A stretch of 64,000 nt of DNA from Pontiella agarivorans (GCF_034531395.1 NZ_JARVCO010000010.1:310001-374000); one strand, 5' to 3'; positions 1 to 64,000 are shown, counted from the stretch's first letter. Notes: a model not told the origin generated them from the sequence alone. Made by a program: numbers and translations.

Positions 1-358
1 GCCCCCATTCAATCGCGGTCAGTTCAAGATGGCGGAGGATCTTTTGTCCGAAGTTTTTACGTTGCTGATTCGGGGCAACTCGCATCCTGCGCACTTCTGC
101 TGCGTCTGGACCGCATCGTTCCAATCCGCCCATGGCGATAATCTGATCCTTCAACAGGCCGACGACAAATGTACCGCCGCGGTCAAAATAGACGGCAGGT
201 ATATGATGGAGATCATCATCCCAGTCGCCGTTACCTGCATGCCCGCCTGTCGGCAGAAGGGCGGCATTATGCAGATTCCATACCGCGGCGCAGTCCTCAT
301 CCTGATACGTTCGAATACGAAACATAGGAGAGGTGTAGCACATCGGTTTCTTTTTCAT
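1..358 (-). CDS. GNAT-family N-acetyltransferase, 3' part cut by window edge
   Basis: Reading leftwards from an ATG at 358, an open frame of about 119 codons runs off the window edge. It contains a GNAT beginning (RIRTYQDEDCAAVWNLHN, about residues 14-31) and a motif-A-like acetyl-CoA loop (VRRMRVAPNQQRKNFGQKIL, about 91-110), where R/Q-x-x-x-x-G normally binds the pyrophosphate of CoA. Such enzymes move an acetyl group from acetyl-CoA to an amine; the substrate cannot be read from the sequence. No good Shine-Dalgarno lies before 358; an alternative ATG at 325 is possible. The gene diverges from the UbiD gene across about 130 bp. A plus-strand open frame over the same bases has no recognisable domain and was left out. 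Confidence 0.72.
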   Translation of the reverse strand, partial: MKKKPMCYTSPMFRIRTYQDEDCAAVWNLHNAALLPTGGHAGNGDWDDDLHHIPAVYFDRGGTFVVGLLKDQIIAMGGLERCGPDAAEVRRMRVAPNQQRKNFGQKILRHLELTAIEWG

Positions 359-489
359 AAACTAAATTTCAGTTTGGCGGCCGCTGCGAAATGCCGGCTT
401 TTGCTGATTTATGTGCAGGTCAAATACCGGTCTTCGGATTGCAGAGGAATCGGCTTGCGGAAACCGGCCGAAGAACAAAGACTGTGTGT

Positions 490-2280
490 ATGGGTTATCA
501 AAGTACGAGAGAATGTATCCAGGCCTTGGAAAACGCGGGGCAGCTTCTTCGCATCAAAGAAGAGGTTGATCCTCATCTTGAAATGGCGGAAATTCAGCGT
601 CGCATCTATGCCGAAAAGGGCCCGGCCATCCTGTTTGAAAAGGTGAAGGGCTGTAAATTTCCCTGCGTCTCCAACCTGTTTGGAACCCCGGAACGCGCGC
701 GGTTTATTTTTAAGGATACCTATGACCAGGTTGCGGCAATGGTTGCGGCGAAAGTTGATCCGGCCGCTCTGCTGAAAAACCCGGGCAAAGCGCTGAAGGC
801 CGGATTGTCCGGGCTGAATGCGCTGCCGAAAAAGGTGTCTCCGAGTGCCGCTCCGGTTTTTGAATGCCGGGCGAAAATCAGCGATCTGCCGCCGGTGGTC
901 AGCTGGCCGGACGACGGCGGGCCGTTTGTCACCCTGCCGCAGGTCTATTCCGAGCACCCGGACCATCCCGGAAAACCGATGAAGAGCAATCTCGGCATGT
1001 ACCGGATCCAGTTGAGCGGGAATGAATTTGAAACCGACAAAGAGATCGGCCTGCACTACCAGATCCACCGCGGCATCGGGGTGCATCAGAAACTGCACCT
1101 GGATCAGAATAAACCGTTTCGTGTGGCGATCTTCATCGGCGGTCCGCCGGCGATGACCTTTTCGGCCGTGATGCCGCTGCCCGAAGGTATGCCCGAAGTG
1201 GCATTTGCCGGACTGCTGGCCGGGCGCCGTTTCCGCTATGCGCATTACAAAGACTGGACGGTTTCGGCCGATGCTGATTTCTGCATTATCGGCACCATCA
1301 ACGGAACGAAACCCGAAGGGCCGTTTGGCGATCATTTGGGCTATTACAGCCTGGTGCACGATTTCCCCTGTCTGGAAGTCGAAGAGGTGTTTCATCGGAA
1401 GGATGCCGTCTGGCCGTTTACGGTGGTCGGTCGTCCGCCACAGGAGGACACGACGTTCGGGGAAGTGATTCATGATATGACCGGCGTGGCCATTCCTTCC
1501 GAACTGCCGGGACTTAAGGCGGTTCATGCCGTCGATGCCGCCGGCGTACACCCGCTGTTGCTGGCCATCGGAGAAGAGCGGTATACGCCCTACATGAAAA
1601 CCATTCGTCCTTCCGAACTGCTGACGATTTCAAACGCGGTGCTGGGCAAAGGCCAGCTGTCGCTCGCCAAATATCTGTTTATTGTGAATGAAGCGGATAA
1701 TCCGAAACTCGATATTCATGATATTCCGGCTTATTTCACCCATTTGCTCGAACGGATTAAATGGGAGCGGGATCTGCATTTCCATACGGAAACCAGTATC
1801 GATACCCTCGATTATTCCGGCGATGCCCTCAACCATGGTTCCAAGGTGGTTTTTGCCGCCAGCGGCGATGCGTTCCGAACATTGGAAACGGAAAAACCGG
1901 ATCTTGAAAACTGTGCGGTCGTTGCTCCCGGCATTCTGGCAGCCGCTTCAACGTTCGATCCGGAGACCTTCGCCAGGCATCTGGAAGGCCGTATTTCGGT
2001 TGATGATTTCCCGCTGGTGGTACTCTGCGATGAACCGGAATTTGCGGCGAAGGATTTCAGCAATTTCCTGTGGGTTACCTTTACGCGGTCGAATCCGGCC
2101 CGCGATATTCAGGGGGTCGGAGCAGAAATCCGGCACAAGCATTGGGGCTGTACCGGTCCGCTGATTATTGATGCGCGGCTGAAACCGCATCATGCCCCTC
2201 CGTTGATTGAAGATCCCGACGTTACCGCAAAGGTGGACGCAATCTTTGCTGACGGCGGCATTCTTTCCGCCATTCGATAG
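490..2280 (+). CDS. UbiD-family decarboxylase
   Basis: 596 residues from ATG 490; the frame is open further upstream to 391, but homology-like sequence begins at MGYQSTRECIQALENAGQL, which is why 490 was chosen. UbiD enzymes are prenylated-FMN-dependent (de)carboxylases, classically acting on polyprenyl-hydroxybenzoates in quinone synthesis. Recognisable family stretches are NLGMYRIQ near residue 165 followed by HYQIHRGIGVHQ, EGPFGDHLGYYS near residue 275, and VVGRPPQEDTTFGEV near 315. The length is above the roughly 490 residues of Escherichia coli UbiD and matches the longer clade. No UbiX-type prenyltransferase is adjacent, so the substrate (menaquinone pathway or an aromatic acid) is unknown. 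A one-mismatch copy of the TTCCA-N5-TGGAA palindrome lies at 517-531. Confidence 0.88.
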   Translation: MGYQSTRECIQALENAGQLLRIKEEVDPHLEMAEIQRRIYAEKGPAILFEKVKGCKFPCVSNLFGTPERARFIFKDTYDQVAAMVAAKVDPAALLKNPGKALKAGLSGLNALPKKVSPSAAPVFECRAKISDLPPVVSWPDDGGPFVTLPQVYSEHPDHPGKPMKSNLGMYRIQLSGNEFETDKEIGLHYQIHRGIGVHQKLHLDQNKPFRVAIFIGGPPAMTFSAVMPLPEGMPEVAFAGLLAGRRFRYAHYKDWTVSADADFCIIGTINGTKPEGPFGDHLGYYSLVHDFPCLEVEEVFHRKDAVWPFTVVGRPPQEDTTFGEVIHDMTGVAIPSELPGLKAVHAVDAAGVHPLLLAIGEERYTPYMKTIRPSELLTISNAVLGKGQLSLAKYLFIVNEADNPKLDIHDIPAYFTHLLERIKWERDLHFHTETSIDTLDYSGDALNHGSKVVFAASGDAFRTLETEKPDLENCAVVAPGILAAASTFDPETFARHLEGRISVDDFPLVVLCDEPEFAAKDFSNFLWVTFTRSNPARDIQGVGAEIRHKHWGCTGPLIIDARLKPHHAPPLIEDPDVTAKVDAIFADGGILSAIR

Positions 2281-2283
2281 AAA

Positions 2284-2652
2284 CTAATTGTCCGCATGCA
2301 GCCAAGCGATGGCCTCGGCCCGGGAATTGAACAGTTTAACGGATTGTCCATGAGCATTGCACATCGTGGCATACATTTCATAACCGCTGGTTCCGGGACG
2401 GGTCAGTAGTGCGCGTTTGAGGCGGGAAGTCAGAGGAGAAGCTTCCGCCATTTTGGGAAATTTCAGAATATCAATGGAGGAAACCTTAAGCGCTCCGTTG
2501 CGCGAATCGCTCAGCAGTTTTCGGCATCGGGTTTCTTCAAGAACGGGCAGCAGGGCGGCGATGTATTCCTTGATCACCGTCATGGTGATTTCGCCGATGA
2601 ATGTGGACACCACAATTTCCTCGTCTGCATCGTACTCAATATTAAACGGCAT
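2284..2652 (-). CDS. SpoIIAA/STAS-like domain protein
   Basis: 122 residues. The start at 2652 is chosen because GGGAGAG precedes it at normal distance; the frame is open further upstream to 2844 but that part overlaps the neighbouring gene and looks non-coding. The protein has the pattern of the SpoIIAA-like/STAS fold: an N-terminal strand pair (FNIEYDADEEIVVSTFIGEI), a helix with conserved ITMTVIKEY, then LLSDSRNGALKVSS and a C-terminal SRAEAIAWL helix typical of this family. Cytosolic, about 14 kDa, with no membrane segment. Family members are poorly characterised and may be regulatory or lipid binding. It may share a transcript with the flavoprotein gene 88 bp upstream. It converges with the UbiD gene, leaving 3 bp between stops. 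Confidence 0.6.
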   Translation of the reverse strand: MPFNIEYDADEEIVVSTFIGEITMTVIKEYIAALLPVLEETRCRKLLSDSRNGALKVSSIDILKFPKMAEASPLTSRLKRALLTRPGTSGYEMYATMCNAHGQSVKLFNSRAEAIAWLHADN

Positions 2653-2740
2653 TGTCTCTCTCCCGGTTGAACACCTGCAATTGTATGCCCGGTTCCGGGG
2701 ATTGGAAGAACTGTTATAAAGAATAACGAGGCGTTTTTTC

Positions 2741-3979
2741 CTATGCATTTTCGCCTGCCACGAATCCGGTGGTCCAGCAGAGCTGCAGCGAGAAACCGCC
2801 GGAGGGGCGGCTGATGTTGAGCATGTCGCCGGTGATGAACACATTGGGGTGCAGGCGCGAGGCCATGGTCCGGGTGTCGACTTCTTCGAGCGGGATGCCG
2901 CCGTCGCAGACGACGGCCCAGTCGTAGCCCATGGTGGCGGTTACCGTCAGCGGCAGGTTTTTCATGAGCCGGGCTAACTGTTTCCGTTCCTCCTGCGTGA
3001 CCACATTCACCTTTTTTTCGAGAAGTTCAACGGGCAGATTGGCATTCAGCGTTTTAGCCATTCCGGCGGGAACCAGCAGTCGGGTGACATTGCGGATGAT
3101 CTTGTTTTTGTTGTCGTCAAAAACCGCCAGAACTGTTCGATCAATCTCGTTGATTTCCCGTTTCGGAAAGAGGTCGATGGCGCCGGCGACGGGCCCCTGT
3201 TTCAACAGTTTTTTCACTTCGTGGGCGCTGTTGAGAATCAGCGGACCCGAGATCCCGAAGTGGGTGAAGAGGATTTTTCCTTCGCGGAAAAGGGCCGTTC
3301 CGTCTTTGGCGGTAAAGGTGATGCGCATGGGATCGAGCGCAGTGCCGGAGAGCTCTTTCACCCATTGTTCTTTCACCCGCAGGGGCACAATATCGGGTGT
3401 GGCTTTAATGATGGTATGGCCGATTTTTTCCAACCATTGGAACGCTTCGCCGGTGGAGCCGGTTTCGGGATAGGCCGTTCCGCCGGTTGCGAGAATGATG
3501 CTTTCGGAACGGATGGCGCCGTCGCGGGTCTGAACGCCGCAGACCTTTCCGTTTTCGATCAGCAGACCTTTTACGGCGGAGCTGAAGCGGCATTCCACAT
3601 CATATTCCGCCATGTATTTCCGCAGGGCGCGCGTGACGTCGGCGGCATTATCGGTTTTCGGAAAGGCGCGTTTCCGGTCTTCGGAAATATAGAGCGGGAG
3701 GCCGAGGTTTTCGAAAAATTCAAAGGTATCGTGTGCGCCAAAACGGGAGAACGGCGAAAAGAGAAATTTGGCGTATTCCGCGTAGTTGGCGAGAAATTCG
3801 CGGTGATCGAATTCTCCGTTGGTGATGTTGCAGCGTCCGCCGCCGCTGAGTTCGAGCTTTTTTCCGGGGGCCGGATTTTTTTCCAGCAGCAGGACGTTCC
3901 GGCCATATTCCGCCGCATGCCCTGCGGCGATCATTCCGGCGGGTCCGCCGCCCACTACGATGACGTCAAAATGTTCCAT
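2741..3979 (-). CDS. HI0933/YhiN-family FAD-dependent oxidoreductase
   Basis: 412 residues. The N-terminus carries the dinucleotide-binding motif DVIVVGGGPAGMIAAGHAAE (residues 5-24) followed by the acidic strand end LLLEKN. GKKLELSGGGRCNITN (about 39-54) is the signature of the HI0933-like flavoprotein family, and ILATGGTAYPETGSTG (about 161-176) is its second FAD motif. The C-terminus ends in ITGDMLNISRPSGGF, which closes the FAD site. The in vivo reaction is unknown for most members; some reduce steroid double bonds (BaiN). Cytosolic. The coding sequence contains a perfect TTCCA-N5-TGGAA palindrome at 3427-3441, read as F-Q-W-L-E. Confidence 0.88.
   Translation of the reverse strand: MEHFDVIVVGGGPAGMIAAGHAAEYGRNVLLLEKNPAPGKKLELSGGGRCNITNGEFDHREFLANYAEYAKFLFSPFSRFGAHDTFEFFENLGLPLYISEDRKRAFPKTDNAADVTRALRKYMAEYDVECRFSSAVKGLLIENGKVCGVQTRDGAIRSESIILATGGTAYPETGSTGEAFQWLEKIGHTIIKATPDIVPLRVKEQWVKELSGTALDPMRITFTAKDGTALFREGKILFTHFGISGPLILNSAHEVKKLLKQGPVAGAIDLFPKREINEIDRTVLAVFDDNKNKIIRNVTRLLVPAGMAKTLNANLPVELLEKKVNVVTQEERKQLARLMKNLPLTVTATMGYDWAVVCDGGIPLEEVDTRTMASRLHPNVFITGDMLNISRPSGGFSLQLCWTTGFVAGENA
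3427..3441. repeat. TTCCA-N5-TGGAA palindrome, copy in flavoprotein gene
   Basis: Perfect arms with spacer ACCAT (plus strand). In the minus-strand gene it is read TTC CAA TGG TTG GAA. Confidence 0.85.
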
Positions 3980-4058
3980 ACCCGGGAACTTACCGATGCA
4001 CCGGATTGAATTACAACTGAAAGTCGTTATGATGCCCTCTTAATTTCAGGGGGCTGAT

Positions 4059-5048
4059 ATGAAGTGGTGGATTCTATCTGTTGGGCTGGTTTTTACACCT
4101 GCTGTTTGGGCCGGATCGGTTTTTGTTGATTTTGAAAAACAGTTGATTTTTCCGCAGGAGCTTGCGGGGATGTCCTGCGCCGCGTTCGCGAAATATGAAA
4201 ATGACAACCTTGGCTATTCGGTGATGTATACAAACGGATCATTCCGTTGCGGGGTTTCATTGCTCAATATGGGCCGTTCTGAAATTCCTGACGGGTACCG
4301 GGGCGAAGGCGTGGACATGATGTTCGAAGCCGTTGAAACCGATCTGCAGCGCCGTGAAGAGGAGGGCCGGATTTCCAACGTGCGGAATCGGGGGGGAACC
4401 GTAGTGCCGAAAAAGTCGCCTCTGCAGTTTGCGAATAACGTTTTCCAATATCTGGAAAACCGGGATTCCGGGGCCGGCCAGGAAGCGGTTCCCTGCATTC
4501 AGTCGGTTTATATTACGGGCAGCCACAACCATTTTGTCAAAATGACATTCAGTTTTGATGTGGCGGAAAATCAGCAGGCACGGATGATCGCGGACCGGCT
4601 GTTGAAAGAGCTGGTTCTTCTGCTGATTGCAGAACCTTCGGAAAAAGAGCTGCTGCTGGCAGCGTGCGATGCGGCGGTTTATGATCCGGCGGGGTACTCG
4701 GGGCAGACGGCGGCGCAGCGTGTCTATGCAAAAATTCAGAACATGGACGGATTAAGTTTTTACGATGCGTTTTTTGTCTGGCCGCAGGAGCGTTACCGAA
4801 AACCGAAAAATGCCGATTTTCTGACGACAGCCTATTTTGCGGGGATGCTGCGGGCGGTGCTGCCGGAGGATCTGGAGAGCGGCGGGGAAGTGGAGGCGTT
4901 CGAGGCCATGCTGGAGGCCTATGAAAATATGCGCGCACGTGATCAAATTACGGAGATACCACAGCTTGAAGAATGGATAAAGGCCGGGGACCGCCGGGCG
5001 CTGTATCAGAAACTGCTGGTGGAGTTCGGTTATGCGGTGGCGGAATAG
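4059..5048 (+). CDS. Secreted protein of unknown function
   Basis: 329 residues, ATG preceded by AGGGGG. The first 19 residues form a Sec signal peptide ending VWAGS. The mature protein is soluble and mixed alpha/beta, with no transmembrane segment after the leader. It has a beta-rich first half (CAAFAKYENDNLGYSVMY, then a VYITGSHNHFVKMTFSF strand near residue 155) and a helical, acidic second half ending at residue 329. I do not recognise the family. It is followed after 104 bp by the autotransporter gene in the same orientation, so a role at the cell envelope is possible. A perfect palindrome copy lies inside the gene at 4443-4457. Confidence 0.75.
   Translation: MKWWILSVGLVFTPAVWAGSVFVDFEKQLIFPQELAGMSCAAFAKYENDNLGYSVMYTNGSFRCGVSLLNMGRSEIPDGYRGEGVDMMFEAVETDLQRREEEGRISNVRNRGGTVVPKKSPLQFANNVFQYLENRDSGAGQEAVPCIQSVYITGSHNHFVKMTFSFDVAENQQARMIADRLLKELVLLLIAEPSEKELLLAACDAAVYDPAGYSGQTAAQRVYAKIQNMDGLSFYDAFFVWPQERYRKPKNADFLTTAYFAGMLRAVLPEDLESGGEVEAFEAMLEAYENMRARDQITEIPQLEEWIKAGDRRALYQKLLVEFGYAVAE
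4443..4457. repeat. TTCCA-N5-TGGAA palindrome, copy in secreted-protein gene
   Basis: Perfect arms, spacer ATATC, read as TTC CAA TAT CTG GAA (F-Q-Y-L-E). Confidence 0.8.
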
Positions 5049-5123
5049 GGCCCGGCCGGGTTGAATCTCCTTTTCTAAATCCTTTCTGGAAAACGTGCTT
5101 TCCTGTAATCTTCGCGCCTATTT

Positions 5124-5138
5124 TTCCAACCATTGGAA
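5124..5138. repeat. TTCCA-N5-TGGAA palindrome in front of autotransporter RBS
   Basis: Intergenic, spacer ACCAT. The right arm is followed by ACAGGAG, the Shine-Dalgarno of the 5153 gene, so the palindrome would sit in the 5' untranslated region. Confidence 0.85.
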
Positions 5139-5152
5139 ACAGGAGTTTTTGA

Positions 5153-8100
5153 ATGACACGCTTTTTGAAGATTTTAGGCTTATCGTTGGCTTTGAGTGGA
5201 TTTGCGCAGGCGCAGTACACCAATGTGATTGAGGGGGGACAAACCGTACCGGTTTCCAGCGACTGGAATAACGGCGGTACGAACCTGATCGTCGGCGGAA
5301 CTTCGGGCGGAAATACACTGAATATCAATACGGGGTATGTGGTCTCGAACAGCAGCGAAGTGGTTATCGGCCGCGATGCTGGGGCGGCTGGAAATACCGT
5401 CAGTCTCGACGGTTCAGGGTTGCTGGTGAACGGCGATTTGACCGTCGGCCGCGACGGGAACGATAATCGGTTAATGATCGACGATGAATCTTATGTCGAA
5501 AATACCCATGCGTATGTCGGGGCGAATTCGGACGGCAATGCCGTTTCGGTTACTGATTACAGTGTATGGAATAATCAGGGCACACTCTATCTGGATTCCG
5601 GTTCCGGCAACAGCGTTTCCGTCAGCGGCGGTGGTCAGGTGCTGGCCGACAGCCTGCAGCTGAGCGCGGACAATACGTTTAATCTGAATCAGTCCGGTGT
5701 GCTTCTGCTGCGTTCTGATTTCAACGCTTCGACCGCTGGTTTCAGCTGGAATACAGGGGGGCATCTTTATCTGACCAACGGGACGCTTAGCGGACTTTCT
5801 GAGACCAATGGTATTACCTATCTTCACGATGCACGGGATCTGACGCTGAATGATTCGGATTTGGATGCATCGGGCACGGATCTGACGGTTGGAAATAATG
5901 GTTCAAACAGCGATCTTCAGATTTTGAACGGCGGTACGGTGGAAGCGGATAACGGGATAATCGGTTCGGGCAGCGATGCGGCGAACAATTCCATCATGGT
6001 TTCCGGCGAAGATTCCAGTCTGCGTTTCTCCGAGGGGGGACTGAAGATTGGTGTTGATGCCGGAACGGGCAACGCGCTTGGTGTTTTTGACGGAGCGTGG
6101 ACGTTTGTCGGAGATGCCGCAGAGGGCGATGTTGCCGGCACGACCAACGGCGGTCTGATTGTTGCGCATTCCACCGGGGCGACGCTGGAGCTGGATAACA
6201 GTGCCAGGGTCAGTGTCGACGGCGGTCTGTTTGTCGGAACTGCCGGCGGGGGAACCGGTACGGTGACTGTTGAAAACGGCAGTTCGGTCAGCGTTGGAAC
6301 CGTTGATATTGAGGACGGCAGCAGCATCGAACTTCAGGACGCCGGCAGCTTTTCAGTCGCGGGTGATTTTATCTACGGCAACGACATGACGAAATTTATC
6401 TGGGGGAATAATACGACGCTCGGTGTTGGTGGAACGCTGACGAGAACGAGCGGTCTGGATGGAACGCAGCGGACGCTGAATCTCAACGGCGGTGATTGGG
6501 CTCTGGCGGACAGCACGGTGGTTTCGGGGGTCAGCAATACGGTGCAGGTGCTGGATGGCGGTTCGCTGACGACGACGAGCGGATTGCTTTCCGGAACGAA
6601 CAATGCGGTGGTGGTTTCCGGTAGTGATTCGCAGTGGGAAAATACCGGTTTTCTTTATGCGGAAGGAACGAACAACAGTGTTTCCGTGGCTTCCGGAGGG
6701 AAGGTTTCGGCAACCGGTGTCGATTTTGATGATGGCAATGTATTCAATATCAATTCCGGCGGTACGCTGGCGTTGACCACCAATCTGTTCGACTGGTCGG
6801 CTGCGGCAAACATCAATTGGAACAGCGGCGGTAATCTGGCGCTGATCAACGGTGAATTTACGGGGCTGGATAGCACAAACCTGGTGTTCAACGGTGCCAC
6901 GAACAGCGCGGTTTCAGTGGGTAACGGGCGCAGTCTTACGCTTGAAAACGGGACCTGGGATGACCATTCCACCGACCACCTGGTGGTGGGATTGAATCGG
7001 AGCGGGGAAACGATCAGTATTTCCAATAAAACAACCATGGCTCACAACGATGCCTATATCGGGTGGGGCAGTGGTTCCGGCGGAAACAGTGTTGTAGTTT
7101 CCGATGCCGATACGCTTTGGGAAGTGCAGGGCGGCGATCTTTATATCGGAGCCTACTGGGCCAATGGAACCAATCTGACCGGAACCGGCGGAAATGATAA
7201 TTATCTCTATGTTCGTGACGGCGCTCAGGTGTTTGTCGGAGATGCCACGACCAACGAGGCCGGTGTGTTGGTGGCCTCCAGCGGCGGAGCAAGCATGACG
7301 CTCGGGGATGGCCGGGTGGAGATTGACGATACGCTCTTTATCGGTCAGGGAGTGAATACCGGCGCTGTCACGATTATGGACGGCGGCGATATGCGGGTCG
7401 GCGATCTGGAGATTGCGGCCGGCAGTGAACTGGACCTGCAGGAGAACGGAATCTTCCGAATCAGCAACGATCTGAATATGGATGCTTTGGCCGGAAACGG
7501 ATTCGACTGGTATTCCACCAATTCCACCATTCAGGTGGACGGAACACTGACGCGTTCGGACTATTTTCTGGATAAAGAACAGAATCTGATTCTCGGAACG
7601 AACGGTCTGTGGAATACCGGCGGGGCGGATCTGATTGTGGGTGTGGACGGCAACAGTAAACTGACGGTGCGCGATACCGGGGAACTGAATGCGGGAAATA
7701 TTACCATCGGGGGAGCGGTCAGCAACAGCGGTTCCAGTGCGGTTATCGTGGATGGCGGCGGCGTTCTGAATGCGACAGATGTCACCATCGGAGCCGAGAC
7801 TGACAGCAATTATCTGGAAATTTCTGATCAGGGTTCCGTGAACCTGCTTGGTTCGGTGTATCTCGGCGGGACCAATTCGACGGGGAACTATGTGTTGCTC
7901 GATGGTTCCAATACCACGATGAATATCGGTGGGGATCTGTTGGTTGGTGCTGCGGATACCAACAGCGCCGAAAATGTTTTCTATCTCCAGAACAAGGCGG
8001 AGCTGACGGTGGACGGCGACGTCTCCATCTTCGGCGGCAACCGGATGGCCCTGAACGGAGCGACCAATTCGGTTGGTGGAGATTTTACGGTTTACAGCAA

Positions 8101-9820
8101 TGCAATGCTCACCGGTACGGGAGAGATTAAGCTTACGGATACCGATGCCGTGCTCGTGCTGGAAAACGGCAATATGGCGATTGATGAGGATGGTGCGCTG
8201 GGGTATACGGTTTCGTCCGGAGTGTCGTTTGCCGGTACCGGATCAAATCAGGTTAAAGTGGATGGCGGTATTTTCGGTCTGCTCGGGGGCTCAACTGCGG
8301 ATCAGTATTCCGGGTTTGATGGGCTGACGCTTAACGGAACTGAGTTCTATGGTTATGGAACTAATAACTTCAGTTCGGTCAGTATGATTAACGGAACCAT
8401 CCGGCCGAGTTCGAACCTGGGGGCAACCACGCTGTCGACCGGTAAATACACTCTGATCGATACGGCCGGTACCTTGGTGTTTAACGGTGCTTTCAGTGCA
8501 TCGAACACCACCTATAAAGCAGGTGTGCTCGGTGAGTATGGCCACGACCTGCTTCATTTTGCTCAGAATGTTACGCTGGATGGGCTGATTGCGGACATTA
8601 CAGTGGCGAGTGTCACGAACTCTGAAATGGTGATTCTTTCCTCTGATGTCGGACTCAGCGGGGATTTTGCGGAAACCAATCTGACGAACCACATGCTTTT
8701 GTTTGATGCGTCGCTGGTGAAGGCGGGGAATGAAATGAAAGTGATAATGACGAATACGACGGATACTTTCAGCTCGTCGCTCGACTATGCGGCAAGTGAA
8801 TCGATTCGCGCCGGATTCAACGGCATGAAAAATGCGGTGTTCACCCGCACCAAACAGTTGCGCCGCAATCTGGTTTCGACTGCGCATTCCATGCCGCACG
8901 ATGCTTTTCTGATGACCAATACGAACGCTCCCGCCGGACCGCAGGGCCCCGGCGCGGAGAATACGATTTTTGATATGCACGTGTGGGCGCAGTATTTTAA
9001 TGGTCAGGGCGATTATAGTGCACATGGCAGCTCCGACAGTTATACCCTCAACAACAGCGGTACCACGCTGGGTGCTGATAAACTGGTGGGTGAAGATCTC
9101 ACCGTCGGTCTGAATTACACCTATGTTCAGGGCGATGCGCAGACCGCGAACACAGATTATCTCGATACTGAAACCTACTGGTTTGGGGCCTATGGCGAAT
9201 GGGTGGGTAAAAACGGACTTTATATCGATACGTTGCTGGCCTACGGCCGTTCCAACTATGATTCCATCCGGGTGGAAAACGACAACGGTCGGGATTACCG
9301 CGGTACGGCTTCCTATCGCGGTGATAACTTCGGCGGCTATGTGGATGTGGGGCAGTACATGTATTATAAAAACCTGGCGATTGCTCCGTATGCGGGGTTG
9401 CATGTGCTGTTTATGAATACAGGTGATCACACGGAAACCAGCACCGCCGATGCAAACGATCAGCTGAAAATCAGCAGTATGAGCCGGAACCTGGTTGAAT
9501 CGGCACTCGGGTTGAAAGCCCGCCACCGTTTCGATACCAGCATCGGCCGGTTTCAGACGACCGGTTATGCCGAATGGACGCACGATTTTGTGCAGGATGA
9601 AATCGCAACGGAAATGCAGCAGGTCAACGATATCCTCGGGCTGAATACCGCAGCGGTCACCCAGGCGGCGATCAAGCCGGATGAAGACCTGTTCAATGTC
9701 GGGCTTGGTCTGAGCTGGCGCAGTACGGAATATATGGAAATCGGCATCGGCTATAACGGCCGCTTCAGCGATGACTATGAAGAGCATACCGGCTCGCTGA
9801 TGCTCGATGTGATGTTCTAA
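5153..9820 (+). CDS. Type V autotransporter with beta-helix passenger
   Basis: 1,555 residues with an AGGAG ribosome binding site. Residues 1-21 are a Sec signal peptide (ends FAQAQ). Residues about 25-1230 are a passenger made of short repeats rich in N, G, S, T, V and D (for example NSVSVSGGGQVLADS and TGTVTVENGSSVSVG), the pattern of a right-handed beta-helix. From about 1270 to the end is an autotransporter beta-barrel (HVWAQYFNGQGDYSAHG, then GLNYTYVQGDAQT, then alternating aromatic strands), ending LMLDVMF with the terminal phenylalanine expected for outer-membrane insertion. The passenger holds two large copies of a unit of roughly 360 residues: SWNTGGHLYLTNG near 200 matches NWNSGGNLALING near 553, and GTLTRTSGLDGTQ near 426 matches GTLTRSDYFLDKEQ near 797. 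Probable surface adhesin or scaffold; no protease or enzyme motif was seen. Confidence 0.93.
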   Translation: MTRFLKILGLSLALSGFAQAQYTNVIEGGQTVPVSSDWNNGGTNLIVGGTSGGNTLNINTGYVVSNSSEVVIGRDAGAAGNTVSLDGSGLLVNGDLTVGRDGNDNRLMIDDESYVENTHAYVGANSDGNAVSVTDYSVWNNQGTLYLDSGSGNSVSVSGGGQVLADSLQLSADNTFNLNQSGVLLLRSDFNASTAGFSWNTGGHLYLTNGTLSGLSETNGITYLHDARDLTLNDSDLDASGTDLTVGNNGSNSDLQILNGGTVEADNGIIGSGSDAANNSIMVSGEDSSLRFSEGGLKIGVDAGTGNALGVFDGAWTFVGDAAEGDVAGTTNGGLIVAHSTGATLELDNSARVSVDGGLFVGTAGGGTGTVTVENGSSVSVGTVDIEDGSSIELQDAGSFSVAGDFIYGNDMTKFIWGNNTTLGVGGTLTRTSGLDGTQRTLNLNGGDWALADSTVVSGVSNTVQVLDGGSLTTTSGLLSGTNNAVVVSGSDSQWENTGFLYAEGTNNSVSVASGGKVSATGVDFDDGNVFNINSGGTLALTTNLFDWSAAANINWNSGGNLALINGEFTGLDSTNLVFNGATNSAVSVGNGRSLTLENGTWDDHSTDHLVVGLNRSGETISISNKTTMAHNDAYIGWGSGSGGNSVVVSDADTLWEVQGGDLYIGAYWANGTNLTGTGGNDNYLYVRDGAQVFVGDATTNEAGVLVASSGGASMTLGDGRVEIDDTLFIGQGVNTGAVTIMDGGDMRVGDLEIAAGSELDLQENGIFRISNDLNMDALAGNGFDWYSTNSTIQVDGTLTRSDYFLDKEQNLILGTNGLWNTGGADLIVGVDGNSKLTVRDTGELNAGNITIGGAVSNSGSSAVIVDGGGVLNATDVTIGAETDSNYLEISDQGSVNLLGSVYLGGTNSTGNYVLLDGSNTTMNIGGDLLVGAADTNSAENVFYLQNKAELTVDGDVSIFGGNRMALNGATNSVGGDFTVYSNAMLTGTGEIKLTDTDAVLVLENGNMAIDEDGALGYTVSSGVSFAGTGSNQVKVDGGIFGLLGGSTADQYSGFDGLTLNGTEFYGYGTNNFSSVSMINGTIRPSSNLGATTLSTGKYTLIDTAGTLVFNGAFSASNTTYKAGVLGEYGHDLLHFAQNVTLDGLIADITVASVTNSEMVILSSDVGLSGDFAETNLTNHMLLFDASLVKAGNEMKVIMTNTTDTFSSSLDYAASESIRAGFNGMKNAVFTRTKQLRRNLVSTAHSMPHDAFLMTNTNAPAGPQGPGAENTIFDMHVWAQYFNGQGDYSAHGSSDSYTLNNSGTTLGADKLVGEDLTVGLNYTYVQGDAQTANTDYLDTETYWFGAYGEWVGKNGLYIDTLLAYGRSNYDSIRVENDNGRDYRGTASYRGDNFGGYVDVGQYMYYKNLAIAPYAGLHVLFMNTGDHTETSTADANDQLKISSMSRNLVESALGLKARHRFDTSIGRFQTTGYAEWTHDFVQDEIATEMQQVNDILGLNTAAVTQAAIKPDEDLFNVGLGLSWRSTEYMEIGIGYNGRFSDDYEEHTGSLMLDVMF

Positions 9821-9873
9821 ACGTGCTGTGAGCTGACAGCTGTAAGTTTGCGATAGAAACTCAGGGGTTTGCT

Positions 9874-11205
9874 ATGCTGTCATTCGGATGTTTATGTGTG
9901 CTGCTGGGACTGGGCTACTGGCTCCGTCGCAGAATCGTGTTGCTGCAGAAACTCTACCTTCCGGCCAGCGTCATTGCCGGGTTGCTCGGTCTGTTGTTTT
10001 TCCAAATCCTTGATGTTCCGGCGGAAGTTTCCAAAGGCTGGAACCTGCTGCCCGGTCAGTTGATCAATGTGGTGTTCGCCTGCCTTTTTCTGGGGACCGC
10101 ACTGCCGCCGGTTTCCAGAGTCTGGAAAAGTTCCAGCCGTCAGCTCGCCTACGGCCAGATCGTGGCGTGGGGACAGTACGCAGTCGGCTGCTTTTTTGTA
10201 CTGCTTATGCTCAAGCCTTTTTTTGATCTTCCCGATATTTTTGCCGGCATAATGCCGGTCGGGTTCGAGGGCGGCCACGGAACGGCCGGCGGTATGGGTC
10301 CGGCCTTCGATGAACTCGGTTTCCCGGAAATGAAGGATTATGCCCTCGCCGCGGCTACCGGCGGGATTATGGGCGCGATTATTGTCGGGATGGGGCTGGT
10401 GAACTGGGCCGTTCGCAAAGGTTATGTCGAACGTAAGGTGAAGCCGGGCGTCGATATTGAAGATTACTCCGGTCTGATTCCGCATGAGCACCGTCCGGCA
10501 GCCGGAAAAATCAGTGTTTCCTCTGATGTCATCGGCTCGCTTTCGCTGCATCTGGTTTTTGTCGGAGCGGCCATTCTGCTGGGTTGGCTGATGAAAGAGG
10601 GGATGATTTTCGCAACGCGCGGGCTTCCGGAAACAGGCCAAGATATTTTTGAGAGTTTTCCGCTTTTTCCGCTCTGTATGCTGGGCGGTGTGGTGGTTCA
10701 GTTTCTGGCCGATCGGCTGGATCCGCACGAGCATATGGACGAAGGCCTGATGTTGCGCATTCAGAACTGTGCGCTCGATTTTCTGGTGGTTGCCGCCATT
10801 GCGACGATCCGCATTGATGTGGTGGCACAGCAGTGGGTTCCGATTGTGATGCTGGTTCTGGCGGGTATTGGTTGGAATGTACTGATGCTTACGGTTTTTG
10901 CACGTCGGGCATTTAACGATGCCTGGTTTGAACGCGGGATTGCTGAAATGGGGCAGTCGATGGGCGTGACGGCCACCGGTCTGTTGCTGCTGCGGGTGGT
11001 GGATCCGGATTATGAAACCGAAGCGGCTGAAGCCTTTGCCGCGAAACAGCTGCTGCATGAACCGTTTATGGGCGGCGGGCTTTGGACCGGTGCGGCGATC
11101 CCGTTGCTGGCGCTGTGGGGCGGATGGCCGATTTTCGGGATTGCTGTCGGAGCCATTGCAATCTGGACGACAGTCCTGTTTATTCTCAACCGTCGTGCGG
11201 TGTGA
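9874..11205 (+). CDS. gltS: GltS-type sodium/glutamate symporter
   Basis: 443 residues, preceded by CAGGGG. The protein has about ten to twelve hydrophobic segments and the diagnostic loop MPVGFEGGHGTAGGMGPAF (about residues 127-145), which in GltS is a re-entrant transport loop. A second related loop, near residue 360, reads MGQSMGVTATGLLLLRVVDP. It would import glutamate, or a related dicarboxylate, with sodium across the inner membrane. The first transmembrane segment starts immediately at the chosen methionine, leaving no signal peptide. A perfect palindrome copy lies inside at 10113-10127. The downstream outer-membrane protein gene is 36 bp away in the same direction and may be cotranscribed. 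Confidence 0.87.
   Translation: MLSFGCLCVLLGLGYWLRRRIVLLQKLYLPASVIAGLLGLLFFQILDVPAEVSKGWNLLPGQLINVVFACLFLGTALPPVSRVWKSSSRQLAYGQIVAWGQYAVGCFFVLLMLKPFFDLPDIFAGIMPVGFEGGHGTAGGMGPAFDELGFPEMKDYALAAATGGIMGAIIVGMGLVNWAVRKGYVERKVKPGVDIEDYSGLIPHEHRPAAGKISVSSDVIGSLSLHLVFVGAAILLGWLMKEGMIFATRGLPETGQDIFESFPLFPLCMLGGVVVQFLADRLDPHEHMDEGLMLRIQNCALDFLVVAAIATIRIDVVAQQWVPIVMLVLAGIGWNVLMLTVFARRAFNDAWFERGIAEMGQSMGVTATGLLLLRVVDPDYETEAAEAFAAKQLLHEPFMGGGLWTGAAIPLLALWGGWPIFGIAVGAIAIWTTVLFILNRRAV
10113..10127. repeat. TTCCA-N5-TGGAA palindrome, copy in gltS
   Basis: Perfect arms, spacer GAGTC, read as TCC AGA GTC TGG AAA (S-R-V-W-K). The rsmD copy at 61447 has the same spacer and frame in an unrelated protein. Confidence 0.85.
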
Positions 11206-11241
11206 TCTTTTTTTAAGTGTTAAAGCAGAAGGATGGTAACT

Positions 11242-11961
11242 ATGTATAAGATAAAGTTTTTTCTGGCAGTCCTCGCGGGACTGGCTCTCTGTTCTGCAAA
11301 AGCAGCGAAGAACGATGAATCGATGGGACTGACGCTGTCCGGCTGGGCCGGCTGGATGCGGGGGGCCGTGATGGTGGATGGACAGAAAGCAAAGATCCAC
11401 CGGGATTCCATGAACTATTTTGACGATCTGGATTTCGGTTATTCCGGAGAACTTACGCTGCGCGACAGCTCGATCGTGCTATTGGGTTCTTATGAATATT
11501 ATGACGGGATTGTATCTGATGTCTCTGTGGGCGGAACGCCGGGGTCGCTGGAATCCAATGAAAACACGTGGTGCCTCGCCATCGGATATCCTCTCGGTAC
11601 CGGAAGTTCGACCTTTGATTTCCTGGTCGGGCTTCAGTCGCTGGATATGGATAATACCCTGAATCTCGGCGGCACTGAATACAGCGACAGCGAAACGCTT
11701 TACGATGCCGTGGTGATGCTGCGGATGAAGTATGAGCTGTTCAGTGATTTTTACCTTTATGTGCCGCTTATGATGGGAGGAACCTATCTGAGTGATTCGG
11801 AATTTATCTATGATGCCGGCATTCAGCTGATGTATCAGTTTAACCCGGCATTTGATCTGCGCGTTGGATATCGGATTACCGGCTATGATTTCAGCGATTC
11901 CTCCGCTGCCACCGATTTTTATCAGCAGGGCTATTCCGCCTCCATCGGAATGACCTTTTAG
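11242..11961 (+). CDS. Small outer-membrane beta-barrel protein
   Basis: 239 residues. The ATG at 11242 is preferred over 11233 because GAAGGA sits directly against 11233 but 8 bases before 11242. The leader MYKIKFFLAVLAGLALCSAKA is a Sec signal peptide. The mature chain alternates aromatic and polar residues and has pairs such as FDLRVGYRITGYDF and a final ASIGMTF, typical of an 8-strand outer-membrane barrel ending in phenylalanine. No enzymatic motif is visible. Family assignment is not possible by eye; functions such as a porin-like or OmpW/OmpA-like barrel remain open. Confidence 0.72.
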   Translation: MYKIKFFLAVLAGLALCSAKAAKNDESMGLTLSGWAGWMRGAVMVDGQKAKIHRDSMNYFDDLDFGYSGELTLRDSSIVLLGSYEYYDGIVSDVSVGGTPGSLESNENTWCLAIGYPLGTGSSTFDFLVGLQSLDMDNTLNLGGTEYSDSETLYDAVVMLRMKYELFSDFYLYVPLMMGGTYLSDSEFIYDAGIQLMYQFNPAFDLRVGYRITGYDFSDSSAATDFYQQGYSASIGMTF

Positions 11962-12048
11962 CCGGGGGAAGTTCTCCGGCCGGTTCAGAACATTTAGGCA
12001 TCGGCTTGAGATACGTCCGGATCAGCTGATTTGGGCTGTATTGCCCTG

Positions 12049-12076
12049 TTGACAGTTTGTCCGTTTCGCGTATTTT
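12049..12076 (+). promoter_or_regulatory. Sigma-70-like promoter of grpE-dnaJ
   Basis: TTGACA at 12049-12054 and TATTTT at 12071-12076, 16 bases apart, 55 bases before the grpE start codon. No CIRCE element was found nearby. A one-mismatch palindrome (TTTCA-N5-TGGAA) overlaps the downstream end at 12076-12090. Confidence 0.5.
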
Positions 12077-12100
12077 TTCATGCTCTGGAAATGAAAAGAC

Positions 12101-12116
12101 CCCGCGGTATCGCGGG
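12101..12116 (+). promoter_or_regulatory. GC-rich hairpin in grpE 5' leader
   Basis: CCCGCG, loop GTAT, CGCGGG: a perfect 6-bp stem immediately before the likely ribosome binding site GGGAAAGGA of grpE. It could modulate translation or act as an operator; there is no T-run, so it is not a terminator. Confidence 0.5.
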
Positions 12117-12130
12117 AAAGGATTTTTACT

Positions 12131-12742
12131 ATGGCTAAAAAAGAAAAGATTCAGGAAGAAGAACTTAAGGCAGAAGAAGCAATTGCAGAAGAAGCAGTTG
12201 AAGAGACGTCTGAAGCAGTGGAAGAGCTTCCGGATACTGAAGTGATCGAAGACGAAGAAACGGCGCAGGCGGTTGAGGAAGAAGAGGATGAATCCCTGCG
12301 CGACCAGTTGGTGCGTCTTCAGGCCGACTTTACCAATTTCCGGAACCGTACGCAGCGCGAGCGGATTGAGCTTTACCAACGCGCTAACGAAGACCTGCTG
12401 CTGGAAATCCTGCCGGTACTTGATCACTATGAAATGGGCCTGGAGACCGCGGAACAGCATGAGGCCGATAAAGCCGTCGTGGATGGCTTCAAAATGGTTT
12501 ATGACCAGTTCCGGAATGTGCTGAAGAAATTCAATCTCGAGCCCATCGAAGCCGTTGGACAGGAATTTGATCCGCATAAACATGAAGCGCTGACCCACAT
12601 GCCGTCGGATGAATATCCGGCCGAAGTCTGTTCGAATCAGGTGCGCCGCGGTTACATGTTCGGCGACAAACTTCTGCGCGCCGCACAGGTGGTCGTTTCC
12701 TCGGGGCCTGCCGAAGCGTCAGCTGAAAAAGGGGCTGAATAA
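12131..12742 (+). CDS. grpE: Nucleotide exchange factor GrpE
   Basis: 203 residues. A long acidic, Glu-rich N-terminal tail (about residues 1-55) leads into the coiled-coil region, where [19 protein letters not shown] (about 60-78) is the GrpE signature. The C-terminal beta domain ends with the family motif [17 protein letters not shown] (about 174-190). GrpE releases ADP from DnaK in the Hsp70 cycle; cytosolic. It is followed by dnaJ after 2 bp, so the two are almost certainly one transcript. No dnaK gene is in the window. The leader holds a promoter and a small hairpin. Length agrees with the family. Confidence 0.97.
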
Positions 12743-12744
12743 TC

Positions 12745-13914
12745 ATGTCCGAAAAACGCGATTATTATGAAGTGCTGGGCGTTTCCAAAAATGCCACAGC
12801 TGATGAAATCAAAAAGGCCTACCGCAAGGTGGCCATGAAATACCATCCCGACCGCAATCCGGGAGATAAAGAGGCCGAGGAAAAATTCAAAGAAGCCTCC
12901 GAGGCGTATGAGGTACTTACCGATGCCGATAAAAAAGCCCGTTATGACCAGTTCGGTCATCAGGCCTTTGCGCCGGGCGGCGGTGGATTCGGCGGCGGAT
13001 TCGGCGGTGGTTTCCACGATGCATCTGACATTTTTGAGCAGGTATTCGGTGGCGGTTTCAATATTAATGACCTCTTTGGCGGGGGCGGTGGGCGTCGTCG
13101 TTCCAATGGTCCGGCGCGCGGGTCCGACCTGCGCTATGACCTGGATGTCGATTTTGAAGAAGCGGCCCTGGGCTCACACCGCACGCTGACCCTTCCGGTA
13201 TCGGAAACCTGCAAAAAATGTTCCGGCAGCGGAGCGGAACCGGGAACCTCAAAAACCACCTGTCCGACCTGCGGCGGCCGCGGTCAGGTTTCTTCGGGCG
13301 GCGGGTTCATTCAGTTCTCCCAGACCTGTCCGACCTGCGGCGGTGCCGGCGAAACCATCGCGCATCCCTGCTCGGCCTGTAACGGTGCCGGCAGCATCAA
13401 GGAGCGCAAAACCATCAAGCTGCGCATTCCGGCCGGGGTTGAATCCGGTTCGCGCCAGCGGCTGCCCGGCAAGGGCGAGGCCGGCGCGCGCGGCGGTCCG
13501 GCCGGCGACCTGTTCATCGTTTTCCATGTGCGCGATCATGAGCTGTTCAAGCGCAGCGATCTCGACATCTACTGCGAAGTGCCGGTGCCGTTCCATATCG
13601 CGATGCTCGGCGGCGAAATTCAGGTGCCGACGATTCATGGCGGAGCCAAACTCAAGATTCCGGCAGGAACTGAAAGCGGAAAAATCTTCCGTCTGCGCGG
13701 TCAGGGCGTTCAGGATGCTGCACATGGACACGGTAAAGGCGACCAGCATGTGCAGGTGAAAATCGAAGTGCCGAGCCGGCTTTCCGGTAAAGAGAAAAAA
13801 GCGATGCAGCAGCTGGTGGAACAGCTCCACGACAATCATTTCGAAGAAACCGCCCGCATGAAAAAACTGGCGGATAAATTTTATGAGCGTAAACGCAAAC
13901 TTGAATCCGAGTAG
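12745..13914 (+). CDS. dnaJ: Chaperone DnaJ
   Basis: 389 residues with the complete type I Hsp40 layout. The J-domain (1-70) has HPD in [15 protein letters not shown] near residue 34. A Gly/Phe-rich linker (about 75-125) follows. Four zinc-binding CxxCxGxG-type repeats occupy about residues 153-215 ([32 protein letters not shown]), and the C-terminal substrate domain closes the protein at [15 protein letters not shown]. It stimulates DnaK ATPase and delivers clients. Its 3' 175 bp are duplicated 4.7 kb downstream next to a second rsmE. Confidence 0.98.
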
Positions 13915-14002
13915 CCTTTGCCACGGAAAACACAATAAACCACGGGAATTGAAATGCCTCTTTTTGTGACTTTTTGTGTTCTTTGCGGCTATTCTCCCGG
14001 CC

Positions 14003-14716
14003 ATGCGCATTAATTCACTAGTTGAGACGGATGAGCTGGAGAAAGAGATTGCCGTTCTTTCTCCGGAGGAGTCGCATCATCTGGCCCGCGTTCTGCGGGT
14101 TCAGTCCGGGCAGGAAATAACCCTGTTCGACGGGCAGGGCGGCGTGGCGGAAGGCGCCATCGAAACCGTTTCCAAAACCGCGGTCGAGGTGCGGATTTCC
14201 AACCATTGGAAGGTGCCGAAGCCCGAAGTTGAAATCGATCTGATCCAGGCGGTGCCGAAACCGGACCGCTGGGAGCTGGTGCTGCAGAAAGCGGTCGAAC
14301 TCGGGGCCACGACGATCCGCCCGGTGCTGACGAAGCATACCGAGTTCAAACCGAATCCCAAAAAACAGGCCCGCTGGGATAAAATTGTTTATAATGCGGC
14401 TCAGCAGTGCGAAGTCCGCTGGCTGCCCGATCTCCAACCTTTGGAAAAGTTCGACGCCGTGGTTCCAACCCTTGGAAACTTCGACCTCGTCCTCATCGGC
14501 TCGCTATACGAAGGTGCAAAGCCCTTTCGCGAAGTTCCTATGGTTGGAAAAACCAAAGTGGCCCTGCTGATCGGCCCCGAAGGCGACTTCTCGGAAAAGG
14601 AAGTAAAGGCCGCCATCGACGCCGGCGCCGTCCCCGTCTCCTTCGGCGACCGCATCCTCCGCACCGAAACCGCCGCAATTTTTGGTTTAAGCGTGCTGGC
14701 TTACGAACTTTTGTAG
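14003..14716 (+). CDS. rsmE: 16S rRNA (uracil-1498-N3)-methyltransferase, copy 1
   Basis: 237 residues from MRINSLVE; the upstream extension to 13976 is rejected because the second copy starts at the same MRINSLV. The N-terminal PUA-like part includes SPEESHHLARVLRVQSGQ; the SPOUT domain includes VQKAVELGATTI-type sequence (LQKAVELGATTIRPV), the SAM-binding LLIGPEGDFSEKEV and the knot end DRILRTETAA. It methylates U1498 of 16S rRNA. It follows dnaJ by 88 bp. The gene contains two perfect palindromes and two one-mismatch copies (14432-14446 and 14535-14549), each read in a different frame. The copy at 18827 is a close paralogue; which one is functional cannot be decided, since both are intact. 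Confidence 0.95.
   Translation: MRINSLVETDELEKEIAVLSPEESHHLARVLRVQSGQEITLFDGQGGVAEGAIETVSKTAVEVRISNHWKVPKPEVEIDLIQAVPKPDRWELVLQKAVELGATTIRPVLTKHTEFKPNPKKQARWDKIVYNAAQQCEVRWLPDLQPLEKFDAVVPTLGNFDLVLIGSLYEGAKPFREVPMVGKTKVALLIGPEGDFSEKEVKAAIDAGAVPVSFGDRILRTETAAIFGLSVLAYELL
14197..14211. repeat. TTCCA-N5-TGGAA palindrome, rsmE copy 1, site A
   Basis: Spacer ACCAT, read TCC AAC CAT TGG AAG (S-N-H-W-K). The aligned site in rsmE copy 2 keeps both arms but has spacer ATCAT. Confidence 0.88.
14463..14477. repeat. TTCCA-N5-TGGAA palindrome, rsmE copy 1, site C
   Basis: Spacer ACCCT, read CCA ACC CTT GGA (P-T-L-G), a different frame from site A of the same gene. Confidence 0.88.
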
Positions 14717-14884
14717 ACTGCGCTGAATCTCGCGCAGGAAACACGCCAGGGAATAGACCCATATTTCTGATGGCTGGTGCCGAACGATGGATCTGCAGGT
14801 TTTAAACGCTAGGCAGATTCATGAAACCTGAACAACAGGCCGGTCGTCTTTATTATTAGCAACAAGCTGTTGGCTGCTGCGCTG

Positions 14885-15454
14885 GGGCTGTCAAACGCTG
14901 ATCGACAGCGCCGCGGTTCTTGAGATCGACGATCCGCTGCTGCCGAAGTGGAAGAATGTGCTCGATCGCTTGGTGGACTATCCCGTGGATGAAACCGGGC
15001 TGATGATCGGCAAGGATGTGCCCTATGCCAAATCGCACCGCCACTATTCGCAGCTGCTGATGTTTTATCCGCTGAGTACGATGAATCTGGACGACCCCGC
15101 CGAGCGCGCGCTGGCGCTGAAATCGCTGAAGCACTGGCAGTGCTTTCCGGAAGCGCTCGCCGGCTACTCCTATACGGGCTCATCCTCCATGTATTCACTG
15201 TTGGGCGACGGCGAAATGGCGGAACAGCGCATGTAGGATTTCTTCGACGACAAACTGCTGCCGAATACCTTCTACAAGGAGGGCTCGCCGGAACAATGAA
15301 AGTGACCGGCGTGCAGGCCGGCGCGGTGAAAGAGCTCGGCGGCGGTGTGGTTGAAATTGCGCTGGAGAAGGGCGGAACCGCCGTGCTTTCCGATGCCTCC
15401 TATACCGGGGATTTCGTGATCCGCCCGGTGGAAAAGAAATTCAGCGCCGACTGA
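14885..15454 (+). pseudogene. Degenerate GH95-like glycosidase remnant
   Basis: A frame beginning near 14889 reads LIDSAAVLEIDDPLLPKW, then a stretch with SHRHYSQLLMFYPLS, the His-rich motif and Tyr-Pro pattern of the catalytic (alpha/alpha)6 barrel of GH95-type alpha-L-fucosidases and relatives. It then hits TAG at 15234-15236 and TGA at 15297-15299. After a frame change, a C-terminal beta-sandwich-like piece (VTGVQAGAVKELGGGVVEI) ends at 15454. The N-terminus and several hundred middle residues are missing, so it cannot make an active enzyme. It lies just downstream of rsmE copy 1 inside the duplicated and rearranged region. The family assignment is by eye and could be a related glycosidase. 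Confidence 0.6.
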
Positions 15455-15479
15455 CGCTGGGGCGTAAAATAATTCGTAC

Positions 15480-15527
15480 GACGTTGCCTGCGCTCCGCGC
15501 AGGTCAACGTCCGATGCTCCGCGGTGG
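15480..15527. repeat. REP-like repeat, left copy
   Basis: Contains the dyad CCTGCGC TCC GCGCAGG inside GACGTT...AACGTC arms, followed by CCGCGGTGG. It matches the 17019-17066 copy in the same orientation with about seven differences in 48 bp. Confidence 0.75.
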
Positions 15528-15530
15528 TAG

Positions 15531-15551
15531 GGCGGTCTGTCCCAGACCGCC
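15531..15551. repeat. Perfect 9-bp stem-loop
   Basis: GGCGGTCTG, loop TCC, CAGACCGCC. No T-run follows, so it is more likely an interspersed palindromic repeat than a terminator. Confidence 0.6.
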
Positions 15552-15998
15552 GACCACGCGGTTGTATTGTGCCGCGATGATCTCTCTCGTTGGGACAGAA
15601 TGATTAAATGACAGGATAATTTAGAAAAAATCCGGACACCCCATCAGGCGCGGCGCCTCACTTCGTGCAATTCGCGTACATTCGTGATCCAAAACTCTTT
15701 TGTGTTTTCTGGGTATTCTGTAGTTCAGGATTCTAGCGGCGTCTTTCGGGTCCGCCGTTTTTGTACCCTTTGTTTTCTTTGTGCTCTCTCGGGGCAAATA
15801 ATCTCACTATTCAGCGCCGGATCTAATGGGACGGAAATATCCGACCGCATCCTGCGGGTTTCTAGGTGATGCAGTATGTCATCAATGCCGAACCATTGAT
15901 TCGTTACTTAAATTATAAATGTAATATTTCGGAACCTTAGTCGTGTAAAATGCATAAATACATTATACTATATATATAAAAAGAAAGGTGTATAGGTG

Positions 15999-16979
15999 AT
16001 GACCATGAAATGGATTGTAGCGATCTTGTATGCGGCGGGTTTAATCGGAGGCGTCGCGGCGGAAACGGTGTATCTAACCCGCAACGCCGAATTTGACGTC
16101 GATTGGGTGGAGCCCTCTCTTTGGAGCAACGGGGAGACACCGAGCGCGGAGAACGACTATGTGTCGGACTGTTTCACGATGAGGATGCATAATGACGCTC
16201 CTGTTTTTTCCGGGCGTTCCTTCCTTGTTAAGGGGAATGGCGGGATTAGCCTGAAAACCGAGAACATGGTTGCGACGGTCACCAATCTGGTGATGAATGG
16301 CGGGAGTGTTAACGTCGCAAGCGCGGGGCATATGACCCTTGCGGGGGATCTTACGGTAGCAGGCGGCGGATTCGTCACTTACACCAGTGGCGACGCATCC
16401 CGAAGTCTTACGGTTGCATCGTTTATAATGGGCTCGGGGCCCATTTATATCGGCCCGCCGAACTCATCGCTCCCCTTTGGGTCCATTGCGTTCTCCAATT
16501 CGGAAAGCACGTGGAGCGGCGATTTACTTATCCTTTCGGATGGTTCCGCCTCATTTGAATACGACCTGATTGGCGACTCGCTCATATTCGGGGTAGCCGA
16601 CGCGCCCGTGGGTATGCTTGATTTGAATGGCCGCGCCGTCACATTCGATGATCTGACCATTGGTGGAGAAGTCTATGCCGCAGGCGTGTACACCTCCACT
16701 AATCTGCCCGCGCGTCTTCAGGGGGAGGGCACGCTGACCATCCTGAGCACGCCGGCTCAGGAAATCACGTTGACCAGTCTTGATGAAAACGGAACGCTTT
16801 CCTGGAACAGCACCGCGGCGGGCGAGTGGAGCTACACGGTTGAGTGGGCTTCAACTCCGGAAGGGCCGTGGACCAACACGTGGGACCACCTCTCCGCAAT
16901 CATCTCGACGCAGACCGTCCATGCGGTGAATGTGCCGCGGTTCTATCGCGTGAAGGGCATTGCCGTGGATGCCGATTAG
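15999..16979 (+). CDS. Secreted beta-strand-repeat protein between direct repeats
   Basis: About 326 residues. ATG 15999 or 16005 are both possible; AGGTG at 15994 favours 16005 by spacing. The leader MKWIVAILYAAGLIGGVAAE is a Sec signal peptide. The body looks like the autotransporter-associated beta-strand class (DLTVAGGGFVTYTSGDASRS, LDLNGRAVTFDDLTIGGEV), followed by a C-terminal domain (TLSWNSTAAGEWSYTVEWAS to FYRVKGIAVDAD) resembling the fibronectin-like or LTD-like ends of secreted Kiritimatiellota and Verrucomicrobia proteins. No barrel or anchor is visible. The gene and its AT-rich leader lie between two 48-bp direct repeats, suggesting a separately acquired cassette. Confidence 0.72.
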   Translation: MTMKWIVAILYAAGLIGGVAAETVYLTRNAEFDVDWVEPSLWSNGETPSAENDYVSDCFTMRMHNDAPVFSGRSFLVKGNGGISLKTENMVATVTNLVMNGGSVNVASAGHMTLAGDLTVAGGGFVTYTSGDASRSLTVASFIMGSGPIYIGPPNSSLPFGSIAFSNSESTWSGDLLILSDGSASFEYDLIGDSLIFGVADAPVGMLDLNGRAVTFDDLTIGGEVYAAGVYTSTNLPARLQGEGTLTILSTPAQEITLTSLDENGTLSWNSTAAGEWSYTVEWASTPEGPWTNTWDHLSAIISTQTVHAVNVPRFYRVKGIAVDAD

Positions 16980-17018
16980 CCCGCCGACCGCCGTTCGGCT
17001 GTTGAGTACTGCCCGCCC

Positions 17019-17066
17019 GACGTTTCCTCCGCTGCGCGCAGGTAAACGTCCGCTGCACCGCGGTTG
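17019..17066. repeat. REP-like repeat, right copy
   Basis: Second copy of the 15480 element (GACGTT...GCGCAGG...AACGTCCG...CCGCGG). A 13-bp piece of the same element (CGGTCAACGTCCG) recurs at 17111-17123 and supplies the stop codon of the LacI fragment. Confidence 0.75.
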
Positions 17067-17113
17067 ATTTGCCCATCCAGTGTAGAGGGCGCTTACCCGA
17101 AGGGAAGCGTCGG

Positions 17114-17416
17114 TCAACGTCCGGGCAGCATGGGGCCGTCCATCCAGCGGCCTTCAACGAGGATTTCTTTCGGGGAGGCCGGAATGCCGTAGCTGTTTTC
17201 ATTCAGCTGCGAGACGAGGGACTGGACGGCGGTGCGGCCGATCTCTTCGGGATTCTGGTCGATGCCGGCGTTGATGGGGTTGTCGTAGCGGCTCATGGAG
17301 GCCATGCCGATCTCTTCAGGGATTTTCCGGCCGAGTTCTTTCATGGATTGGACGATGAGCGGCGCGCTGCAGATGACGGCATCGGGTTTTTCTGTTTCGA
17401 GCCAGCGGGCGAGCAC
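17114..17416 (-). pseudogene. LacI-family regulator, C-terminal fragment
   Basis: About 100 residues of the sugar-binding domain of a LacI/GalR regulator: WLETEKPDAVICSAP, ELGRKIPEEIGMASMS, then IDQNPEEIGRTAVQSLVSQL and the terminal ILVEGRWMDG. The DNA-binding half and the first ligand-domain lobe are missing. The 5' break is against the GAAAGGTGTCAG repeat tract and the 3' end runs into REP-like sequence, so it appears cut on both sides by repeat activity. It cannot be a functional repressor on its own. Confidence 0.7.
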
Positions 17417-17494
17417 GAAAGGTGTCAGCGAAAGGTGGGAAAGGTGTCAGGAAAGGTGAGGAAAGGAGGAAAGGTGTCAGAGGAAAGGTGTCAG
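17417..17494. repeat. Degenerate tandem repeat of transposon terminus
   Basis: Four exact GAAAGGTGTCAG units (17417, 17439, 17469, 17483) plus three shortened ones (GAAAGGTG, GAAAGGTGAG, GAAAGGAG) in 78 bp. The last unit overlaps the left inverted repeat of the RAYT element, whose end is GGTGTCAG. Confidence 0.8.
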
Positions 17495-18563
17495 TCCTAT
17501 TATTACATCATTTCTCTTGAGTCGGCGGGCGGGGGTGGATAGAAACGGGTCATGGGAAGATGTCCGAGAATTGAATATGAGGGAGCGGTGTATCATGTGA
17601 TGAGCCGGGGGAATCGGCAGGAGCCGGTTTTCCGAACTGATCGGGATCATGAGGTTTTTCTGGATACCCTGGGTGAAGCGTGCGACCGCTGCGGATGGCG
17701 GGTGCATGCTTTTGTGCTAATGGGGAATCACTACCACCTGCTGATTGAGACGCCAGAGGCGAATCTGGTGGATGGGATGCGCAGGCTGCAGGGGACATAT
17801 ACGAAGCGGTTTAATCTGCGGCATCAGTTGTGGGGACATCTTTTTCAGGGCCGCTATAAGGCGCTGGTGGTTGATCCGGCGGGCGATTATTTTTCGACGG
17901 TTGCGAGTTATATTCATTTGAACCCGGCGCGGGCGAAGTGCTTTGATCTGGAAAAGGGCTGCTTGGAGGATTATGCGTGGAGTAGCTACCCGCTTTATAT
18001 GAATCCGTCGAGGCGACCTGAGTGGTTGCGCGTTGAGCGTACGTTGGGAAATTTAGGTTTGTCGGATGATCGGGCCGGCCTGAAGGAATACTCCCGCATT
18101 ATGCAGAAGCGGGTTCTTGAGATAGCCTGTAGTGCGAATCCGGGCGAGGTGGATGAGCGGTGGGCGTTGATTCGTAAAGGCTGGGCTTTCGGCGGGGATA
18201 ATTTCCGGTCGCAACTTCAGGAGGTTCTTGATGGTGTGATGGACGGCAATCGTCGGGAGTCCTACTCTGGAGAGCCTGTTAAAAAGCATGATGAGCGAGA
18301 AGCCGAACGTTTGCTGGCTGAAGGGCTCAGAAGGCTGAAGGTAGATGATGCTGATTTAGCCTTGCTGAAGAAGGGGGACAATCGCAAAAAAGTGGTGGCG
18401 TGGATCATTCGTAAAAAGACGAGTGTGAAGAATGAATGGATTGTTCAGCGTTTGCATATGGGGCGCGCTTCCAATCTGTCTCGATATGTAAAAGATGTGG
18501 ATGAGGCGAAAGAGGGGGAATTGTGGGAACTCAACGAAATGATGAAATAATAGGACTGACACC
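17487..18563 (+). mobile_element. RAYT element with 18-bp terminal inverted repeats
   Basis: The left end at 17487-17504 reads GGTGTCAGTCCTATTATT, and the exact reverse complement occupies 18546-18563, overlapping the transposase stop codon. The element is 1,077 bp with one gene. It sits between the LacI fragment and the duplicated dnaJ tail. No target duplication is evident. Confidence 0.8.
17552..18550 (+). CDS. REP-associated tyrosine transposase (RAYT, Y1 family)
   Basis: 332 residues. The Y1_Tnp/HUH-like nuclease core covers about residues 1-150: MSRGNRQEPVF, then MGNHYHLLIE with the metal-binding His-x-His at 60-62 and the catalytic Tyr83 in GTYTKRFN. GRYKALVV and SYIHLNPARA, both diagnostic for RAYTs, follow. 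The C-terminal part (about 245-320, NRKKVVAWIIRKKTSVKNEW) looks like a helix-turn-helix, as seen in a long RAYT subfamily. RAYTs cut single-stranded REP palindromes and are linked to their spread. The gene has intact ends and all visible catalytic residues, so it may be active. REP-like repeats are 0.5 and 2 kb upstream. Confidence 0.9.
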   Translation: MGRCPRIEYEGAVYHVMSRGNRQEPVFRTDRDHEVFLDTLGEACDRCGWRVHAFVLMGNHYHLLIETPEANLVDGMRRLQGTYTKRFNLRHQLWGHLFQGRYKALVVDPAGDYFSTVASYIHLNPARAKCFDLEKGCLEDYAWSSYPLYMNPSRRPEWLRVERTLGNLGLSDDRAGLKEYSRIMQKRVLEIACSANPGEVDERWALIRKGWAFGGDNFRSQLQEVLDGVMDGNRRESYSGEPVKKHDEREAERLLAEGLRRLKVDDADLALLKKGDNRKKVVAWIIRKKTSVKNEWIVQRLHMGRASNLSRYVKDVDEAKEGELWELNEMMK

Positions 18564-18566
18564 CCC

Positions 18567-18742
18567 ATCAGCATGTGCAGGTGAAAATCGAAGTGCCCGC
18601 CCGGCTCTCGGGCAAGGAAAAGAAGGCCATGCAGAAGCTCGTCGAGCAGCTGCACGATAATCACTTCGAAGAAACCGCCCGCATGAAAAAGCAGGCCGAT
18701 AAATTCTACGAGCGCAAAAAGAAACTTGAATCCGATGGATAG
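18567..18742 (+). pseudogene. Duplicated 3' end of dnaJ
   Basis: Starting at the right end of the RAYT element, the frame reads [20 protein letters not shown] and continues to a TAG at 18740-18742. This is the last 57 codons of DnaJ with a few substitutions (for example [19 protein letters not shown]). It has no start and no J-domain. Together with rsmE copy 2 it marks a tandem duplication of the dnaJ-rsmE junction. Confidence 0.9.
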
Positions 18743-18826
18743 GGATCAGGCAAAATAATTTTGTGGCGGAATGATTTCCGATGCCTGGAAAATTATTCTG
18801 CCACTGAATGATTCTGCCCTTAAGAA

Positions 18827-19540
18827 ATGCGGATTAATTCACTAGTTGATGCAGCGGAGCTGGAGAAGGGGATCGCGGTCCTCTCTCCGGAGGAATCGCA
18901 TCATCTGGCCAGAGTCCTGCGCGTTCAGCCCGGCCAGGAAATCACCCTGTTCGATGGGCAGGGCGGCGTGGCGGAAGGCGCCATCGAAACCGTTTCCAAA
19001 ACGGCCGTCGAAGTCCGCGTTTCCAATCATTGGAAGGTGCCGAAGCCCGAAGTTGAAATCGATCTGATCCAGGCGGTGCCGAAACCGGACCGCTGGGAGC
19101 TGGTGCTGCAGAAGGCGGTCGAACTCGGGGCCACGACGATCCGTCCGGTGCTGACGAAGCATACCGAGTTCAAACCGAATCCGAAAAAACAGGCGCGGTG
19201 GAGTAAAATTGTGCTCAACGCGGCGCAGCAGTGCGAGGTGCGCTGGCTGCCGGATTTCCAGCCCCTGGAAAAGTACGATGCCGTGGTTCCAACCCTTGGA
19301 AACTATGACCTCGTGCTGGTCGGATCGCTCTATGAAGGAACCCGGCCGTTTCGCGCGGTCGATATTGAAGGTAAAAAGCGGGTGGCGCTGCTGATCGGCC
19401 CGGAGGGCGATTTCACGGAAGCTGAAGTTCAGGCCGCCGTCGATGCCGGCGCGGTGCCGGTCTCCTTCGGGGAGCGGATTCTGCGGACGGAAACCGCGGC
19501 AATTTTCGGTTTAAGTGTCCTGGCCTATGAGCTATTGTGA
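18827..19540 (+). CDS. rsmE: 16S rRNA (uracil-1498-N3)-methyltransferase, copy 2
   Basis: 237 residues, same length as copy 1 and aligned without gaps. All SPOUT motifs are kept (LQKAVELGATTIRPV, LLIGPEGDFTEAEV, ERILRTETAA). Differences from copy 1 are concentrated at the two ends, while the middle (about 19032-19115) is identical at DNA level over roughly 80 bp. The intergenic DNA before the two copies is unrelated: here it carries GGCGGAATGATTTCCG-type repeats. parA follows in the same direction. Three perfect palindromes lie inside the gene. Either copy could be the main enzyme. Confidence 0.94.
   Translation: MRINSLVDAAELEKGIAVLSPEESHHLARVLRVQPGQEITLFDGQGGVAEGAIETVSKTAVEVRVSNHWKVPKPEVEIDLIQAVPKPDRWELVLQKAVELGATTIRPVLTKHTEFKPNPKKQARWSKIVLNAAQQCEVRWLPDFQPLEKYDAVVPTLGNYDLVLVGSLYEGTRPFRAVDIEGKKRVALLIGPEGDFTEAEVQAAVDAGAVPVSFGERILRTETAAIFGLSVLAYELL
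19021..19035. repeat. TTCCA-N5-TGGAA palindrome, rsmE copy 2, site A
   Basis: Spacer ATCAT; C-to-T change in the spacer relative to copy 1, arms unchanged. Confidence 0.88.
19256..19270. repeat. TTCCA-N5-TGGAA palindrome, rsmE copy 2, site B
   Basis: Spacer GCCCC, read TTC CAG CCC CTG GAA. The copy 1 equivalent at 14432-14446 has an imperfect left arm (CTCCA) and spacer ACCTT. Confidence 0.85.
19287..19301. repeat. TTCCA-N5-TGGAA palindrome, rsmE copy 2, site C
   Basis: Spacer ACCCT, identical to the aligned site at 14463 in copy 1. Confidence 0.85.
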
Positions 19541-19643
19541 CGCCCTGTTTAAAGCCGCGGATCAGCACCGATTAACGCCGAAAAGTTCCGTATAAATCAG
19601 TGTTGTTCTGTGGCTTCTTAATGATTTGCAGGGGAATTCTCAT

Positions 19644-20507
19644 ATGAAAACAAGTGTTGTTGCATTGGCAAACCAGAAGGGCGGGGTGGGTAAAACCACG
19701 ACGGCCATTAATTTTTCCGCCTGTCTGGCTGAAAAGAGAAAAAAGGTGCTGCTGGTCGATCTCGATCCGCAGGCGAATGCCACCAGCGGTCTCGGTTTGG
19801 AGAAGATTTCCGGATCCAGTATTTTTCCGGCCCTTCTGGGGGAGACCGATGGCGCAAGCCTGATTCGGGAAAGCGGAATCAAGAATCTCGATATTATTCC
19901 GTCCGAGCTCGATCTTGCCGGCGCGGAAATTGCGATTGCCCGGGAGGAGGATTATCTGCACCGCCTGCAGAATGCGCTGGGTCCGGTGATTGAGAGCGAT
20001 ACCTATGATTACATCATTATGGACTGTCCGCCGTCGCTCGGTATTCTGTTCATGAACGCGCTGAATATCGCCCATGAAGTCATTATCCCGATTCAGTGCG
20101 AATATCTTGCGCTCGAAGGTCTTGGCGTGATGGTGGATATCGTGAATCAGATTTCCGAAGCCGGAAACCCGAATCTGCATATCAGCGGCATTCTGATGAC
20201 CATGTACAATGTCAGCACCAATCTTTCGCAGCAGGTGGTGCAGGAAGTGGTGAAACATTTCGGCGATCGCGTTTTTGAAACGCTTATTCCGCGGAACGTC
20301 CGGCTTTCGGAAGCCCCCAGTTACGGAAAGCCGGTCATTGAATATGATCCGCACTGCGTCGGTTCGGCCGCCTATCGTAATCTCGCCAAAGAATTTATCA
20401 GGCGGCATAAAAAAGATGCGGGAAGCCAGGTGGAAGCTGTGCCGCAACTTTCTGATATCGTTAAATCCTCCGAAGAGCATTCGGAGAGCTCCGACGAAAC
20501 GTTATAA
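19644..20507 (+). CDS. parA: ParA/Soj-family chromosome-partitioning ATPase
   Basis: 287 residues from ATG 19644, preceded by AGGGGA at good spacing; an upstream in-frame start at 19626 lacks this. The deviant Walker A is KGGVGKTTT (about residues 11-19), Walker A' is VDLDPQANATSG (about 39-50), and Walker B lies in IIMDCPPSLG (about 122-131). The C-terminus has an acidic Ser/Glu-rich tail (SSEEHSESSDE) not typical of the family core. ParA proteins segregate chromosomes or plasmids with a ParB partner. No parB follows: the next gene is an AraC regulator on the other strand, 6 bp away. An orphan partition or positioning ATPase, or ParB encoded elsewhere, are both possible. Confidence 0.92.
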   Translation: MKTSVVALANQKGGVGKTTTAINFSACLAEKRKKVLLVDLDPQANATSGLGLEKISGSSIFPALLGETDGASLIRESGIKNLDIIPSELDLAGAEIAIAREEDYLHRLQNALGPVIESDTYDYIIMDCPPSLGILFMNALNIAHEVIIPIQCEYLALEGLGVMVDIVNQISEAGNPNLHISGILMTMYNVSTNLSQQVVQEVVKHFGDRVFETLIPRNVRLSEAPSYGKPVIEYDPHCVGSAAYRNLAKEFIRRHKKDAGSQVEAVPQLSDIVKSSEEHSESSDETL

Positions 20508-20513
20508 TTTCGT

Positions 20514-21503
20514 TCAGAGTGCCTTTCGGAATTCGCGCGGGGTTCTGCCGTACCGTTTTTTAAACGACGTGGCAAAGTACTGGCTGGTTGAGAAGCCGCA
20601 GTCCATGGCGATCTGGATAATGCTTTTATCCGTTTTCAGCAGTTGAGCCGCGGCTTCGAGCCGGAGCAGGTTCAGATACTGCTGCGGGGTTCGGTTGGTG
20701 ATCTGCCTGCAATAGTGCACAAACCGTGTGACCCCGAGTCCGCAGCTTTCGGCCATTGCTTCCAGCGTCCATTCATCGGAGAAGCTGGCCTTGAGGGATT
20801 CTAAAAACAGTTCAACACTGCGTTGGGCGTCGGTGAGCGATTTGGTTCTGGAAACCTTCTGCTCGCGGAAAAGGTCGAGGAGATGAAGCAGCAGTTCGTT
20901 GGTAAAGACGGTCAGGCGCGACAGACTTTTACGGTCGCGGATCGTGGTGCCGATCTGACGAAAACAGTCGCGAATTTCATCGCCGGCATTCCAGACGGGC
21001 TGTTCGTTCTCCCGCAGACAGGTGGTCAGTTCTTCGAGGTCATCCGGCAAAATAACCAGCCAGTCCGGCCATTTCCATTCCTGATGAGGCTGGCGTACGC
21101 CGACGTCGATGATGATCCAGTTCAGTTTTCCAATTCCAATGTTTGGACGTCCAAGCCGATGCGGCTGCCAGGGGCGGGTGATGGAAAAATCGCCGGGGGT
21201 GAGGGTGAGTTCCCGGTTATCGACGGAGAACGGCATCGAGCCGGTTTCGAGAAAGCTGAGTTCGATGCCCTCATTCCGGTGCCAGGGGAGTCCCCAGTGT
21301 TGCTGCTGTTTGGCATCCCAGTAGCCCAATGAGCGTAATCCGGGAAGGATGGAGCCGGGAATCGGTTCGCCGGGATAGTTGCCGCGGCCCAGTGCCGCAA
21401 GTTCGAGTTCGCCGCTGTTGACGGCCTCGATCAGCGGATCGCAGGAATCGGCGTGATAGGTTTTTCCCTGTTCCCGGTAAATTGGAGCATGTTGCTGAGC
21501 CAT
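20514..21503 (-). CDS. AraC-family transcriptional regulator
   Basis: 329 residues with a strong AAAGGAG site. The N-terminal half is a cupin-like effector domain (WHRNEGIELSFLETGSMPFSV and LTPGDFSITRPWQPHR). The C-terminal 100 residues hold two helix-turn-helix units, WTLEAMAESCGLGVTRFVHY and IIQIAMDCGFSTSQYFATSF, ending in the AraC signature FKKRYGRTPREFRKAL. Such proteins usually activate sugar genes. It is 18 bp downstream of the RES toxin gene on the same strand and could be read through from the toxin-antitoxin promoter. The ligand is unknown. Confidence 0.9.
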   Translation of the reverse strand: MAQQHAPIYREQGKTYHADSCDPLIEAVNSGELELAALGRGNYPGEPIPGSILPGLRSLGYWDAKQQQHWGLPWHRNEGIELSFLETGSMPFSVDNRELTLTPGDFSITRPWQPHRLGRPNIGIGKLNWIIIDVGVRQPHQEWKWPDWLVILPDDLEELTTCLRENEQPVWNAGDEIRDCFRQIGTTIRDRKSLSRLTVFTNELLLHLLDLFREQKVSRTKSLTDAQRSVELFLESLKASFSDEWTLEAMAESCGLGVTRFVHYCRQITNRTPQQYLNLLRLEAAAQLLKTDKSIIQIAMDCGFSTSQYFATSFKKRYGRTPREFRKAL

Positions 21504-21521
21504 ACTCCTTTTTATACCGGC

Positions 21522-21992
21522 TTATTTGAGTTTGTCCATCACACGTGGATCGACCGGAAGATCTATAGGCTCGCCGATTTCCAGACTCTGGAAATCCGGA
21601 TGAGCCGGATTCAGCAGGATGTTTGATTCAATGGGAACGATGGCACTCGGAACCCGAAGCGCCGGCGAGGTTTGGTTGCGCAGCCAGTTGTTCCCCGTCA
21701 GCAGTGTGGCGGGGTGAGGAAGCGGTGTATTCCATCCGGCTGGAAGGGCGGCGGGATCGATCGCTTCGATCTTTTTTTCAGGAACCCGGACCGGGATGGC
21801 TTTATAGAGTTTCAGCGTTTCCTTGAATTCGAGGTGCACGATGATTTCCAGAAGCGACAGGGAAAGCGAGGCGGCGGTATACACCATGGAAAAACCTTCC
21901 GAGTTCCAGCGGCCGCCGGCCAGTCGGGCACCTTCGCCGTTGAAGGCATCGGCCAGATAGGCCGAATGAACAAGTCGCCAGCAGGTCTGCAT
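21522..21992 (-). CDS. RES-domain toxin
   Basis: 156 residues, full length for the family. The three residues that name the domain are visible: Arg in CWRLVHS and GGRWNSEG (about residues 6 and 28), Glu in LLEIIVHLE (about 47-55), and Ser in RVPSAIVPIESN (about 113-124). RES toxins degrade NAD+ and act with an Xre/MbcA/ParS-type antitoxin, which is the gene directly upstream (14 bp). Cytosolic. A perfect palindrome lies in the C-terminal coding part at 21579-21593. Confidence 0.9.
   Translation of the reverse strand: MQTCWRLVHSAYLADAFNGEGARLAGGRWNSEGFSMVYTAASLSLSLLEIIVHLEFKETLKLYKAIPVRVPEKKIEAIDPAALPAGWNTPLPHPATLLTGNNWLRNQTSPALRVPSAIVPIESNILLNPAHPDFQSLEIGEPIDLPVDPRVMDKLK
21579..21593. repeat. 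TTCCA-N5-TGGAA palindrome, copy in RES toxin gene
   Basis: Plus-strand spacer GACTC; read on the minus strand as TTC CAG AGT CTG GAA (F-Q-S-L-E). Confidence 0.85.
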
Positions 21993-22006
21993 GAAATCCC
22001 CGTTTC

Positions 22007-22462
22007 TTAATAAAAGACGCCGTGACCGATACGCCGAAGCTGTTTTTCAACTTCCTGGGCACCGGGCTCGGTATCTGCATAATTGAGCGGTGTGAGCCCG
22101 CCGAAAATCTCTTTCGGAGCGGCAAACCAGCGACGCGTCAGTTCCGTGTCCTGGAAAAGATTCAGGCCGATTTGGAAGAGGCGCGCGAGGCGGTAGACCC
22201 GTTCTGATTCATCGACATCCAGCCGGCCGCTCTGTTTCCGGCGGGCAAGGGTGCGCATATTGATGTTCAGTGTGGCAGCCAGTTCGGCGGCGGTTACACC
22301 GAATTCGGCACGCAGTTTTTCAAAACTGGCCGCCGGCAGGCCTTTTTTAATTTTACGGATCACCTGTTCCCGGCTTTCCACCCGGCCGAAAAGGGCGGCG
22401 GGTTCTTCAACCATCAAGACGCGATTATCTTCTGCCGTGGGATATATTACAGGTTCTTTCAT
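22007..22462 (-). CDS. Xre/MbcA/ParS-type antitoxin
   Basis: 151 residues, ATG preceded by AGGAGG. The N-terminal half carries a helix-turn-helix (FGVTAAELAATLNINMRTLARRKQSG, about residues 54-79, where LNINMRTLARR is the recognition helix). The C-terminal DUF2384 toxin-binding domain ends at LRRIGHGVFY, with the conserved FGGLTPLNYADTEPGAQEV. It neutralises the RES enzyme and represses its own operon. It is the first gene of the operon, as expected for this system. Confidence 0.9.
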   Translation of the reverse strand: MKEPVIYPTAEDNRVLMVEEPAALFGRVESREQVIRKIKKGLPAASFEKLRAEFGVTAAELAATLNINMRTLARRKQSGRLDVDESERVYRLARLFQIGLNLFQDTELTRRWFAAPKEIFGGLTPLNYADTEPGAQEVEKQLRRIGHGVFY

Positions 22463-22473
22463 CAGGACCTCCT

Positions 22474-22516
22474 GTCATCTGGCATTATTTATAGGACAAA
22501 TGACGTATAAGCACAA
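22474..22516 (-). promoter_or_regulatory. Toxin-antitoxin promoter with overlapping operator
   Basis: On the minus strand: TTGTGC (22516-22511), 17-bp spacer, TATAAA (22493-22488). An inverted repeat, GTCATTTG (22504-22497) and CAGATGAC (22481-22474), 7 of 8 bases matching, flanks the -10, as expected for antitoxin autorepression. Confidence 0.6.
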
Positions 22517-22585
22517 GCTGTTAAATGTTTAATATCCTTCACTGCAGGGATCGGAACGACGGAGCTCAACTTCTGCGTTAACTTC

Positions 22586-22600
22586 TTCCAATCATTGGAA
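22586..22600. repeat. TTCCA-N5-TGGAA palindrome in front of isomerase RBS
   Basis: Intergenic, spacer ATCAT. The right arm runs directly into AAGGAG, the Shine-Dalgarno of the 22613 gene. Confidence 0.87.
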
Positions 22601-22612
22601 AAGGAGCCTGAA

Positions 22613-23455
22613 ATGAAGATAGGATGCTTTGCTCTCGTACAGCCGTTTCTGCCGGTGGCGGAACAGCTGAAGCTGATTAAGGCGATGGGCGTCGATTATG
22701 CCGACGTTACAGACAACCACGATGGAGGGAGCCTGGGGGCTGAATACGGCTTTGCCGAAACCGTGAGCCTGGATTCACATCCCGCAGCAATCAGGAAAAT
22801 GGCCGCCGATGCCGGGATTGAGCTGACGGCATTCTGCGCCCACGCCAATCTGCTGGATCCTGTTTCGCCGGAGATCTATTCCACCCATCAAATCATTAAA
22901 GCGATCCGGCTTGCGGCCGAATGCGGCATTGATCACGTCATTACCACCGAAGGTGATCCGAAAACTGAATTTGGCAGAAACCTCTCGTCGGAAGAGCGCA
23001 TTTTTGCCATTATCGAACGTCTGCATGTTCCGATCCAATGGGCGGAAGAGCTGGGCGTTAAACTGCTGATTGAGCCGCACGGCATCGTGACGGATCATGT
23101 GGACCAGATGGAAAAACTGCTCGAAAAACTGGGGCATGAAGACACGGTGGGCATCTGCCTCGATACCGGCAACAGCTGGCTTGGTGGCGGGGAGCCGATC
23201 GACTTTATTAAACGTTTCGGCACACGAATCAAACATGTGCATTGGAAAGATATGCCGGAAGAGTGGGTGGAAAAACGCGGAAAGGAATTCGGCTGTGGTA
23301 TGGCGGTGATTCCGCTGGGCGATGGTGTCATTGATATTTCTGCAATCGTGAACGAACTGAAAGCCGTCGGATTCGACGGGGCGACCACGCTGGAGATTGC
23401 CGGCGAGGATAATATTAAAATATCGCTGGAACGTCTGCGCGGCTGGATTGGTTAG
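22613..23455 (+). CDS. Sugar phosphate isomerase/epimerase (AP-endonuclease 2-type TIM barrel)
   Basis: 280 residues from ATG 22613 behind AAGGAG. The pattern is that of the xylose-isomerase-like TIM barrel family: an N-terminal MGVDYADVTDN strand, then HVITTEGDPKTEFGRNLSSE, LLIEPHGIVTDHVDQ (about 157-171) with the metal-binding Glu, ICLDTGNSWLGGG (about 182-194), HVHWKDMPEEW (about 209-219) and the closing FDGATTLEIAGEDN. Family members isomerise or epimerise keto sugars or inositols, or dehydrate 3-keto sugars. It forms an apparent operon with the Gfo/Idh oxidoreductase (10 bp) and the DUF6807 gene, consistent with catabolism of an oxidised sugar. The exact reaction is unknown. Confidence 0.87.
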   Translation: MKIGCFALVQPFLPVAEQLKLIKAMGVDYADVTDNHDGGSLGAEYGFAETVSLDSHPAAIRKMAADAGIELTAFCAHANLLDPVSPEIYSTHQIIKAIRLAAECGIDHVITTEGDPKTEFGRNLSSEERIFAIIERLHVPIQWAEELGVKLLIEPHGIVTDHVDQMEKLLEKLGHEDTVGICLDTGNSWLGGGEPIDFIKRFGTRIKHVHWKDMPEEWVEKRGKEFGCGMAVIPLGDGVIDISAIVNELKAVGFDGATTLEIAGEDNIKISLERLRGWIG

Positions 23456-23465
23456 GAGAAAAAAG

Positions 23466-24797
23466 ATGAAAACAACACGACAGAATTTTTTAAAAACCTC
23501 AGCCCTGCTGGGTGCGGCTGCGGGTTTCCCCACGATTATTCCGGCCTCGGTGCTTGGTGCGGAAGGAAAGGTTGCTCCGAGCAATAAAGTGAATATCGGA
23601 GCACTTTCCTGTGGTCGCCGCGCCTGTTCCGGCGGCGCGTATCAGGATTATGAAAAATCGCAGATTGTTGCCATTTGCGATCCGAAGAAAGATATGCGAG
23701 ATGCCCGAGGGCAAAACTGGGGGATCGCGGAAAAAGATCGGTATGTGGACTTTCGGGATCTGTTGGCTCGTGACGATGTGGATGCTGTCAGCATTGCCAC
23801 TCCGGATCATTGGCATGTGCCTCTTTCCATGGCTGCAGCCAAAGCAGGCAAAGATGTGTACTGCGAAAAACCGCTGGGTATCAGCATTGAACAGAACCTG
23901 GCCGCCCGCCGTATTGAAAATGAATATAACCGCGTTTTTCAGTATGGCACGCAGCAGCGCTCGATGCAGCACATGCGCATGGGTCTTGAAATTGTATTAA
24001 ACGGTCACATCGGCGATGTGAAAGAGGTTTATGTCTGGGCGTGGGGCGGACGGGCCGGTGGTGATGCCACCGAAACTCCGGTCCCGGAAGGCTTTGACTA
24101 TGAACTTTGGCTCGGGCCGGCACCGGTTGCTCCTTACAGTTTTGACCGCTGCATGAATCAGCATGGGGCCTATCATCATTATGATTATTCCATCGGATTC
24201 CTCGGCGGCTGGGGGGCGCATCCGCTTGATCAACTTCAATGGTGGGCCGATGAAGAAGGCCTCGGAATTCCGTACGAATATCAAACCACGGGAACAATCA
24301 ATTATAACGATCTGTATAACACGGCGTTCAAATGGAATATGGAGGCCCTATACCAAAACGGTCTTAAACTTCATTTCATGGATACGGATACGGCGTGGAA
24401 ATCAAAACATATTCCAGGGATCGACCAGTTGCGAAAGTATGGAAATATGACGCAATTTATCGGGACCAATGGCTGGGTCGGTGTTTCCCGCGAAGGACTT
24501 TTGGCGTCATCGGAAGAATTGCGCCGGAAAGCAAAAAATCCGGGGCCGCGGAGATTGCCGATCAGTAAAAATCATAAGGGCAACTTCGTGGATTGTGTGC
24601 TCTCCAGAGAACGGCCGATTGCAAATCTGGATTCGGCGATTCGTTCCGACATTATCTCCCATATGAGCGACATCGGCATTCGCACCGGCGAAATCCTGAA
24701 ATGGGATCCGGCGAAAGAAATGGTCATCGGCAGCGACAGGGCAAAGAGCATGATGCACCGCGAAATGCGTGCTCCGTATGACAGGTTGATGATCTGA
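23466..24797 (+). CDS. Gfo/Idh/MocA oxidoreductase with Tat-like leader
   Basis: 443 residues from ATG 23466, after TTAGGAGAAAAAAG. The leader (TTRQNFLKTSALLGAAAGFPT) looks like the Tat-type leaders common in this family, but the twin Arg is reduced to Arg-Gln, so export is uncertain. The NAD(P)-binding Rossmann fold starts at KVNIGALSCGRRA. EKPL (CEKPLGISIEQ, about residues 138-148) is the family motif that binds the nicotinamide. HPLDQLQWW (about 258-266) belongs to the active-site side of the second domain. It would oxidise or reduce a sugar or inositol, using the product of its isomerase neighbour. Confidence 0.9.
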   Translation: MKTTRQNFLKTSALLGAAAGFPTIIPASVLGAEGKVAPSNKVNIGALSCGRRACSGGAYQDYEKSQIVAICDPKKDMRDARGQNWGIAEKDRYVDFRDLLARDDVDAVSIATPDHWHVPLSMAAAKAGKDVYCEKPLGISIEQNLAARRIENEYNRVFQYGTQQRSMQHMRMGLEIVLNGHIGDVKEVYVWAWGGRAGGDATETPVPEGFDYELWLGPAPVAPYSFDRCMNQHGAYHHYDYSIGFLGGWGAHPLDQLQWWADEEGLGIPYEYQTTGTINYNDLYNTAFKWNMEALYQNGLKLHFMDTDTAWKSKHIPGIDQLRKYGNMTQFIGTNGWVGVSREGLLASSEELRRKAKNPGPRRLPISKNHKGNFVDCVLSRERPIANLDSAIRSDIISHMSDIGIRTGEILKWDPAKEMVIGSDRAKSMMHREMRAPYDRLMI

Positions 24798-25702
24798 TGA
24801 AAAAAGCAGTACTTTTATTATTTCTAAGTTCCATTGCTGTTCTGGGCGGGGTGGAAATTGAGGAGGGACCGCATTCGCTTTCTGCGAAACTGGGGGAAGA
24901 GGTTCTGTGGACGTATCACTATGATCCGGCGGAAGGAAAGCCCTATTTTCATCCGCTTTCGTCGACAGACGGTACGCCGTTCACCGCTCTGCGTCCGAAG
25001 GATCATCCGTGGCATCGAGGGCTCTGGTTTTCGTGGAAATTCATCAATGGCGTTAATTACTGGGAAGAGGTTTGGAACACCGGTGTGCCGCGGGAGGGGT
25101 ACACCCGTTTGCTTTCCACAACCAAAAGGATATCTAAATCCAAGGCGGTTCAGATTGATCAGGTACTGGATTATGCTCCGGGCAAAGATGCCGCTCCTAT
25201 CATGACGGAAACCCGAACAATCAGTGTTTCCGCTCCCGATGCGGAAGGGGTCTATATGGTTGATTGGTCGTGCACATTCACGGCGTTGGAAAAAGATGTT
25301 CTGCTCGATCGTACACCGCTGCCCGGCGAACCGGATGGGAAAGCGCATGGTGGCTATGCCGGACTCTCCGTGCGCATGAATAAAGAGGTTGGAGCAAGGG
25401 GGGAATTTGTAAACCGCGATGGTCTGAAGGGCATGGATACCCGCCGTGCTGCGGCTGCGTGGGAATGGTTTTCGGTTGCGGATGGCGATACGCTGCTCTT
25501 TATGGATCATCCGGATAATTTAAACCATCCGGCCAAATGGTTTGTTTCCACCAAAATGCCGTATTTCAGTCCGGCGGTGATTCACGATGGTCCGTATACG
25601 ATAAAAGCCGGAGAAACGCTTGCTTTGAAATACCGTATCCTTATTGCGCCCGGGGCGCTCTCGGCTGAAGCGGCGGAACAGTTCTGGCAGGAATGGAAAT
25701 AA
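24797..25702 (+). CDS. DUF6807 (PmoA-like) family secreted protein
   Basis: 301 residues; the ATG overlaps the TGA of the oxidoreductase gene (ATGA), so the two are translationally coupled. The N-terminus is a Sec signal peptide (LLLFLSSIAVLGG). The body has the family pattern LWTYHYDPAEGKPYFHPLSS, then PWHRGLWFSWKFINGVNYWEE (about residues 70-90), GGYAGLSVRMNKE near 188 and FMDHPDNLNHPAKWF near 235. Proteins of this family regularly accompany Gfo/Idh oxidoreductases in sugar-degradation loci of this phylum group. The biochemical role is unknown; carbohydrate binding or processing is an inference from context. Confidence 0.8.
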   Translation: MKKAVLLLFLSSIAVLGGVEIEEGPHSLSAKLGEEVLWTYHYDPAEGKPYFHPLSSTDGTPFTALRPKDHPWHRGLWFSWKFINGVNYWEEVWNTGVPREGYTRLLSTTKRISKSKAVQIDQVLDYAPGKDAAPIMTETRTISVSAPDAEGVYMVDWSCTFTALEKDVLLDRTPLPGEPDGKAHGGYAGLSVRMNKEVGARGEFVNRDGLKGMDTRRAAAAWEWFSVADGDTLLFMDHPDNLNHPAKWFVSTKMPYFSPAVIHDGPYTIKAGETLALKYRILIAPGALSAEAAEQFWQEWK

Positions 25703-25793
25703 ACTGATTACGGCTGTGCTTATTTCGAATGCGTGTACACCGTTTGGAAGAACCGGGGCCTGAATTCAGGTTAAGCGGAGCGGATTCTTGTTT

Positions 25794-25812
25794 CGGTATA
25801 CAGAACGGTATA
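25794..25812 (+). promoter_or_regulatory. Direct repeat CGGTATA-N5-CGGTATA before sensor kinase
   Basis: Two identical 7-mers 12 bp apart, ending 11 bp before the kinase start. This spacing places both on one helix face and suits a response regulator dimer, so autoregulation is possible. Confidence 0.4.
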
Positions 25813-25822
25813 GCTTAGATAC

Positions 25823-27976
25823 ATGAGTATCATTCGTTGTCGGCTCTCCTGTTTTATATTTCTTCTGTCCGCCGTTTTTTGGGTCGGCGGTCTGTGCCAG
25901 GCTGATGCTGCTGTTGATTCCCTCACAAAGTTGCGGTCTCTGTCTCCGGAAGAGGCGGCATTGGGGAAACCGGTATCGGTTGAGGGGCAGGTGCTTTGGG
26001 TTCATCCGTTATCTGCCGGTCTTTTTCTTCACGATGGAAAAAAAGGAGCTTACGCCCAGAATCCGAAAGGTAAACTGCCCTTTTCCGACTTTCGACCGGG
26101 GCAGTGGATCCGGGTTTCCGGGGTGACGGACGCAGGCGGTTTTTCTCCGTCGATCGGGGCGGAGGATATTGTGCTGATTGAGGAGCGGCCGATGATAGAG
26201 GCCCGCCATTTTTTTCCGTATCAGATTTACAGCACGAATATTGACTGTGACTGGGTGACACTCCGGGGACGTTTTATTTCGAGTAAAATAATTCCGGAAT
26301 ATTCCATCATCATGCTTGAACTGGATATGAATGGGGTGCGGCTGCTGGTTCAGCTTGTTGATCGTCCGGAAACCCGGGAAAGACTTTCTGAGGTCATGTA
26401 TCGGCAGGTGCGGTTTAATGCGGTGGCGGGAAGCCGTTTTAATAAAGAACGGCAGTTTACGGGGCTGCTTTTTTTCATCGATTCGTTTGACCGTATAAAA
26501 GTGGATAATGAACCGGAGGATCTGGATAATGTCCGGGCTGTGCCTATTCATGAGCTGCTACGGGCAGGGGACAATTACAGAACGGCGACAAAGACCTATG
26601 GTTCGGTTACCTATGCGGTCGGAAATGAAGTTTATCTTCGGGGCGAAAAGGCCTGCATTATGGCATCGGTTCTGGATTCGGGGAATCTTGCGGTGGGAGA
26701 CCGGGTGGAGCTTGCCGGACTGGTTGAGCCGGAACCGTTCGGGCCGGCTTTTCTGGCCCGTGATGTTCGGGTACTGGAAAGCAATTATGAATCTATCGAA
26801 GCTGTTCCGGTTGCGCTGGGATGGGAGATTGACCCTAAATTGAATTTTGATCTGATCGAACTCGATGCGCAGCTGGTTGATGTGGGTAAATCTTTTGCGA
26901 CGGCTGGGCATCGGGGCTCCGGAGAACTTTCCCTGTTATGCCGTTCTGGCGCATATCTGATTGAAGCCCGTCTGCCCGAATCCGTAGAGGTTGATTCGGA
27001 TTGGAAGGTTGGGGCAACGCTGCGGTTAAGGGGAATTTGCCATTTAAAAATGAATCCGGCCGACCGCTGGCGGATACGAAATGTTAAAGAGCTTCAGCTG
27101 CAGCTTCGCAGTGCGGAGGATGTGATGGTACTGAATCCGCCGCCCTGGTGGACGACGACGCGTGTTCTATGGATTGCCGGAGTGGGGGCCGGTTCATCGG
27201 TTCTTTTCTTTATTTGGGTTCTGGTGTTGCGCAAGACGGTCTCAAAGCAGACGCGCATTATTGGAAATCAGATTGAGCGGGAAACGCTATTGAATGAGCG
27301 ACAGCGGATTGCCCGGGAACTGCATGATAATCTGGAACAGGGCCTGGCCGGAACGGTGCTGCAGCTAAAAGGGCTGAGAAAGCTGGTGGATAATCATCTG
27401 AAGTGTCATGTGAAATCGATGATTGAGGGGAACCGGGATCTTCGGAAAGAGGCTGAAGTTCATGCTGAAAAAAATAAAAGGGCCATTGATCTCATCCTGA
27501 AAATGCTGACGCGCTGCAGCGATGAAGCGCGGACCTCAATTTTGGATTTGCGGGGTGGTCTGCTGGAACGGATGGGGTTGGCGGATGCCTTGCGGGAATC
27601 GCTTCAGCCGCTGGTGGAGGAATGCGGGGCTTCGCTGAAACTGCACGTGACGGGCAAGGCCCGGCGCTTGCCGTATGCAACGGAACGAAGCCTGCTCCAA
27701 TTAGTGAAAGAAGCCACTGCCAATGCGGTACGACATGGACGGCCCGATGCGGTTGATGTGGTGCTGGATTATCAACCGAAAGAGCTTATGATTTCTGTGA
27801 CGGATAACGGCGTTGGATTTAATACGGCGCTGCCGCCGAAGGCGGGGCATTTCGGATTGCTCGGTATGCATGAACGAATGAATAAGCTGAAGGGTTCTCT
27901 GCAGGTTAAGAGCTGTATTGGCGAGGGAACAGAAATCGTTTTAACGTTGCCTGCGGAGGAAGCGGACAATGAGTGA
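25823..27976 (+). CDS. NarL-type sensor histidine kinase with periplasmic sensor
   Basis: 717 residues. Signal peptide at 1-30, then a large periplasmic region (about 30-445) beginning with an OB-fold-like part (KPVSVEGQVLWVHPLSAGLF). One transmembrane helix spans about 447-470. The HisKA_3 dimerisation domain has the phosphorylated His in RIARELHDNLEQGLAG (about residue 499), and the HATPase_c domain has VTDNGVGFN and GLLGMHERMNKL (about 623-715). It autophosphorylates and passes phosphate to the regulator whose gene overlaps its 3' end by 8 bp. The periplasmic region suggests detection of an extracellular ligand, plausibly a sugar given the neighbours. Confidence 0.9.
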   Translation: MSIIRCRLSCFIFLLSAVFWVGGLCQADAAVDSLTKLRSLSPEEAALGKPVSVEGQVLWVHPLSAGLFLHDGKKGAYAQNPKGKLPFSDFRPGQWIRVSGVTDAGGFSPSIGAEDIVLIEERPMIEARHFFPYQIYSTNIDCDWVTLRGRFISSKIIPEYSIIMLELDMNGVRLLVQLVDRPETRERLSEVMYRQVRFNAVAGSRFNKERQFTGLLFFIDSFDRIKVDNEPEDLDNVRAVPIHELLRAGDNYRTATKTYGSVTYAVGNEVYLRGEKACIMASVLDSGNLAVGDRVELAGLVEPEPFGPAFLARDVRVLESNYESIEAVPVALGWEIDPKLNFDLIELDAQLVDVGKSFATAGHRGSGELSLLCRSGAYLIEARLPESVEVDSDWKVGATLRLRGICHLKMNPADRWRIRNVKELQLQLRSAEDVMVLNPPPWWTTTRVLWIAGVGAGSSVLFFIWVLVLRKTVSKQTRIIGNQIERETLLNERQRIARELHDNLEQGLAGTVLQLKGLRKLVDNHLKCHVKSMIEGNRDLRKEAEVHAEKNKRAIDLILKMLTRCSDEARTSILDLRGGLLERMGLADALRESLQPLVEECGASLKLHVTGKARRLPYATERSLLQLVKEATANAVRHGRPDAVDVVLDYQPKELMISVTDNGVGFNTALPPKAGHFGLLGMHERMNKLKGSLQVKSCIGEGTEIVLTLPAEEADNE

Positions 27977-28601
27977 TGTAATTACTGTTTTGGTAGTGGA
28001 CGACAACCTGCTGCTTCGTATGGGGCTGATGGAAATTATTGCGCAGGAAGAGGGCGTTGAGGCGGTTGGAATGGCCGCAAACGGGGCCGAGGCTTTTACG
28101 CAGGTTAAGGCGTTGAGGCCGGATGTGGTCACCATGGATTATCAGATGCCCGATGAAGATGGAGCTGCGTGTACGCGCCGCATTCTTGCTGCATATCCCG
28201 GAACGAAAGTTATTCTGCTGTCCGTCTTCGATTCGGAAGAGGATATCTGGCGGGCGGTGCAGGCCGGAGTCAGCGGCTATCTCACCAAAAAAGCGGGGGA
28301 AGTGGAAGGGATCGTGGAAGCCATCCATTCCGTCATGCAGGGCGGCACCTATTTCCCCGCACGGATTGCACAGAAACTGGCGCAGCGTAAAGAGCAGGAG
28401 GAATTAACCCCGCGTGAACTGGAAGTGCTGGAATTTCTGGCGGACGGTAACAGCAATAAAGACATGGCGGAGATTCTGGGAATTTCTCTGGGCACCGTCA
28501 AAGTGCATATCCAGAACCTGCGTGAAAAACTCGGGGCTGTGGATCGAACCGATGCAGTTGCCATCGGTTTTAAACGCGGGTTGCTGCGGTTGGAAGAATA
28601 G
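27969..28601 (+). CDS. NarL/FixJ-family response regulator
   Basis: 210 residues. The receiver domain has DD near residue 11 (VVDDNLLLR), the phosphoacceptor Asp57 in VTMDYQMPDEDG and the conserved Lys in YLTKKAG. The LuxR-type helix-turn-helix covers about residues 141-205 (LTPRELEVLEFLADGNSNKD, then ISLGTVKVHIQNLREKLG). It is the cytoplasmic partner of the kinase upstream. It converges with the beta-helix protein gene at 28613 with an 11-bp gap, so it ends the operon. Its targets could include the direct repeats at 25794 and the beta-helix gene. Confidence 0.95.
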   Translation: MSDVITVLVVDDNLLLRMGLMEIIAQEEGVEAVGMAANGAEAFTQVKALRPDVVTMDYQMPDEDGAACTRRILAAYPGTKVILLSVFDSEEDIWRAVQAGVSGYLTKKAGEVEGIVEAIHSVMQGGTYFPARIAQKLAQRKEQEELTPRELEVLEFLADGNSNKDMAEILGISLGTVKVHIQNLREKLGAVDRTDAVAIGFKRGLLRLEE

Positions 28602-28612
28602 ATGAGTCCCGC

Positions 28613-31015
28613 TTAACGGTTCACCTCCCGGGGGCCGGTTTCGATGAGAGTGGCGGAATCGAATTGTTTTACCGGACGGTTTTTTTCGTAGGAACGGTCT
28701 CCGGAAAAGAATGATTTTACGGCCATGCGATAGTGGTTTTTATTCGGCATGGACAGACGGTATTCATCGAGGTAGAGACCGATGCTGCTGAAGGGAATTG
28801 GATCGATGCCTTGCGGGCATGTTGCAAAGGCCAGATTTAGATTTTCATAGTCCACAAAATCGGATGGGACCAGCTGTATATCGTTTTCGAGTATGGTTTT
28901 TTTACGCACTGAATCGGGATAAGCGGCCAGCACGGTTTCATTTTTCACATTTCCGTAATACATATTGTTTTTAAAGGTGCAGTAGATTGGCCAGAGACGG
29001 CCGTACTCGCCGTCATCATTCATGACCTTTTGGAACAGGGGATATTTTTCAACCCAAGGAGACTTGTTCCATCCCTGCTTCCCGACCACTTTTTCTGCAC
29101 GGCCGACATAGTCCTCTTTAATACCGGCATATTTGCTGGAAGGGTTTTGCTGAATATCCAGATATTGCATATACGCTTTTCTGCCCCAGTTCCCCCGGTT
29201 GAAAGCACCGGTGTGTCCTTCCAGAAAGACATTGCCGATCAGCGTATTTCCGGCTCCTCCATTCATATAGATGCCCATAGTACAGGATTTGTAAAAAATA
29301 TTTCCGATGCAGGTGGCTCCGGACTGAAAATCATCCAGATGAATTCCTGCCCGGCCATGTTTTCCAGGGGTGCGCATAAGATGGTGGAAAAAATTATGCC
29401 GATAGACGGTTCCGTAACCGGTCAGGTCATTGCCGGAATAGATCGCGCCGCCATCCCCTTCTTCGTAACCGATATTAAAAAATTCATTCCGTTCAATGCG
29501 GTGATCATTTCCCCGAACCATCATGGCCTGACCAATGGAGTTATGTACCAGATTGTTTTTAAAGATCTGTCCCACCCCGCTTATGGAAATATTGATTTTT
29601 TCGTGAACAAATTTTTTCTGATAAAAATGACAGTTGATCACGTAGTTTCCTCCGGGGATCAACTGTCCGTTTTCAACCGAGCGCGAGTCCGTGTTTTCAT
29701 ACGTGCTGATATGTGCAGTCTGCAGTCCATTTAAACTGACATGAGCATCGAGATCATACAAATCACATCCGGACACTCCGTTGTGTCTGCCGCGAATGCT
29801 CAGGCCACGGGCTGTACTGCTGTGAATGGTGCAGCCGGCGATCAAATTGTGCTGTCCTCCATTGAGATGATAAACGGTTCCTGCACCTGCATGCCGAACA
29901 TTGAGGCCAAGGATACGAACATGTTCTGTATGGTTCAGAGTGATAAAGCCGGAAGCTACTGGAAGGCCGATTTTTGAGTCGGCCGTGATGCGTTTTGGTG
30001 GATAAACAAAAAGGCGTCGGGTTTTCGGATCAAAAAACCATTCACCGGGTTGATCGAGTTCTGGAAGAAGACCGAAAATCCGGAAGGGCTGTCCTCCGCG
30101 GTCTTTATTAAGCCAGCCGAATCCATAGGCGAACGTGCGGGAAAGATGGAGCGTTTTACGGTGTGCATTAACCGCATAAACCGGAATGGAGCTGAGTTTC
30201 CATACCGCTTCGTAAAAACCGACCATCGCATTGCGGGTGTTATCCCGCTTTAATTCATATTCCCACTGCAGCCAGCTTCCGGCCATTGATTCCTCCCCGA
30301 TTTCGATGGCGGCCTGTGCTCCGCGAGGTTCAGCCAGAGATCCCATCCAGCCCTGCTGACGCCCGGGTTCTATGTATGGTTTGTGGGCTGCGCGTACTCC
30401 GTAGTTCATGGCACTTCGCGGTACTCCCGGTGGAGAAATTTCTTCACTCACCGGTGTGGTGGCCAGCTTGGCATATCCTTTATTCGGGAAAACAGCCGGT
30501 AAAAATCCGAGGTCATCATAGTTCAGGCTCAACATCATTTTTTCGGAAAGCCGATGGATCAATGCCGGATCGCTGAGGGTAATGACGCGGATTTGGTCCG
30601 CGGCTTTCGGAGCCAGCCGTTTTCGTTCTTCAGGATCAGTAACCGGCCGGAAATCTTCAGGATGAGATATGTCGGCCCGCCCGTCAAACGTGACTTCGCC
30701 TCCTGCTTCCGCACGAATGGTAATCGGAGCCTGTGCGGTTCCTTTGAATTCTTCATTCAGAATAAAGGGTTCGGTGTAAGGATAGATCCCGCTTTGAAGC
30801 GTAATGGTAAGCCCTTTCTCTGGAAGTCCGGATTCTTTGAGAATCTGTGATGTTTTTGCAATGGCATCTCTAAGGGTTGTTGGATTGGCTGCTGTGCCGG
30901 CGGCCTCTTTTTTTCCTGTGGGAGAAACAAAAATTTCAAGGGCCTGAGTCCACGGACTGAACAGGAAAAATGCGGCCAGTGAAATCGGTGCAATACATCG
31001 GTTTGTGATTTTCAT
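28613..31015 (-). CDS. Secreted right-handed beta-helix protein (GH141-like candidate)
   Basis: 800 residues. N-terminal signal peptide ends near [25 protein letters not shown] (about residues 27-46) followed by [17 protein letters not shown] is the start of the parallel beta-helix class in which each turn carries a short N/G/H pattern. Later turns include [20 protein letters not shown] and [20 protein letters not shown] (about residues 505-530). The layout matches GH141-type and pectate-lyase-like polysaccharide enzymes; the catalytic residues cannot be assigned by eye. It sits next to the two-component system and opposite the sulfatase cluster, which fits a polysaccharide role. It has its own promoter region in the 31016-31572 gap. 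Confidence 0.75.
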
Positions 31016-31167
31016 TTAACCCTCGGGTTTCATTTTCAGGTGGGTAGATACATGCTGCGGGATGAATCGAACAGTGTACACATCGGGATAAAACGATCCA
31101 TTCAACCAATAGTATAGGTGTATCCAGGGTCCCTGTATGTTGTTCAGCTTCCGGAATGTCGGGGATC

Positions 31168-31186
31168 TATTTCTTTTGACCGATTG
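31168..31186 (+). promoter_or_regulatory. Cluster promoter box, copy 1
   Basis: CTATTTCTTTTGACCGATT differs by two bases from the box CTATTTCTTTTGGCTGATT found at 33294 and 38447. The -10-like element seen with the other two copies is weak here. Confidence 0.45.
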
Positions 31187-31496
31187 TCGTTGAGTAAAGT
31201 GTCCCGTTTGATCATCCACCTTATGGACGTTAGCAAAAGGTTACCGGATAAAGGGTTTCGGTTTCCGGTTATGCGATGTCTGATGGAATGGGGAAGAGGA
31301 ATGCATACATACCGGAATCGATTCCGGTCGTTTATCCCGTCGCAGGCTTTTTATCGAACTGTCTTTTGACTAGGTACTCAATCGAGTCAATTGCATCTAT
31401 GTTGCAGATGATTTAACGGGTGTATGGGTGTTTCTGTCCGGATGAATGAGCGGGGTTTATGTGATCATTGCAGGACAGATCCTAATCCAAAGGACA

Positions 31497-31528
31497 GTCG
31501 TTTCGTTGCGTGAAACGGCCGTTTTTTT
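31497..31528 (+). terminator. Terminator-like hairpin ahead of first sulfatase
   Basis: Stem GTCGTTTC/GAAACGGC around loop GTTGCGT, then CG and seven T. It works only on the plus strand and lies 45 bp before the sulfatase start, which makes an attenuator or the end of a small RNA the likely reading. Confidence 0.5.
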
Positions 31529-31572
31529 AACGTCGGATAATTGATGTTTGAAGAGAATAAATGGAGCTGGAT

Positions 31573-33228
31573 ATGAAAAAATCATGGCTGGTGGCTGTTG
31601 CCGCCGTGCTTACAGGCGGTGTGTCCGCCAAAACCGGGCGCGCTGACGCGGCGCTATCGAAACCTAACATCATCATCTTTTTTGCTGATGATATCAGCGC
31701 ACGCGAGTTTCCAAGCTATGGAAGTTCGGTCTGGACGGCGCCGGATTCTTCCGATACTTCGGATCTGAATTATCGTGCAAAGACCCCGGTGCTCGACAGG
31801 CTGGCTGAAGACGGGTGCATGATACGGACCTGCTGGGGGGCGACGTTGTGTAATCCGAGCCGCGCCATGATGATGAGCGGGCGCTATGCACACATCACGA
31901 AGTGGTGGAACAATGGCGACAAAGGGCGCGGTCCTGATGAAACGGGCAAGGTGGTGTATGACTGGCCGGTGTACGTGAGCTCACCGCTGCTGTTGGGGCA
32001 TGTTGCGCAGAAAGCGGGCTATGGCACCTATTGGTCGGGTAAGACCCAGATGTCGGGCCGCGAAGATCTTCATGGTTTTGACGAGGGATGTTTCACGCCG
32101 GGTAAATATATGGCGACGGATAATCCCTATACAGATTTCCGGCATGGCCTGATTGAAAAGGACGGTAAAAAAATACTGATTAATGCCGATACGGGAAAGC
32201 CGTGTGAGAGTTACTATCAAAACGGGTGGTACTGGGCTCCGCATGTGAGTCTGATGAATCATCCTTCGGCTCCGGGAAGGCAGGTCTGGTGGCCCAACAC
32301 GCCGGAGGCACAAAAGAAGTTTGGGCTGCATACTTTCGGACCGGATGTGGTGCTTGATTTCTGTTTTGATTTTATGGAACGCACGCATGCCGAGGGCAAA
32401 CCGTTCCTGATTTATCATACTTCCCACCTTGGGCACGATGCGTTCAATTGGCTCGATCCTGAGCATAAGCAATGGCCGAAGAGCAAGTGGCCCAATACTC
32501 CGATTGTAAAATGGGATGGCAAAAAATATACTCGTATTCCGCCGCGAATCACCGGGGATAACGGGGTATATGATACCCATGGAACGATAACGGGAGCGGG
32601 GATTCACAACCACGTTACCTATATTGATTATCAGCTTTGGCTCTATCAGCAGAAGCTTGAACAGATGGGTATTGCGGATAACACCGTGATTATCGTTGCC
32701 GCCGACAACGGCACCAGCGGATATGGAAAAGGAAATACGGATCGTCAGAAGGGCTGTCATGTTCCGCTGTTTATTTATGCACCGGGAATGAAAAAGCATG
32801 GGGAGCAGGATGTGCTGGCCAACCTGACCGACATTATGCCGACGGTCGCCGATCTGGTGGGTTTCGATATTCCTGATGACTATGAAGTGAATGGAAAAAG
32901 TCTGGTTCCGTTTCTGTTCACGAACAAAAGCGAGCATCGGAAATGGATCTACAGCTACCGCGGTTCAGAGCAGCTCATCCGCGGTAAAAATGTCATGAAA
33001 GACGGCCGCGGCAGGTGGTGGGATGTTTCATCCGAACCGGATGATCTGATCAGTTTTACGGAAATTAAGAACTGGGGACGTGTCGGTGAGGTATACCGCG
33101 AAGAGCATGCAATGCTGCAGGATATGCTGCCGAAGTTTGATCTCTACTTTGATGAACATGGAGCACCGGGCGTTGATGACAAGCCCAGTCCGAAAAATCT
33201 GAAGAAATATTTCAGAAAAGAAAAATAG
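31573..33228 (+). CDS. Secreted S1 family sulfatase
   Basis: 551 residues from ATG 31573, chosen because GGAG lies 6 bases upstream of it. Signal peptide MKKSWLVAVAAVLTGGVSA. The N-terminal metal site is PNIIIFFADD. The formylglycine motif is C93-N-P-S-R with the following MMMSGR, so the anaerobic- or FGE-type maturase should oxidise Cys93. VAADNGTSGYGKG near residue 378 is the second metal-site region. It hydrolyses a sulfate ester of a glycan or aryl substrate in the periplasm or outside. First of five sulfatases on this strand. A perfect palindrome occurs at 31709-31723, coding P-S-Y-G. Confidence 0.93.
   Translation: MKKSWLVAVAAVLTGGVSAKTGRADAALSKPNIIIFFADDISAREFPSYGSSVWTAPDSSDTSDLNYRAKTPVLDRLAEDGCMIRTCWGATLCNPSRAMMMSGRYAHITKWWNNGDKGRGPDETGKVVYDWPVYVSSPLLLGHVAQKAGYGTYWSGKTQMSGREDLHGFDEGCFTPGKYMATDNPYTDFRHGLIEKDGKKILINADTGKPCESYYQNGWYWAPHVSLMNHPSAPGRQVWWPNTPEAQKKFGLHTFGPDVVLDFCFDFMERTHAEGKPFLIYHTSHLGHDAFNWLDPEHKQWPKSKWPNTPIVKWDGKKYTRIPPRITGDNGVYDTHGTITGAGIHNHVTYIDYQLWLYQQKLEQMGIADNTVIIVAADNGTSGYGKGNTDRQKGCHVPLFIYAPGMKKHGEQDVLANLTDIMPTVADLVGFDIPDDYEVNGKSLVPFLFTNKSEHRKWIYSYRGSEQLIRGKNVMKDGRGRWWDVSSEPDDLISFTEIKNWGRVGEVYREEHAMLQDMLPKFDLYFDEHGAPGVDDKPSPKNLKKYFRKEK
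31709..31723. repeat. TTCCA-N5-TGGAA palindrome, copy in first sulfatase gene
   Basis: Spacer AGCTA, read CCA AGC TAT GGA. The spacer does not follow the R-N-C-N-Y trend of most copies, so this one could be coincidental. Confidence 0.6.
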
Positions 33229-33293
33229 GCTAAACCATCTGCCTGATGCGGCGTTGTCGGGCTGGAATAGAAGCTGATTGCGCCCGCTGACTT

Positions 33294-33338
33294 CTATTTC
33301 TTTTGGCTGATTGTGGAATGTGCTGTCCGGCGTATTCT
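33294..33338 (+). promoter_or_regulatory. Cluster promoter box, copy 2
   Basis: CTATTTCTTTTGGCTGATT at 33294-33312, then a non-conserved stretch, then CGGCGTATTCT with a TATTCT -10 at 33333-33338. The oxidoreductase starts 36 bp further on. Confidence 0.6.
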
Positions 33339-33373
33339 GTTTCCCGGCTGAAAAATTTTATACGGAGGTGGAT

Positions 33374-34711
33374 ATGAACTGGACGAGACGGGAAGGACTG
33401 TTTTCCGGGGCGGCACTTACTGCGGGATCACTGATTCCCGGACGGGTGCTGGGTGCAAATGAAAAGCTGAATTGCGGCATCATCGGTGCCGGTGGCATGG
33501 GCCGGATGTGTGTCGGTGCCTGCGGGAATCAGAATATTGTGGCGTTTGCGGACGTGGATTCGGTACGGGCTGCTCCCTCGTATGAAAAACATCCGACAGT
33601 CCCGGTGTATACCGATTTTCGAAAAATGCTAGATAAGCATTACAAAGAGCTGGATGTGGTGCTGGTATCTACTCCGGATCATACGCATTTCGCGGCAACA
33701 TTGGCGGCGATGGAACGCGGGCTGCATGTCTTCACTCAAAAACCGTTGACCCACGATATCTGGCAGGCGCGGACGCTGCAGAAAGCCGCACATAAATATG
33801 CGGTGAAAAATATTATGGGTAACCAGGGCCGCTGCTTTGACGGGATCCGTCAGATCAAAGAGTGGATTGATGCCGGACTGCTGGGGGATGTGGTTGAAGT
33901 GGAGGCCTGGACGGTGCGTCCGTATCCCGGCTGGGGAACCCCGACCGGGCCTTTTCCGCGTCCGCAACAGCCGGTTCCGGAAACGCTGGATTGGGATAAC
34001 TGGCAGGGGCCGGTTCCTCATCGGGATTATAACGAATGCTATCTGCCGAATAAATGGCGTGCGTGGTGGGATTACGGAAATTCAGCGATGGGCGATATCG
34101 GTTGTCATCTGCTGGATTCCGTTTACTGGGCCTGCGATTTGACGGGACCGGTTTCGGTCAAGGCTGAGGCGAAGGTTTTTCATGATCAGGTTACGGGTCC
34201 GAAAGGTATTGTGCAGTTCAACTATCCGGCCCGCGGAAAACATGTGCCTCTGACGGTTAAGTGGTATGAAGGCGGTCTGAAACCCGAAAGACCGGAAGAT
34301 TTTGATTACGGCTTGGAGCTTCCGAATGAAGGTATTCTGATTAAAGGGACCAAGCGCACGATCTATCATCCCGGTATCCGTGCGGAAAATCCGGTGATTC
34401 TGATGAGCCGGAAAGACTGGTACAGCTTCCGGAAAACCGAACTGCCGGAACCTACGATTCCGCGCCTGAAATCCAAGAGTCCGGTGACCGAGCTGTTCAA
34501 TGCGATTAAAGGCGGGCCGAAGGTTGGTTCCGACTTTGACTATGCTGTGCCACTGACGGAGCTGTGCTGTCTGGGCGGCATTGCCCGCCGTACCGGAAAA
34601 CAATGTGACTGGGATCCTGAAAGCATGACGTTCAGGGATGCTTCGCTCAATCGTTACGTCAAACAACCGGTTCGAAGAGGCTGGGATGCTGGTGTGGATC
34701 TTTGGACGTGA
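33374..34711 (+). CDS. Gfo/Idh/MocA oxidoreductase with Tat leader
   Basis: 445 residues from ATG 33374 behind GGAGGTG. The leader MNWTRREGLFSGAALTAGSL has a proper twin arginine (TRREGLFSG), indicating Tat export of a folded cofactor-bound enzyme. The Rossmann motif is CGIIGAGGMGRMCVGACG. The family motif is TQKPLTHDIWQ (EKP replaced by QKP, about residue 124). DYGNSAMGDIGCHLLDSVYW (about 234-253) is the active-site His region. A periplasmic sugar oxidoreductase, distinct from the one at 23466. It sits between sulfatase and DUF1080 genes. Confidence 0.91.
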   Translation: MNWTRREGLFSGAALTAGSLIPGRVLGANEKLNCGIIGAGGMGRMCVGACGNQNIVAFADVDSVRAAPSYEKHPTVPVYTDFRKMLDKHYKELDVVLVSTPDHTHFAATLAAMERGLHVFTQKPLTHDIWQARTLQKAAHKYAVKNIMGNQGRCFDGIRQIKEWIDAGLLGDVVEVEAWTVRPYPGWGTPTGPFPRPQQPVPETLDWDNWQGPVPHRDYNECYLPNKWRAWWDYGNSAMGDIGCHLLDSVYWACDLTGPVSVKAEAKVFHDQVTGPKGIVQFNYPARGKHVPLTVKWYEGGLKPERPEDFDYGLELPNEGILIKGTKRTIYHPGIRAENPVILMSRKDWYSFRKTELPEPTIPRLKSKSPVTELFNAIKGGPKVGSDFDYAVPLTELCCLGGIARRTGKQCDWDPESMTFRDASLNRYVKQPVRRGWDAGVDLWT

Positions 34712-34795
34712 TCGCTGAAGAGGCATCTGACTTGTTTCGGTGTGCGGGAAAGCAGGCGGAACAGCTATTCTACTTTTATACAAAAGGATTTGGTT

Positions 34796-35545
34796 ATGAA
34801 TAACCGATCAAGAATTCAATTAATGAGTCTTTTTGCGGCAACCGTCGCAGTATGTGCCGAAAAACCTATGCTTCCGAGTGGCTGGCGTATGCATGATAAT
34901 GAACGGCCGCAACCGGAAAAAGTGACTGCGGGAAAGACCGATTCCGATGCTCCATCGGATGCCATTATTCTGTTTGATGGAACGTCGATGAATGCCTGGG
35001 AGTCAAAGGATGGCGGTCCGGTAAAATGGACGCTTGAGAAGGGGTATATGGAAGTGGTTCCGAGGGCGGGGCATATTGTAACCAAACAGGCCTTTGGTGA
35101 TATTCAGCTTCATCTGGAATGGATGACTCCCCCGAAAAACGGAGCGAAACCGCACGGGCTGGGAAACAGCGGCGTTTTCCTGATGGACCGGTATGAAATC
35201 CAGATTCACGATTCGTGGGAAAATCCGGTTTATCCCGATGGAATGGCTGGCGCGGTGTATGGTCAGTTTCCGGCTTTGGTGAACGCCTCGAAGGCTCCTG
35301 GCGAATGGCAGAGCTTTGATATCGTTTTTAAAGCCCCGGTCTTTAAAGAAGACAAATTGGTGTCGCCGGCCAAAGTGACGGTATTTCAAAACGGCGTGCT
35401 GATTCAGAATCACACAGAGCCTTACGGCCCGAACGCTTTTACGAAACCGCCATCCTATAAACCGCATGCCGAAAAAATGCCGCTTCGCCTGCAGGATCAT
35501 GGACAGAAGGTCCGCTTTCGGAATATCTGGGTGAGAGAGCTGTAA
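34796..35545 (+). CDS. DUF1080 / 3-keto-disaccharide hydrolase-like protein
   Basis: 249 residues from ATG 34796, behind AAAGGA. Short signal peptide (LMSLFAATVAVCA). The DUF1080 lectin-like beta-sandwich is recognisable: IILFDGTSMNAWESKDGGPVKWTLEKG (residues about 57-83), then LHLEWMTPPKN, GNSGVFLMDRYEIQIHDSW (about 123-141) and a terminal PLRLQDHGQKVRFRNIWVREL. Members have been shown to hydrolyse 3-keto-disaccharides; this fits the neighbouring Tat-exported oxidoreductase, which could create the keto group. The assignment to that reaction is by context. Confidence 0.85.
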   Translation: MNNRSRIQLMSLFAATVAVCAEKPMLPSGWRMHDNERPQPEKVTAGKTDSDAPSDAIILFDGTSMNAWESKDGGPVKWTLEKGYMEVVPRAGHIVTKQAFGDIQLHLEWMTPPKNGAKPHGLGNSGVFLMDRYEIQIHDSWENPVYPDGMAGAVYGQFPALVNASKAPGEWQSFDIVFKAPVFKEDKLVSPAKVTVFQNGVLIQNHTEPYGPNAFTKPPSYKPHAEKMPLRLQDHGQKVRFRNIWVREL

Positions 35546-35658
35546 ACCCACGTCTGTGTCTTTTTATGCACCGGACTGCGGATATTAAAACGCCGTGCGA
35601 AAAACGTATTGCGTTAAAGATGAATGAGTAGTTGTTGCTTAATTTTATGGAGAGAAAT

Positions 35659-36870
35659 ATGAAATTGAAACCCATGGTAATCAGTTTGATTTTTATGTTC
35701 GGTACGGGGTCACTTTTTGCGCAGAAGCCTTACTCGCATGATCCCTTGACCACGGAAGAGTTGCGGGTGCGGGACGGTCTGCCGAATTTTTTTCAGAAAC
35801 TCAAAGCCGGAGAGAAAGTAAAGGTCGGCTATATCGGCGGCAGTATTACGAACGGCGGAATGTGGAGAAACAAACTGCTGGACTGGCTGAAAAGTGAATA
35901 CCCGAATGCTGAGATCAGTCAGGTCAATGCGGCAATGGGGGGAACCGGACCGGATTTCGGGGCGTGTCGTATCGGGGAGCATCTGCTGGTCCATCATCCG
36001 GATATTGTGTTTATCGAGTATCGGGTAAACAACGGCGGAGCGTATCAGGGCCGTGCCCTTGAAGGATTGATTCCCCAGATCTGGAGAATGGATCCGAATA
36101 CCGATATTTGTATCGTATACACCATCGCCAGAGGAATGATTCCGGATATTCAGCAGGGCAAGCAAAGCAACGCCGGAAAATCCATGGAACCGGTTGCCAA
36201 TCATTATGGAATTACCTCCATCGAGTTCGGCCTCGAAGTGGTAAAACAGATGAACGAAGGCCGGCTGATCTTTCAGGGTAAAAAGCCGAAGGATGGGAAA
36301 ATCCTGTTCTCCAAAGACGGCACGCATCCGATTGAGGCGGGACATGACATCTATCGTGATGTACTCGTCCGGTCTCTGAAAAAGATCGAAAGCCACGGCA
36401 CGCCCGGGCCCCATATTATTCCGCCGCCGTTAAAGGAGAAAACGTTTTCAAATGCGTGCATGCTGCCGATAACAGCTGCTGAATTCAGCGGAGCGTGGAA
36501 GCCGGTGGACCTGAGTGAGTACGTTGATATCCATGCGGATCTGACCGATAAGAACGATGGTGTGAGGCCTCAGTTTGGAGCCGCGGTTGAAACCGATCGG
36601 ATCGGGGATTCGTTCACTTTGAACTGGAACGGGTTCATGCTGGGCTTCACGGGTGTGCTGGATGCAAAGGGGTCGGTGTTGCTGGAAGTGACCACCGATA
36701 ACGGCAAGCCGCAAATCGTTGATCTGGCATCCCGATCAGGTAAACAGCAGTCTAAATATATCTTCACCAAAGAAATTGAATCCGGTTCGCATGTCACAAC
36801 GGTAAAAGTCATCCAGTTGGGGGAAGGGAAGTTCTGCCGGCTCGGCCAGTTTCTGATTGTTGCTGATTAA
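35659..36870 (+). CDS. Secreted SGNH/GDSL-type esterase
   Basis: 403 residues from ATG 35659 behind GGAGAG. Signal peptide ends LFAQ. The catalytic Ser is in VGYIGGSITNGGMWRNKL (about residues 48-65), the oxyanion Gly in NAAMGGTGPDFG, the Asn in EYRVNNGG, and the Asp/His pair in SKDGTHPIEAGH (about 222-233). The last 150 residues form an extra beta-rich domain. Probably removes acyl or acetyl groups from the polysaccharide, extracellular or periplasmic. Confidence 0.85.
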   Translation: MKLKPMVISLIFMFGTGSLFAQKPYSHDPLTTEELRVRDGLPNFFQKLKAGEKVKVGYIGGSITNGGMWRNKLLDWLKSEYPNAEISQVNAAMGGTGPDFGACRIGEHLLVHHPDIVFIEYRVNNGGAYQGRALEGLIPQIWRMDPNTDICIVYTIARGMIPDIQQGKQSNAGKSMEPVANHYGITSIEFGLEVVKQMNEGRLIFQGKKPKDGKILFSKDGTHPIEAGHDIYRDVLVRSLKKIESHGTPGPHIIPPPLKEKTFSNACMLPITAAEFSGAWKPVDLSEYVDIHADLTDKNDGVRPQFGAAVETDRIGDSFTLNWNGFMLGFTGVLDAKGSVLLEVTTDNGKPQIVDLASRSGKQQSKYIFTKEIESGSHVTTVKVIQLGEGKFCRLGQFLIVAD

Positions 36871-36899
36871 ATCACGACCGCCTGTTCATGGAGCATGTG

Positions 36900-36968
36900 A
36901 TGAAAAAATCATTTCCGAAAATCGTACTCATGGCATCGGCTGAAAAACTGTGGAGCGAATGGAAATGA
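36900..36968 (+). CDS. Possible 22-residue leader peptide overlapping sulfatase start
   Basis: An ATG with GGAG 6 bases upstream opens a 22-codon frame, MKKSFPKIVLMASAEKLWSE and two more codons, whose TGA overlaps the ATG of the next gene (ATGA at 36965-36968). This arrangement would couple translation of the sulfatase to the short peptide. The frame may also be chance; there is no homology to judge by. Confidence 0.35.
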   Translation: MKKSFPKIVLMASAEKLWSEWK

Positions 36969-38410
36969 TGCGGAGCGTTGCCGGTAAAATGATTCCTTTG
37001 CTGAGGATCTTCTTTTTTGGGGCTTTATCGGTTGCAGCACAGGTGCATAAACCCAATGTGCTACTGCTCTGTGTGGATGATTTGCGTATGGATGGGGATT
37101 CCATCGGCATGAGCTTTGCGATTACGCCGAATATGGATCGGCTGGCTGCGCAGGGCCGGACATTTAATCGTCATTTCGCTAATGCGCCCACTTGCGGGGC
37201 ATCTCGCTATACCATGCTGACGGGGCGGTACGGCGCGACAGGAAATCATGCGCTATGGGCGCGGTCGAAGAAAATGGCTAAGGGCGATGAAGTGGTACCG
37301 CCGAGTATGCCGGAATGGTTTCGGATAAATGGATATACAGCGGTATCGATTGGCAAAGTATCGCATACCCCCGGCGGGCTGGGCGGTAAGGAATTTAATG
37401 ATCCGAATATAATCGAAATGCCCCGAGCCTGGGATGAGGTGATAATGCCGGTTGGCCCATGGCTGACCCCCAAGGGCGCAATGCATGGATTGGCTCATGG
37501 GGCGACGCATAAATTGGTTAAAGGATCATTGCATGTCTTTGAAGCAGTGGAAGGACCGGATGATATCTATCACGATGGCCTCATTACCGATGATGCGCTG
37601 CAGAAGCTGGATGACTTGGCATCTGATTCAGAAAAACCGTTCTTTCTGGCCGTTGGTCTGATTAAGCCGCACCTGCCGTTTGGAGCGCCAAAAAAATATT
37701 TGGATTTATATGAAGGGGTTGAACTCCCGCCGATCGCGCATCCGGAAAAGCCGGAGGGGTTGTCGACGTGGTATGAGTCGGACGAATTCATGCGGTATGA
37801 CCGGTGGGACAGAGATCCCCGAACCGATCCTGATTTTGCCGACGACGTCCGGCGTCATTATGCGGCCTGCGTAAGCTATGCCGATGCACAGATTGGTCGC
37901 CTGGTCGCAAAGCTGAAAGAAACCGGTGCCGATAAAAATACGGTGATCGTGGTGTGGGGCGATCACGGCTGGAATCTCGGTGAACATCATATCTGGGGTA
38001 AGCACAACCTCTTTGACGAAGGACTTCATTCTCCGCTGATCGTCGTAAGCCCTGAAGTGAAAGAGCCCGGAAAACCATCCAACGCGATTGTAGAAACACT
38101 GGATCTATTTCCGACGGTCTGCGAACTGGCGGGGCTCGAGATTCCCGGCTTTGTTGAAGGAGCCTCGTTGGTGCCGCAACTGATGGATCCGGACATAAAG
38201 GGACGCTCGGCGATTGCCTATTGGCGGGAGGTCCAGAGCATTCGTACGAAGCGGTACCGTCTGGTGCTTCACCCAGACGGCCAGAAGGAACTGTACGATC
38301 ACCATTCTGCGGAAAAAGAGACCCGTAACGTTGTGTCGCAATACCCCGAAGTTGCTGTGGACCTTGAAAAAAAGCTGAAAACCCGACTGCCTGAGAGGCG
38401 TTGGTGGTAA
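36965..38410 (+). CDS. Secreted S1 sulfatase, iduronate-2-sulfatase-like
   Basis: About 481 residues. ATGs at 36959, 36965 and 36968 are all possible; 36965 is favoured by the ATGA overlap with a short upstream frame. Signal peptide LLRIFFFGALSVAAQ. The metal site is PNVLLLCVDDLRMDGD. The modification motif is C77-G-A-S-R followed by YTMLTGR: C-x-A-S-R, the alanine form seen in the iduronate-2-sulfatase-like S1 subfamily. GDHGWNLGEHHIWGKHNLFDEG (near residue 340) is also typical for that clade. Catalyses hydrolysis of a sulfate ester on a uronic- or hexose-type sugar; substrate not provable. Confidence 0.92.
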   Translation: MMRSVAGKMIPLLRIFFFGALSVAAQVHKPNVLLLCVDDLRMDGDSIGMSFAITPNMDRLAAQGRTFNRHFANAPTCGASRYTMLTGRYGATGNHALWARSKKMAKGDEVVPPSMPEWFRINGYTAVSIGKVSHTPGGLGGKEFNDPNIIEMPRAWDEVIMPVGPWLTPKGAMHGLAHGATHKLVKGSLHVFEAVEGPDDIYHDGLITDDALQKLDDLASDSEKPFFLAVGLIKPHLPFGAPKKYLDLYEGVELPPIAHPEKPEGLSTWYESDEFMRYDRWDRDPRTDPDFADDVRRHYAACVSYADAQIGRLVAKLKETGADKNTVIVVWGDHGWNLGEHHIWGKHNLFDEGLHSPLIVVSPEVKEPGKPSNAIVETLDLFPTVCELAGLEIPGFVEGASLVPQLMDPDIKGRSAIAYWREVQSIRTKRYRLVLHPDGQKELYDHHSAEKETRNVVSQYPEVAVDLEKKLKTRLPERRWW

Positions 38411-38446
38411 AAGACGCAATATTGAAACTGTGGAATTGTGATGATT

Positions 38447-38491
38447 CTATTTCTTTTGGCTGATTACTGGGCACGATCTTCGGCGTATTCT
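38447..38491 (+). promoter_or_regulatory. Cluster promoter box, copy 3
   Basis: CTATTTCTTTTGGCTGATT at 38447-38465 and CGGCGTATTCT ending at 38491, with the same 24-base distance between TTGGCT and TATTCT as at 33294. The sulfatase starts 44 bp downstream. Confidence 0.6.
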
Positions 38492-38534
38492 ATTCGAAAA
38501 TGAGAAAATGGATTTTTCGAGGATGGAGAACAGA

Positions 38535-39962
38535 ATGAAGATAACCCAGGTAAAGAACTTAATGGCTGTGTTGGTACTGTCTAGCCTCACCTTGAGTGTA
38601 ATGGCCGCCCCGAAAAACTTTGTCATCATTCTGGCGGATGATCAGGGCTATGAAGATCTGAGCTGTTTCGGATCAAAACGGATTGAATCGCCGAATATAG
38701 ATCAGCTGGCCCGTGAAGGGATGCGGATGACGCAGTTTTATACGGCGTCGTCGGTCTGCACGCCGTCACGGGCCGGTCTGCTGACCGGCCGGATGCCGAA
38801 GCGGGCCGGAGTGCCGCGGGTGCTCTCGCCATTTCGCGGTTCGGAAGGTATGCCGCCTTCGGAGATTACGCTGGCGGAACTGCTGAAAGAAAAAGGATAC
38901 ACTACCGGAATTATCGGGAAATGGCATTTGGGGCATATGCAGAAATACCTGCCGTTGAATCAGGGGTTTGATTCGTGGTTTGGGCTTCCATACAGCAATG
39001 ACATGACGATTGCGGCCGAGCTTAAATTTTCGCCGAATTTGAAACTGAATAACGGCTATACGCAGGAAATGCTGCAAAACGATCTGAAGCTGTATCTGAA
39101 AAAATATCAGGAATATAAAGGCACCATGCCGCTGATGCGCGGTCATGAAGTGATTGAATATCCGGTTGATCAGACGCAACTGACCAAGCGGTATACCGAA
39201 GAAGCGGTGCAGTTTATTCATGAAAATAAAGAAAAGCCGTTTTTCCTTTATTTGGCGCATTCCATGCCGCATCGACCGATATATACATCGGAGCCGTTTA
39301 AAGGCAGCGGGGCGGATTTATACAGCGACTGCATTCAGGAGATTGACTGGAGTGTCGGTGAAGTCATTAAAGCGCTGAAGGAGACGGGACTGGATAAAGA
39401 GACCTTCGTGATTTATACGTCGGACAACGGGCCGGCCGGAATGGGCGGTCCCGAGGCCGGTTCGGCGGGACCGCTGCGGGGCAAAAAGTTCCAGACGTTT
39501 GAAGGCGGGCTGCGGGTGCCGACGGTGATCTGGGCTCCCGGAGAGGTTCCGGCCGGTATGGTGTGTGATGAAATGGTATCGACTTTGGACCTTTTCCCGA
39601 CGCTTGCCGCATATGCCGGTGCCGCGCTTCCGAAAGACCGCATTTACGACGGATATGATGTCCGCAGATTGCTGTCGGGAGAAACCACGAAATCGCCACG
39701 TCATGAAATCTATTATTATGAAGCCAACCTGCCGGATATGGACGGTATTCGCGTGGGTGACTGGAAGTTTCTCTACAAAGGTGATCGGGACCTGTCGAAA
39801 TTCAGAAAAAATATGAAGCCGCGCAATTTTAAACCGATGCTTTTTAATCTGAAGGATGATCCGGCGGAGAGGAACAATCTCTACAGCGCATATCCCGAAA
39901 AAGTGGAAGAACTGAAAAAACAGATGGATGCATTCGACGCCACGATCCAGCCGTCGTCGTAG
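38535..39962 (+). CDS. Secreted S1 sulfatase, arylsulfatase A-like
   Basis: 475 residues from ATG 38535 behind GGAG. Signal peptide VLVLSSLTLSVMAA. The metal site is NFVIILADDQGYEDLSCFGS. The modification motif is C75-T-P-S-R followed by AGLLTGR, the canonical form. TSDNGPAGMGGPEAGSAGPL near residue 296 and the GLRVPTVIWAPG segment are standard for arylsulfatase A-like S1 enzymes. It has its own promoter box (copy 3). It lies 124 bp downstream of the previous sulfatase and 54 bp before the next. Confidence 0.93.
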   Translation: MKITQVKNLMAVLVLSSLTLSVMAAPKNFVIILADDQGYEDLSCFGSKRIESPNIDQLAREGMRMTQFYTASSVCTPSRAGLLTGRMPKRAGVPRVLSPFRGSEGMPPSEITLAELLKEKGYTTGIIGKWHLGHMQKYLPLNQGFDSWFGLPYSNDMTIAAELKFSPNLKLNNGYTQEMLQNDLKLYLKKYQEYKGTMPLMRGHEVIEYPVDQTQLTKRYTEEAVQFIHENKEKPFFLYLAHSMPHRPIYTSEPFKGSGADLYSDCIQEIDWSVGEVIKALKETGLDKETFVIYTSDNGPAGMGGPEAGSAGPLRGKKFQTFEGGLRVPTVIWAPGEVPAGMVCDEMVSTLDLFPTLAAYAGAALPKDRIYDGYDVRRLLSGETTKSPRHEIYYYEANLPDMDGIRVGDWKFLYKGDRDLSKFRKNMKPRNFKPMLFNLKDDPAERNNLYSAYPEKVEELKKQMDAFDATIQPSS

Positions 39963-40016
39963 GTGCATTCCCGATGCCGTTCCGGTAAAGGTGAAATGGT
40001 TCAGAGGCATGAATTG

Positions 40017-41594
40017 ATGAATAAATATGCAGTGAAAGCAGCTGTCGTCATAGGGTGCGCTGTACTGAGCGGGAGTTTGCAGGCGGAAGCGGCGTCCCAA
40101 CCGAATATCATTATGATTTTTGCGGATGATCTGGGGTGGAAGGATCTCGGATGCACGGGCAGTGCATATTATGAGACGCCGAATCTTGATGCACTGGCCG
40201 CCAACGGAATCCGATTTACGCAGGCGTATGCTCCGGCTCCGGTATGCGCACCTTCCCGTGGAGCGGTGTTGAGCGGGCGAACGCCGGCACGCAATAAATT
40301 CACGACAGTGTATAAATCGAAAAGTGCTCCGGATGATCGCCTCTTTGAGGTCAGCAAACAGCTTGGTGTCGGTAATCAGACATTGGAAGGTAAACACCGG
40401 CATACGCTCGGCAGCGAGGCGGTTCTTATTTCTGAACGGTTGCAGAAATCCGGCTACACCACAGGCTTTATTGGAAAGTGGCATATTGGAATTCTGGACG
40501 GGTATCGGCCGGAGCAGCGCGGGTATGATATGGCGGCGGGATATTACAGGAATATCGATGTCGAGTTTGCTGACCATTACATAAAAAACCTGACCGATCT
40601 GGTGAATTTGCCGCATGCGAAAAAAGGGGACTGGCGTGAGGATCTGTATGCTGAAACGGTATGCGATTTTATTGCAGCGAACAAAGACAGACCTTTTTTT
40701 CTCAGCTATCACAGTTATCTGACCCATGGCCCTTTTGTTGGTAAGAAAGAGCTGGTTGGTAAATATGAGAAGAAGGTGAAAACGGATCAGAACAATCCGA
40801 AGTATGCATCGATGGTCGAAGCTCTGGATGACAGTGTCGGAAAGATAGTGGAGCAACTGATCCGCTTTGATCTCCTGGAAAATACGCTGCTTATTTTTAC
40901 CAGTGATAATGGCGGCTGCGGCGGCACATCGAACTATCCTTTGATGGGCGGAAAAGGCTTCTCTTATGAAGGGGGATACCGGGTGCCGCTGCTGGCGCAC
41001 TGGCCTGAAAAGATTCCGCCCGGGCAGGTCAATTCTACCCGGGTGACCGGCGTAGATCTGTATCCCACTTTTTTGAATGTGGCGGGTGAACAGCCGGATC
41101 CGGATTATGCATTGGATGGAATGAGCCTGATGGGGGAAATGACCGGAGGGGCTAAACTTCCGGAACGGCCGCTTTATTTTCATTATCCGCATTATTCAAG
41201 AAATTCATCTCCTCATTCGATTGTAATTTCCAACGGGTGGAAGCTGATCCGGTATTATAACGATGCGGCGGGACGGTATTGTTTGTTTAATCTGGATGAA
41301 GATCCGCAGGAGCAGAAGGATCTGTCGGCCGTCTTTCCGGAACGGGTAAATGAATTGGATAAAATGATCGATACTTATTTGGAGAGTGCTGATGCCTCAC
41401 TTCCTGTTATCGCTGACAGTGACGAGGGGCGTGATTTGCTTAAGCGCTACAAAGCCGGAACGGTTATCGGTGATGCGGACAATGTCAGAGATAAAAAAGC
41501 GGCCGTTGTAAATAAGGCGGTTGAGCTGAAAAAAGCAATGGCCATGCGCAGAGGGGCAGAGAAGAGAATGGAAGCATATGCCGCTCAGAAATAA
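40017..41594 (+). CDS. Secreted S1 sulfatase
   Basis: 525 residues from ATG 40017, AGAGG nine bases upstream; open sequence before it is not used. Signal peptide VVIGCAVLSGSLQAEAA. Metal site PNIIMIFADDLGWKDLGCTG. The motif C77-A-P-S-R followed by GAVLSGR marks the formylglycine site. TSDNGGCGGTSNYPLMGGKG near residue 299 and YEGGYRVPLLAHWP complete the fold. The C-terminal tail (residues about 450-525) is Lys/Arg/Ala-rich and less usual. A perfect palindrome lies in the gene at 41228-41242, read as S-N-G-W-K. Confidence 0.92.
   Translation: MNKYAVKAAVVIGCAVLSGSLQAEAASQPNIIMIFADDLGWKDLGCTGSAYYETPNLDALAANGIRFTQAYAPAPVCAPSRGAVLSGRTPARNKFTTVYKSKSAPDDRLFEVSKQLGVGNQTLEGKHRHTLGSEAVLISERLQKSGYTTGFIGKWHIGILDGYRPEQRGYDMAAGYYRNIDVEFADHYIKNLTDLVNLPHAKKGDWREDLYAETVCDFIAANKDRPFFLSYHSYLTHGPFVGKKELVGKYEKKVKTDQNNPKYASMVEALDDSVGKIVEQLIRFDLLENTLLIFTSDNGGCGGTSNYPLMGGKGFSYEGGYRVPLLAHWPEKIPPGQVNSTRVTGVDLYPTFLNVAGEQPDPDYALDGMSLMGEMTGGAKLPERPLYFHYPHYSRNSSPHSIVISNGWKLIRYYNDAAGRYCLFNLDEDPQEQKDLSAVFPERVNELDKMIDTYLESADASLPVIADSDEGRDLLKRYKAGTVIGDADNVRDKKAAVVNKAVELKKAMAMRRGAEKRMEAYAAQK
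41228..41242. repeat. TTCCA-N5-TGGAA palindrome, copy in sulfatase 40017
   Basis: Spacer ACGGG, read TCC AAC GGG TGG AAG. Trp-Lys-Leu is a common sulfatase C-domain pattern, so protein constraint may explain part of this copy. Confidence 0.6.
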
Positions 41595-41704
41595 ATTGAA
41601 TCGGTCTTCTGTTTTATGGGCTCGGCGTAATGTGAGTGACGGGTTGATCTTCAGATGCTGAATAAAGTGGTGCAGTGAATATAGAATCAGGAACAAGGAG
41701 AAGA

Positions 41705-43309
41705 ATGATGAATCGAGGGTTAAGCATCCTTTTGCTCGGAACGGCGACTGCGTTTGCGGCCGAACGGCCGAATCTCCTGTTTCTCTTTGCGGATGACTGG
41801 GGTCGGCATGCCGGTGTTTATGCTGAGATTGACGGTCCGGGAACGATGAATGAGATTATCCGGACTCCGCATTTTGATCGGCTGGCCCGGGAGGGCGTGC
41901 TGTTTAATCATGCTTATGTCAGTGCGCCGTCCTGTACACCCTGTCGGAGTTCTTTGCTTTCCGGTCAGCATTTCTGGCGTACGAAGACCGGTGCAGTGTT
42001 GACGAGCGCCTGGGATGATTCTATTCCGTCGTATCCTCTGCTGCTGGAGCAGGCGGGGTATCATATCGGATTTTCCAATAAGGTCTGGGGGCCGGGTGCC
42101 CCGGCGGATGCGCCGTATGGCGGGGAGCGGAATAAATATAATCATGCCGGGCGGTCGATCTGTAACATTTCCTATCCGGTTGCGGCAGCAATGAAGAACG
42201 GGATTCCTGCTGAAGAGGTGAAACAGGAGGTGATGGATCAGGTCCGCCGTAACTTCCGGGATTTTCTGGATGCCCGCGAAGAGGGTAAACCGTTCTGTTT
42301 CTGGTTCGGGCCCACAACCACACACCGTTCCTGGGTTAAAGGTTCCGGAGCGGCCCAGTGGGGGCTTGATCCGGATGCACTGAAAGGAAAAATGCCTCCG
42401 TATCTGCCCGATGTGCCGGAAGTACGCGAAGACCTTGCCGATTATTTCGGGCAGGTGATGGCTTTCGATATGGCCATTGGTGTTTTTGTGGATGAACTGA
42501 AACGAATCGGGGAATACGAAAATACGATTATTGCCGTTTCGGGTGATCACGGTGCCCCCGGTTTTCCGCAGGGAAAGTGTAACCTCTATGATTTCGGTTC
42601 CCGCGTGCCGCTGGTTTTTTCCGGTCCGGGGATCAAAGGAGGACGTCTGGTGGAAGACTTTGTTTCGCTGCCGGATCTGGCCCCGACGTTTCTGGAGGCC
42701 GGTAACGTGGAGGTTCCGGAAGTGATGACGGCGAAATCGCTGTGGCCGGTGCTGAAGTCGGAAAAATCGGGGAGGGTCGACCCGACGCGCACGCAGGTTT
42801 ATATCGGCCGGGAACGGCATGTTCCGTCCGCCCGTGCGGGAAACCTGCCTTATCCGCAGCGCGCCATCCGTACCCGGGATTATCTGTTTATCATTAATTT
42901 TGAGCCTGGCCGCTATCCCATGGGCGATCCGGTTCGGCTGGATGGTGCAGAGGAGCCCACGGCCGGGGAGTTGGCTAAAAAGACCAAAGCAACGCTGGCC
43001 GATTGGGATGCCGGTCCGACGAAAGCCTGGATGGTGACGCACCGGGACGATCCGGCCTGTAAACCGTATTTCGAACGCTCCTTCGGTAAGCGTCCGCGTC
43101 TGGAACTCTATGATCTGAAAAAGGATCCGCACCAGATGAATAATGTGGCTCAGCAGCCTGAATACCGTGAAGTGATGGATAAGCTGGAGAAAAAGCTGAT
43201 GACCGAACTCCGGGCAACCGGTGATCCGCGCGTAATTGATGGCGGCCGTTATTTTGAAAAACAGGAAAAGTTTGCTGAGGCCTATAGAAACGTGATGAAG
43301 AATAAGTAG
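41705..43309 (+). CDS. Secreted S1 sulfatase, N-sulfoglucosamine sulfohydrolase-like
   Basis: 534 residues; ATG 41705 or 41708 follow AAGGAG. Signal peptide SILLLGTATAFA. The metal site is PNLLFLFADDWGRHAGVY. The modification motif is C77-T-P-C-R followed by SSLLSGQ: the usual Ser is replaced by a second Cys, a variant still within the C-x-P-x-R rule. GDHGAPGFPQGKCNLYDFGS near residue 280 matches heparan-N-sulfatase-like enzymes. It is the last sulfatase; 284 bp separates it from the permease gene. Confidence 0.91.
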   Translation: MMNRGLSILLLGTATAFAAERPNLLFLFADDWGRHAGVYAEIDGPGTMNEIIRTPHFDRLAREGVLFNHAYVSAPSCTPCRSSLLSGQHFWRTKTGAVLTSAWDDSIPSYPLLLEQAGYHIGFSNKVWGPGAPADAPYGGERNKYNHAGRSICNISYPVAAAMKNGIPAEEVKQEVMDQVRRNFRDFLDAREEGKPFCFWFGPTTTHRSWVKGSGAAQWGLDPDALKGKMPPYLPDVPEVREDLADYFGQVMAFDMAIGVFVDELKRIGEYENTIIAVSGDHGAPGFPQGKCNLYDFGSRVPLVFSGPGIKGGRLVEDFVSLPDLAPTFLEAGNVEVPEVMTAKSLWPVLKSEKSGRVDPTRTQVYIGRERHVPSARAGNLPYPQRAIRTRDYLFIINFEPGRYPMGDPVRLDGAEEPTAGELAKKTKATLADWDAGPTKAWMVTHRDDPACKPYFERSFGKRPRLELYDLKKDPHQMNNVAQQPEYREVMDKLEKKLMTELRATGDPRVIDGGRYFEKQEKFAEAYRNVMKNK

Positions 43310-43351
43310 ATCCAGGAAGCCGGTTATACCGCGTTCTGTTTTCAGCAACAT

Positions 43352-43366
43352 TTCCAGGCATTGGAA
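43352..43366. repeat. TTCCA-N5-TGGAA palindrome between sulfatase and permease
   Basis: Intergenic copy, spacer GGCAT, 43 bp after the sulfatase stop. Not adjacent to a ribosome binding site. Confidence 0.8.
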
Positions 43367-43593
43367 ATGGGATCATTTTTGTGAAGAAGAGGTGCGACAT
43401 GGCGTGTCGGTAAAATTCACAGATCGCGCCGTTATGATGGCTAAACGGCGGGGGCGTGAAAAAAGGCGGGTTCAAAGAACTCCTGATCTGCGGAAAGTCC
43501 TGAGCGGCCTGCGAATCAGCTAAGCGTTGCTGATGCCGCGCATCTCTGTTAATCTGCGTAGGTCGTGAGCAGAACGGTGATCTGGAGGGATAA

Positions 43594-45438
43594 ATGGATA
43601 CGGCGCTCAGAAAGCAGCTCGGGGTATTGGATGTTTATGCGATTTGCAGCGGGGCGATGATCAGTTCGGGGTTGTTTGTGCTTCCCGGCATTGCCGCCTC
43701 GAAAGCCGGACCATCTGTCATCTTTGCTTATCTGCTTTCCGGCCTTTTTCTGATTCCTTCAATGCTGTCCATGGCCGAGATGTCGACGGGGTTACCGAAG
43801 GCGGGGGGATCTTATTTTTTCGTGAGCCGCAGTCTGGGCGGTTTGTTCGGGACGATTGACGGCGTTGGGGTGTGGCTTGCTTTGATTCTGAAAACAGCGA
43901 TAGCGCTGTTGGGTCTGGGAGCGTATCTTGCGGCCTACATTCAGCTGCCGATAACGCTGATTGCGGTGCTTTCCGGGTTGATTTTCATGGGGTTCAACGT
44001 GGTCGGAGCCAAGGAAACCACCCGTCTGCAGGTGCTGATGGTACTCGGTCTGCTGGCGATTCTCGTCTTTCTTGTTATTCAGGGGGCACCCGCAATCCGT
44101 GTAGAATTCTACACGCCGATGGCGCCCGACGGCTGGGAGAAACTCCTGCCGACGGCCGCCCTGGTTTTTATCAGTTACATCGGTGTGACCAAAGTCGCGA
44201 GCATGGCGGAAGAGGTGAAGAATCCGAATCGGAATCTTCCGCTGGGCATGTTTCTTTCGCTGATTTCCATTCTTTTGCTCTACGGAGCTGTCGTTACCGT
44301 TGTGGTGGGTATTGTGCCCGCCGAATTGCTCCACAACAGTCTAACCCCGCTGAGCGATGCCGCCGATATTGCAGTCGGGTCATTTGGAAAAACTCTGGTG
44401 AGTATTGCGGCGGTGTTGGCTTTTGCCACAACGGCTAATGCGGGCATTATGTCGGCCAGCCGTTATCTGCTGGCCATGAGCCGGGACCGGGTCATTCCGG
44501 AGTGTATGTCCGGATTTTCCCGGTTTAAGACGCCGATCAACGCCATTTTGCTTACATCGGCCGTCATTCTGGCTGTTGTGGCGGTGACCGGGCTCGAACG
44601 TATTGCCAAACTGGCCAGCACGTTTCAGCTTCTGGTCTTTGCGTTTGTAAACATTGCAGTCATCGTGATGCGCGAAAGCGGAATCAAAAGCTATGATCCC
44701 GGTTTCCGGAGTCCGCTTTATCCCTGGGTACAGGTGACCGGGATTCTGATTTCTGTTGTTCTGATTCCGGAAATGGGATTGCTCGCCTCCATTTTTGCCC
44801 TGGGGCTTATGGCCATCGGGGTGGTCTGGCATAATTTTTACGTAAAACCGCGGGTCGAACCGCGCGTCGGGGCTGTGGCAAAAATGGCGGAACGGCTGGG
44901 TGAACGGCTGCTCGAACGCGATGCTGATGCCATGGGGCTGCGTACGGAACTTCGGCAGATCATGAAAGAGCGCGGACTGCGGAACGATGACCCTTATCTG
45001 GAGCTGGTGCAGCAGGCCGGGTTTATGGATCTTACGGAACCCATTGACTCTGAAGCGATTCTCCGTCGGGGGGCGGCCATGCTCTCTGACCGTAGCGGTA
45101 TTTCGCGTGATCTCATTTTCGGGGCCATGCTGGAGCGCAACCGGCTCGGAGAAACGCCGGCGGATGCCGGGGTGGCCCTTCCGCATTTGTTATTAAACGA
45201 TGTGGACAGTTTTCATATGGTGGCGGTCCGCAGTTTCCAAGGGTTGGAATTTCCCGGGGCGTCCCAGCCCATCCATGCTGTTTTCATGTTGCTGGGTTCC
45301 CGTAAGGATCCGACCCAGCATCTGCGTTTTCTGGCTGAAATTGCCCGTCGTGCGGAAAGTCCGGAGTTCATTCCGAGGTGGCTCGCAGCTGCAGATGTCT
45401 CCGCGCTGACCGGTCTGCTGCTCAGCGATGAATCGTAG
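43594..45438 (+). CDS. APC amino-acid permease fused to EIIA-like domain
   Basis: 614 residues; GGAGGGA precedes the ATG. Residues 1-425 form an APC-family transporter with about 12 membrane segments: the start LDVYAICSGAMISSGLFVLP is the substrate-binding GAMISSG helix, and TTANAGIMSASRYLLAMSRD is the second conserved segment. After a linker, residues about 470-614 resemble a PTS EIIA type-2/Ntr domain: ADAGVALPHLLL with a candidate phospho-His (about 530), then HAVFMLLGSRKDPTQHLRFL. Such fusions are inferred to couple amino-acid or solute uptake to phosphorylation state. The substrate is unknown. A perfect palindrome lies at 45235-45249. Confidence 0.87.
   Translation: MDTALRKQLGVLDVYAICSGAMISSGLFVLPGIAASKAGPSVIFAYLLSGLFLIPSMLSMAEMSTGLPKAGGSYFFVSRSLGGLFGTIDGVGVWLALILKTAIALLGLGAYLAAYIQLPITLIAVLSGLIFMGFNVVGAKETTRLQVLMVLGLLAILVFLVIQGAPAIRVEFYTPMAPDGWEKLLPTAALVFISYIGVTKVASMAEEVKNPNRNLPLGMFLSLISILLLYGAVVTVVVGIVPAELLHNSLTPLSDAADIAVGSFGKTLVSIAAVLAFATTANAGIMSASRYLLAMSRDRVIPECMSGFSRFKTPINAILLTSAVILAVVAVTGLERIAKLASTFQLLVFAFVNIAVIVMRESGIKSYDPGFRSPLYPWVQVTGILISVVLIPEMGLLASIFALGLMAIGVVWHNFYVKPRVEPRVGAVAKMAERLGERLLERDADAMGLRTELRQIMKERGLRNDDPYLELVQQAGFMDLTEPIDSEAILRRGAAMLSDRSGISRDLIFGAMLERNRLGETPADAGVALPHLLLNDVDSFHMVAVRSFQGLEFPGASQPIHAVFMLLGSRKDPTQHLRFLAEIARRAESPEFIPRWLAAADVSALTGLLLSDES
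45235..45249. repeat. TTCCA-N5-TGGAA palindrome, copy in permease-EIIA gene
   Basis: Spacer AGGGT, read TTC CAA GGG TTG GAA (F-Q-G-L-E) inside the EIIA-like domain. Confidence 0.8.
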
Positions 45439-45635
45439 TATTGAATGAAGATGAGCGCCTTCGGGAAGCCGTCCCGGTCGCCGTCCGCAATATAATGCTT
45501 CTGCTGAAAGCCTCTCATTCTCTGCGGGGAGGTGCAGTGTGACAAAAAACCGTATAACAAAAGCGATTTGTTCAATATTCTTTTAGTCGGAAAGCGCATA
45601 CCTTATCGGTTGAATTTGTAAAAAAGGATGCTGGG

Positions 45636-48266
45636 ATGATGAAGTTATATTTGATTTTGGGTGTGGTTGCGGTGGTCAGTCTGTCGGGCCGGGCGGAACA
45701 GCCGGTTTATTCGACGGCGGGTTTTTATGCGGTTGAAGGCACTCCGCGTTCGGTGCAGAACTTTAATCCGGGCTGGCGGTTTCATAAGGGCGATGTGAAA
45801 GGGGCCGAAGCCGTTGACTTTGATGATCAGGAATGGGAGGCGGCGAATCTGCCGCACGGCCTGGAGATTACCGGGGAAAATGCCAGCGGCGGCCGGAATT
45901 ATCAGGGTAAAGCGTGGTACCGCAAAAAATTTGATGTGAGCAAACGTTCCAAACATGGGAAGGTTTATCTCTATTTTGAAGCGGTGATGGGAGAGGCGCA
46001 GGTCTGGGTGAACGGGCAGCATGTGGCGGAGCATTTCGGGGGCTACCTTCCGTTTGCCATTGATATTACCGAGTGGGCTAAACCGGCCGGCAACGTGGTG
46101 GCGGTGATGGCCGATAATTCGGACAGCACACTTTATCCGCCGGGGAAAAAACAAAGCGGTCTCGATTTTTCATATCATGGTGGAATTTATCGCGATACGT
46201 ATCTGATCCAGACGAGTCCGGTGCATGTGACACTGCGTGAACTGAGCGATACGGTGGCCGGCGGCGGGGTTTTTCCGGCTACCCTGTCGGTGACCGGGAA
46301 TGATGCAGAGATTGAGGTTCGGACCGAAGTGATTAATGAAAGCTCCCGGCCGCTTGATATTGAAGTGTGCAATTTCCTGGAGGATTCCGAGGGCCGTCGT
46401 GTGGCAGAACTCAGACAGTCGCTGAGGCTGAAGGGCGGCGAGACCCGGCAGCTTGCAAAGCAGGCTTCGCTGAACGATGTGAAACTTTGGCATCCGGATG
46501 ATCCGAATCTGCATTTTGTCCGTACAGAAATCCGTGTGGGCGGTCAGGTCGTTGATGGCTTGAAAACCCGTTTCGGTGTTCGGAAATTTGAAATGAAGCC
46601 CGATGGATTTTATGTGAACGGAAAGCCGTTCGGTCGGAAAATTGTCGGAGCAAACCGGCATCAGGATTATAATTACGTGGGGAATGCGCTGCCCAATTCC
46701 GGACAGTGGCGCGATGCGCTGCTGCTGCGGCGCGGGGGCTGTTCGGTGATTCGCGCGGCGCATTATCCGATGGATCCGGCATTTTATGATGCGTGCGATT
46801 ATTACGGTATTCTGACAACGACGGCCAACCCGGGCTGGCACTTCTTTAATTTTAAGCAGAAAATTTTTGAAGAGCGTCTGTTTGAGGATACGCGCCAGCT
46901 GGTGCGCCGAGACCGGAATGTGGCTTCGATGCTGCTGTGGGAAACGTGTATCAATGAATTTCCGCAGCAGCCGGACTATGCCATGAATACGATGCATAAA
47001 ATTACTCATGCGGAGTATCCTTTCCCGAGCGTTTTCACTGTGGCGGACCACCATGAAGCGGAAAAGGGCGGATTTGATTTCCATTACAACTGTGACGGTA
47101 AAGACCATAATTCGTTTCATCGGGAATATGGGGACGGCGGCGAGGTGGATAACTGGTATTCACAGAATGCCCGGCAGCGCATTAAACGCGAGTGGGGCGA
47201 AAATGCCATGGTGCGTCAGTCGCGTATTCAGGAGGTTGCGCTGGCACACACATTCGGCTCCCTTCCGGCCAAGATCGGCGGAACCATGTGGGCGGGAATC
47301 GATCATCAGCGCGGGTATCATCCTGATCCGTTCCGCGGCGGGCATCTGGACGGCTTCCGTATTCCGCGCTACACCCACTATCTCTATATGAGTCAGTATG
47401 ATCCGGATTATAACATTCCGCATCTTGGAGAACAGCCGATGATCAAAATTGCCCATGAGCACACGCAGGTGTCGGGGGCCGATGTGGTGATTTACAGCAA
47501 TTGTGATGAAGTGCGGCTGACCATCTGCGGGGAAGATAAAGGTACACGGCAACCGGAACGTTCAGGAGCCTTGAAAGATCTGCCGCATCCGCCGTTTGTT
47601 TTTGAAAATGCGTATGACTGGCAGGTGGTTAAAAAACATCGCGACGGGGCATCAAAATTCAAGGATGTGGATATCGTGGCCGAAGGGCTGATTGATGGCC
47701 GGGTGGTGGTGACACAGGTGGTACCCTATGCCCAGCGCACAACGGGGATTGCTCTGAGCCTTGACGGTGTCGGGGTTGATCTGGTCGCCGATGGTTCCGA
47801 TTTTATTCCGGTACGTGCAACGGTGGTGGATCAGTATGGTTCGCCAAAGGTGCTGGCATCGGAATATATTCACTTCGTCGTGGAAGGCGAAGGTGAAATC
47901 ATAGGGGATTCCACGACATACGCAAATCCGAAGAAGACGGAGTTCGGGGTGGCAACGGCACTCATTCGGTCCACTGTGAAACCGGGTAAGATTACGGTAA
48001 AGGCTTATTCCAAAGGCCTGGAGCCGGCCGAGATGACTTTTGAATCAAGGCCTGCGGAACTTCCGATGGCCTTTGATCAGGTGTATACTGCGGCATCAAA
48101 AAAACCGAAATCCGGCAATGCACTGATTATTACGGCGGGCGCTTCGGATCTTCCGGCCGATGTAAAGGAGCTGCAGAAACGGGTGCAGAAACTCGAGCTT
48201 GAAGCCGTCGGCAAAGACCAGACCATTATGGAGCTGCAAAGCCAGATTGGCCGAAAGGGCGAGTAG
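45636..48266 (+). CDS. Glycoside hydrolase family 2 enzyme with C-terminal coiled coil
   Basis: 876 residues. Signal peptide MMKLYLILGVVAVVSLSGRA. The GH2 sugar-binding domain begins VQNFNPGWRFHKGD and GKAWYRKKFDVS, with VNGQHVAEHFGGYLPFAIDI. The immunoglobulin-like domain and TIM barrel follow: GANRHQDYNYVGN, the acid/base Glu in LLWETCINEFPQ (about 443), and a nucleophile candidate Glu in FHREYGDGGE (about 496). A large C-terminal extension has Ig-like modules. The last 35 residues (DVKELQKRVQKLELEAVGKD onward) form a coiled coil, unusual for this family. Likely beta-galactosidase-type activity on the target polysaccharide. Confidence 0.9.
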   Translation: MMKLYLILGVVAVVSLSGRAEQPVYSTAGFYAVEGTPRSVQNFNPGWRFHKGDVKGAEAVDFDDQEWEAANLPHGLEITGENASGGRNYQGKAWYRKKFDVSKRSKHGKVYLYFEAVMGEAQVWVNGQHVAEHFGGYLPFAIDITEWAKPAGNVVAVMADNSDSTLYPPGKKQSGLDFSYHGGIYRDTYLIQTSPVHVTLRELSDTVAGGGVFPATLSVTGNDAEIEVRTEVINESSRPLDIEVCNFLEDSEGRRVAELRQSLRLKGGETRQLAKQASLNDVKLWHPDDPNLHFVRTEIRVGGQVVDGLKTRFGVRKFEMKPDGFYVNGKPFGRKIVGANRHQDYNYVGNALPNSGQWRDALLLRRGGCSVIRAAHYPMDPAFYDACDYYGILTTTANPGWHFFNFKQKIFEERLFEDTRQLVRRDRNVASMLLWETCINEFPQQPDYAMNTMHKITHAEYPFPSVFTVADHHEAEKGGFDFHYNCDGKDHNSFHREYGDGGEVDNWYSQNARQRIKREWGENAMVRQSRIQEVALAHTFGSLPAKIGGTMWAGIDHQRGYHPDPFRGGHLDGFRIPRYTHYLYMSQYDPDYNIPHLGEQPMIKIAHEHTQVSGADVVIYSNCDEVRLTICGEDKGTRQPERSGALKDLPHPPFVFENAYDWQVVKKHRDGASKFKDVDIVAEGLIDGRVVVTQVVPYAQRTTGIALSLDGVGVDLVADGSDFIPVRATVVDQYGSPKVLASEYIHFVVEGEGEIIGDSTTYANPKKTEFGVATALIRSTVKPGKITVKAYSKGLEPAEMTFESRPAELPMAFDQVYTAASKKPKSGNALIITAGASDLPADVKELQKRVQKLELEAVGKDQTIMELQSQIGRKGE

Positions 48267-48358
48267 CGGTTTTTAATGCCGTTTGATGTCGCTAAGATGG
48301 CGTTTATTGTCAAGTTCTTGGCGTGAAAGCGTCTATGTAGGGGTGCCTGGTTTCTCTA

Positions 48359-48406
48359 TTTTTACACAAGTGTCTGTAACATTTATGGTTACGACTTGTG
48401 TAAAAA
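48359..48406 (+). promoter_or_regulatory. Perfect 13-bp inverted repeat before PEP-CTERM gene
   Basis: TTTTTACACAAGT (48359-48371) and ACTTGTGTAAAAA (48394-48406) with a 22-base loop that itself contains GTAAC/GTTAC. The right arm touches the AGGAG ribosome binding site, so folding or protein binding would hide it. Confidence 0.75.
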
Positions 48407-48416
48407 AGGAGAAAAA

Positions 48417-49163
48417 ATGAAGAGTTGGATTATAGCAACGGTATTGTCGGTCGCAATCAGTACGCAGGCTGAGTTGATCATCGGTGATCTGGAGGCTGAT
48501 TACACGATCGGAAGTATGGCGACCGGATGGTGGTATGGCTGGAATGCCACGGGAGTTTCTCTTACAGATGGTTCTGGCATGCTGAACGACGGAAGTTTTA
48601 CGGCGCTTGTGTCTTCGGGAAAAAGCTTTGTGGCTGATGTCACTGCCGGAACGGCAAATTACACCAATGCATTAAATTCGGCTCAGGAAGCCAATACGCA
48701 GTTGAAGATGAATGGTACTGCTGACGGAACGGTTACGTGGTGCATTGGAGGTAACGATGCTGTCGTTGATTCCGGCACGGGATCTACAGACGGTTTAGAC
48801 CATTATTTGATCATGCAGTATACCGTTCAGACCGGAGAGGGTAATCTGGCGTGGGCAACAGACTATGAAACCCGTCTGTCTGGATCGATGGGAGGAGACG
48901 ACCGGGTTATTCAGGTTTTTAAAAACGGCACGCTGGTCACTTCCGGCATTCACGGTAATGCGATCGGGACTCAAAGTCTTGGGCTGTTGGCCGACGGAGA
49001 TGTGATTACCTTTGCGGTCAATGGGGATGCTGATGAGAGTAGAAATTCAAACCGCTGGTATCCAACGGCCCAAATTGTAGCGATTCCGGAGCCGGCTACG
49101 TTGGGTTTGGTTGCTGCCTGCGGAGCCGGAATTCTGTTTATCCGCAGACGATTCATGCTTTAA
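48417..49163 (+). CDS. PEP-CTERM sorting-signal protein
   Basis: 248 residues from ATG 48417 behind AAAGGAG. Signal peptide MKSWIIATVLSVAISTQA. The body is beta-rich, about 200 residues, Gly/Thr/Asn/Asp-rich, resembling secreted lectin- or sandwich-type proteins; no catalytic motif was recognised. The C-terminus IPEPATLGLVAACGAGILFI then RRRFML (residues about 223-248) is a textbook PEP-CTERM tail: PEP motif, hydrophobic helix, basic end. This tail is a substrate for exosortase and implies surface sorting. It follows the GH2 gene by 150 bp with its own control element and ends at a strong terminator. Confidence 0.9.
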   Translation: MKSWIIATVLSVAISTQAELIIGDLEADYTIGSMATGWWYGWNATGVSLTDGSGMLNDGSFTALVSSGKSFVADVTAGTANYTNALNSAQEANTQLKMNGTADGTVTWCIGGNDAVVDSGTGSTDGLDHYLIMQYTVQTGEGNLAWATDYETRLSGSMGGDDRVIQVFKNGTLVTSGIHGNAIGTQSLGLLADGDVITFAVNGDADESRNSNRWYPTAQIVAIPEPATLGLVAACGAGILFIRRRFML

Positions 49164-49202
49164 GGGTTCGGTTGAACTGACCTTTTGGCATTTTCGGTAT
49201 CA

Positions 49203-49245
49203 ACGGTGTGCGGTTCGATCCTGTTTTCCGCGCACCGTTTTTTTT
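49203..49245 (+). terminator. Rho-independent terminator of PEP-CTERM gene
   Basis: Stem ACGGTGTGCGG (49203-49213) and CCGCGCACCGT (49228-49238), one G-T pair, followed by eight T. It separates the PEP-CTERM gene from the convergent regulator gene. Confidence 0.85.
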
Positions 49246-49291
49246 ATGGACGATTTGTCGTGTGTGCCGGAAAAAGGATCTTATTCAGAGG

Positions 49292-50440
49292 TTAGCGAAA
49301 TTGTTTGCGGTAAGCCGATGGGGAGATCCCGGTGGCATTACGAAAGGCATGAGAAAGATAGTTATAACTGGAATAGCCGCAGGCTTCGGCAATATCGGCC
49401 ATGGGCAGGTCCGTTTCTGCAAGCAGTTCTTTTGCCCGGTTCATACGGAGACGGCGAATCTCATTATTCGGCGTGTGTTTGAAGACTTCTGAAAAGCGCC
49501 GTTCGAGTGAGCGTCGGCTCATGGGGACGACCTTGAGAATGTCGTTCATGGTAATCGGTTCGAAGGCATGTTTCTTGATGAACTGCATGGCTTTCACGAG
49601 ACGGGGATCTTTCACCGCCAGCGTATCGGTGGAAAGCCGTTCAACAATACTTGGCGGCGGAATATAAAATGTTTCGGGTTTCATGGGTTCGCCGAGCATG
49701 AGCCGGTGAAGCTTTTCTGCGGCGCGATACCCGATTTGTTCGGTTGGTGAAATAATGCCGGAAAGCGGCGGAAAGCAGGAGTGACAGCCAATCTGGTCAT
49801 CATTGCTGGCCAAAATGGCGATATCGTGCGGCACAGAAATTCCGAGGTCATTGCACAGGTTCACAATCCGGGAGGTTCCATTGATTCCCAGGCATAAAAG
49901 GCCGGCAGGTTTGGGCAGCTGCTGTAACCACGCGCAGAGTTTCGGCTGGGCGTCCGTCCAGTTTGGTGTGATTTCGAAAAAATGACAGGGCATGTTGTGG
50001 TTGCTTAAGGCCTGTTTGAATGAATTGATATAGTGAAGATTGGTTGGTTTTTGGATGGAGCCGACCAGTGCAATTGTTCTGAATCCTTTTTCAATGAAGA
50101 ATTCTGCGGCCATTTCGGTTCCGGCTTTATCGTCGGTCAGAAAACTTGGAGCAGGAAGATTGGGGAGGGGATTGTCGTCGACGTTAACATAGGGAATGCC
50201 GTGTTCCGTCAGTTCTTTTGCGAGCGTTTCGGATGAGACCCGGGCAATAACACCGTCGCCTTCCCAGTTTTCAGGGAGATGATTAAACTGATTGGGGGCA
50301 TCCCGTCTGATCCAGACCTTCCAGGGGCCGACTTCCTGGGCATATGCCAGAATTCCGTTCATGATATTCCGTCCCCAATCCAGCTTGGCATTCAGGAGGA
50401 TGGCGACGTTTAGGATCCGGGATTCTGTTTTCATAGGCAT
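49292..50440 (-). CDS. XylR-type regulator (LacI-like sensor plus AraC DNA-binding domain)
   Basis: 382 residues. Residues 8-275 follow the periplasmic-binding-protein fold of LacI/GalR sensors (NVAILLNAKLDWGRNIMNG, then FLTDDKAGTEMAAEFF and LGISVPHDIAILASNDDQIG). Residues about 280-382 hold the AraC helix-turn-helix pair (ITMNDILKVVPMSRRSLERR, then MADIAEACGYSSYNYLSHAF). This combination is that of E. coli XylR, where a sugar binds the sensor and the C-terminal domain activates genes. Here the neighbouring glycosidase, esterase and PEP-CTERM genes are the likely targets. No clear Shine-Dalgarno precedes the ATG. Confidence 0.9.
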   Translation of the reverse strand: MPMKTESRILNVAILLNAKLDWGRNIMNGILAYAQEVGPWKVWIRRDAPNQFNHLPENWEGDGVIARVSSETLAKELTEHGIPYVNVDDNPLPNLPAPSFLTDDKAGTEMAAEFFIEKGFRTIALVGSIQKPTNLHYINSFKQALSNHNMPCHFFEITPNWTDAQPKLCAWLQQLPKPAGLLCLGINGTSRIVNLCNDLGISVPHDIAILASNDDQIGCHSCFPPLSGIISPTEQIGYRAAEKLHRLMLGEPMKPETFYIPPPSIVERLSTDTLAVKDPRLVKAMQFIKKHAFEPITMNDILKVVPMSRRSLERRFSEVFKHTPNNEIRRLRMNRAKELLAETDLPMADIAEACGYSSYNYLSHAFRNATGISPSAYRKQFR

Positions 50441-50969
50441 AATTTCTCATATCGCGGATGGGCTTGGCGAGTTTTATCATATTCCTGACATGTTGCCTCT
50501 TGTATGACGGGTTGTGCTGCTTTGCATTACTTCATCCGGAAAAGGGGCTCGTTTTTCGGTTACATGGACGGTCTGGAGCCGGTATTCCGGACATTGGAAG
50601 AGCAGAAATCATTTAAGGAGGAGGAAAGATGCAAACAATAGGGTCTTTTTTCCGGATGATTTTTACGCGGGGTTTCCGTTTAAAAGCCGGGAACGGGATT
50701 TTCTGTTCCGGGATTGGCGGTTCTGCATATATTTTCGGCGTGCCGGCATCTTTCTCCTTTTGTGACAGGGAGGGAGCATAAAATGTTTAAGCGGGGATGT
50801 TCCGATGCCATGCGGCATCTTGATACGGGGCGGCGGAATGGAAAACGGTGCTCAAGGTGGTGTTGGCATTGGGGGATGTCGGAATACGGTTGCGAATTCT
50901 GTTTTAAAGATGGGTTCATCCGGAAAATACGCTTAAACAAAATGAAAAATATAATCTGGAGTTTGGCTA
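50441..50969. other. Intergenic region between regulator and esterase
   Basis: 529 bp between divergent genes, so it should hold promoters for both. A one-mismatch palindrome (TTCCG-N5-TGGAA) is at 50585-50599. One short frame with a strong AAGGAGGAGG site is listed separately; a second frame starting at 50783 overlaps the esterase gene and is not convincing. Confidence 0.5.
50629..50781 (+). CDS. Possible small protein, 50 residues
   Basis: ATG preceded by AAGGAGGAGGAAAG, a strong ribosome binding site, opening a 50-codon frame (MQTIGSFFRMIFTRGFRLKA...). The composition is basic and aromatic at the start with no transmembrane segment. There is no recognisable family and no conservation evidence; it may be a leader peptide for the esterase or chance. 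Confidence 0.25.
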   Translation: MQTIGSFFRMIFTRGFRLKAGNGIFCSGIGGSAYIFGVPASFSFCDREGA

Positions 50970-51845
50970 ATGAGGCGGATCTTTATATCTATTCTGTTTT
51001 TTCTTACGGGCGCGGCGGGCTTTGCGGCACCTGTTAATGTCGTATTGCTCGGGGGGCAGTCAAATATGGCGGGTCGGGGTGAATTTTCCGAACTGGATAA
51101 AACGGTGAAGGAAAGGGTGAATGCTGTTGCGGACCGGGTGTATGTCAGTTCTCAGGGCCGGGAACCTCAAAAACTTTCCTGGTTTGATGCGGGAAAGCGT
51201 TGCCAGACGTTTGGTCCTGAATTGTTGATTGGGGTGACGCTTGCGGAGAACAGTCCCGAAGCGGAGTTTCTAATGGTCAAAACGGCTCTCGGCGGCACAT
51301 CCCTGCATGGAGCGTGGAGCCCGGACTGGACGGCGGAGAAAGCAAAGGCATCCGAAAAAGGTGAAAAACGGCAGAATACAAAGCTTTTTCAGGAGCACAT
51401 GCGGTCTATTCGTAAAAACCTCCAGGCTTTGGAAGAGGCAGGGAAGTCATATGAAATCATGGGTATGTGCTGGATGCAGGGGGAGAAGGATTCGCGACTG
51501 GAGCTTTCGGCTCTGCATTATGAGGAAAATCTGAAGCGTTTAATTGCGGCCTATCGCAACGAACTGGGACAGCCTGATATGCCGTTTGTCATTGGTCAGA
51601 TCAATTGTCCGGTGCGTGGAAAAAATGATTTTCCGCTAGGACCGGAAACGGTGCGGAGGGCGATGGCCAGCGTGGCCGCAGAAGTTCCCGGAACCCGAAT
51701 GGTGGCGACATCCACCGAACCGTCATGGGCGGATTTTCCAAAAAAGGGCGATCAGGTACATTATAATGCGGAAGGCCAGCGTCGGCTTGGAATTACGTTT
51801 GCTGAAGAGCTGATGGATTTAAATTCAGGCCGGAAGGTTCCATAA
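50970..51845 (+). CDS. Secreted sialate-O-acetylesterase-type (SASA/CE6-like) esterase
   Basis: 291 residues. Signal peptide MRRIFISILFFLTGAAGFAA. The SASA-family block is clear: VVLLGGQSNMAGRGEF (about residues 24-39) with the catalytic Ser in GQSNM, then MCWMQGEKDSRLE (about 166-178) and the Asp/His pair in KGDQVHYNAEGQRRLG (about 262-277). Such enzymes remove acetyl groups from xylan or other substituted glycans. Lies between regulator and second GH2 gene, on the plus strand. Confidence 0.9.
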   Translation: MRRIFISILFFLTGAAGFAAPVNVVLLGGQSNMAGRGEFSELDKTVKERVNAVADRVYVSSQGREPQKLSWFDAGKRCQTFGPELLIGVTLAENSPEAEFLMVKTALGGTSLHGAWSPDWTAEKAKASEKGEKRQNTKLFQEHMRSIRKNLQALEEAGKSYEIMGMCWMQGEKDSRLELSALHYEENLKRLIAAYRNELGQPDMPFVIGQINCPVRGKNDFPLGPETVRRAMASVAAEVPGTRMVATSTEPSWADFPKKGDQVHYNAEGQRRLGITFAEELMDLNSGRKVP

Positions 51846-52180
51846 AAGCGGTTTCCGCTTAATTGCCCGAGTTGTTTCGGTCCGTGCTTCAGGGAGCATT
51901 TGAAAAGGTATCTTGCGGGAATCTGGATTCGTGCGGTCCGGATCTGGCTGTGACAAAATAATGTATAAACTCTGCTTGTTTCCTGCTATCGGGGGAGTTG
52001 AATTCCGTATAAATTGTCGGAATAACTTGGAAATTTGGGCTGAAGACCGTAACGGGCTCTGATTCCAGAGCGGGAAGCCGGTGTTCAGCTTCTGAGCCGG
52101 CGTATGCTTGAAACTGGAGCGTGCAGTTGCCGGCTAAGACCAGACCATGATGGAATTCCTAAGCCCTTGAGGTGTAAATA
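51846..52180. other. Intergenic region, two small hairpins
   Basis: 335 bp without coding sequence. AAGCGG-TTT-CCGCTT at 51846-51860 could be a weak terminator of the esterase gene. GCTCTG-ATTC-CAGAGC at 52056-52071 lies in the probable leader of the GH2 gene. Confidence 0.45.
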
Positions 52181-54634
52181 ATGATGAATCGGATTGTACT
52201 TCTTTTTCTTTGCCTGCCGCTGCTGACCTGCGCGCAGCGCGTTTCACTGAATCTTGGAACCGGGTGGATGTTCGGTAAGGACGCTCAGGATAATGCCGCG
52301 ATACCGTCGGACGATGATTTGGTCTGGGAGGAGGTAACCGTTCCGCACACCTGGAATACCGACCTGATCCAAAACCAGATCAACAGCGAACACTATCAGG
52401 GAGTCGGCTGGTATCGCCGAAGCTTGCCTGTTCAGCCGGACATGCGGGGGAAACGTCTGTTCCTGCGGTTTGAGGGAGCGTTGGCGTCAGCCGATGTTTT
52501 TCTTAACGATAAAAAGGTCGGCCGGCACGAGGGCGGTTATACGGCATTCTGCTTTGAGGTGACCGATCTGATCAACTGGAATGGTGAAAATACGCTGATG
52601 GTGAAGGTGAATAATGCTGATAATCCGAACATTGTTCCGGATGGAAGCAGGCTTTTTACCCGTTTTGGCGGCATCTACCGTCCGGTTGCTTTGCTGGTGA
52701 CTGATCCGACCTGTATTACGCCGCTTGATTATGCATCGCCTGGTGTTTTTATCCGGCAGGACAGTGTTTCTGAAAAGTGTGCAGAGCTGACGGTTACAGC
52801 AAAACTCTCAAATGCACTCAAGACAGATGCTGCGATGGAAGTGTCTGTTCAGGTGATTGATGCCGTCGGAAAAGTGGTTGCCCGGGCGGTTGATCATGTG
52901 CGGGTAGGTGCGGGGGAAACTGTTCCCATGGTTCGGAATCTGACCATAGAATCACCAATTCTCTGGGGGGGACGTGAAAATCCTTATCTTTATACGGTCG
53001 ATGTGGAGGTCCGTCGCGGTGGAATAGCTGTGGATAAAGTTACGCAGCCGCTCGGGTTGCGTTTTTTCCACGTCGATGCCTCGACCGGATTTTTTCTGAA
53101 TGGAAAACCATACAGAATGTACGGCGTCAGCCGGCATCAGGACTGGGAACATGAAGGCTCGGCGCTGACTTTCAAGCATCATCAGCACGACGTGGCGGAG
53201 ATGATGGAGATCGGCGCCACAACCGTTCGTCTGGCCCACTATCCGCAGGCTGCGGATATGTATAACCTGTGCGACACCAATGGCCTGATTGTCTGGGCCG
53301 AAATTCCTGTGGTGCAGGGCGTGAATGTTAAAAGGTATGCCGGTGCATTTGAAAATGCGAAGCAGCAGCTGGTGGAAATGATCCGCCAGAATTACAACAA
53401 CCCGTCGATCTTTTTCTGGGGGCTTTATAATGAGTGCTGGATTGATGCCGACAAGGTGCAGATTCTGCACGATTTGGCAAAGGCGGAGGATCCGGGCCGT
53501 TTGACCACGGCGGGCAGCAACCAGAAACTGTCCGAAAAACATCACATCACTGACGTCGTGTGCTGGAACAAATATCCAAGATGGTATGGTGGGTTTGATT
53601 TGGAGAAATGGGCGGACGATTTGCATAAAACTCATCCGGATCTGAAGGTCGGGATCAGCGAATACGGTGCCGGCGGCTGTATTGATCAGCACCAGATTCC
53701 GCCGAAAAAGCCAAATCCGACCAAAGGACGCTTTTTCCCGGAAGAGTATATGAACCAGATTCATGAGGAAGTCTGGCCGATGCTCGAGGAACGTGAATTT
53801 TTCTGGGGAACCTATCTCTGGAATCTGTTCGATTTTTCCTGGCCGGGCGTCACCCGCGGTTCACGGATCAACCTGAATAACAAAGGGCTGATTACTTACG
53901 ACCGTCAGACGCGTAAGGATCCCTTCTATTACTACAAAGCCAACTGGTCTGACGAACCGGTACTTTATATAACCAGCCGGCGGTTCATAGAGCGGAGCAA
54001 TCCGCAGACGCCGGTGAAGGTATATTCCAACTGCGGGAAAATTGAACTGACGCTGAACGGAAAAACATATCCGGCCCCGAAAAGTTCATACGGAGTAACG
54101 GTCTGGCCGAATCTGACGCTGGTCGAAGGAGAAAATCGGGTTGAAGTTAAGGGGATCAAAGACGGGCAGATTGTAAAAGATGCCTGCGTATGGATTCTTA
54201 ATACAAGTGCCTCTGCTGTTCCCGGGGAGAAAACGCAGACTGTCGAGGAGCGTTCCGTGGATGTGTCGGCCTTTACTGTGTCCAGTGAGCAGAAACACAA
54301 AGGCCATGTGGCAAAAAATGCATTCGATAACCATTCGGACACTTTCTGGTGCGCTGCTCAAGAACGTGTTCCGCAGTGGATTGTAATGGACCTGCTGCAG
54401 GAAACCGATATCGGCGGTATCTCGATTCTGTGGGGCCGGAAAGGTCGGTATGAATATACCGTGCAGGTTTCTCAAGATGGTCAGAACTGGAAGACGGTGG
54501 TAACGAATTCGAAAAAAGGGCAGAAGAAAAATCATCAGTTCACTGCGCTGGCCCGTTTTGTCCGAATCCACTGCACTCAGACTCCGCCCGGCAGCCCGGT
54601 GGCGATTCGTGAAATCAATGTGTTGACCCGGTGA
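52181..54634 (+). CDS. GH2 beta-galactosidase-like enzyme with C-terminal discoidin/CBM32 domain
   Basis: 817 residues. Signal peptide MMNRIVLLFLCLPLLTCAQ. GH2 sugar-binding domain (TVPHTWNTDLIQNQ, GVGWYRRSLPV, FLNDKKVGRHEGGYTAFCF). TIM barrel: the acid/base Glu in NPSIFFWGLYNECW (about residue 416) and the nucleophile Glu in VGISEYGAGG (about 491). The C-terminal 125 residues (from about 688, VDVSAFTVSSEQKHKGHVAK) form an F5/8-type C (CBM32) lectin domain with the family start SSEQ...AKNAFDNHSDTFWCA. Predicted exo-acting on beta-galactosides, bound to substrate by the lectin. No relation in sequence detail to the other GH2 beyond the family. Confidence 0.92.
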   Translation: MMNRIVLLFLCLPLLTCAQRVSLNLGTGWMFGKDAQDNAAIPSDDDLVWEEVTVPHTWNTDLIQNQINSEHYQGVGWYRRSLPVQPDMRGKRLFLRFEGALASADVFLNDKKVGRHEGGYTAFCFEVTDLINWNGENTLMVKVNNADNPNIVPDGSRLFTRFGGIYRPVALLVTDPTCITPLDYASPGVFIRQDSVSEKCAELTVTAKLSNALKTDAAMEVSVQVIDAVGKVVARAVDHVRVGAGETVPMVRNLTIESPILWGGRENPYLYTVDVEVRRGGIAVDKVTQPLGLRFFHVDASTGFFLNGKPYRMYGVSRHQDWEHEGSALTFKHHQHDVAEMMEIGATTVRLAHYPQAADMYNLCDTNGLIVWAEIPVVQGVNVKRYAGAFENAKQQLVEMIRQNYNNPSIFFWGLYNECWIDADKVQILHDLAKAEDPGRLTTAGSNQKLSEKHHITDVVCWNKYPRWYGGFDLEKWADDLHKTHPDLKVGISEYGAGGCIDQHQIPPKKPNPTKGRFFPEEYMNQIHEEVWPMLEEREFFWGTYLWNLFDFSWPGVTRGSRINLNNKGLITYDRQTRKDPFYYYKANWSDEPVLYITSRRFIERSNPQTPVKVYSNCGKIELTLNGKTYPAPKSSYGVTVWPNLTLVEGENRVEVKGIKDGQIVKDACVWILNTSASAVPGEKTQTVEERSVDVSAFTVSSEQKHKGHVAKNAFDNHSDTFWCAAQERVPQWIVMDLLQETDIGGISILWGRKGRYEYTVQVSQDGQNWKTVVTNSKKGQKKNHQFTALARFVRIHCTQTPPGSPVAIREINVLTR

Positions 54635-54842
54635 GCCCCTCATCGAGTGCATGCTGAAAATCCGGATCCGGATATCGGGAAGACAGTATAGAAGACGAAA
54701 CCAGATTATTTGTCTTTGTATACAAGGGGGAGACGGTATTTTGTGCCCGTCTTCCGCCTCTGTATTTCCATCGCCATTTTCCGTCTTTTAAACAAAGCGG
54801 ATGAAACCCTGCGGGGTCTTATGTTCTCTGGCGGAAAGGGTG

Positions 54843-54880
54843 GAAAAAAAACAAGGGTCTGCTTTTCAGCAGACCCTTTA
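54843..54880 (-). terminator. Rho-independent terminator of tRNA-Asp
   Basis: Perfect 10-bp stem AAGGGTCTGC/GCAGACCCTT with loop TTTTCA (54853-54878), followed on the minus strand by a run of T (complement of the A run at 54844-54850). Confidence 0.8.
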
Positions 54881-54899
54881 AAACGTTATTTCAAATCAA

Positions 54900-54976
54900 T
54901 GGCGAGGATGACGGGACTCGAACCCGCAACCTCCAGCGTGACAGGCTGGCGCTCTAACCAATTGAGCTACACCCCC
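54900..54976 (-). tRNA. tRNA-Asp (GTC)
   Basis: The minus strand reads GGGGGTGTAGCTCAATTGGT and continues to the anticodon loop CTGTCAC, with anticodon GTC in a 5-bp stem CCAGC/GCTGG. The T-arm is GCGGGTTCGAGTCCCGT. The acceptor pairs GGGGGTG with CATCCTC (two G-U pairs), then the discriminator G and an encoded CCA ending at 54900. Cloverleaf is complete, 77 bases. The tRNA stands alone between the GH2 gene and the glycan transferase gene, with its own promoter and terminator. An often-seen spurious protein translation of the opposite strand is not a gene. Confidence 0.96.
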
Positions 54977-54991
54977 GTTGAAAGAGCGGAT

Positions 54992-55019
54992 ATAGTATCC
55001 ATTTCGTTCATTCGCGCAA
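54992..55019 (-). promoter_or_regulatory. Promoter of tRNA-Asp
   Basis: On the minus strand TTGCGC (55019-55014), 16-base spacer, TACTAT (54997-54992), 15 bases before the tRNA 5' end. Confidence 0.55.
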
Positions 55020-55287
55020 GTGGAAATATTCACTTTTTTTTCAAAGCATGCGTAACTCCTTGGAAACGGCGGTTTACGGCGGATTTTTTCACGGTTAAAG
55101 CGGTATGGATATGGTTCGTTTCCGCCTGAGTGGTGGCTATTCCAAAAAAATGTTTCCCTGTTTCACCGCTTTCATTTTTCAAAGGGGCTATCTACAGTAA
55201 GTCGTAATAAGAGGTTAGGCACAGGTTCTGCTGTTTACTGATATTTTATTGCAGGAGCCGAGGACAGGGAGGAGTCCGTAGATCGAC

Positions 55288-57255
55288 ATGGAATCATTGG
55301 TTAAATATTTAGTGGTTATTTTGGTGAGTCTGGTGTCTTCGTGGATACTGGTTCCGTGGGTGAAAAAGCTGGCCCCTGCGCTGAAGATGGTGGATGAGCC
55401 GGATGAGCGCCGGATTCATAAGGTGCCGATTCCGCGGTGCGGAGGCATTGCGGTTTTTATTGCCACCCATCTGGCGTTGCTCGTGGTCTATTTCGGGCCT
55501 TGGCGAAATCTTGCCGGATCCACTCAGCTCAAGGAATGGATTTTTATTCTCGCGGGGTCGACGCTGCTGTTGCTGGTTGGAATTTTTGATGACCGGTTTG
55601 ACATGCGGGCCTGGTTTAAGCTGCTGGGGCAGCTGGGTGTCGCGTTGCTGATGTATTTGGGCGGATTTTCATTTGAAGCCTTTTTGGGGATGGAGCTGCC
55701 GTGGGTTATCAATCTGGGCGCGACGTTATTCTGGTTTGCACTGCTGATTAATGCATTCAATCTGATTGACGGAATGGATGGGGCCTGTGCGGGACTGGGG
55801 ATGATTGCCAGCGCGGGGCTTGCCGGTATGCTGCTTTCGCTGCGTCAGCCTGCGGATGCGCTGGTGCTGGTTGCGCTCGCGGGAGCGTGCCTTGGATTCC
55901 TTCGGTATAATTTTAATCCGGCTTCGATTTTTCTGGGGGACTGCGGAAGTATGTTTATCGGCTTCATGCTGGCCGCAGTGTCGCTGAAAGCCAATGTGCA
56001 GCAGCAGATGGTGGTGGCACTTGTTGTGCCGTTGCTTGCCGTCGGTGTTCCGGCATTTGATGTCATTCTCGCGGTGTGGCGGCGTATCGGCCGGAAGTTG
56101 GTTTCCATGATCCGGAATGATGAAGTGGCGACTAAGGTTTTTGGTCCGGATCTGGATCATATTCACCATAAACTGATGCGCAGCGGCATGACGCAGAGGA
56201 AAGCGGCCATTGCCCTCTATGGTGCGGCTATTTTCATTTGTCTGATCGCTCTTGGTATGACGGCGATGAACGATAACCGGACAGCATTGCTGATGGTGGG
56301 CATGATTGTTGTTCTCCACGTGGTAGTTCGCCGAATTGCCCAGATTGAATTGTGGACTACGACGCAGGTAGTGCTGCAGGGGGTCAGACGTCCGCGTAAT
56401 CTGGTGGGTATGCTGGTGGCAGTTGGATGGGATATTATCTGTCTGCTGTTTGCCACCTACTTTGTTTTCGGCCTGGTGCTGCAACGCTCTTTTTCCATGC
56501 TGCATCTGGCGGTCTGTGTGACGATTCCATTTGCTACGCTCTTTTTCTATAATATCTACCGGGTCGTCTGGACCCGGTCCCGAAACTCGCAGCTTCTGGT
56601 TCTTTTTCTGCAGTTACTGGCCGGCGAAGCGCTGGCCTATGTGGCTTTGCTGTGGGCTTCGGATTTGAGCAGTCAGGAGCTGGCGCTGGGGCTCACATTG
56701 CATATGATTATTTCTTCTACGGGCATTGTCGGCATGCGGTCTTCACTCCGTATTGCGCGTGATATGAATGCCTGGCTGCGGTGTTCGGTGGGATCTGACA
56801 AGGATGTGAAAACACTGATGCTCGGGGCAGGGGAGAATGCGATTCTTTTTCTGCGTCAGGCAACGTTTGAGGATCAGCAGAAGGCTCCTCGTAAAATTGT
56901 CGGTATGATTGACGATAATCCGGCGCTGTATCACAAGTCGGTTTTCGGGTATCCGGTGCTGGGAAGTTTTGAAGAACTCGAGTCGGTGATTCAAGAGCAG
57001 GGAGTCAACGAGCTTATTTTTACGCATTACTACGATGATGAGTTGCGCGCAAGAATTCTGGCGCTAAAAACGAAATATGATCTTCATATCCGTGATTTTA
57101 TTTTTGTTCTTCGGGATTTGGCGGAGGATGGGAGCAGCCGGGGAATTCTCAAAGCGTACTCTGTCACTGAAACCGATCCGACCAAGACGGTGAGTATCAA
57201 TCCGGAAAAAGCGGAAACTGCTCCGCAGGAGCAGCCCCGTCCGGTCAGCGAATAA
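55288..57255 (+). CDS. WecA-like glycosyl-1-phosphate transferase fused to a Rossmann domain
   Basis: 655 residues with many membrane segments. Residues 1-340 are a MraY/WecA-type transferase: DEPDERRIHKVPIPRCGG (about 34-51), the Asp pair in VGIFDDRFDMRAW (about 94-106), NLIDGMDGACAG (about 157-168) and FLGDCGSMFIGF (about 214-225), then GPDLDHIHHKLM. These bind Mg, the polyprenyl phosphate and the UDP-sugar. Residues 345-470 are further membrane helices. From about 506 a soluble NAD/CoA-binding-like domain (TLMLGAGENAILFLRQ, then GMIDDNPALYHKSVFGYPVL) resembles the N-terminal domain of CapD/FlaA1-type epimerases. The fusion suggests lipid-linked glycan initiation plus a second step or sensor. 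Likely for surface polysaccharide. Confidence 0.87.
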   Translation: MESLVKYLVVILVSLVSSWILVPWVKKLAPALKMVDEPDERRIHKVPIPRCGGIAVFIATHLALLVVYFGPWRNLAGSTQLKEWIFILAGSTLLLLVGIFDDRFDMRAWFKLLGQLGVALLMYLGGFSFEAFLGMELPWVINLGATLFWFALLINAFNLIDGMDGACAGLGMIASAGLAGMLLSLRQPADALVLVALAGACLGFLRYNFNPASIFLGDCGSMFIGFMLAAVSLKANVQQQMVVALVVPLLAVGVPAFDVILAVWRRIGRKLVSMIRNDEVATKVFGPDLDHIHHKLMRSGMTQRKAAIALYGAAIFICLIALGMTAMNDNRTALLMVGMIVVLHVVVRRIAQIELWTTTQVVLQGVRRPRNLVGMLVAVGWDIICLLFATYFVFGLVLQRSFSMLHLAVCVTIPFATLFFYNIYRVVWTRSRNSQLLVLFLQLLAGEALAYVALLWASDLSSQELALGLTLHMIISSTGIVGMRSSLRIARDMNAWLRCSVGSDKDVKTLMLGAGENAILFLRQATFEDQQKAPRKIVGMIDDNPALYHKSVFGYPVLGSFEELESVIQEQGVNELIFTHYYDDELRARILALKTKYDLHIRDFIFVLRDLAEDGSSRGILKAYSVTETDPTKTVSINPEKAETAPQEQPRPVSE

Positions 57256-57270
57256 GATTCCCTTATTCGC
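57248..57270. terminator. Stem-loop across two convergent stop codons
   Basis: GCGAATAAG, loop ATTCC, CTTATTCGC: a perfect 9-bp stem covering the TAA of the transferase and the stop of proA. It has no T-run on either side; a bidirectional RNA 3' end or RNase-protecting hairpin is the likely role. Confidence 0.5.
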
Positions 57271-58519
57271 GAATCTGTCCGTCGCCTTCGATCACATATT
57301 TATAGGTCGTCAGCTCTTCAAGCCCCATCGGTCCGCGGGCATGGAGCTTGTCTGTGCTCACTCCGATTTCGGCGCCCATACCGAACTCCGCGCCGTCGGT
57401 GAAACGGGTTGAAGCATTTACATATACGGTGGCGGAATCCACTTCGTTCAGGAACTGGACGGTGGCCTTTTCGTCTTCGGCCACAATGGCGTCCGAATGG
57501 CCGGAGCCGTACGTATTAATGTGTTCAATCGCCGCTTTGACATCGTCCACCACTTTAATGGAAAGGATCAGGTCGACATATTCCGTGCGCCAGTCCTCCT
57601 CTTTGGCCGGAATGGCGGTGCCGATTAACGATGTGGTCCGGCTGTCGCCCCGCATCTCAACACCGTTCTGGTCAAAAATTCCACCCATTTTCGGAAGGAA
57701 TTCATCCGCAATATCTTGGTGGACGAGCAATGTTTCCATGGCATTGCAAACCCCGGGTCGCTGGCATTTTGCATTTTCAGCAATCCGGAGGGCCATTTCG
57801 AGATCGGCCGAGGCATCCACATAGGTGTGGCAGACGCCGGTGTAGTGTTTGATAACCGGAACGTGTGCCATTTTCATGACCGCCCGGATCAGGCCTTCGC
57901 CGCCGCGGGGAATAATCAGGTCGAGATAATCGGTCATCTGGCACATCACTTCCACAGCCGCGCGGTCGATGGTGGGAATCAGCTGGATGCAGTGTTCCGG
58001 CATGCCTTTGGATTCGCCGCCCTTCTGCATGGCTTTGGCGATAGCCAGATTAGAATGAATGGCTTCTTTTCCGCCACGGAGGATGACGGCATTCGAGGTT
58101 TTGAAGCAGAGTGCTGCCGCATCGCAGGTTACATTGGGGCGCGATTCAAAGATGATGCCGATAACGCCGATCGGGACGCGGCGTTTATGAATTTCCAGTC
58201 CGTTCGGGCGGTTCCAGGTGCTGATTTCCTCGCCGACAGGATCCTGCAGTACGGCGACATCGCGCAAGCCCTTAATCATGCTGTCAATGCGGGCATCCGT
58301 CAGCTCCAGTCGGTCGAGCATGGCATTGGTCAGTCCGGCTTTGCGTCCGGCTTCAAGATCCTTCTGGTTTTCCTGCTGGATCAGTGCACGCTGAGCGTCC
58401 AGCTCTTCGGCCATGGCTTCCAGAATCGCATTTTTTTTGCGCGTTGAAAGGCGGGCGAGTTCACGGCTAGCCGCTTTTGCCTTTGCACCGATTTCGAGTA
58501 CCTGTTCTTTAATGTCCAT
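57263..58519 (-). CDS. proA: Gamma-glutamyl phosphate reductase
   Basis: 418 residues, AGGAAGGA before the ATG. Second enzyme of proline synthesis: reduces glutamyl-5-phosphate to the semialdehyde with NADPH. The aldehyde-dehydrogenase fold is visible: RVPIGVIGIIFESRPNVTCD (about 104-123) with the family signature and GGKEAIHSN near 140. The catalytic Cys is in CQRPGVCNAMETLLVH (about 247-262), followed by the C-terminal VNASTRFTDGAEFGMGAEIG. Full length for the family. The preceding gene on this strand is proB, 14 bp away, giving a proBA operon. Confidence 0.97.
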   Translation of the reverse strand: MDIKEQVLEIGAKAKAASRELARLSTRKKNAILEAMAEELDAQRALIQQENQKDLEAGRKAGLTNAMLDRLELTDARIDSMIKGLRDVAVLQDPVGEEISTWNRPNGLEIHKRRVPIGVIGIIFESRPNVTCDAAALCFKTSNAVILRGGKEAIHSNLAIAKAMQKGGESKGMPEHCIQLIPTIDRAAVEVMCQMTDYLDLIIPRGGEGLIRAVMKMAHVPVIKHYTGVCHTYVDASADLEMALRIAENAKCQRPGVCNAMETLLVHQDIADEFLPKMGGIFDQNGVEMRGDSRTTSLIGTAIPAKEEDWRTEYVDLILSIKVVDDVKAAIEHINTYGSGHSDAIVAEDEKATVQFLNEVDSATVYVNASTRFTDGAEFGMGAEIGVSTDKLHARGPMGLEELTTYKYVIEGDGQIRE

Positions 58520-58533
58520 GTTTTTGTTCCTTC

Positions 58534-59619
58534 CTAAAGAATCACCATATTATCGTGATGAACAACTTCACCGGATTTTCCGGCAGTTTTTCGCCCCTTT
58601 AAATCATCGATTTCATGACTCGGGAGTTCGACCAGTCCGCGAGCAACCGATTCGCCGCTCGGGGATTGAATATCAACCATTGCGCCCGTTTTGAAATTTC
58701 CTTTGACCGCTTTGATGCCTACCGGCAGCAGGCTTTTTCCTTTTCGGAGCGCATCAACAGCGCCGTCGTCGATTACCACACAGCCCTCTGCCCGGTTGAA
58801 GAACGCAATCCAGCTTTTTCGCTTGGACATGTTTCCAGCCTTTGGAAAAAGAAGCGTGCCTTCGTCCTGTCCCTGGAAAATATGGGCCAAAACGCCGGGC
58901 TTTCGTCCATCGGCAATGACCACGGGAATTCCGTTGTGCGCGGCAATCTGTGCGGATTTCAGTTTCGAAGCCATACCGCCGGTCGACAGATTGTCGGCTT
59001 TATCGGCCACCAGCGCGAGCACATCATCGTCGACCTCTTCAATATAAGAGACCCGCTCATCGCCGTTGCGCAATCCATCGGTCGTGCTCAGCAGGACAAG
59101 CGCATCGGCATCAATCAGAATCGAAACCAGAGCGGCCAGCACGTCGTTATCACCGAATTTAATCTCTTTCGTGGAGATGGTGTCGTTTTCGTTGATAATC
59201 GGAATAACCCGGTTTTTGATCAGATTGATCAGCGTATTTCGTGCATTCAGGTGGCGGGTACGGTGTTTCAGGGCATCGTGGGTGAGCAACACCTGTCCAA
59301 CGTTCACGCCGTTGGCCTTAAAAAGTTCGTGGTAGGCACTGATTAATGAAATCTGTCCCACGGCTGCCGCCATCTGCAGGTCCGGAATATCCTTCGGGCG
59401 GCGGGCAAAATTCAGGGCATCGAGTCCCGCTCCGACGGCACCGGAGGAGACAAAGGCGAGTTCGCCGCCGTCATTCCGGATGGCGGAGAGCTCGTCCACC
59501 AGTGCCTTGAGCTGCTGATGGTCGGGACGTCCGGTCTGTTCCACCAGAACCTTGCTGCCCGCTTTCACCACAATCCGTTTTGCGTTTTTAAGGGCTTCTC
59601 TATGTTTTCGCTGCACCAT
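58534..59619 (-). CDS. proB: Glutamate 5-kinase
   Basis: 361 residues. The kinase domain reads RIVVKAGSKVLVEQ at the start, then FVSSGAVGAGLDAL (about 56-69), the glutamate-binding INENDTIST near 144 and DVLALVADKADNLSTGGMAS (about 195-214). The C-terminal 80 residues are the PUA domain (GCVVIDDGAVDALRKGKSLL). First step of proline synthesis: ATP-dependent phosphorylation of glutamate. It begins the proBA operon. A perfect palindrome at 58833-58847 is read P-K-A-G. Start chosen at 59619 without a strong ribosome site. Confidence 0.97.
   Translation of the reverse strand: MVQRKHREALKNAKRIVVKAGSKVLVEQTGRPDHQQLKALVDELSAIRNDGGELAFVSSGAVGAGLDALNFARRPKDIPDLQMAAAVGQISLISAYHELFKANGVNVGQVLLTHDALKHRTRHLNARNTLINLIKNRVIPIINENDTISTKEIKFGDNDVLAALVSILIDADALVLLSTTDGLRNGDERVSYIEEVDDDVLALVADKADNLSTGGMASKLKSAQIAAHNGIPVVIADGRKPGVLAHIFQGQDEGTLLFPKAGNMSKRKSWIAFFNRAEGCVVIDDGAVDALRKGKSLLPVGIKAVKGNFKTGAMVDIQSPSGESVARGLVELPSHEIDDLKGRKTAGKSGEVVHHDNMVIL
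58833..58847. repeat. TTCCA-N5-TGGAA palindrome, copy in proB
   Basis: Plus-strand spacer GCCTT; read on the minus strand as CCA AAG GCT GGA (P-K-A-G), third codon frame. Confidence 0.85.
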
Positions 59620-59752
59620 GCTGAATCATCTGGGTTAATTAAGCCGTTGGTGCTATCACATCACATTGCGCTTGTCGAGTCGTCCATCGTTTCGTGCTTG
59701 TGCCGTTAATTCTGAACATGCACGATGATCGATTCGGAATTACAGGAGATTT

Positions 59753-61234
59753 ATGATGAAACGTGTCGTTATTTTATGGGCTGTTGCCGCTCTGCTCAAC
59801 GGGTGTGCCAGCAGAAATGCCGAAAAATATGAACCGACCTGGAAATCGCTGGCAAAACATGAGGCCGAACCGGAATGGCTGAAAGATGCCAAACTCGGCA
59901 TTTATTTCCATTGGGGGCCGTATTCGGTTCCCGCCTATGGAAACGAATGGTATCCGCGCTGGATGCATTTTGAAAACCGGAATGAATATAAGCACCATCT
60001 CGCAACCTACGGAAAACCGTCTGAATTCGGTTATCACGATTTTGTGCCGCTGTTTACCGGTGAACATTTCGATGCTGCTGAATGGGCGGAGCTCTTCCGG
60101 AAAGCCGGCGCAAAATTTGCCGGCCCCGTGGCAGAGCATCACGACGGATTTTCGATGTGGGATTCAGAGATCACGCCCTGGAATGCGGCCGACAAAGGGC
60201 CGAAGCAGGATATTCTCGGCAATCTGTTTGCCGAACTTGAAAAGCGCGATATGAAAACCATTGCCACCTTCCACCATGCGCGGAATCTTCAGCGTTATTC
60301 CGATAAACCTGCTGAAAAAGGGTTTCAGGACAGCCATTATCCCTGGATTGAGGGTCAGCCGCCCACATCCGATGATCCTGAATTACGGCTGTTATACGGC
60401 AATGTGCCGGAAGAGGAGTGGAACGAAACCATCTGGCTCGGAAAACTCAAAGAAGTGATCGACCATTATCAGCCCGACATCATCTGGTTCGACAGCTGGC
60501 TAGACCGTATTCCGGAAACATACCGTCAGCGGTTTGCCGCTTATTATCTGAATCAGGCCGAAAAATGGAATAAAGACGTGGCGATCATCCGTAAACAGAA
60601 TGATCTGCCGCTGACCTTCAGCATTAACGACCATGAAAAATCGCGTGAACCCAAAGCCCTCAAAGAGCTCTGGATGACCGACGACACGATCAGTACCGGC
60701 AGCTGGTGCTATACGCAGGACCTGAAAATTAAACCGCTCAGTATGGTGATTCATGCGGTTGTTGATACCGTGGCCAAAAACGGCGTCGTGCTGCTCAATA
60801 TTTCACCGAAAGCCGATGGCACCATTCCGCAGGATCAGCGCGATGTGCTGCTGGGGCTCGGGGCATGGCTGAATAAAAACGGAGAAGCCATTTATTCCAC
60901 CCGCCCGTGGATCAACGCCGCCGAGGGGCCGACCGCCGAGCCGGAAGGCGGATTTGCCGCCCGTAAAAAATTCATGGCGCTGAAGTACACGGAAAAGGAT
61001 ATCCGCTATACGGCTTCCAAAGACGGGAAAACGGTCTATGCCATCATCATGGGAATTCCAAAGGCGGGAAGCGAAGTGCTGTTTAAAACGTTTGCCGCTG
61101 AAAAAATCGCCGTGAAAAGGGTGAGTACCCTCAACGGCTCCGCCGTGGATTGGAGCATGACGGATAACGGTCTTTCAGTTAAGGCTGTCGCGACGGACGA
61201 TACTGCGGCTACGGTGTATAAGGTGGAGCTTTAA
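59753..61234 (+). CDS. GH29 alpha-L-fucosidase, lipoprotein
   Basis: 493 residues; AGGAGA before ATGATG. Lipobox at LLNGC with Cys18, so it should be lipid-anchored. The GH29 core is clear: AKLGIYFHWGPYSVPAYGNE near residues 45-64, FAGPVAEHHDGFSMWDS (about 121-137), and the nucleophile Asp in IIWFDSWLDR (about residue 246). VAKNGVVLLNISPKADGTIP near residue 345 and the final beta-sandwich follow. It removes terminal alpha-L-fucose from glycans, consistent with a fucose-rich sulfated polysaccharide diet. The rsmD gene begins immediately after its stop. Placed outside the main cluster among housekeeping genes. Confidence 0.93.
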   Translation: MMKRVVILWAVAALLNGCASRNAEKYEPTWKSLAKHEAEPEWLKDAKLGIYFHWGPYSVPAYGNEWYPRWMHFENRNEYKHHLATYGKPSEFGYHDFVPLFTGEHFDAAEWAELFRKAGAKFAGPVAEHHDGFSMWDSEITPWNAADKGPKQDILGNLFAELEKRDMKTIATFHHARNLQRYSDKPAEKGFQDSHYPWIEGQPPTSDDPELRLLYGNVPEEEWNETIWLGKLKEVIDHYQPDIIWFDSWLDRIPETYRQRFAAYYLNQAEKWNKDVAIIRKQNDLPLTFSINDHEKSREPKALKELWMTDDTISTGSWCYTQDLKIKPLSMVIHAVVDTVAKNGVVLLNISPKADGTIPQDQRDVLLGLGAWLNKNGEAIYSTRPWINAAEGPTAEPEGGFAARKKFMALKYTEKDIRYTASKDGKTVYAIIMGIPKAGSEVLFKTFAAEKIAVKRVSTLNGSAVDWSMTDNGLSVKAVATDDTAATVYKVEL

Positions 61235-61792
61235 ATGAGAATTACGAGCGGGCTATTACGCAATCGTCGGTTTCAGGTGCCGGATCAGGAGGTCCGGCCG
61301 ACCATGGAGGCGGTGCGCGAAGCGGTTTTTTCATCGCTGGGTTCCGTGGAAGGGCTGCATGTGCTGGATCTGTTTGCCGGTTCCGGAGCACTTGGGATGG
61401 AGGCCTGGAGCCGCGGGGCGGAATCGGTCACGTTTGTGGAGCAGCATTCCAGAGTCTGGAAAAACCTGCAGCGCAACCTTGAAGAACTGAGCCATCCGGA
61501 TCTTGGAAAAACGAAGGTGTTTAAATCGGATGCCGTGCGCTGGCTGAGCCGGGCCGGCGAAGCGTTTGATGTTATTCTGGCTGATCCGCCGTATGATCTG
61601 CCCGACGCCATGGAAAATACCCTGGCCGGAATCGTTGCGCATTCGGTGTTGAAACCCGATGGCGTACTGGTGTACGAAATGCGGGCGAAGGGCGACCCTG
61701 TTGTTTCCACGGACTGGAAGCTGCTGCGGGATAAACGCTATGGCAAAACGCGCGTCCTTATTTTGAAACTGAACTCTGAGGATGCACGATGA
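61235..61792 (+). CDS. rsmD: 16S rRNA (guanine-966-N2)-methyltransferase RsmD
   Basis: 185 residues, starting at the base after the fucosidase stop, with GGTGGAG inside that gene's end. MRITSGLLRNRRFQVP and RPTMEAVREAVFSSL are family start motifs; the SAM site is VLDLFAGSGALGMEAWSRGA (about 43-62) and the N2-methyltransferase motif is LADPPYDLPD (about 114-123). It methylates G966 of 16S rRNA. Its stop overlaps the coaD start by 4 bases (ATGA). A perfect palindrome with the gltS spacer is at 61447-61461. Confidence 0.95.
   Translation: MRITSGLLRNRRFQVPDQEVRPTMEAVREAVFSSLGSVEGLHVLDLFAGSGALGMEAWSRGAESVTFVEQHSRVWKNLQRNLEELSHPDLGKTKVFKSDAVRWLSRAGEAFDVILADPPYDLPDAMENTLAGIVAHSVLKPDGVLVYEMRAKGDPVVSTDWKLLRDKRYGKTRVLILKLNSEDAR
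61447..61461. repeat. TTCCA-N5-TGGAA palindrome, copy in rsmD
   Basis: Spacer GAGTC, read TCC AGA GTC TGG AAA (S-R-V-W-K). Confidence 0.85.
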
Positions 61793-62274
61793 ACGAAGCT
61801 GCTCTTTGCGCGGGAACCTACGACCCCATTACCTACGGGCATCTCGATGTGATCGAACGCGCCGCCCGGATTTTTCCGCGTGTGGTCATTGCCGTGGCGC
61901 CGAGCCACGGAAAGAATCCGATTTTTACCGTGGAAGAGCGCATTGAGTTCGTCAAACAGTGTACCGCCCATCTTCCAGGTGTTGAAGTCGAAGTGTTCAA
62001 ATGCCTGCTGGTTGATTTTGCCCGCAAAAAAAATGTCCGTGTTATGGTGCGCGGTTTGCGGGCATTTTCCGATTTTGAATATGAATTTCAGATGGCACTG
62101 ATGAACCGGAAACTCGATTCTGAAATCGAGACGATTTTTCTGATGCCGAAACAGGACTATTCCTACGTCAGCTCCAGCAATGTCCGCACCGTGGCATCGC
62201 TCGGCGGGGACATCACGCAGTTTGTTCCGTCACCGGTTCAGGAAGCGCTTAAAAAGCGTTTCCTGAAGAAGTAA
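61789..62274 (+). CDS. coaD: Phosphopantetheine adenylyltransferase
   Basis: 161 residues, translationally coupled to rsmD. Penultimate step of coenzyme A synthesis: adenylates 4'-phosphopantetheine. The nucleotidyltransferase site is AGTYDPITYGHLDVIERAAR (about 8-27, T-x-G-H), VRGLRAFSDFEYEFQMALMN (about 87-106) is the pantetheine site, and YSYVSSSNVRTVASLGGD (about 124-141) holds the second ATP motif. Standard length. It converges with the TonB-receptor remnant, with 2 bp between stops. Confidence 0.97.
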   Translation: MNEAALCAGTYDPITYGHLDVIERAARIFPRVVIAVAPSHGKNPIFTVEERIEFVKQCTAHLPGVEVEVFKCLLVDFARKKNVRVMVRGLRAFSDFEYEFQMALMNRKLDSEIETIFLMPKQDYSYVSSSNVRTVASLGGDITQFVPSPVQEALKKRFLKK

Positions 62275-62276
62275 GT

Positions 62277-62741
62277 TTACCAGGTATACACTAAAGAGGC
62301 GTAGAAGAACCGGCCCGGCTCATTGACGATTGCCGGAGTGGAAGCCGCCCCGCTGATGACATCCCATTCATAGGAATTCGCCTTTGTGTAGGCCCGGTCG
62401 AACACATTATCCACACCGGCGTTCAAGGTGTACGATTTGAATCTGAATCCTGCGCGAAGGTTCATGATGTCCCATGCGGAAAGTTCCTGTTCCCCGGCAT
62501 CGGTATCAATGTTTTCAGCAGCGGCGGAATGGACCCATTCAATGGTTCCGAACAGCCCGGTTGCTTCCTTGTTCCATAGATTATCTTTATCATAATTGAG
62601 GGCCAGTTTTCCTTTCAGAGGAGCGACCTGACCGAGATCCTTGTCGGTATTGTTATCGGGGAAGCTGTCTTTGCGGCCTATCTGGCAGGCGAGTCCGCCA
62701 TCCACAGAAAATCCGTAAATGAGATCAACGCGGGGTTTGGT
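62277..62741 (-). pseudogene. TonB-dependent receptor, C-terminal fragment
   Basis: About 155 residues match the last strands of a TonB-dependent outer-membrane receptor: [71 protein letters not shown] and the terminal [12 protein letters not shown] ending in an aromatic residue. The plug and most barrel strands are absent. The frame is joined upstream to unrelated sequence at a one-mismatch palindrome (TTCCG-N5-TGGAA, 62742-62756). The neighbours are metal-related, so it was probably a zinc or other metal receptor. Non-functional as seen here. Confidence 0.75.
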
Positions 62742-62931
62742 TTCCGGACTCTGGAAAATCGGTCTCGGAATGTTCGCAGCAGTGGTGGCGGCAACCCTGC
62801 TGATGACTATGGGACGCGGCAGCGCCGATGGCGTGCAGCGGCATATGGCCATAGGGCAACAGAACCAGCAGAAAAATATAAAGTCCTGCAAGGGAGGTGC
62901 GTGTCAATTGCCTGTATATGCTTATAATCAC
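62725..62931 (-). CDS. Small secreted His/Cys-rich protein
   Basis: 68 residues with a GTG start at 62931 (a TTG at 62907 is an alternative). The N-terminus is a signal anchor or signal peptide ([19 protein letters not shown]), followed by [20 protein letters not shown], rich in His and Cys and probably metal-binding. I do not recognise a family. It lies between MerC and the receptor remnant on the same strand, and its last codons overlap the remnant in another frame. Possible roles are metal buffering or a partner of the zinc transporter. The stop comes from receptor DNA, so its natural C-terminus may be altered. Confidence 0.5.
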
Positions 62932-62962
62932 TATTGGATAGTGGGATTATTCCCCGTACCAA

Positions 62963-63418
62963 TCAATGACAACATCCGGTTTTTCGGCAGAGCCTGAAGT
63001 TCCGCACATGGGCGGAGGCCAGGAACAGACCGCCGATGGTATTGATCCAGGCGATCGGCGGTACTCCATCGGTTACGGCGCGCGAACAGCTGCTGCAGGA
63101 GGCGCAAGAACTGTGGGTTGCATATTCGATAGCCGTTACGGCAATCATGATGCCGAGTCCGGTGAGACTGAGGGCGGCCGTCCATTTGTCTTTGTGTTTC
63201 CGGCAGCCCATAAAAATGGAAATGCTGGTGGTCGGAAGCACCAGCAGGAGCATCCAGAGGTGGAAGTGTTCGTGTGCAAACAGGCTGGCGGCAACAATGG
63301 GCAGCACGGCGAGAACGACGGGCATCAGCAGGCAGTGAATACCGCAGAGAACCGCCATACCGATGGCGAGCTGGTCAAGAAAGGTGGATACTTTTGGAGT
63401 AGTAGTCATCGTATTCAA
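62963..63418 (-). CDS. MerC-domain membrane protein
   Basis: 151 residues; ATG 63418 or 63409. Four hydrophobic segments, the first DQLAIGMAVLCGIHCLLMPV with the MerC-conserved Cys pair near residues 24-28, then LWMLLLVLPTTSISIFMGC. The C-terminal half carries THSSCASCSSCSR (about 102-114) and ends RKTGCCH, both Cys-rich. MerC proteins move Hg or other soft metals across the inner membrane; in metal-limited loci without other mer genes they are often tied to zinc uptake. Here the partner is a ZnuB-type permease 11 bp upstream on the strand. Confidence 0.85.
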   Translation of the reverse strand: MNTMTTTPKVSTFLDQLAIGMAVLCGIHCLLMPVVLAVLPIVAASLFAHEHFHLWMLLLVLPTTSISIFMGCRKHKDKWTAALSLTGLGIMIAVTAIEYATHSSCASCSSCSRAVTDGVPPIAWINTIGGLFLASAHVRNFRLCRKTGCCH

Positions 63419-63429
63419 TCTATGGGAGT

Positions 63430-64000
63430 TCAGTTTTGGTGTTCAATCGGGAGCAGACGTCGATACACGCCCGATATAATGGAAACAAGAACAAATAAGA
63501 AACAACTGGCCATGCAGATGGTCTGGTTGGTGGGCAGGTCAAAATTGAACGAAACCACCATGCCGGTAAACGTTGCCAGCATGGCCAGCGCCGGAGCAAT
63601 CAGCAGTACATGTGCAATTCGTTTGCTTGCCACCAGCGCCGCGGCGGGGCTGACCACCAGATAGCAGAAAATAAGCAGGGCACCCGCAATCTGCGAAGCG
63701 GCGGAAATAACCATGCCGAGCATCAGGAAATAGAGCGATTCCCAGATCCAGGTTTTAATGCCCAGAACCTTCGCGCCTTCCCGGTCCATAAAGCTGTACA
63801 GAGTCGGTCTCAGAATACAGATAAACAGAAGAAGTGCGGGGGTCAGAATCCCGAACAGGATCTTCAGTTCCTTGGCGGAGGCCAGAATCAGGTCGCCGTA
63901 CAGTACCGCATTGATTTCCATCAGACCGGGCCCGCTTTTGGAAACCAGCAGAATGGTCAATGCCGTCGCCGCAATGAAGATGATACCCATCAGCGTATCG
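63430..64000 (-). CDS. Metal ABC transporter permease (ZnuB/TroC family), cut by window edge
   Basis: 190 residues visible; the frame stays open to the edge (DTLMGIIFIAATAL upstream of an internal ATG at 63990), so the true start is outside the window. At least five hydrophobic segments. EINAVLYGDLILAS and GALLIFCYLVVSPAAALVAS are ABC-3 family signatures, the latter being the conserved loop that meets the ATPase. It would import zinc or manganese with an ATPase and a binding protein that are presumably further right. It is the first visible gene of an operon running leftwards through MerC and the small His/Cys-rich protein. Confidence 0.88.
   Translation of the reverse strand, partial: DTLMGIIFIAATALTILLVSKSGPGLMEINAVLYGDLILASAKELKILFGILTPALLLFICILRPTLYSFMDREGAKVLGIKTWIWESLYFLMLGMVISAASQIAGALLIFCYLVVSPAAALVASKRIAHVLLIAPALAMLATFTGMVVSFNFDLPTNQTICMASCFLFVLVSIISGVYRRLLPIEHQN

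Follow-up and report, generated by a model that had tools for sequence, protein, structure and literature searches.

The window, a 64,000-nucleotide stretch of the Pontiella agarivorans genome, carries two copies of rsmE, the second 89% identical to the first in amino acid sequence; most relatives have a single close copy. The gene was duplicated along with the 3' end of dnaJ (13800-14716 and 18590-19540), a dnaJ remnant precedes copy 2, and pieces of other genes lie between the copies. The same interval contains a Y1_Tnp (IS200-like/RAYT-type) transposase gene at 17552-18550, whose unit (17487-18563) is bordered by 28-bp inverted repeats that are 96% complementary and have GGTGTCAG ends; more GAAAGGTGTCAG fragments lie by this unit at 17417-17490. 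The two rsmE genes and their palindromic sites, which are given without a strand, are as follows.

14003..14716, + strand: rsmE copy 1 (16S rRNA m3U methyltransferase; Pfam Methyltrans_RNA and PUA_4), with sites A, B', C and degenerate D
14197..14211: site A of copy 1, TTCCAACCATTGGAA; arms kept in high-density orthologues, spacer varies
14432..14446: near-site B' of copy 1, CTCCAACCTTTGGAA, one mismatch, coding for LQPLE
14463..14477: site C of copy 1, TTCCAACCCTTGGAA, exact match, 31 bp from B'
14535..14549: degenerate site D of copy 1, TTCCTATGGTTGGAA, one mismatch
18827..19540, + strand: rsmE copy 2 (Pfam Methyltrans_RNA and PUA_4), with sites A, B and C
19021..19035: site A of copy 2, TTCCAATCATTGGAA, exact match
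19256..19270: site B of copy 2, TTCCAGCCCCTGGAA, exact match, coding for FQPLE, 31 bp from site C
19287..19301: site C of copy 2, TTCCAACCCTTGGAA, exact match, identical to copy 1

An earlier note had aligned these sites between the two copies. Its description of site A, with identical arms around a differing spacer, was confirmed in letters and coordinates, as was the identity of site C in both genes. At site B a Leu-to-Phe change does separate the full site of copy 2 from the CTCCA..TGGAA of copy 1, but the copy-1 near-match is largely protein-driven: in the rsmE alignment, CTCCA..TGGAA (Leu-Gln/His-x-Leu-Glu), including the LQPLE codons, is kept in many relatives with a low density of sites too. 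Protein constraint thus explains the near-match; the full site of copy 2 was completed by the Leu-to-Phe change. The site at 14535 in copy 1 has been erased in copy 2, as had been claimed, but is itself a one-mismatch near-site. Because this position is intact in G225, G240, G265 and the low-density G256, site D is an old site that has degenerated in copy 1 and been erased in copy 2.

The four rsmE sites of the earlier note are members of an element with about 1,150 copies in the genome. The 4.44-Mb genome holds 1146 instances of TTCCA-N5-TGGAA but only 5 of the reversed pattern that served as control, and the window holds 20 exact sites where dinucleotide shuffles give 0.13 and Markov models at most 0.28. 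Within an 854-kb sample of the genome, a gap of exactly 5 was the sole enriched spacing (224 sites versus about 3.6 expected), with neighbouring gaps at background. Together, the shuffles, the Markov models, the reversed pattern and the gap-5 counts exclude chance as the source of the sites. The logo from these 224 sites is symmetric, (T)TTCCA-R-N-S-N-Y-TGGAA(A); 92% of copies have G:C at the spacer centre, and conservation extends no further than two or three bases into the flanks. Among near-misses, A5 to G and T1 to A are the commonest changes, and arm positions 2-4 are strict. Outside the full element, the short core CCA-N5-TGG shows no enrichment of its own (GCCA..TGGC 18, ACCA..TGGT 5 and CCCA..TGGG 8, versus 224 for TTCCA..TGGAA). 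Searches of the open literature, for the motif itself and for palindromes in the class, yielded no description of it. The sites in the window outside rsmE, again without a strand, are listed below.

3428..3442: TTCCAACCATTGGAA, exact match
4443..4457: TTCCAATATCTGGAA, exact match
5124..5138: TTCCAACCATTGGAA, intergenic, exact match
5254..5268: TTCCAGCGACTGGAA, exact match
10029..10043: TTCCAAAGGCTGGAA, exact match, intact in the G225 orthologue
10113..10127: TTCCAGAGTCTGGAA, exact match, intact in the G225 orthologue, 84 bp from the 10029 site
21579..21593: TTCCAGACTCTGGAA, exact match
22586..22600: TTCCAATCATTGGAA, intergenic as we called the genes, at the margin of an ORF that starts with TTG at 22595
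31709..31723: TTCCAAGCTATGGAA, exact match
41228..41242: TTCCAACGGGTGGAA, exact match
43352..43366: TTCCAGGCATTGGAA, intergenic, exact match
45235..45249: TTCCAAGGGTTGGAA, exact match
58833..58847: TTCCAGCCTTTGGAA, exact match
61447..61461: TTCCAGAGTCTGGAA, exact match
61705..61719: TTCCACGGACTGGAA, exact match

The window also encodes a pair made up of a RES-domain toxin and an Xre/MbcA/ParS-type antitoxin, at 21522-22462.

A scan of 240 genomes of the phylum showed that the motif is abundant only in the class of the window, where it is patchy, and that other classes are at background. The element is confined to one Verrucomicrobiota class, Kiritimatiellia-type by record titles. Where named records hold a pair of sites at a three-turn distance, their titles read Kiritimatiellae, Lentisphaerae, Pontiellaceae or Verrucomicrobia, except for one Spartobacteria bin, one Firmicutes bin and several bins of uncultured bacteria. 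Within the genus, copy numbers are 20, 20, 167, 1146, 2237 and 2297, or 1 to about 390 per Mb, and on the rsmE protein tree, which is poorly resolved, density must have shifted between high and low about five times. Genome by genome, the spacer ends follow R..Y or Y..R almost to the exclusion of the other, and these dialects switch within families: Y..R accounts for 298/302 sites in G065 versus 1/467 in G087 (family f10), and for 129/141 in one genome versus 0/131 in another (f16) and 151/183 versus 0/179 (f7). In G061, a genome of another class, the reversed pattern AAGGT-N5-ACCTT occurs in 55 copies and the forward pattern in none; this is perhaps a different over-represented palindrome.

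The earlier note had read the rsmE pattern as favouring selection on the arms, or their repeated creation, rather than the protein, a reading with which arms evolving at the synonymous rate would be at odds. Genome-wide, between the high-density genomes G000 and G225, the arms evolve more slowly: third-codon identity is 0.87 in arms, 0.63 in spacers, 0.48 in 15-base flanks and 0.51 elsewhere (arms versus elsewhere, p 2e-20). At 75% amino acid identity between these two genomes, 30/46 coding sites of G000 are intact in G225, versus 3.9 expected. In contrast, the low-density G246, which is closer (87% amino acid identity), has kept 6/30, versus 6.7 expected (retention in G225 versus G246, Fisher p 1.5e-4), and the third-codon identity of its arms to G000 is 0.73 versus 0.65, which is not significant. 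Third codon positions of the arms are thus preserved from one high-density genome to another but wear away in G246, so that some genomes maintain the arms and others lose them. These comparisons show selection on the kept sites in high-density genomes and neutral decay of the sites in G246. The earlier reading survives its own refuting condition, with site B as the exception.

In a codon alignment of rsmE from 22 genomes, both arms of sites A and C are intact in 6/7 copies from the six genomes with >200 sites per Mb, which include another genus (G265); the seventh copy, in G240, has one mismatch at site A and one at site C. The codons between the kept arms change among these high-density genomes (SNHW, SRRW, SKRW). 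Sites A and C are lost in low-density relatives, and no indels occur at those positions. The extra one-mismatch copies per exact copy number about 0.44 in G247, 0.8 in G157, 1.2 in G000, 2.4 in G246 and above 5 in G084; a one-mismatch share that climbs as density falls is how relics would behave. Fourteen strict-consensus sites remain in four low-density genomes, mostly in unrelated genes, except for one surviving site in rpoN that G252 and G258 (L220, L223) have in common.

The placement of the sites was assigned with our own simple gene caller. In the 854-kb sample, 158 of the 224 sites lie in genes and 66 are intergenic, that is, 0.21 per kb of coding and 0.6 per kb of intergenic DNA, about a threefold difference. 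Coding sites use all three frames, with frame 0 commonest (70/158), and are spread evenly along genes; intergenic sites occur between tandem, divergent and convergent genes alike. An excess is seen 8-25 nt after stop codons, with 2.74 sites per kb versus 0.3-1.1 elsewhere, or 2.5 to 9 times other intergenic positions (G000:C10 and C2 sample; G225, G157). R and Y at the two spacer ends are independent (163/81/79/40, Fisher p 1.0), and on the mRNA strand non-pairing A..C (65) and pairing G..T (54) do not differ (p 0.36). The independent spacer ends and the lack of mRNA-strand asymmetry indicate that double-stranded DNA is read, with no RNA structure selected.

The spacing between sites was analysed in scans unselected for spacing, covering G265, G012, G115, G159, G330, G336 and G065. 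Up to 130 bp there are 50 distances between adjacent sites, and every one fell at 21-22 (18), 31-32 (26), 51 (2), 62-64 (2), 96 or 116 bp, and the set holds no off-phase distance; the Rayleigh p of about 1e-18 at 10.5 bp (n=50) overstates the phasing, because distances inside one array are not independent. At 80 loci chosen for a 31-bp double site, the other adjacent distances up to 66 bp were 21-22, 33, 41-42, 51-53 and 61-66. Phased arrays reach up to 8 copies. In G000 alone phasing is weak (p 0.03, distances up to 120 bp), and it is absent in the G225/G157 sample (p 0.46). Phased double sites were also found in 14 stretches of IMG/VR contigs. In three tailed-phage contigs (L313, L314, L323) the terminase is preceded by an array of four to six phased sites, and in L314 and L323 it is followed by portal genes; the terminases of L313 and L314 are 83% identical and that of L323 is distant (24%). 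That phages carry rather than avoid the element argues against a restriction target.

Several other explanations were weighed against this evidence. The transposase gene between the rsmE copies raises the thought that the element is a mobile repeat and that a REP-associated (RAYT/Y1) transposase of this sort spread it, but the flanks of the element are not conserved and rsmE sites A and C come and go by point substitution, without indels at those positions. The orthologue alignment thereby largely refutes this spread, which we regard as very improbable. A coding artefact, in which a recurrent peptide such as FQxLE or a similar one generates the sites, would fit the preference for frame 0; it is refuted by the use of all three frames, by the intergenic sites and by the constraint on synonymous arm positions, which is confined to high-density genomes, and deserves next to no credence. 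Arms able to pair, together with the enrichment shortly past stop codons, could instead denote an RNA-level element, either an mRNA hairpin or a weak terminator. Its compensatory pairing and strand-specific placement were not found, in that the spacer ends do not covary and mRNA-strand asymmetry is lacking; moreover, the sites are spread evenly along coding sequences, no Rfam family was found at the tested arrays, and the spacing follows the DNA helix. We consider it quite improbable.

Two explanations at the DNA level carry somewhat more weight, and both still appear unlikely, to much the same degree. One is a DNA uptake signal sequence built up by biased transformation. It would account for the hundreds of copies per Mb, the dialects, the decay in some lineages, the intergenic enrichment and the many sites just past stop codons, but it has no need of strict dyad symmetry or of phased arrays of up to 8 copies, and phages carry such arrays. 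ComEC (PF03772) does not track density, being present in 22/22 of the better genomes, high and low alike, and therefore neither supports nor excludes uptake. The other is a highly iterated palindrome of the HIP1 type, which an orphan DNA methyltransferase, together with methyl-directed mismatch repair, would create or keep. The copy number, the presence in genes and the all-or-none distribution among related genomes resemble HIP1 (PMC4390886); against this stand the CCA-N5-TGG core without enrichment of its own, a split site of 10-12 bases with helical phasing, which would not be expected, and the two methyltransferase families covered, PF01555 and PF00145, which do not track density, the high-density G253 having a hit to neither.

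We therefore favour, with a probability of roughly 0.68, the reading that the palindromes are binding sites of a putative abundant, sequence-specific, homodimeric DNA-binding protein that acts chromosome-wide, either nucleoid-associated or as a global architectural or regulatory factor. Each subunit would read one TTTCCA-R half, the two halves lying some 10 bp from each other in successive major grooves, and dimers would bind cooperatively along one face of the double helix when two, three or more of its turns separate their sites. The distance of about 10 bp between half-sites, the fixed gap, the phasing, the DNA symmetry and the paired changes in half-site specificity suggest a dimeric, cooperative major-groove protein. 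That the sites are spread over the whole genome and show no preference for promoters suggests that it is nucleoid-associated or global in its action rather than a pathway regulator. It is thus from the sites that we infer the protein, its dimeric state, its cooperativity and its role in the nucleoid. The excess 8-25 nt after stop codons counts against a purely architectural role, which does not predict it.

The families and syntenic comparisons examined did not reveal the binder. Lrp/AsnC, suggested by the 5+5+5 sites and the three-turn spacing, was rejected: nearly every genome has one copy at any density, and its HTH is similar in the high-density G000 and the low-density G084. The best DNA-binding candidate among G000 genes that G246 lacks at syntenic places is an XRE-type HTH protein (G000:C10:377883-378305), which has a charged N-terminal half and is encoded beside tRNA genes; its occurrence in the order is patchy, and it was set aside, being absent from the high-density G225, G157, G240, G265, G032 and G247 and present in the low-density G084 and G047. 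In the synteny comparison with G246, made on part of 19% of G000, those genes that G225 shares but G246 lacks looked on inspection to serve metabolism or transport, with no DNA-binding candidate among them; as at most 19% of the genome is covered, the binder gene may lie outside. No clue to autoregulation emerged, as the genes beside intergenic sites look like unrelated housekeeping genes.

Among known systems, MatP/matS and Noc/NBS organise the nucleoid through two-arm sites with a partly degenerate centre that are read by a dimer (matS is GTGAC-RNY-GTCAC). The element shares this dyad architecture; matS and Noc sites number in the tens and occupy restricted chromosomal zones, whereas the densest genomes here have 1,000-2,000 sites. 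Lrp/AsnC (FFRP) operators such as that of Ss-LrpB, TTGYAWWWWWTRCAA, are 15-bp 5+5+5 palindromes arrayed at intervals of about three turns, to which the protein binds cooperatively on one face. Such 15-bp dyads at whole helical turns are found in several lineages here (not significantly in G225/G157); Lrp/AsnC systems, however, have few operators per genome and the element far more copies, and the number of Lrp/AsnC genes does not track the sites, the single gene of this order being present at any density. The DNA uptake sequences of Neisseria and Pasteurellaceae have many copies, dialects and intergenic enrichment and are tolerated in genes, as is the element, but they are neither dyad-symmetric nor helically phased. 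By analogy, as judged from the sites, the element may work like phased FFRP operators or matS/Noc sites; this is a likeness and not a claim of membership.

Like HIP1 and the alternate HIPs of cyanobacteria (PMC4390886), the element is a short palindrome with hundreds of copies per Mb, lineage-wise presence and alternative versions in some genomes, and its over-representation extends across the genome, within genes as well as between them. HIP1 consists of eight contiguous bases that include methyltransferase sites (PMC4390886), whereas the element is a split 15-17 bp dyad with phased arrays, near-exclusive R..Y/Y..R dialects and no enriched methylase-like core. Nor is the six-base split core of a type II restriction-modification site (PflMI-like CCAN5TGG) the selected unit. 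REP/BIME sequences with RAYT transposases (PMC2817692) are likewise abundant palindromic repeats able to form regular arrays, but are mobile and extragenic. Unlike these units mobilised by a Y1 transposase, copies of the element arise by substitution, share no flanks and lie in genes in 158/224 cases.

A broader picture can be held only tentatively, at less than even odds: a class-wide bacterial chromatin system in which one dimeric, cooperative protein would serve up to about 2,000 sites, selected even in housekeeping genes, with specificity switched within families and the sites following, with phages that carry the same phased arrays, and with a clock-like decay of sites once the system is lost. 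If the sites serve one protein, few bacterial systems that organise the genome through specific sequences would be as dense. The element also bears on the function of HIP1-type palindromes. If true, the independent losses and specificity switches among related genomes would constitute a natural experiment, offering a way to measure the selection that maintains thousands of weak sites, to study the joint change in specificity of a DNA-binding protein and all its sites, and to learn why phages carry the same arrays.
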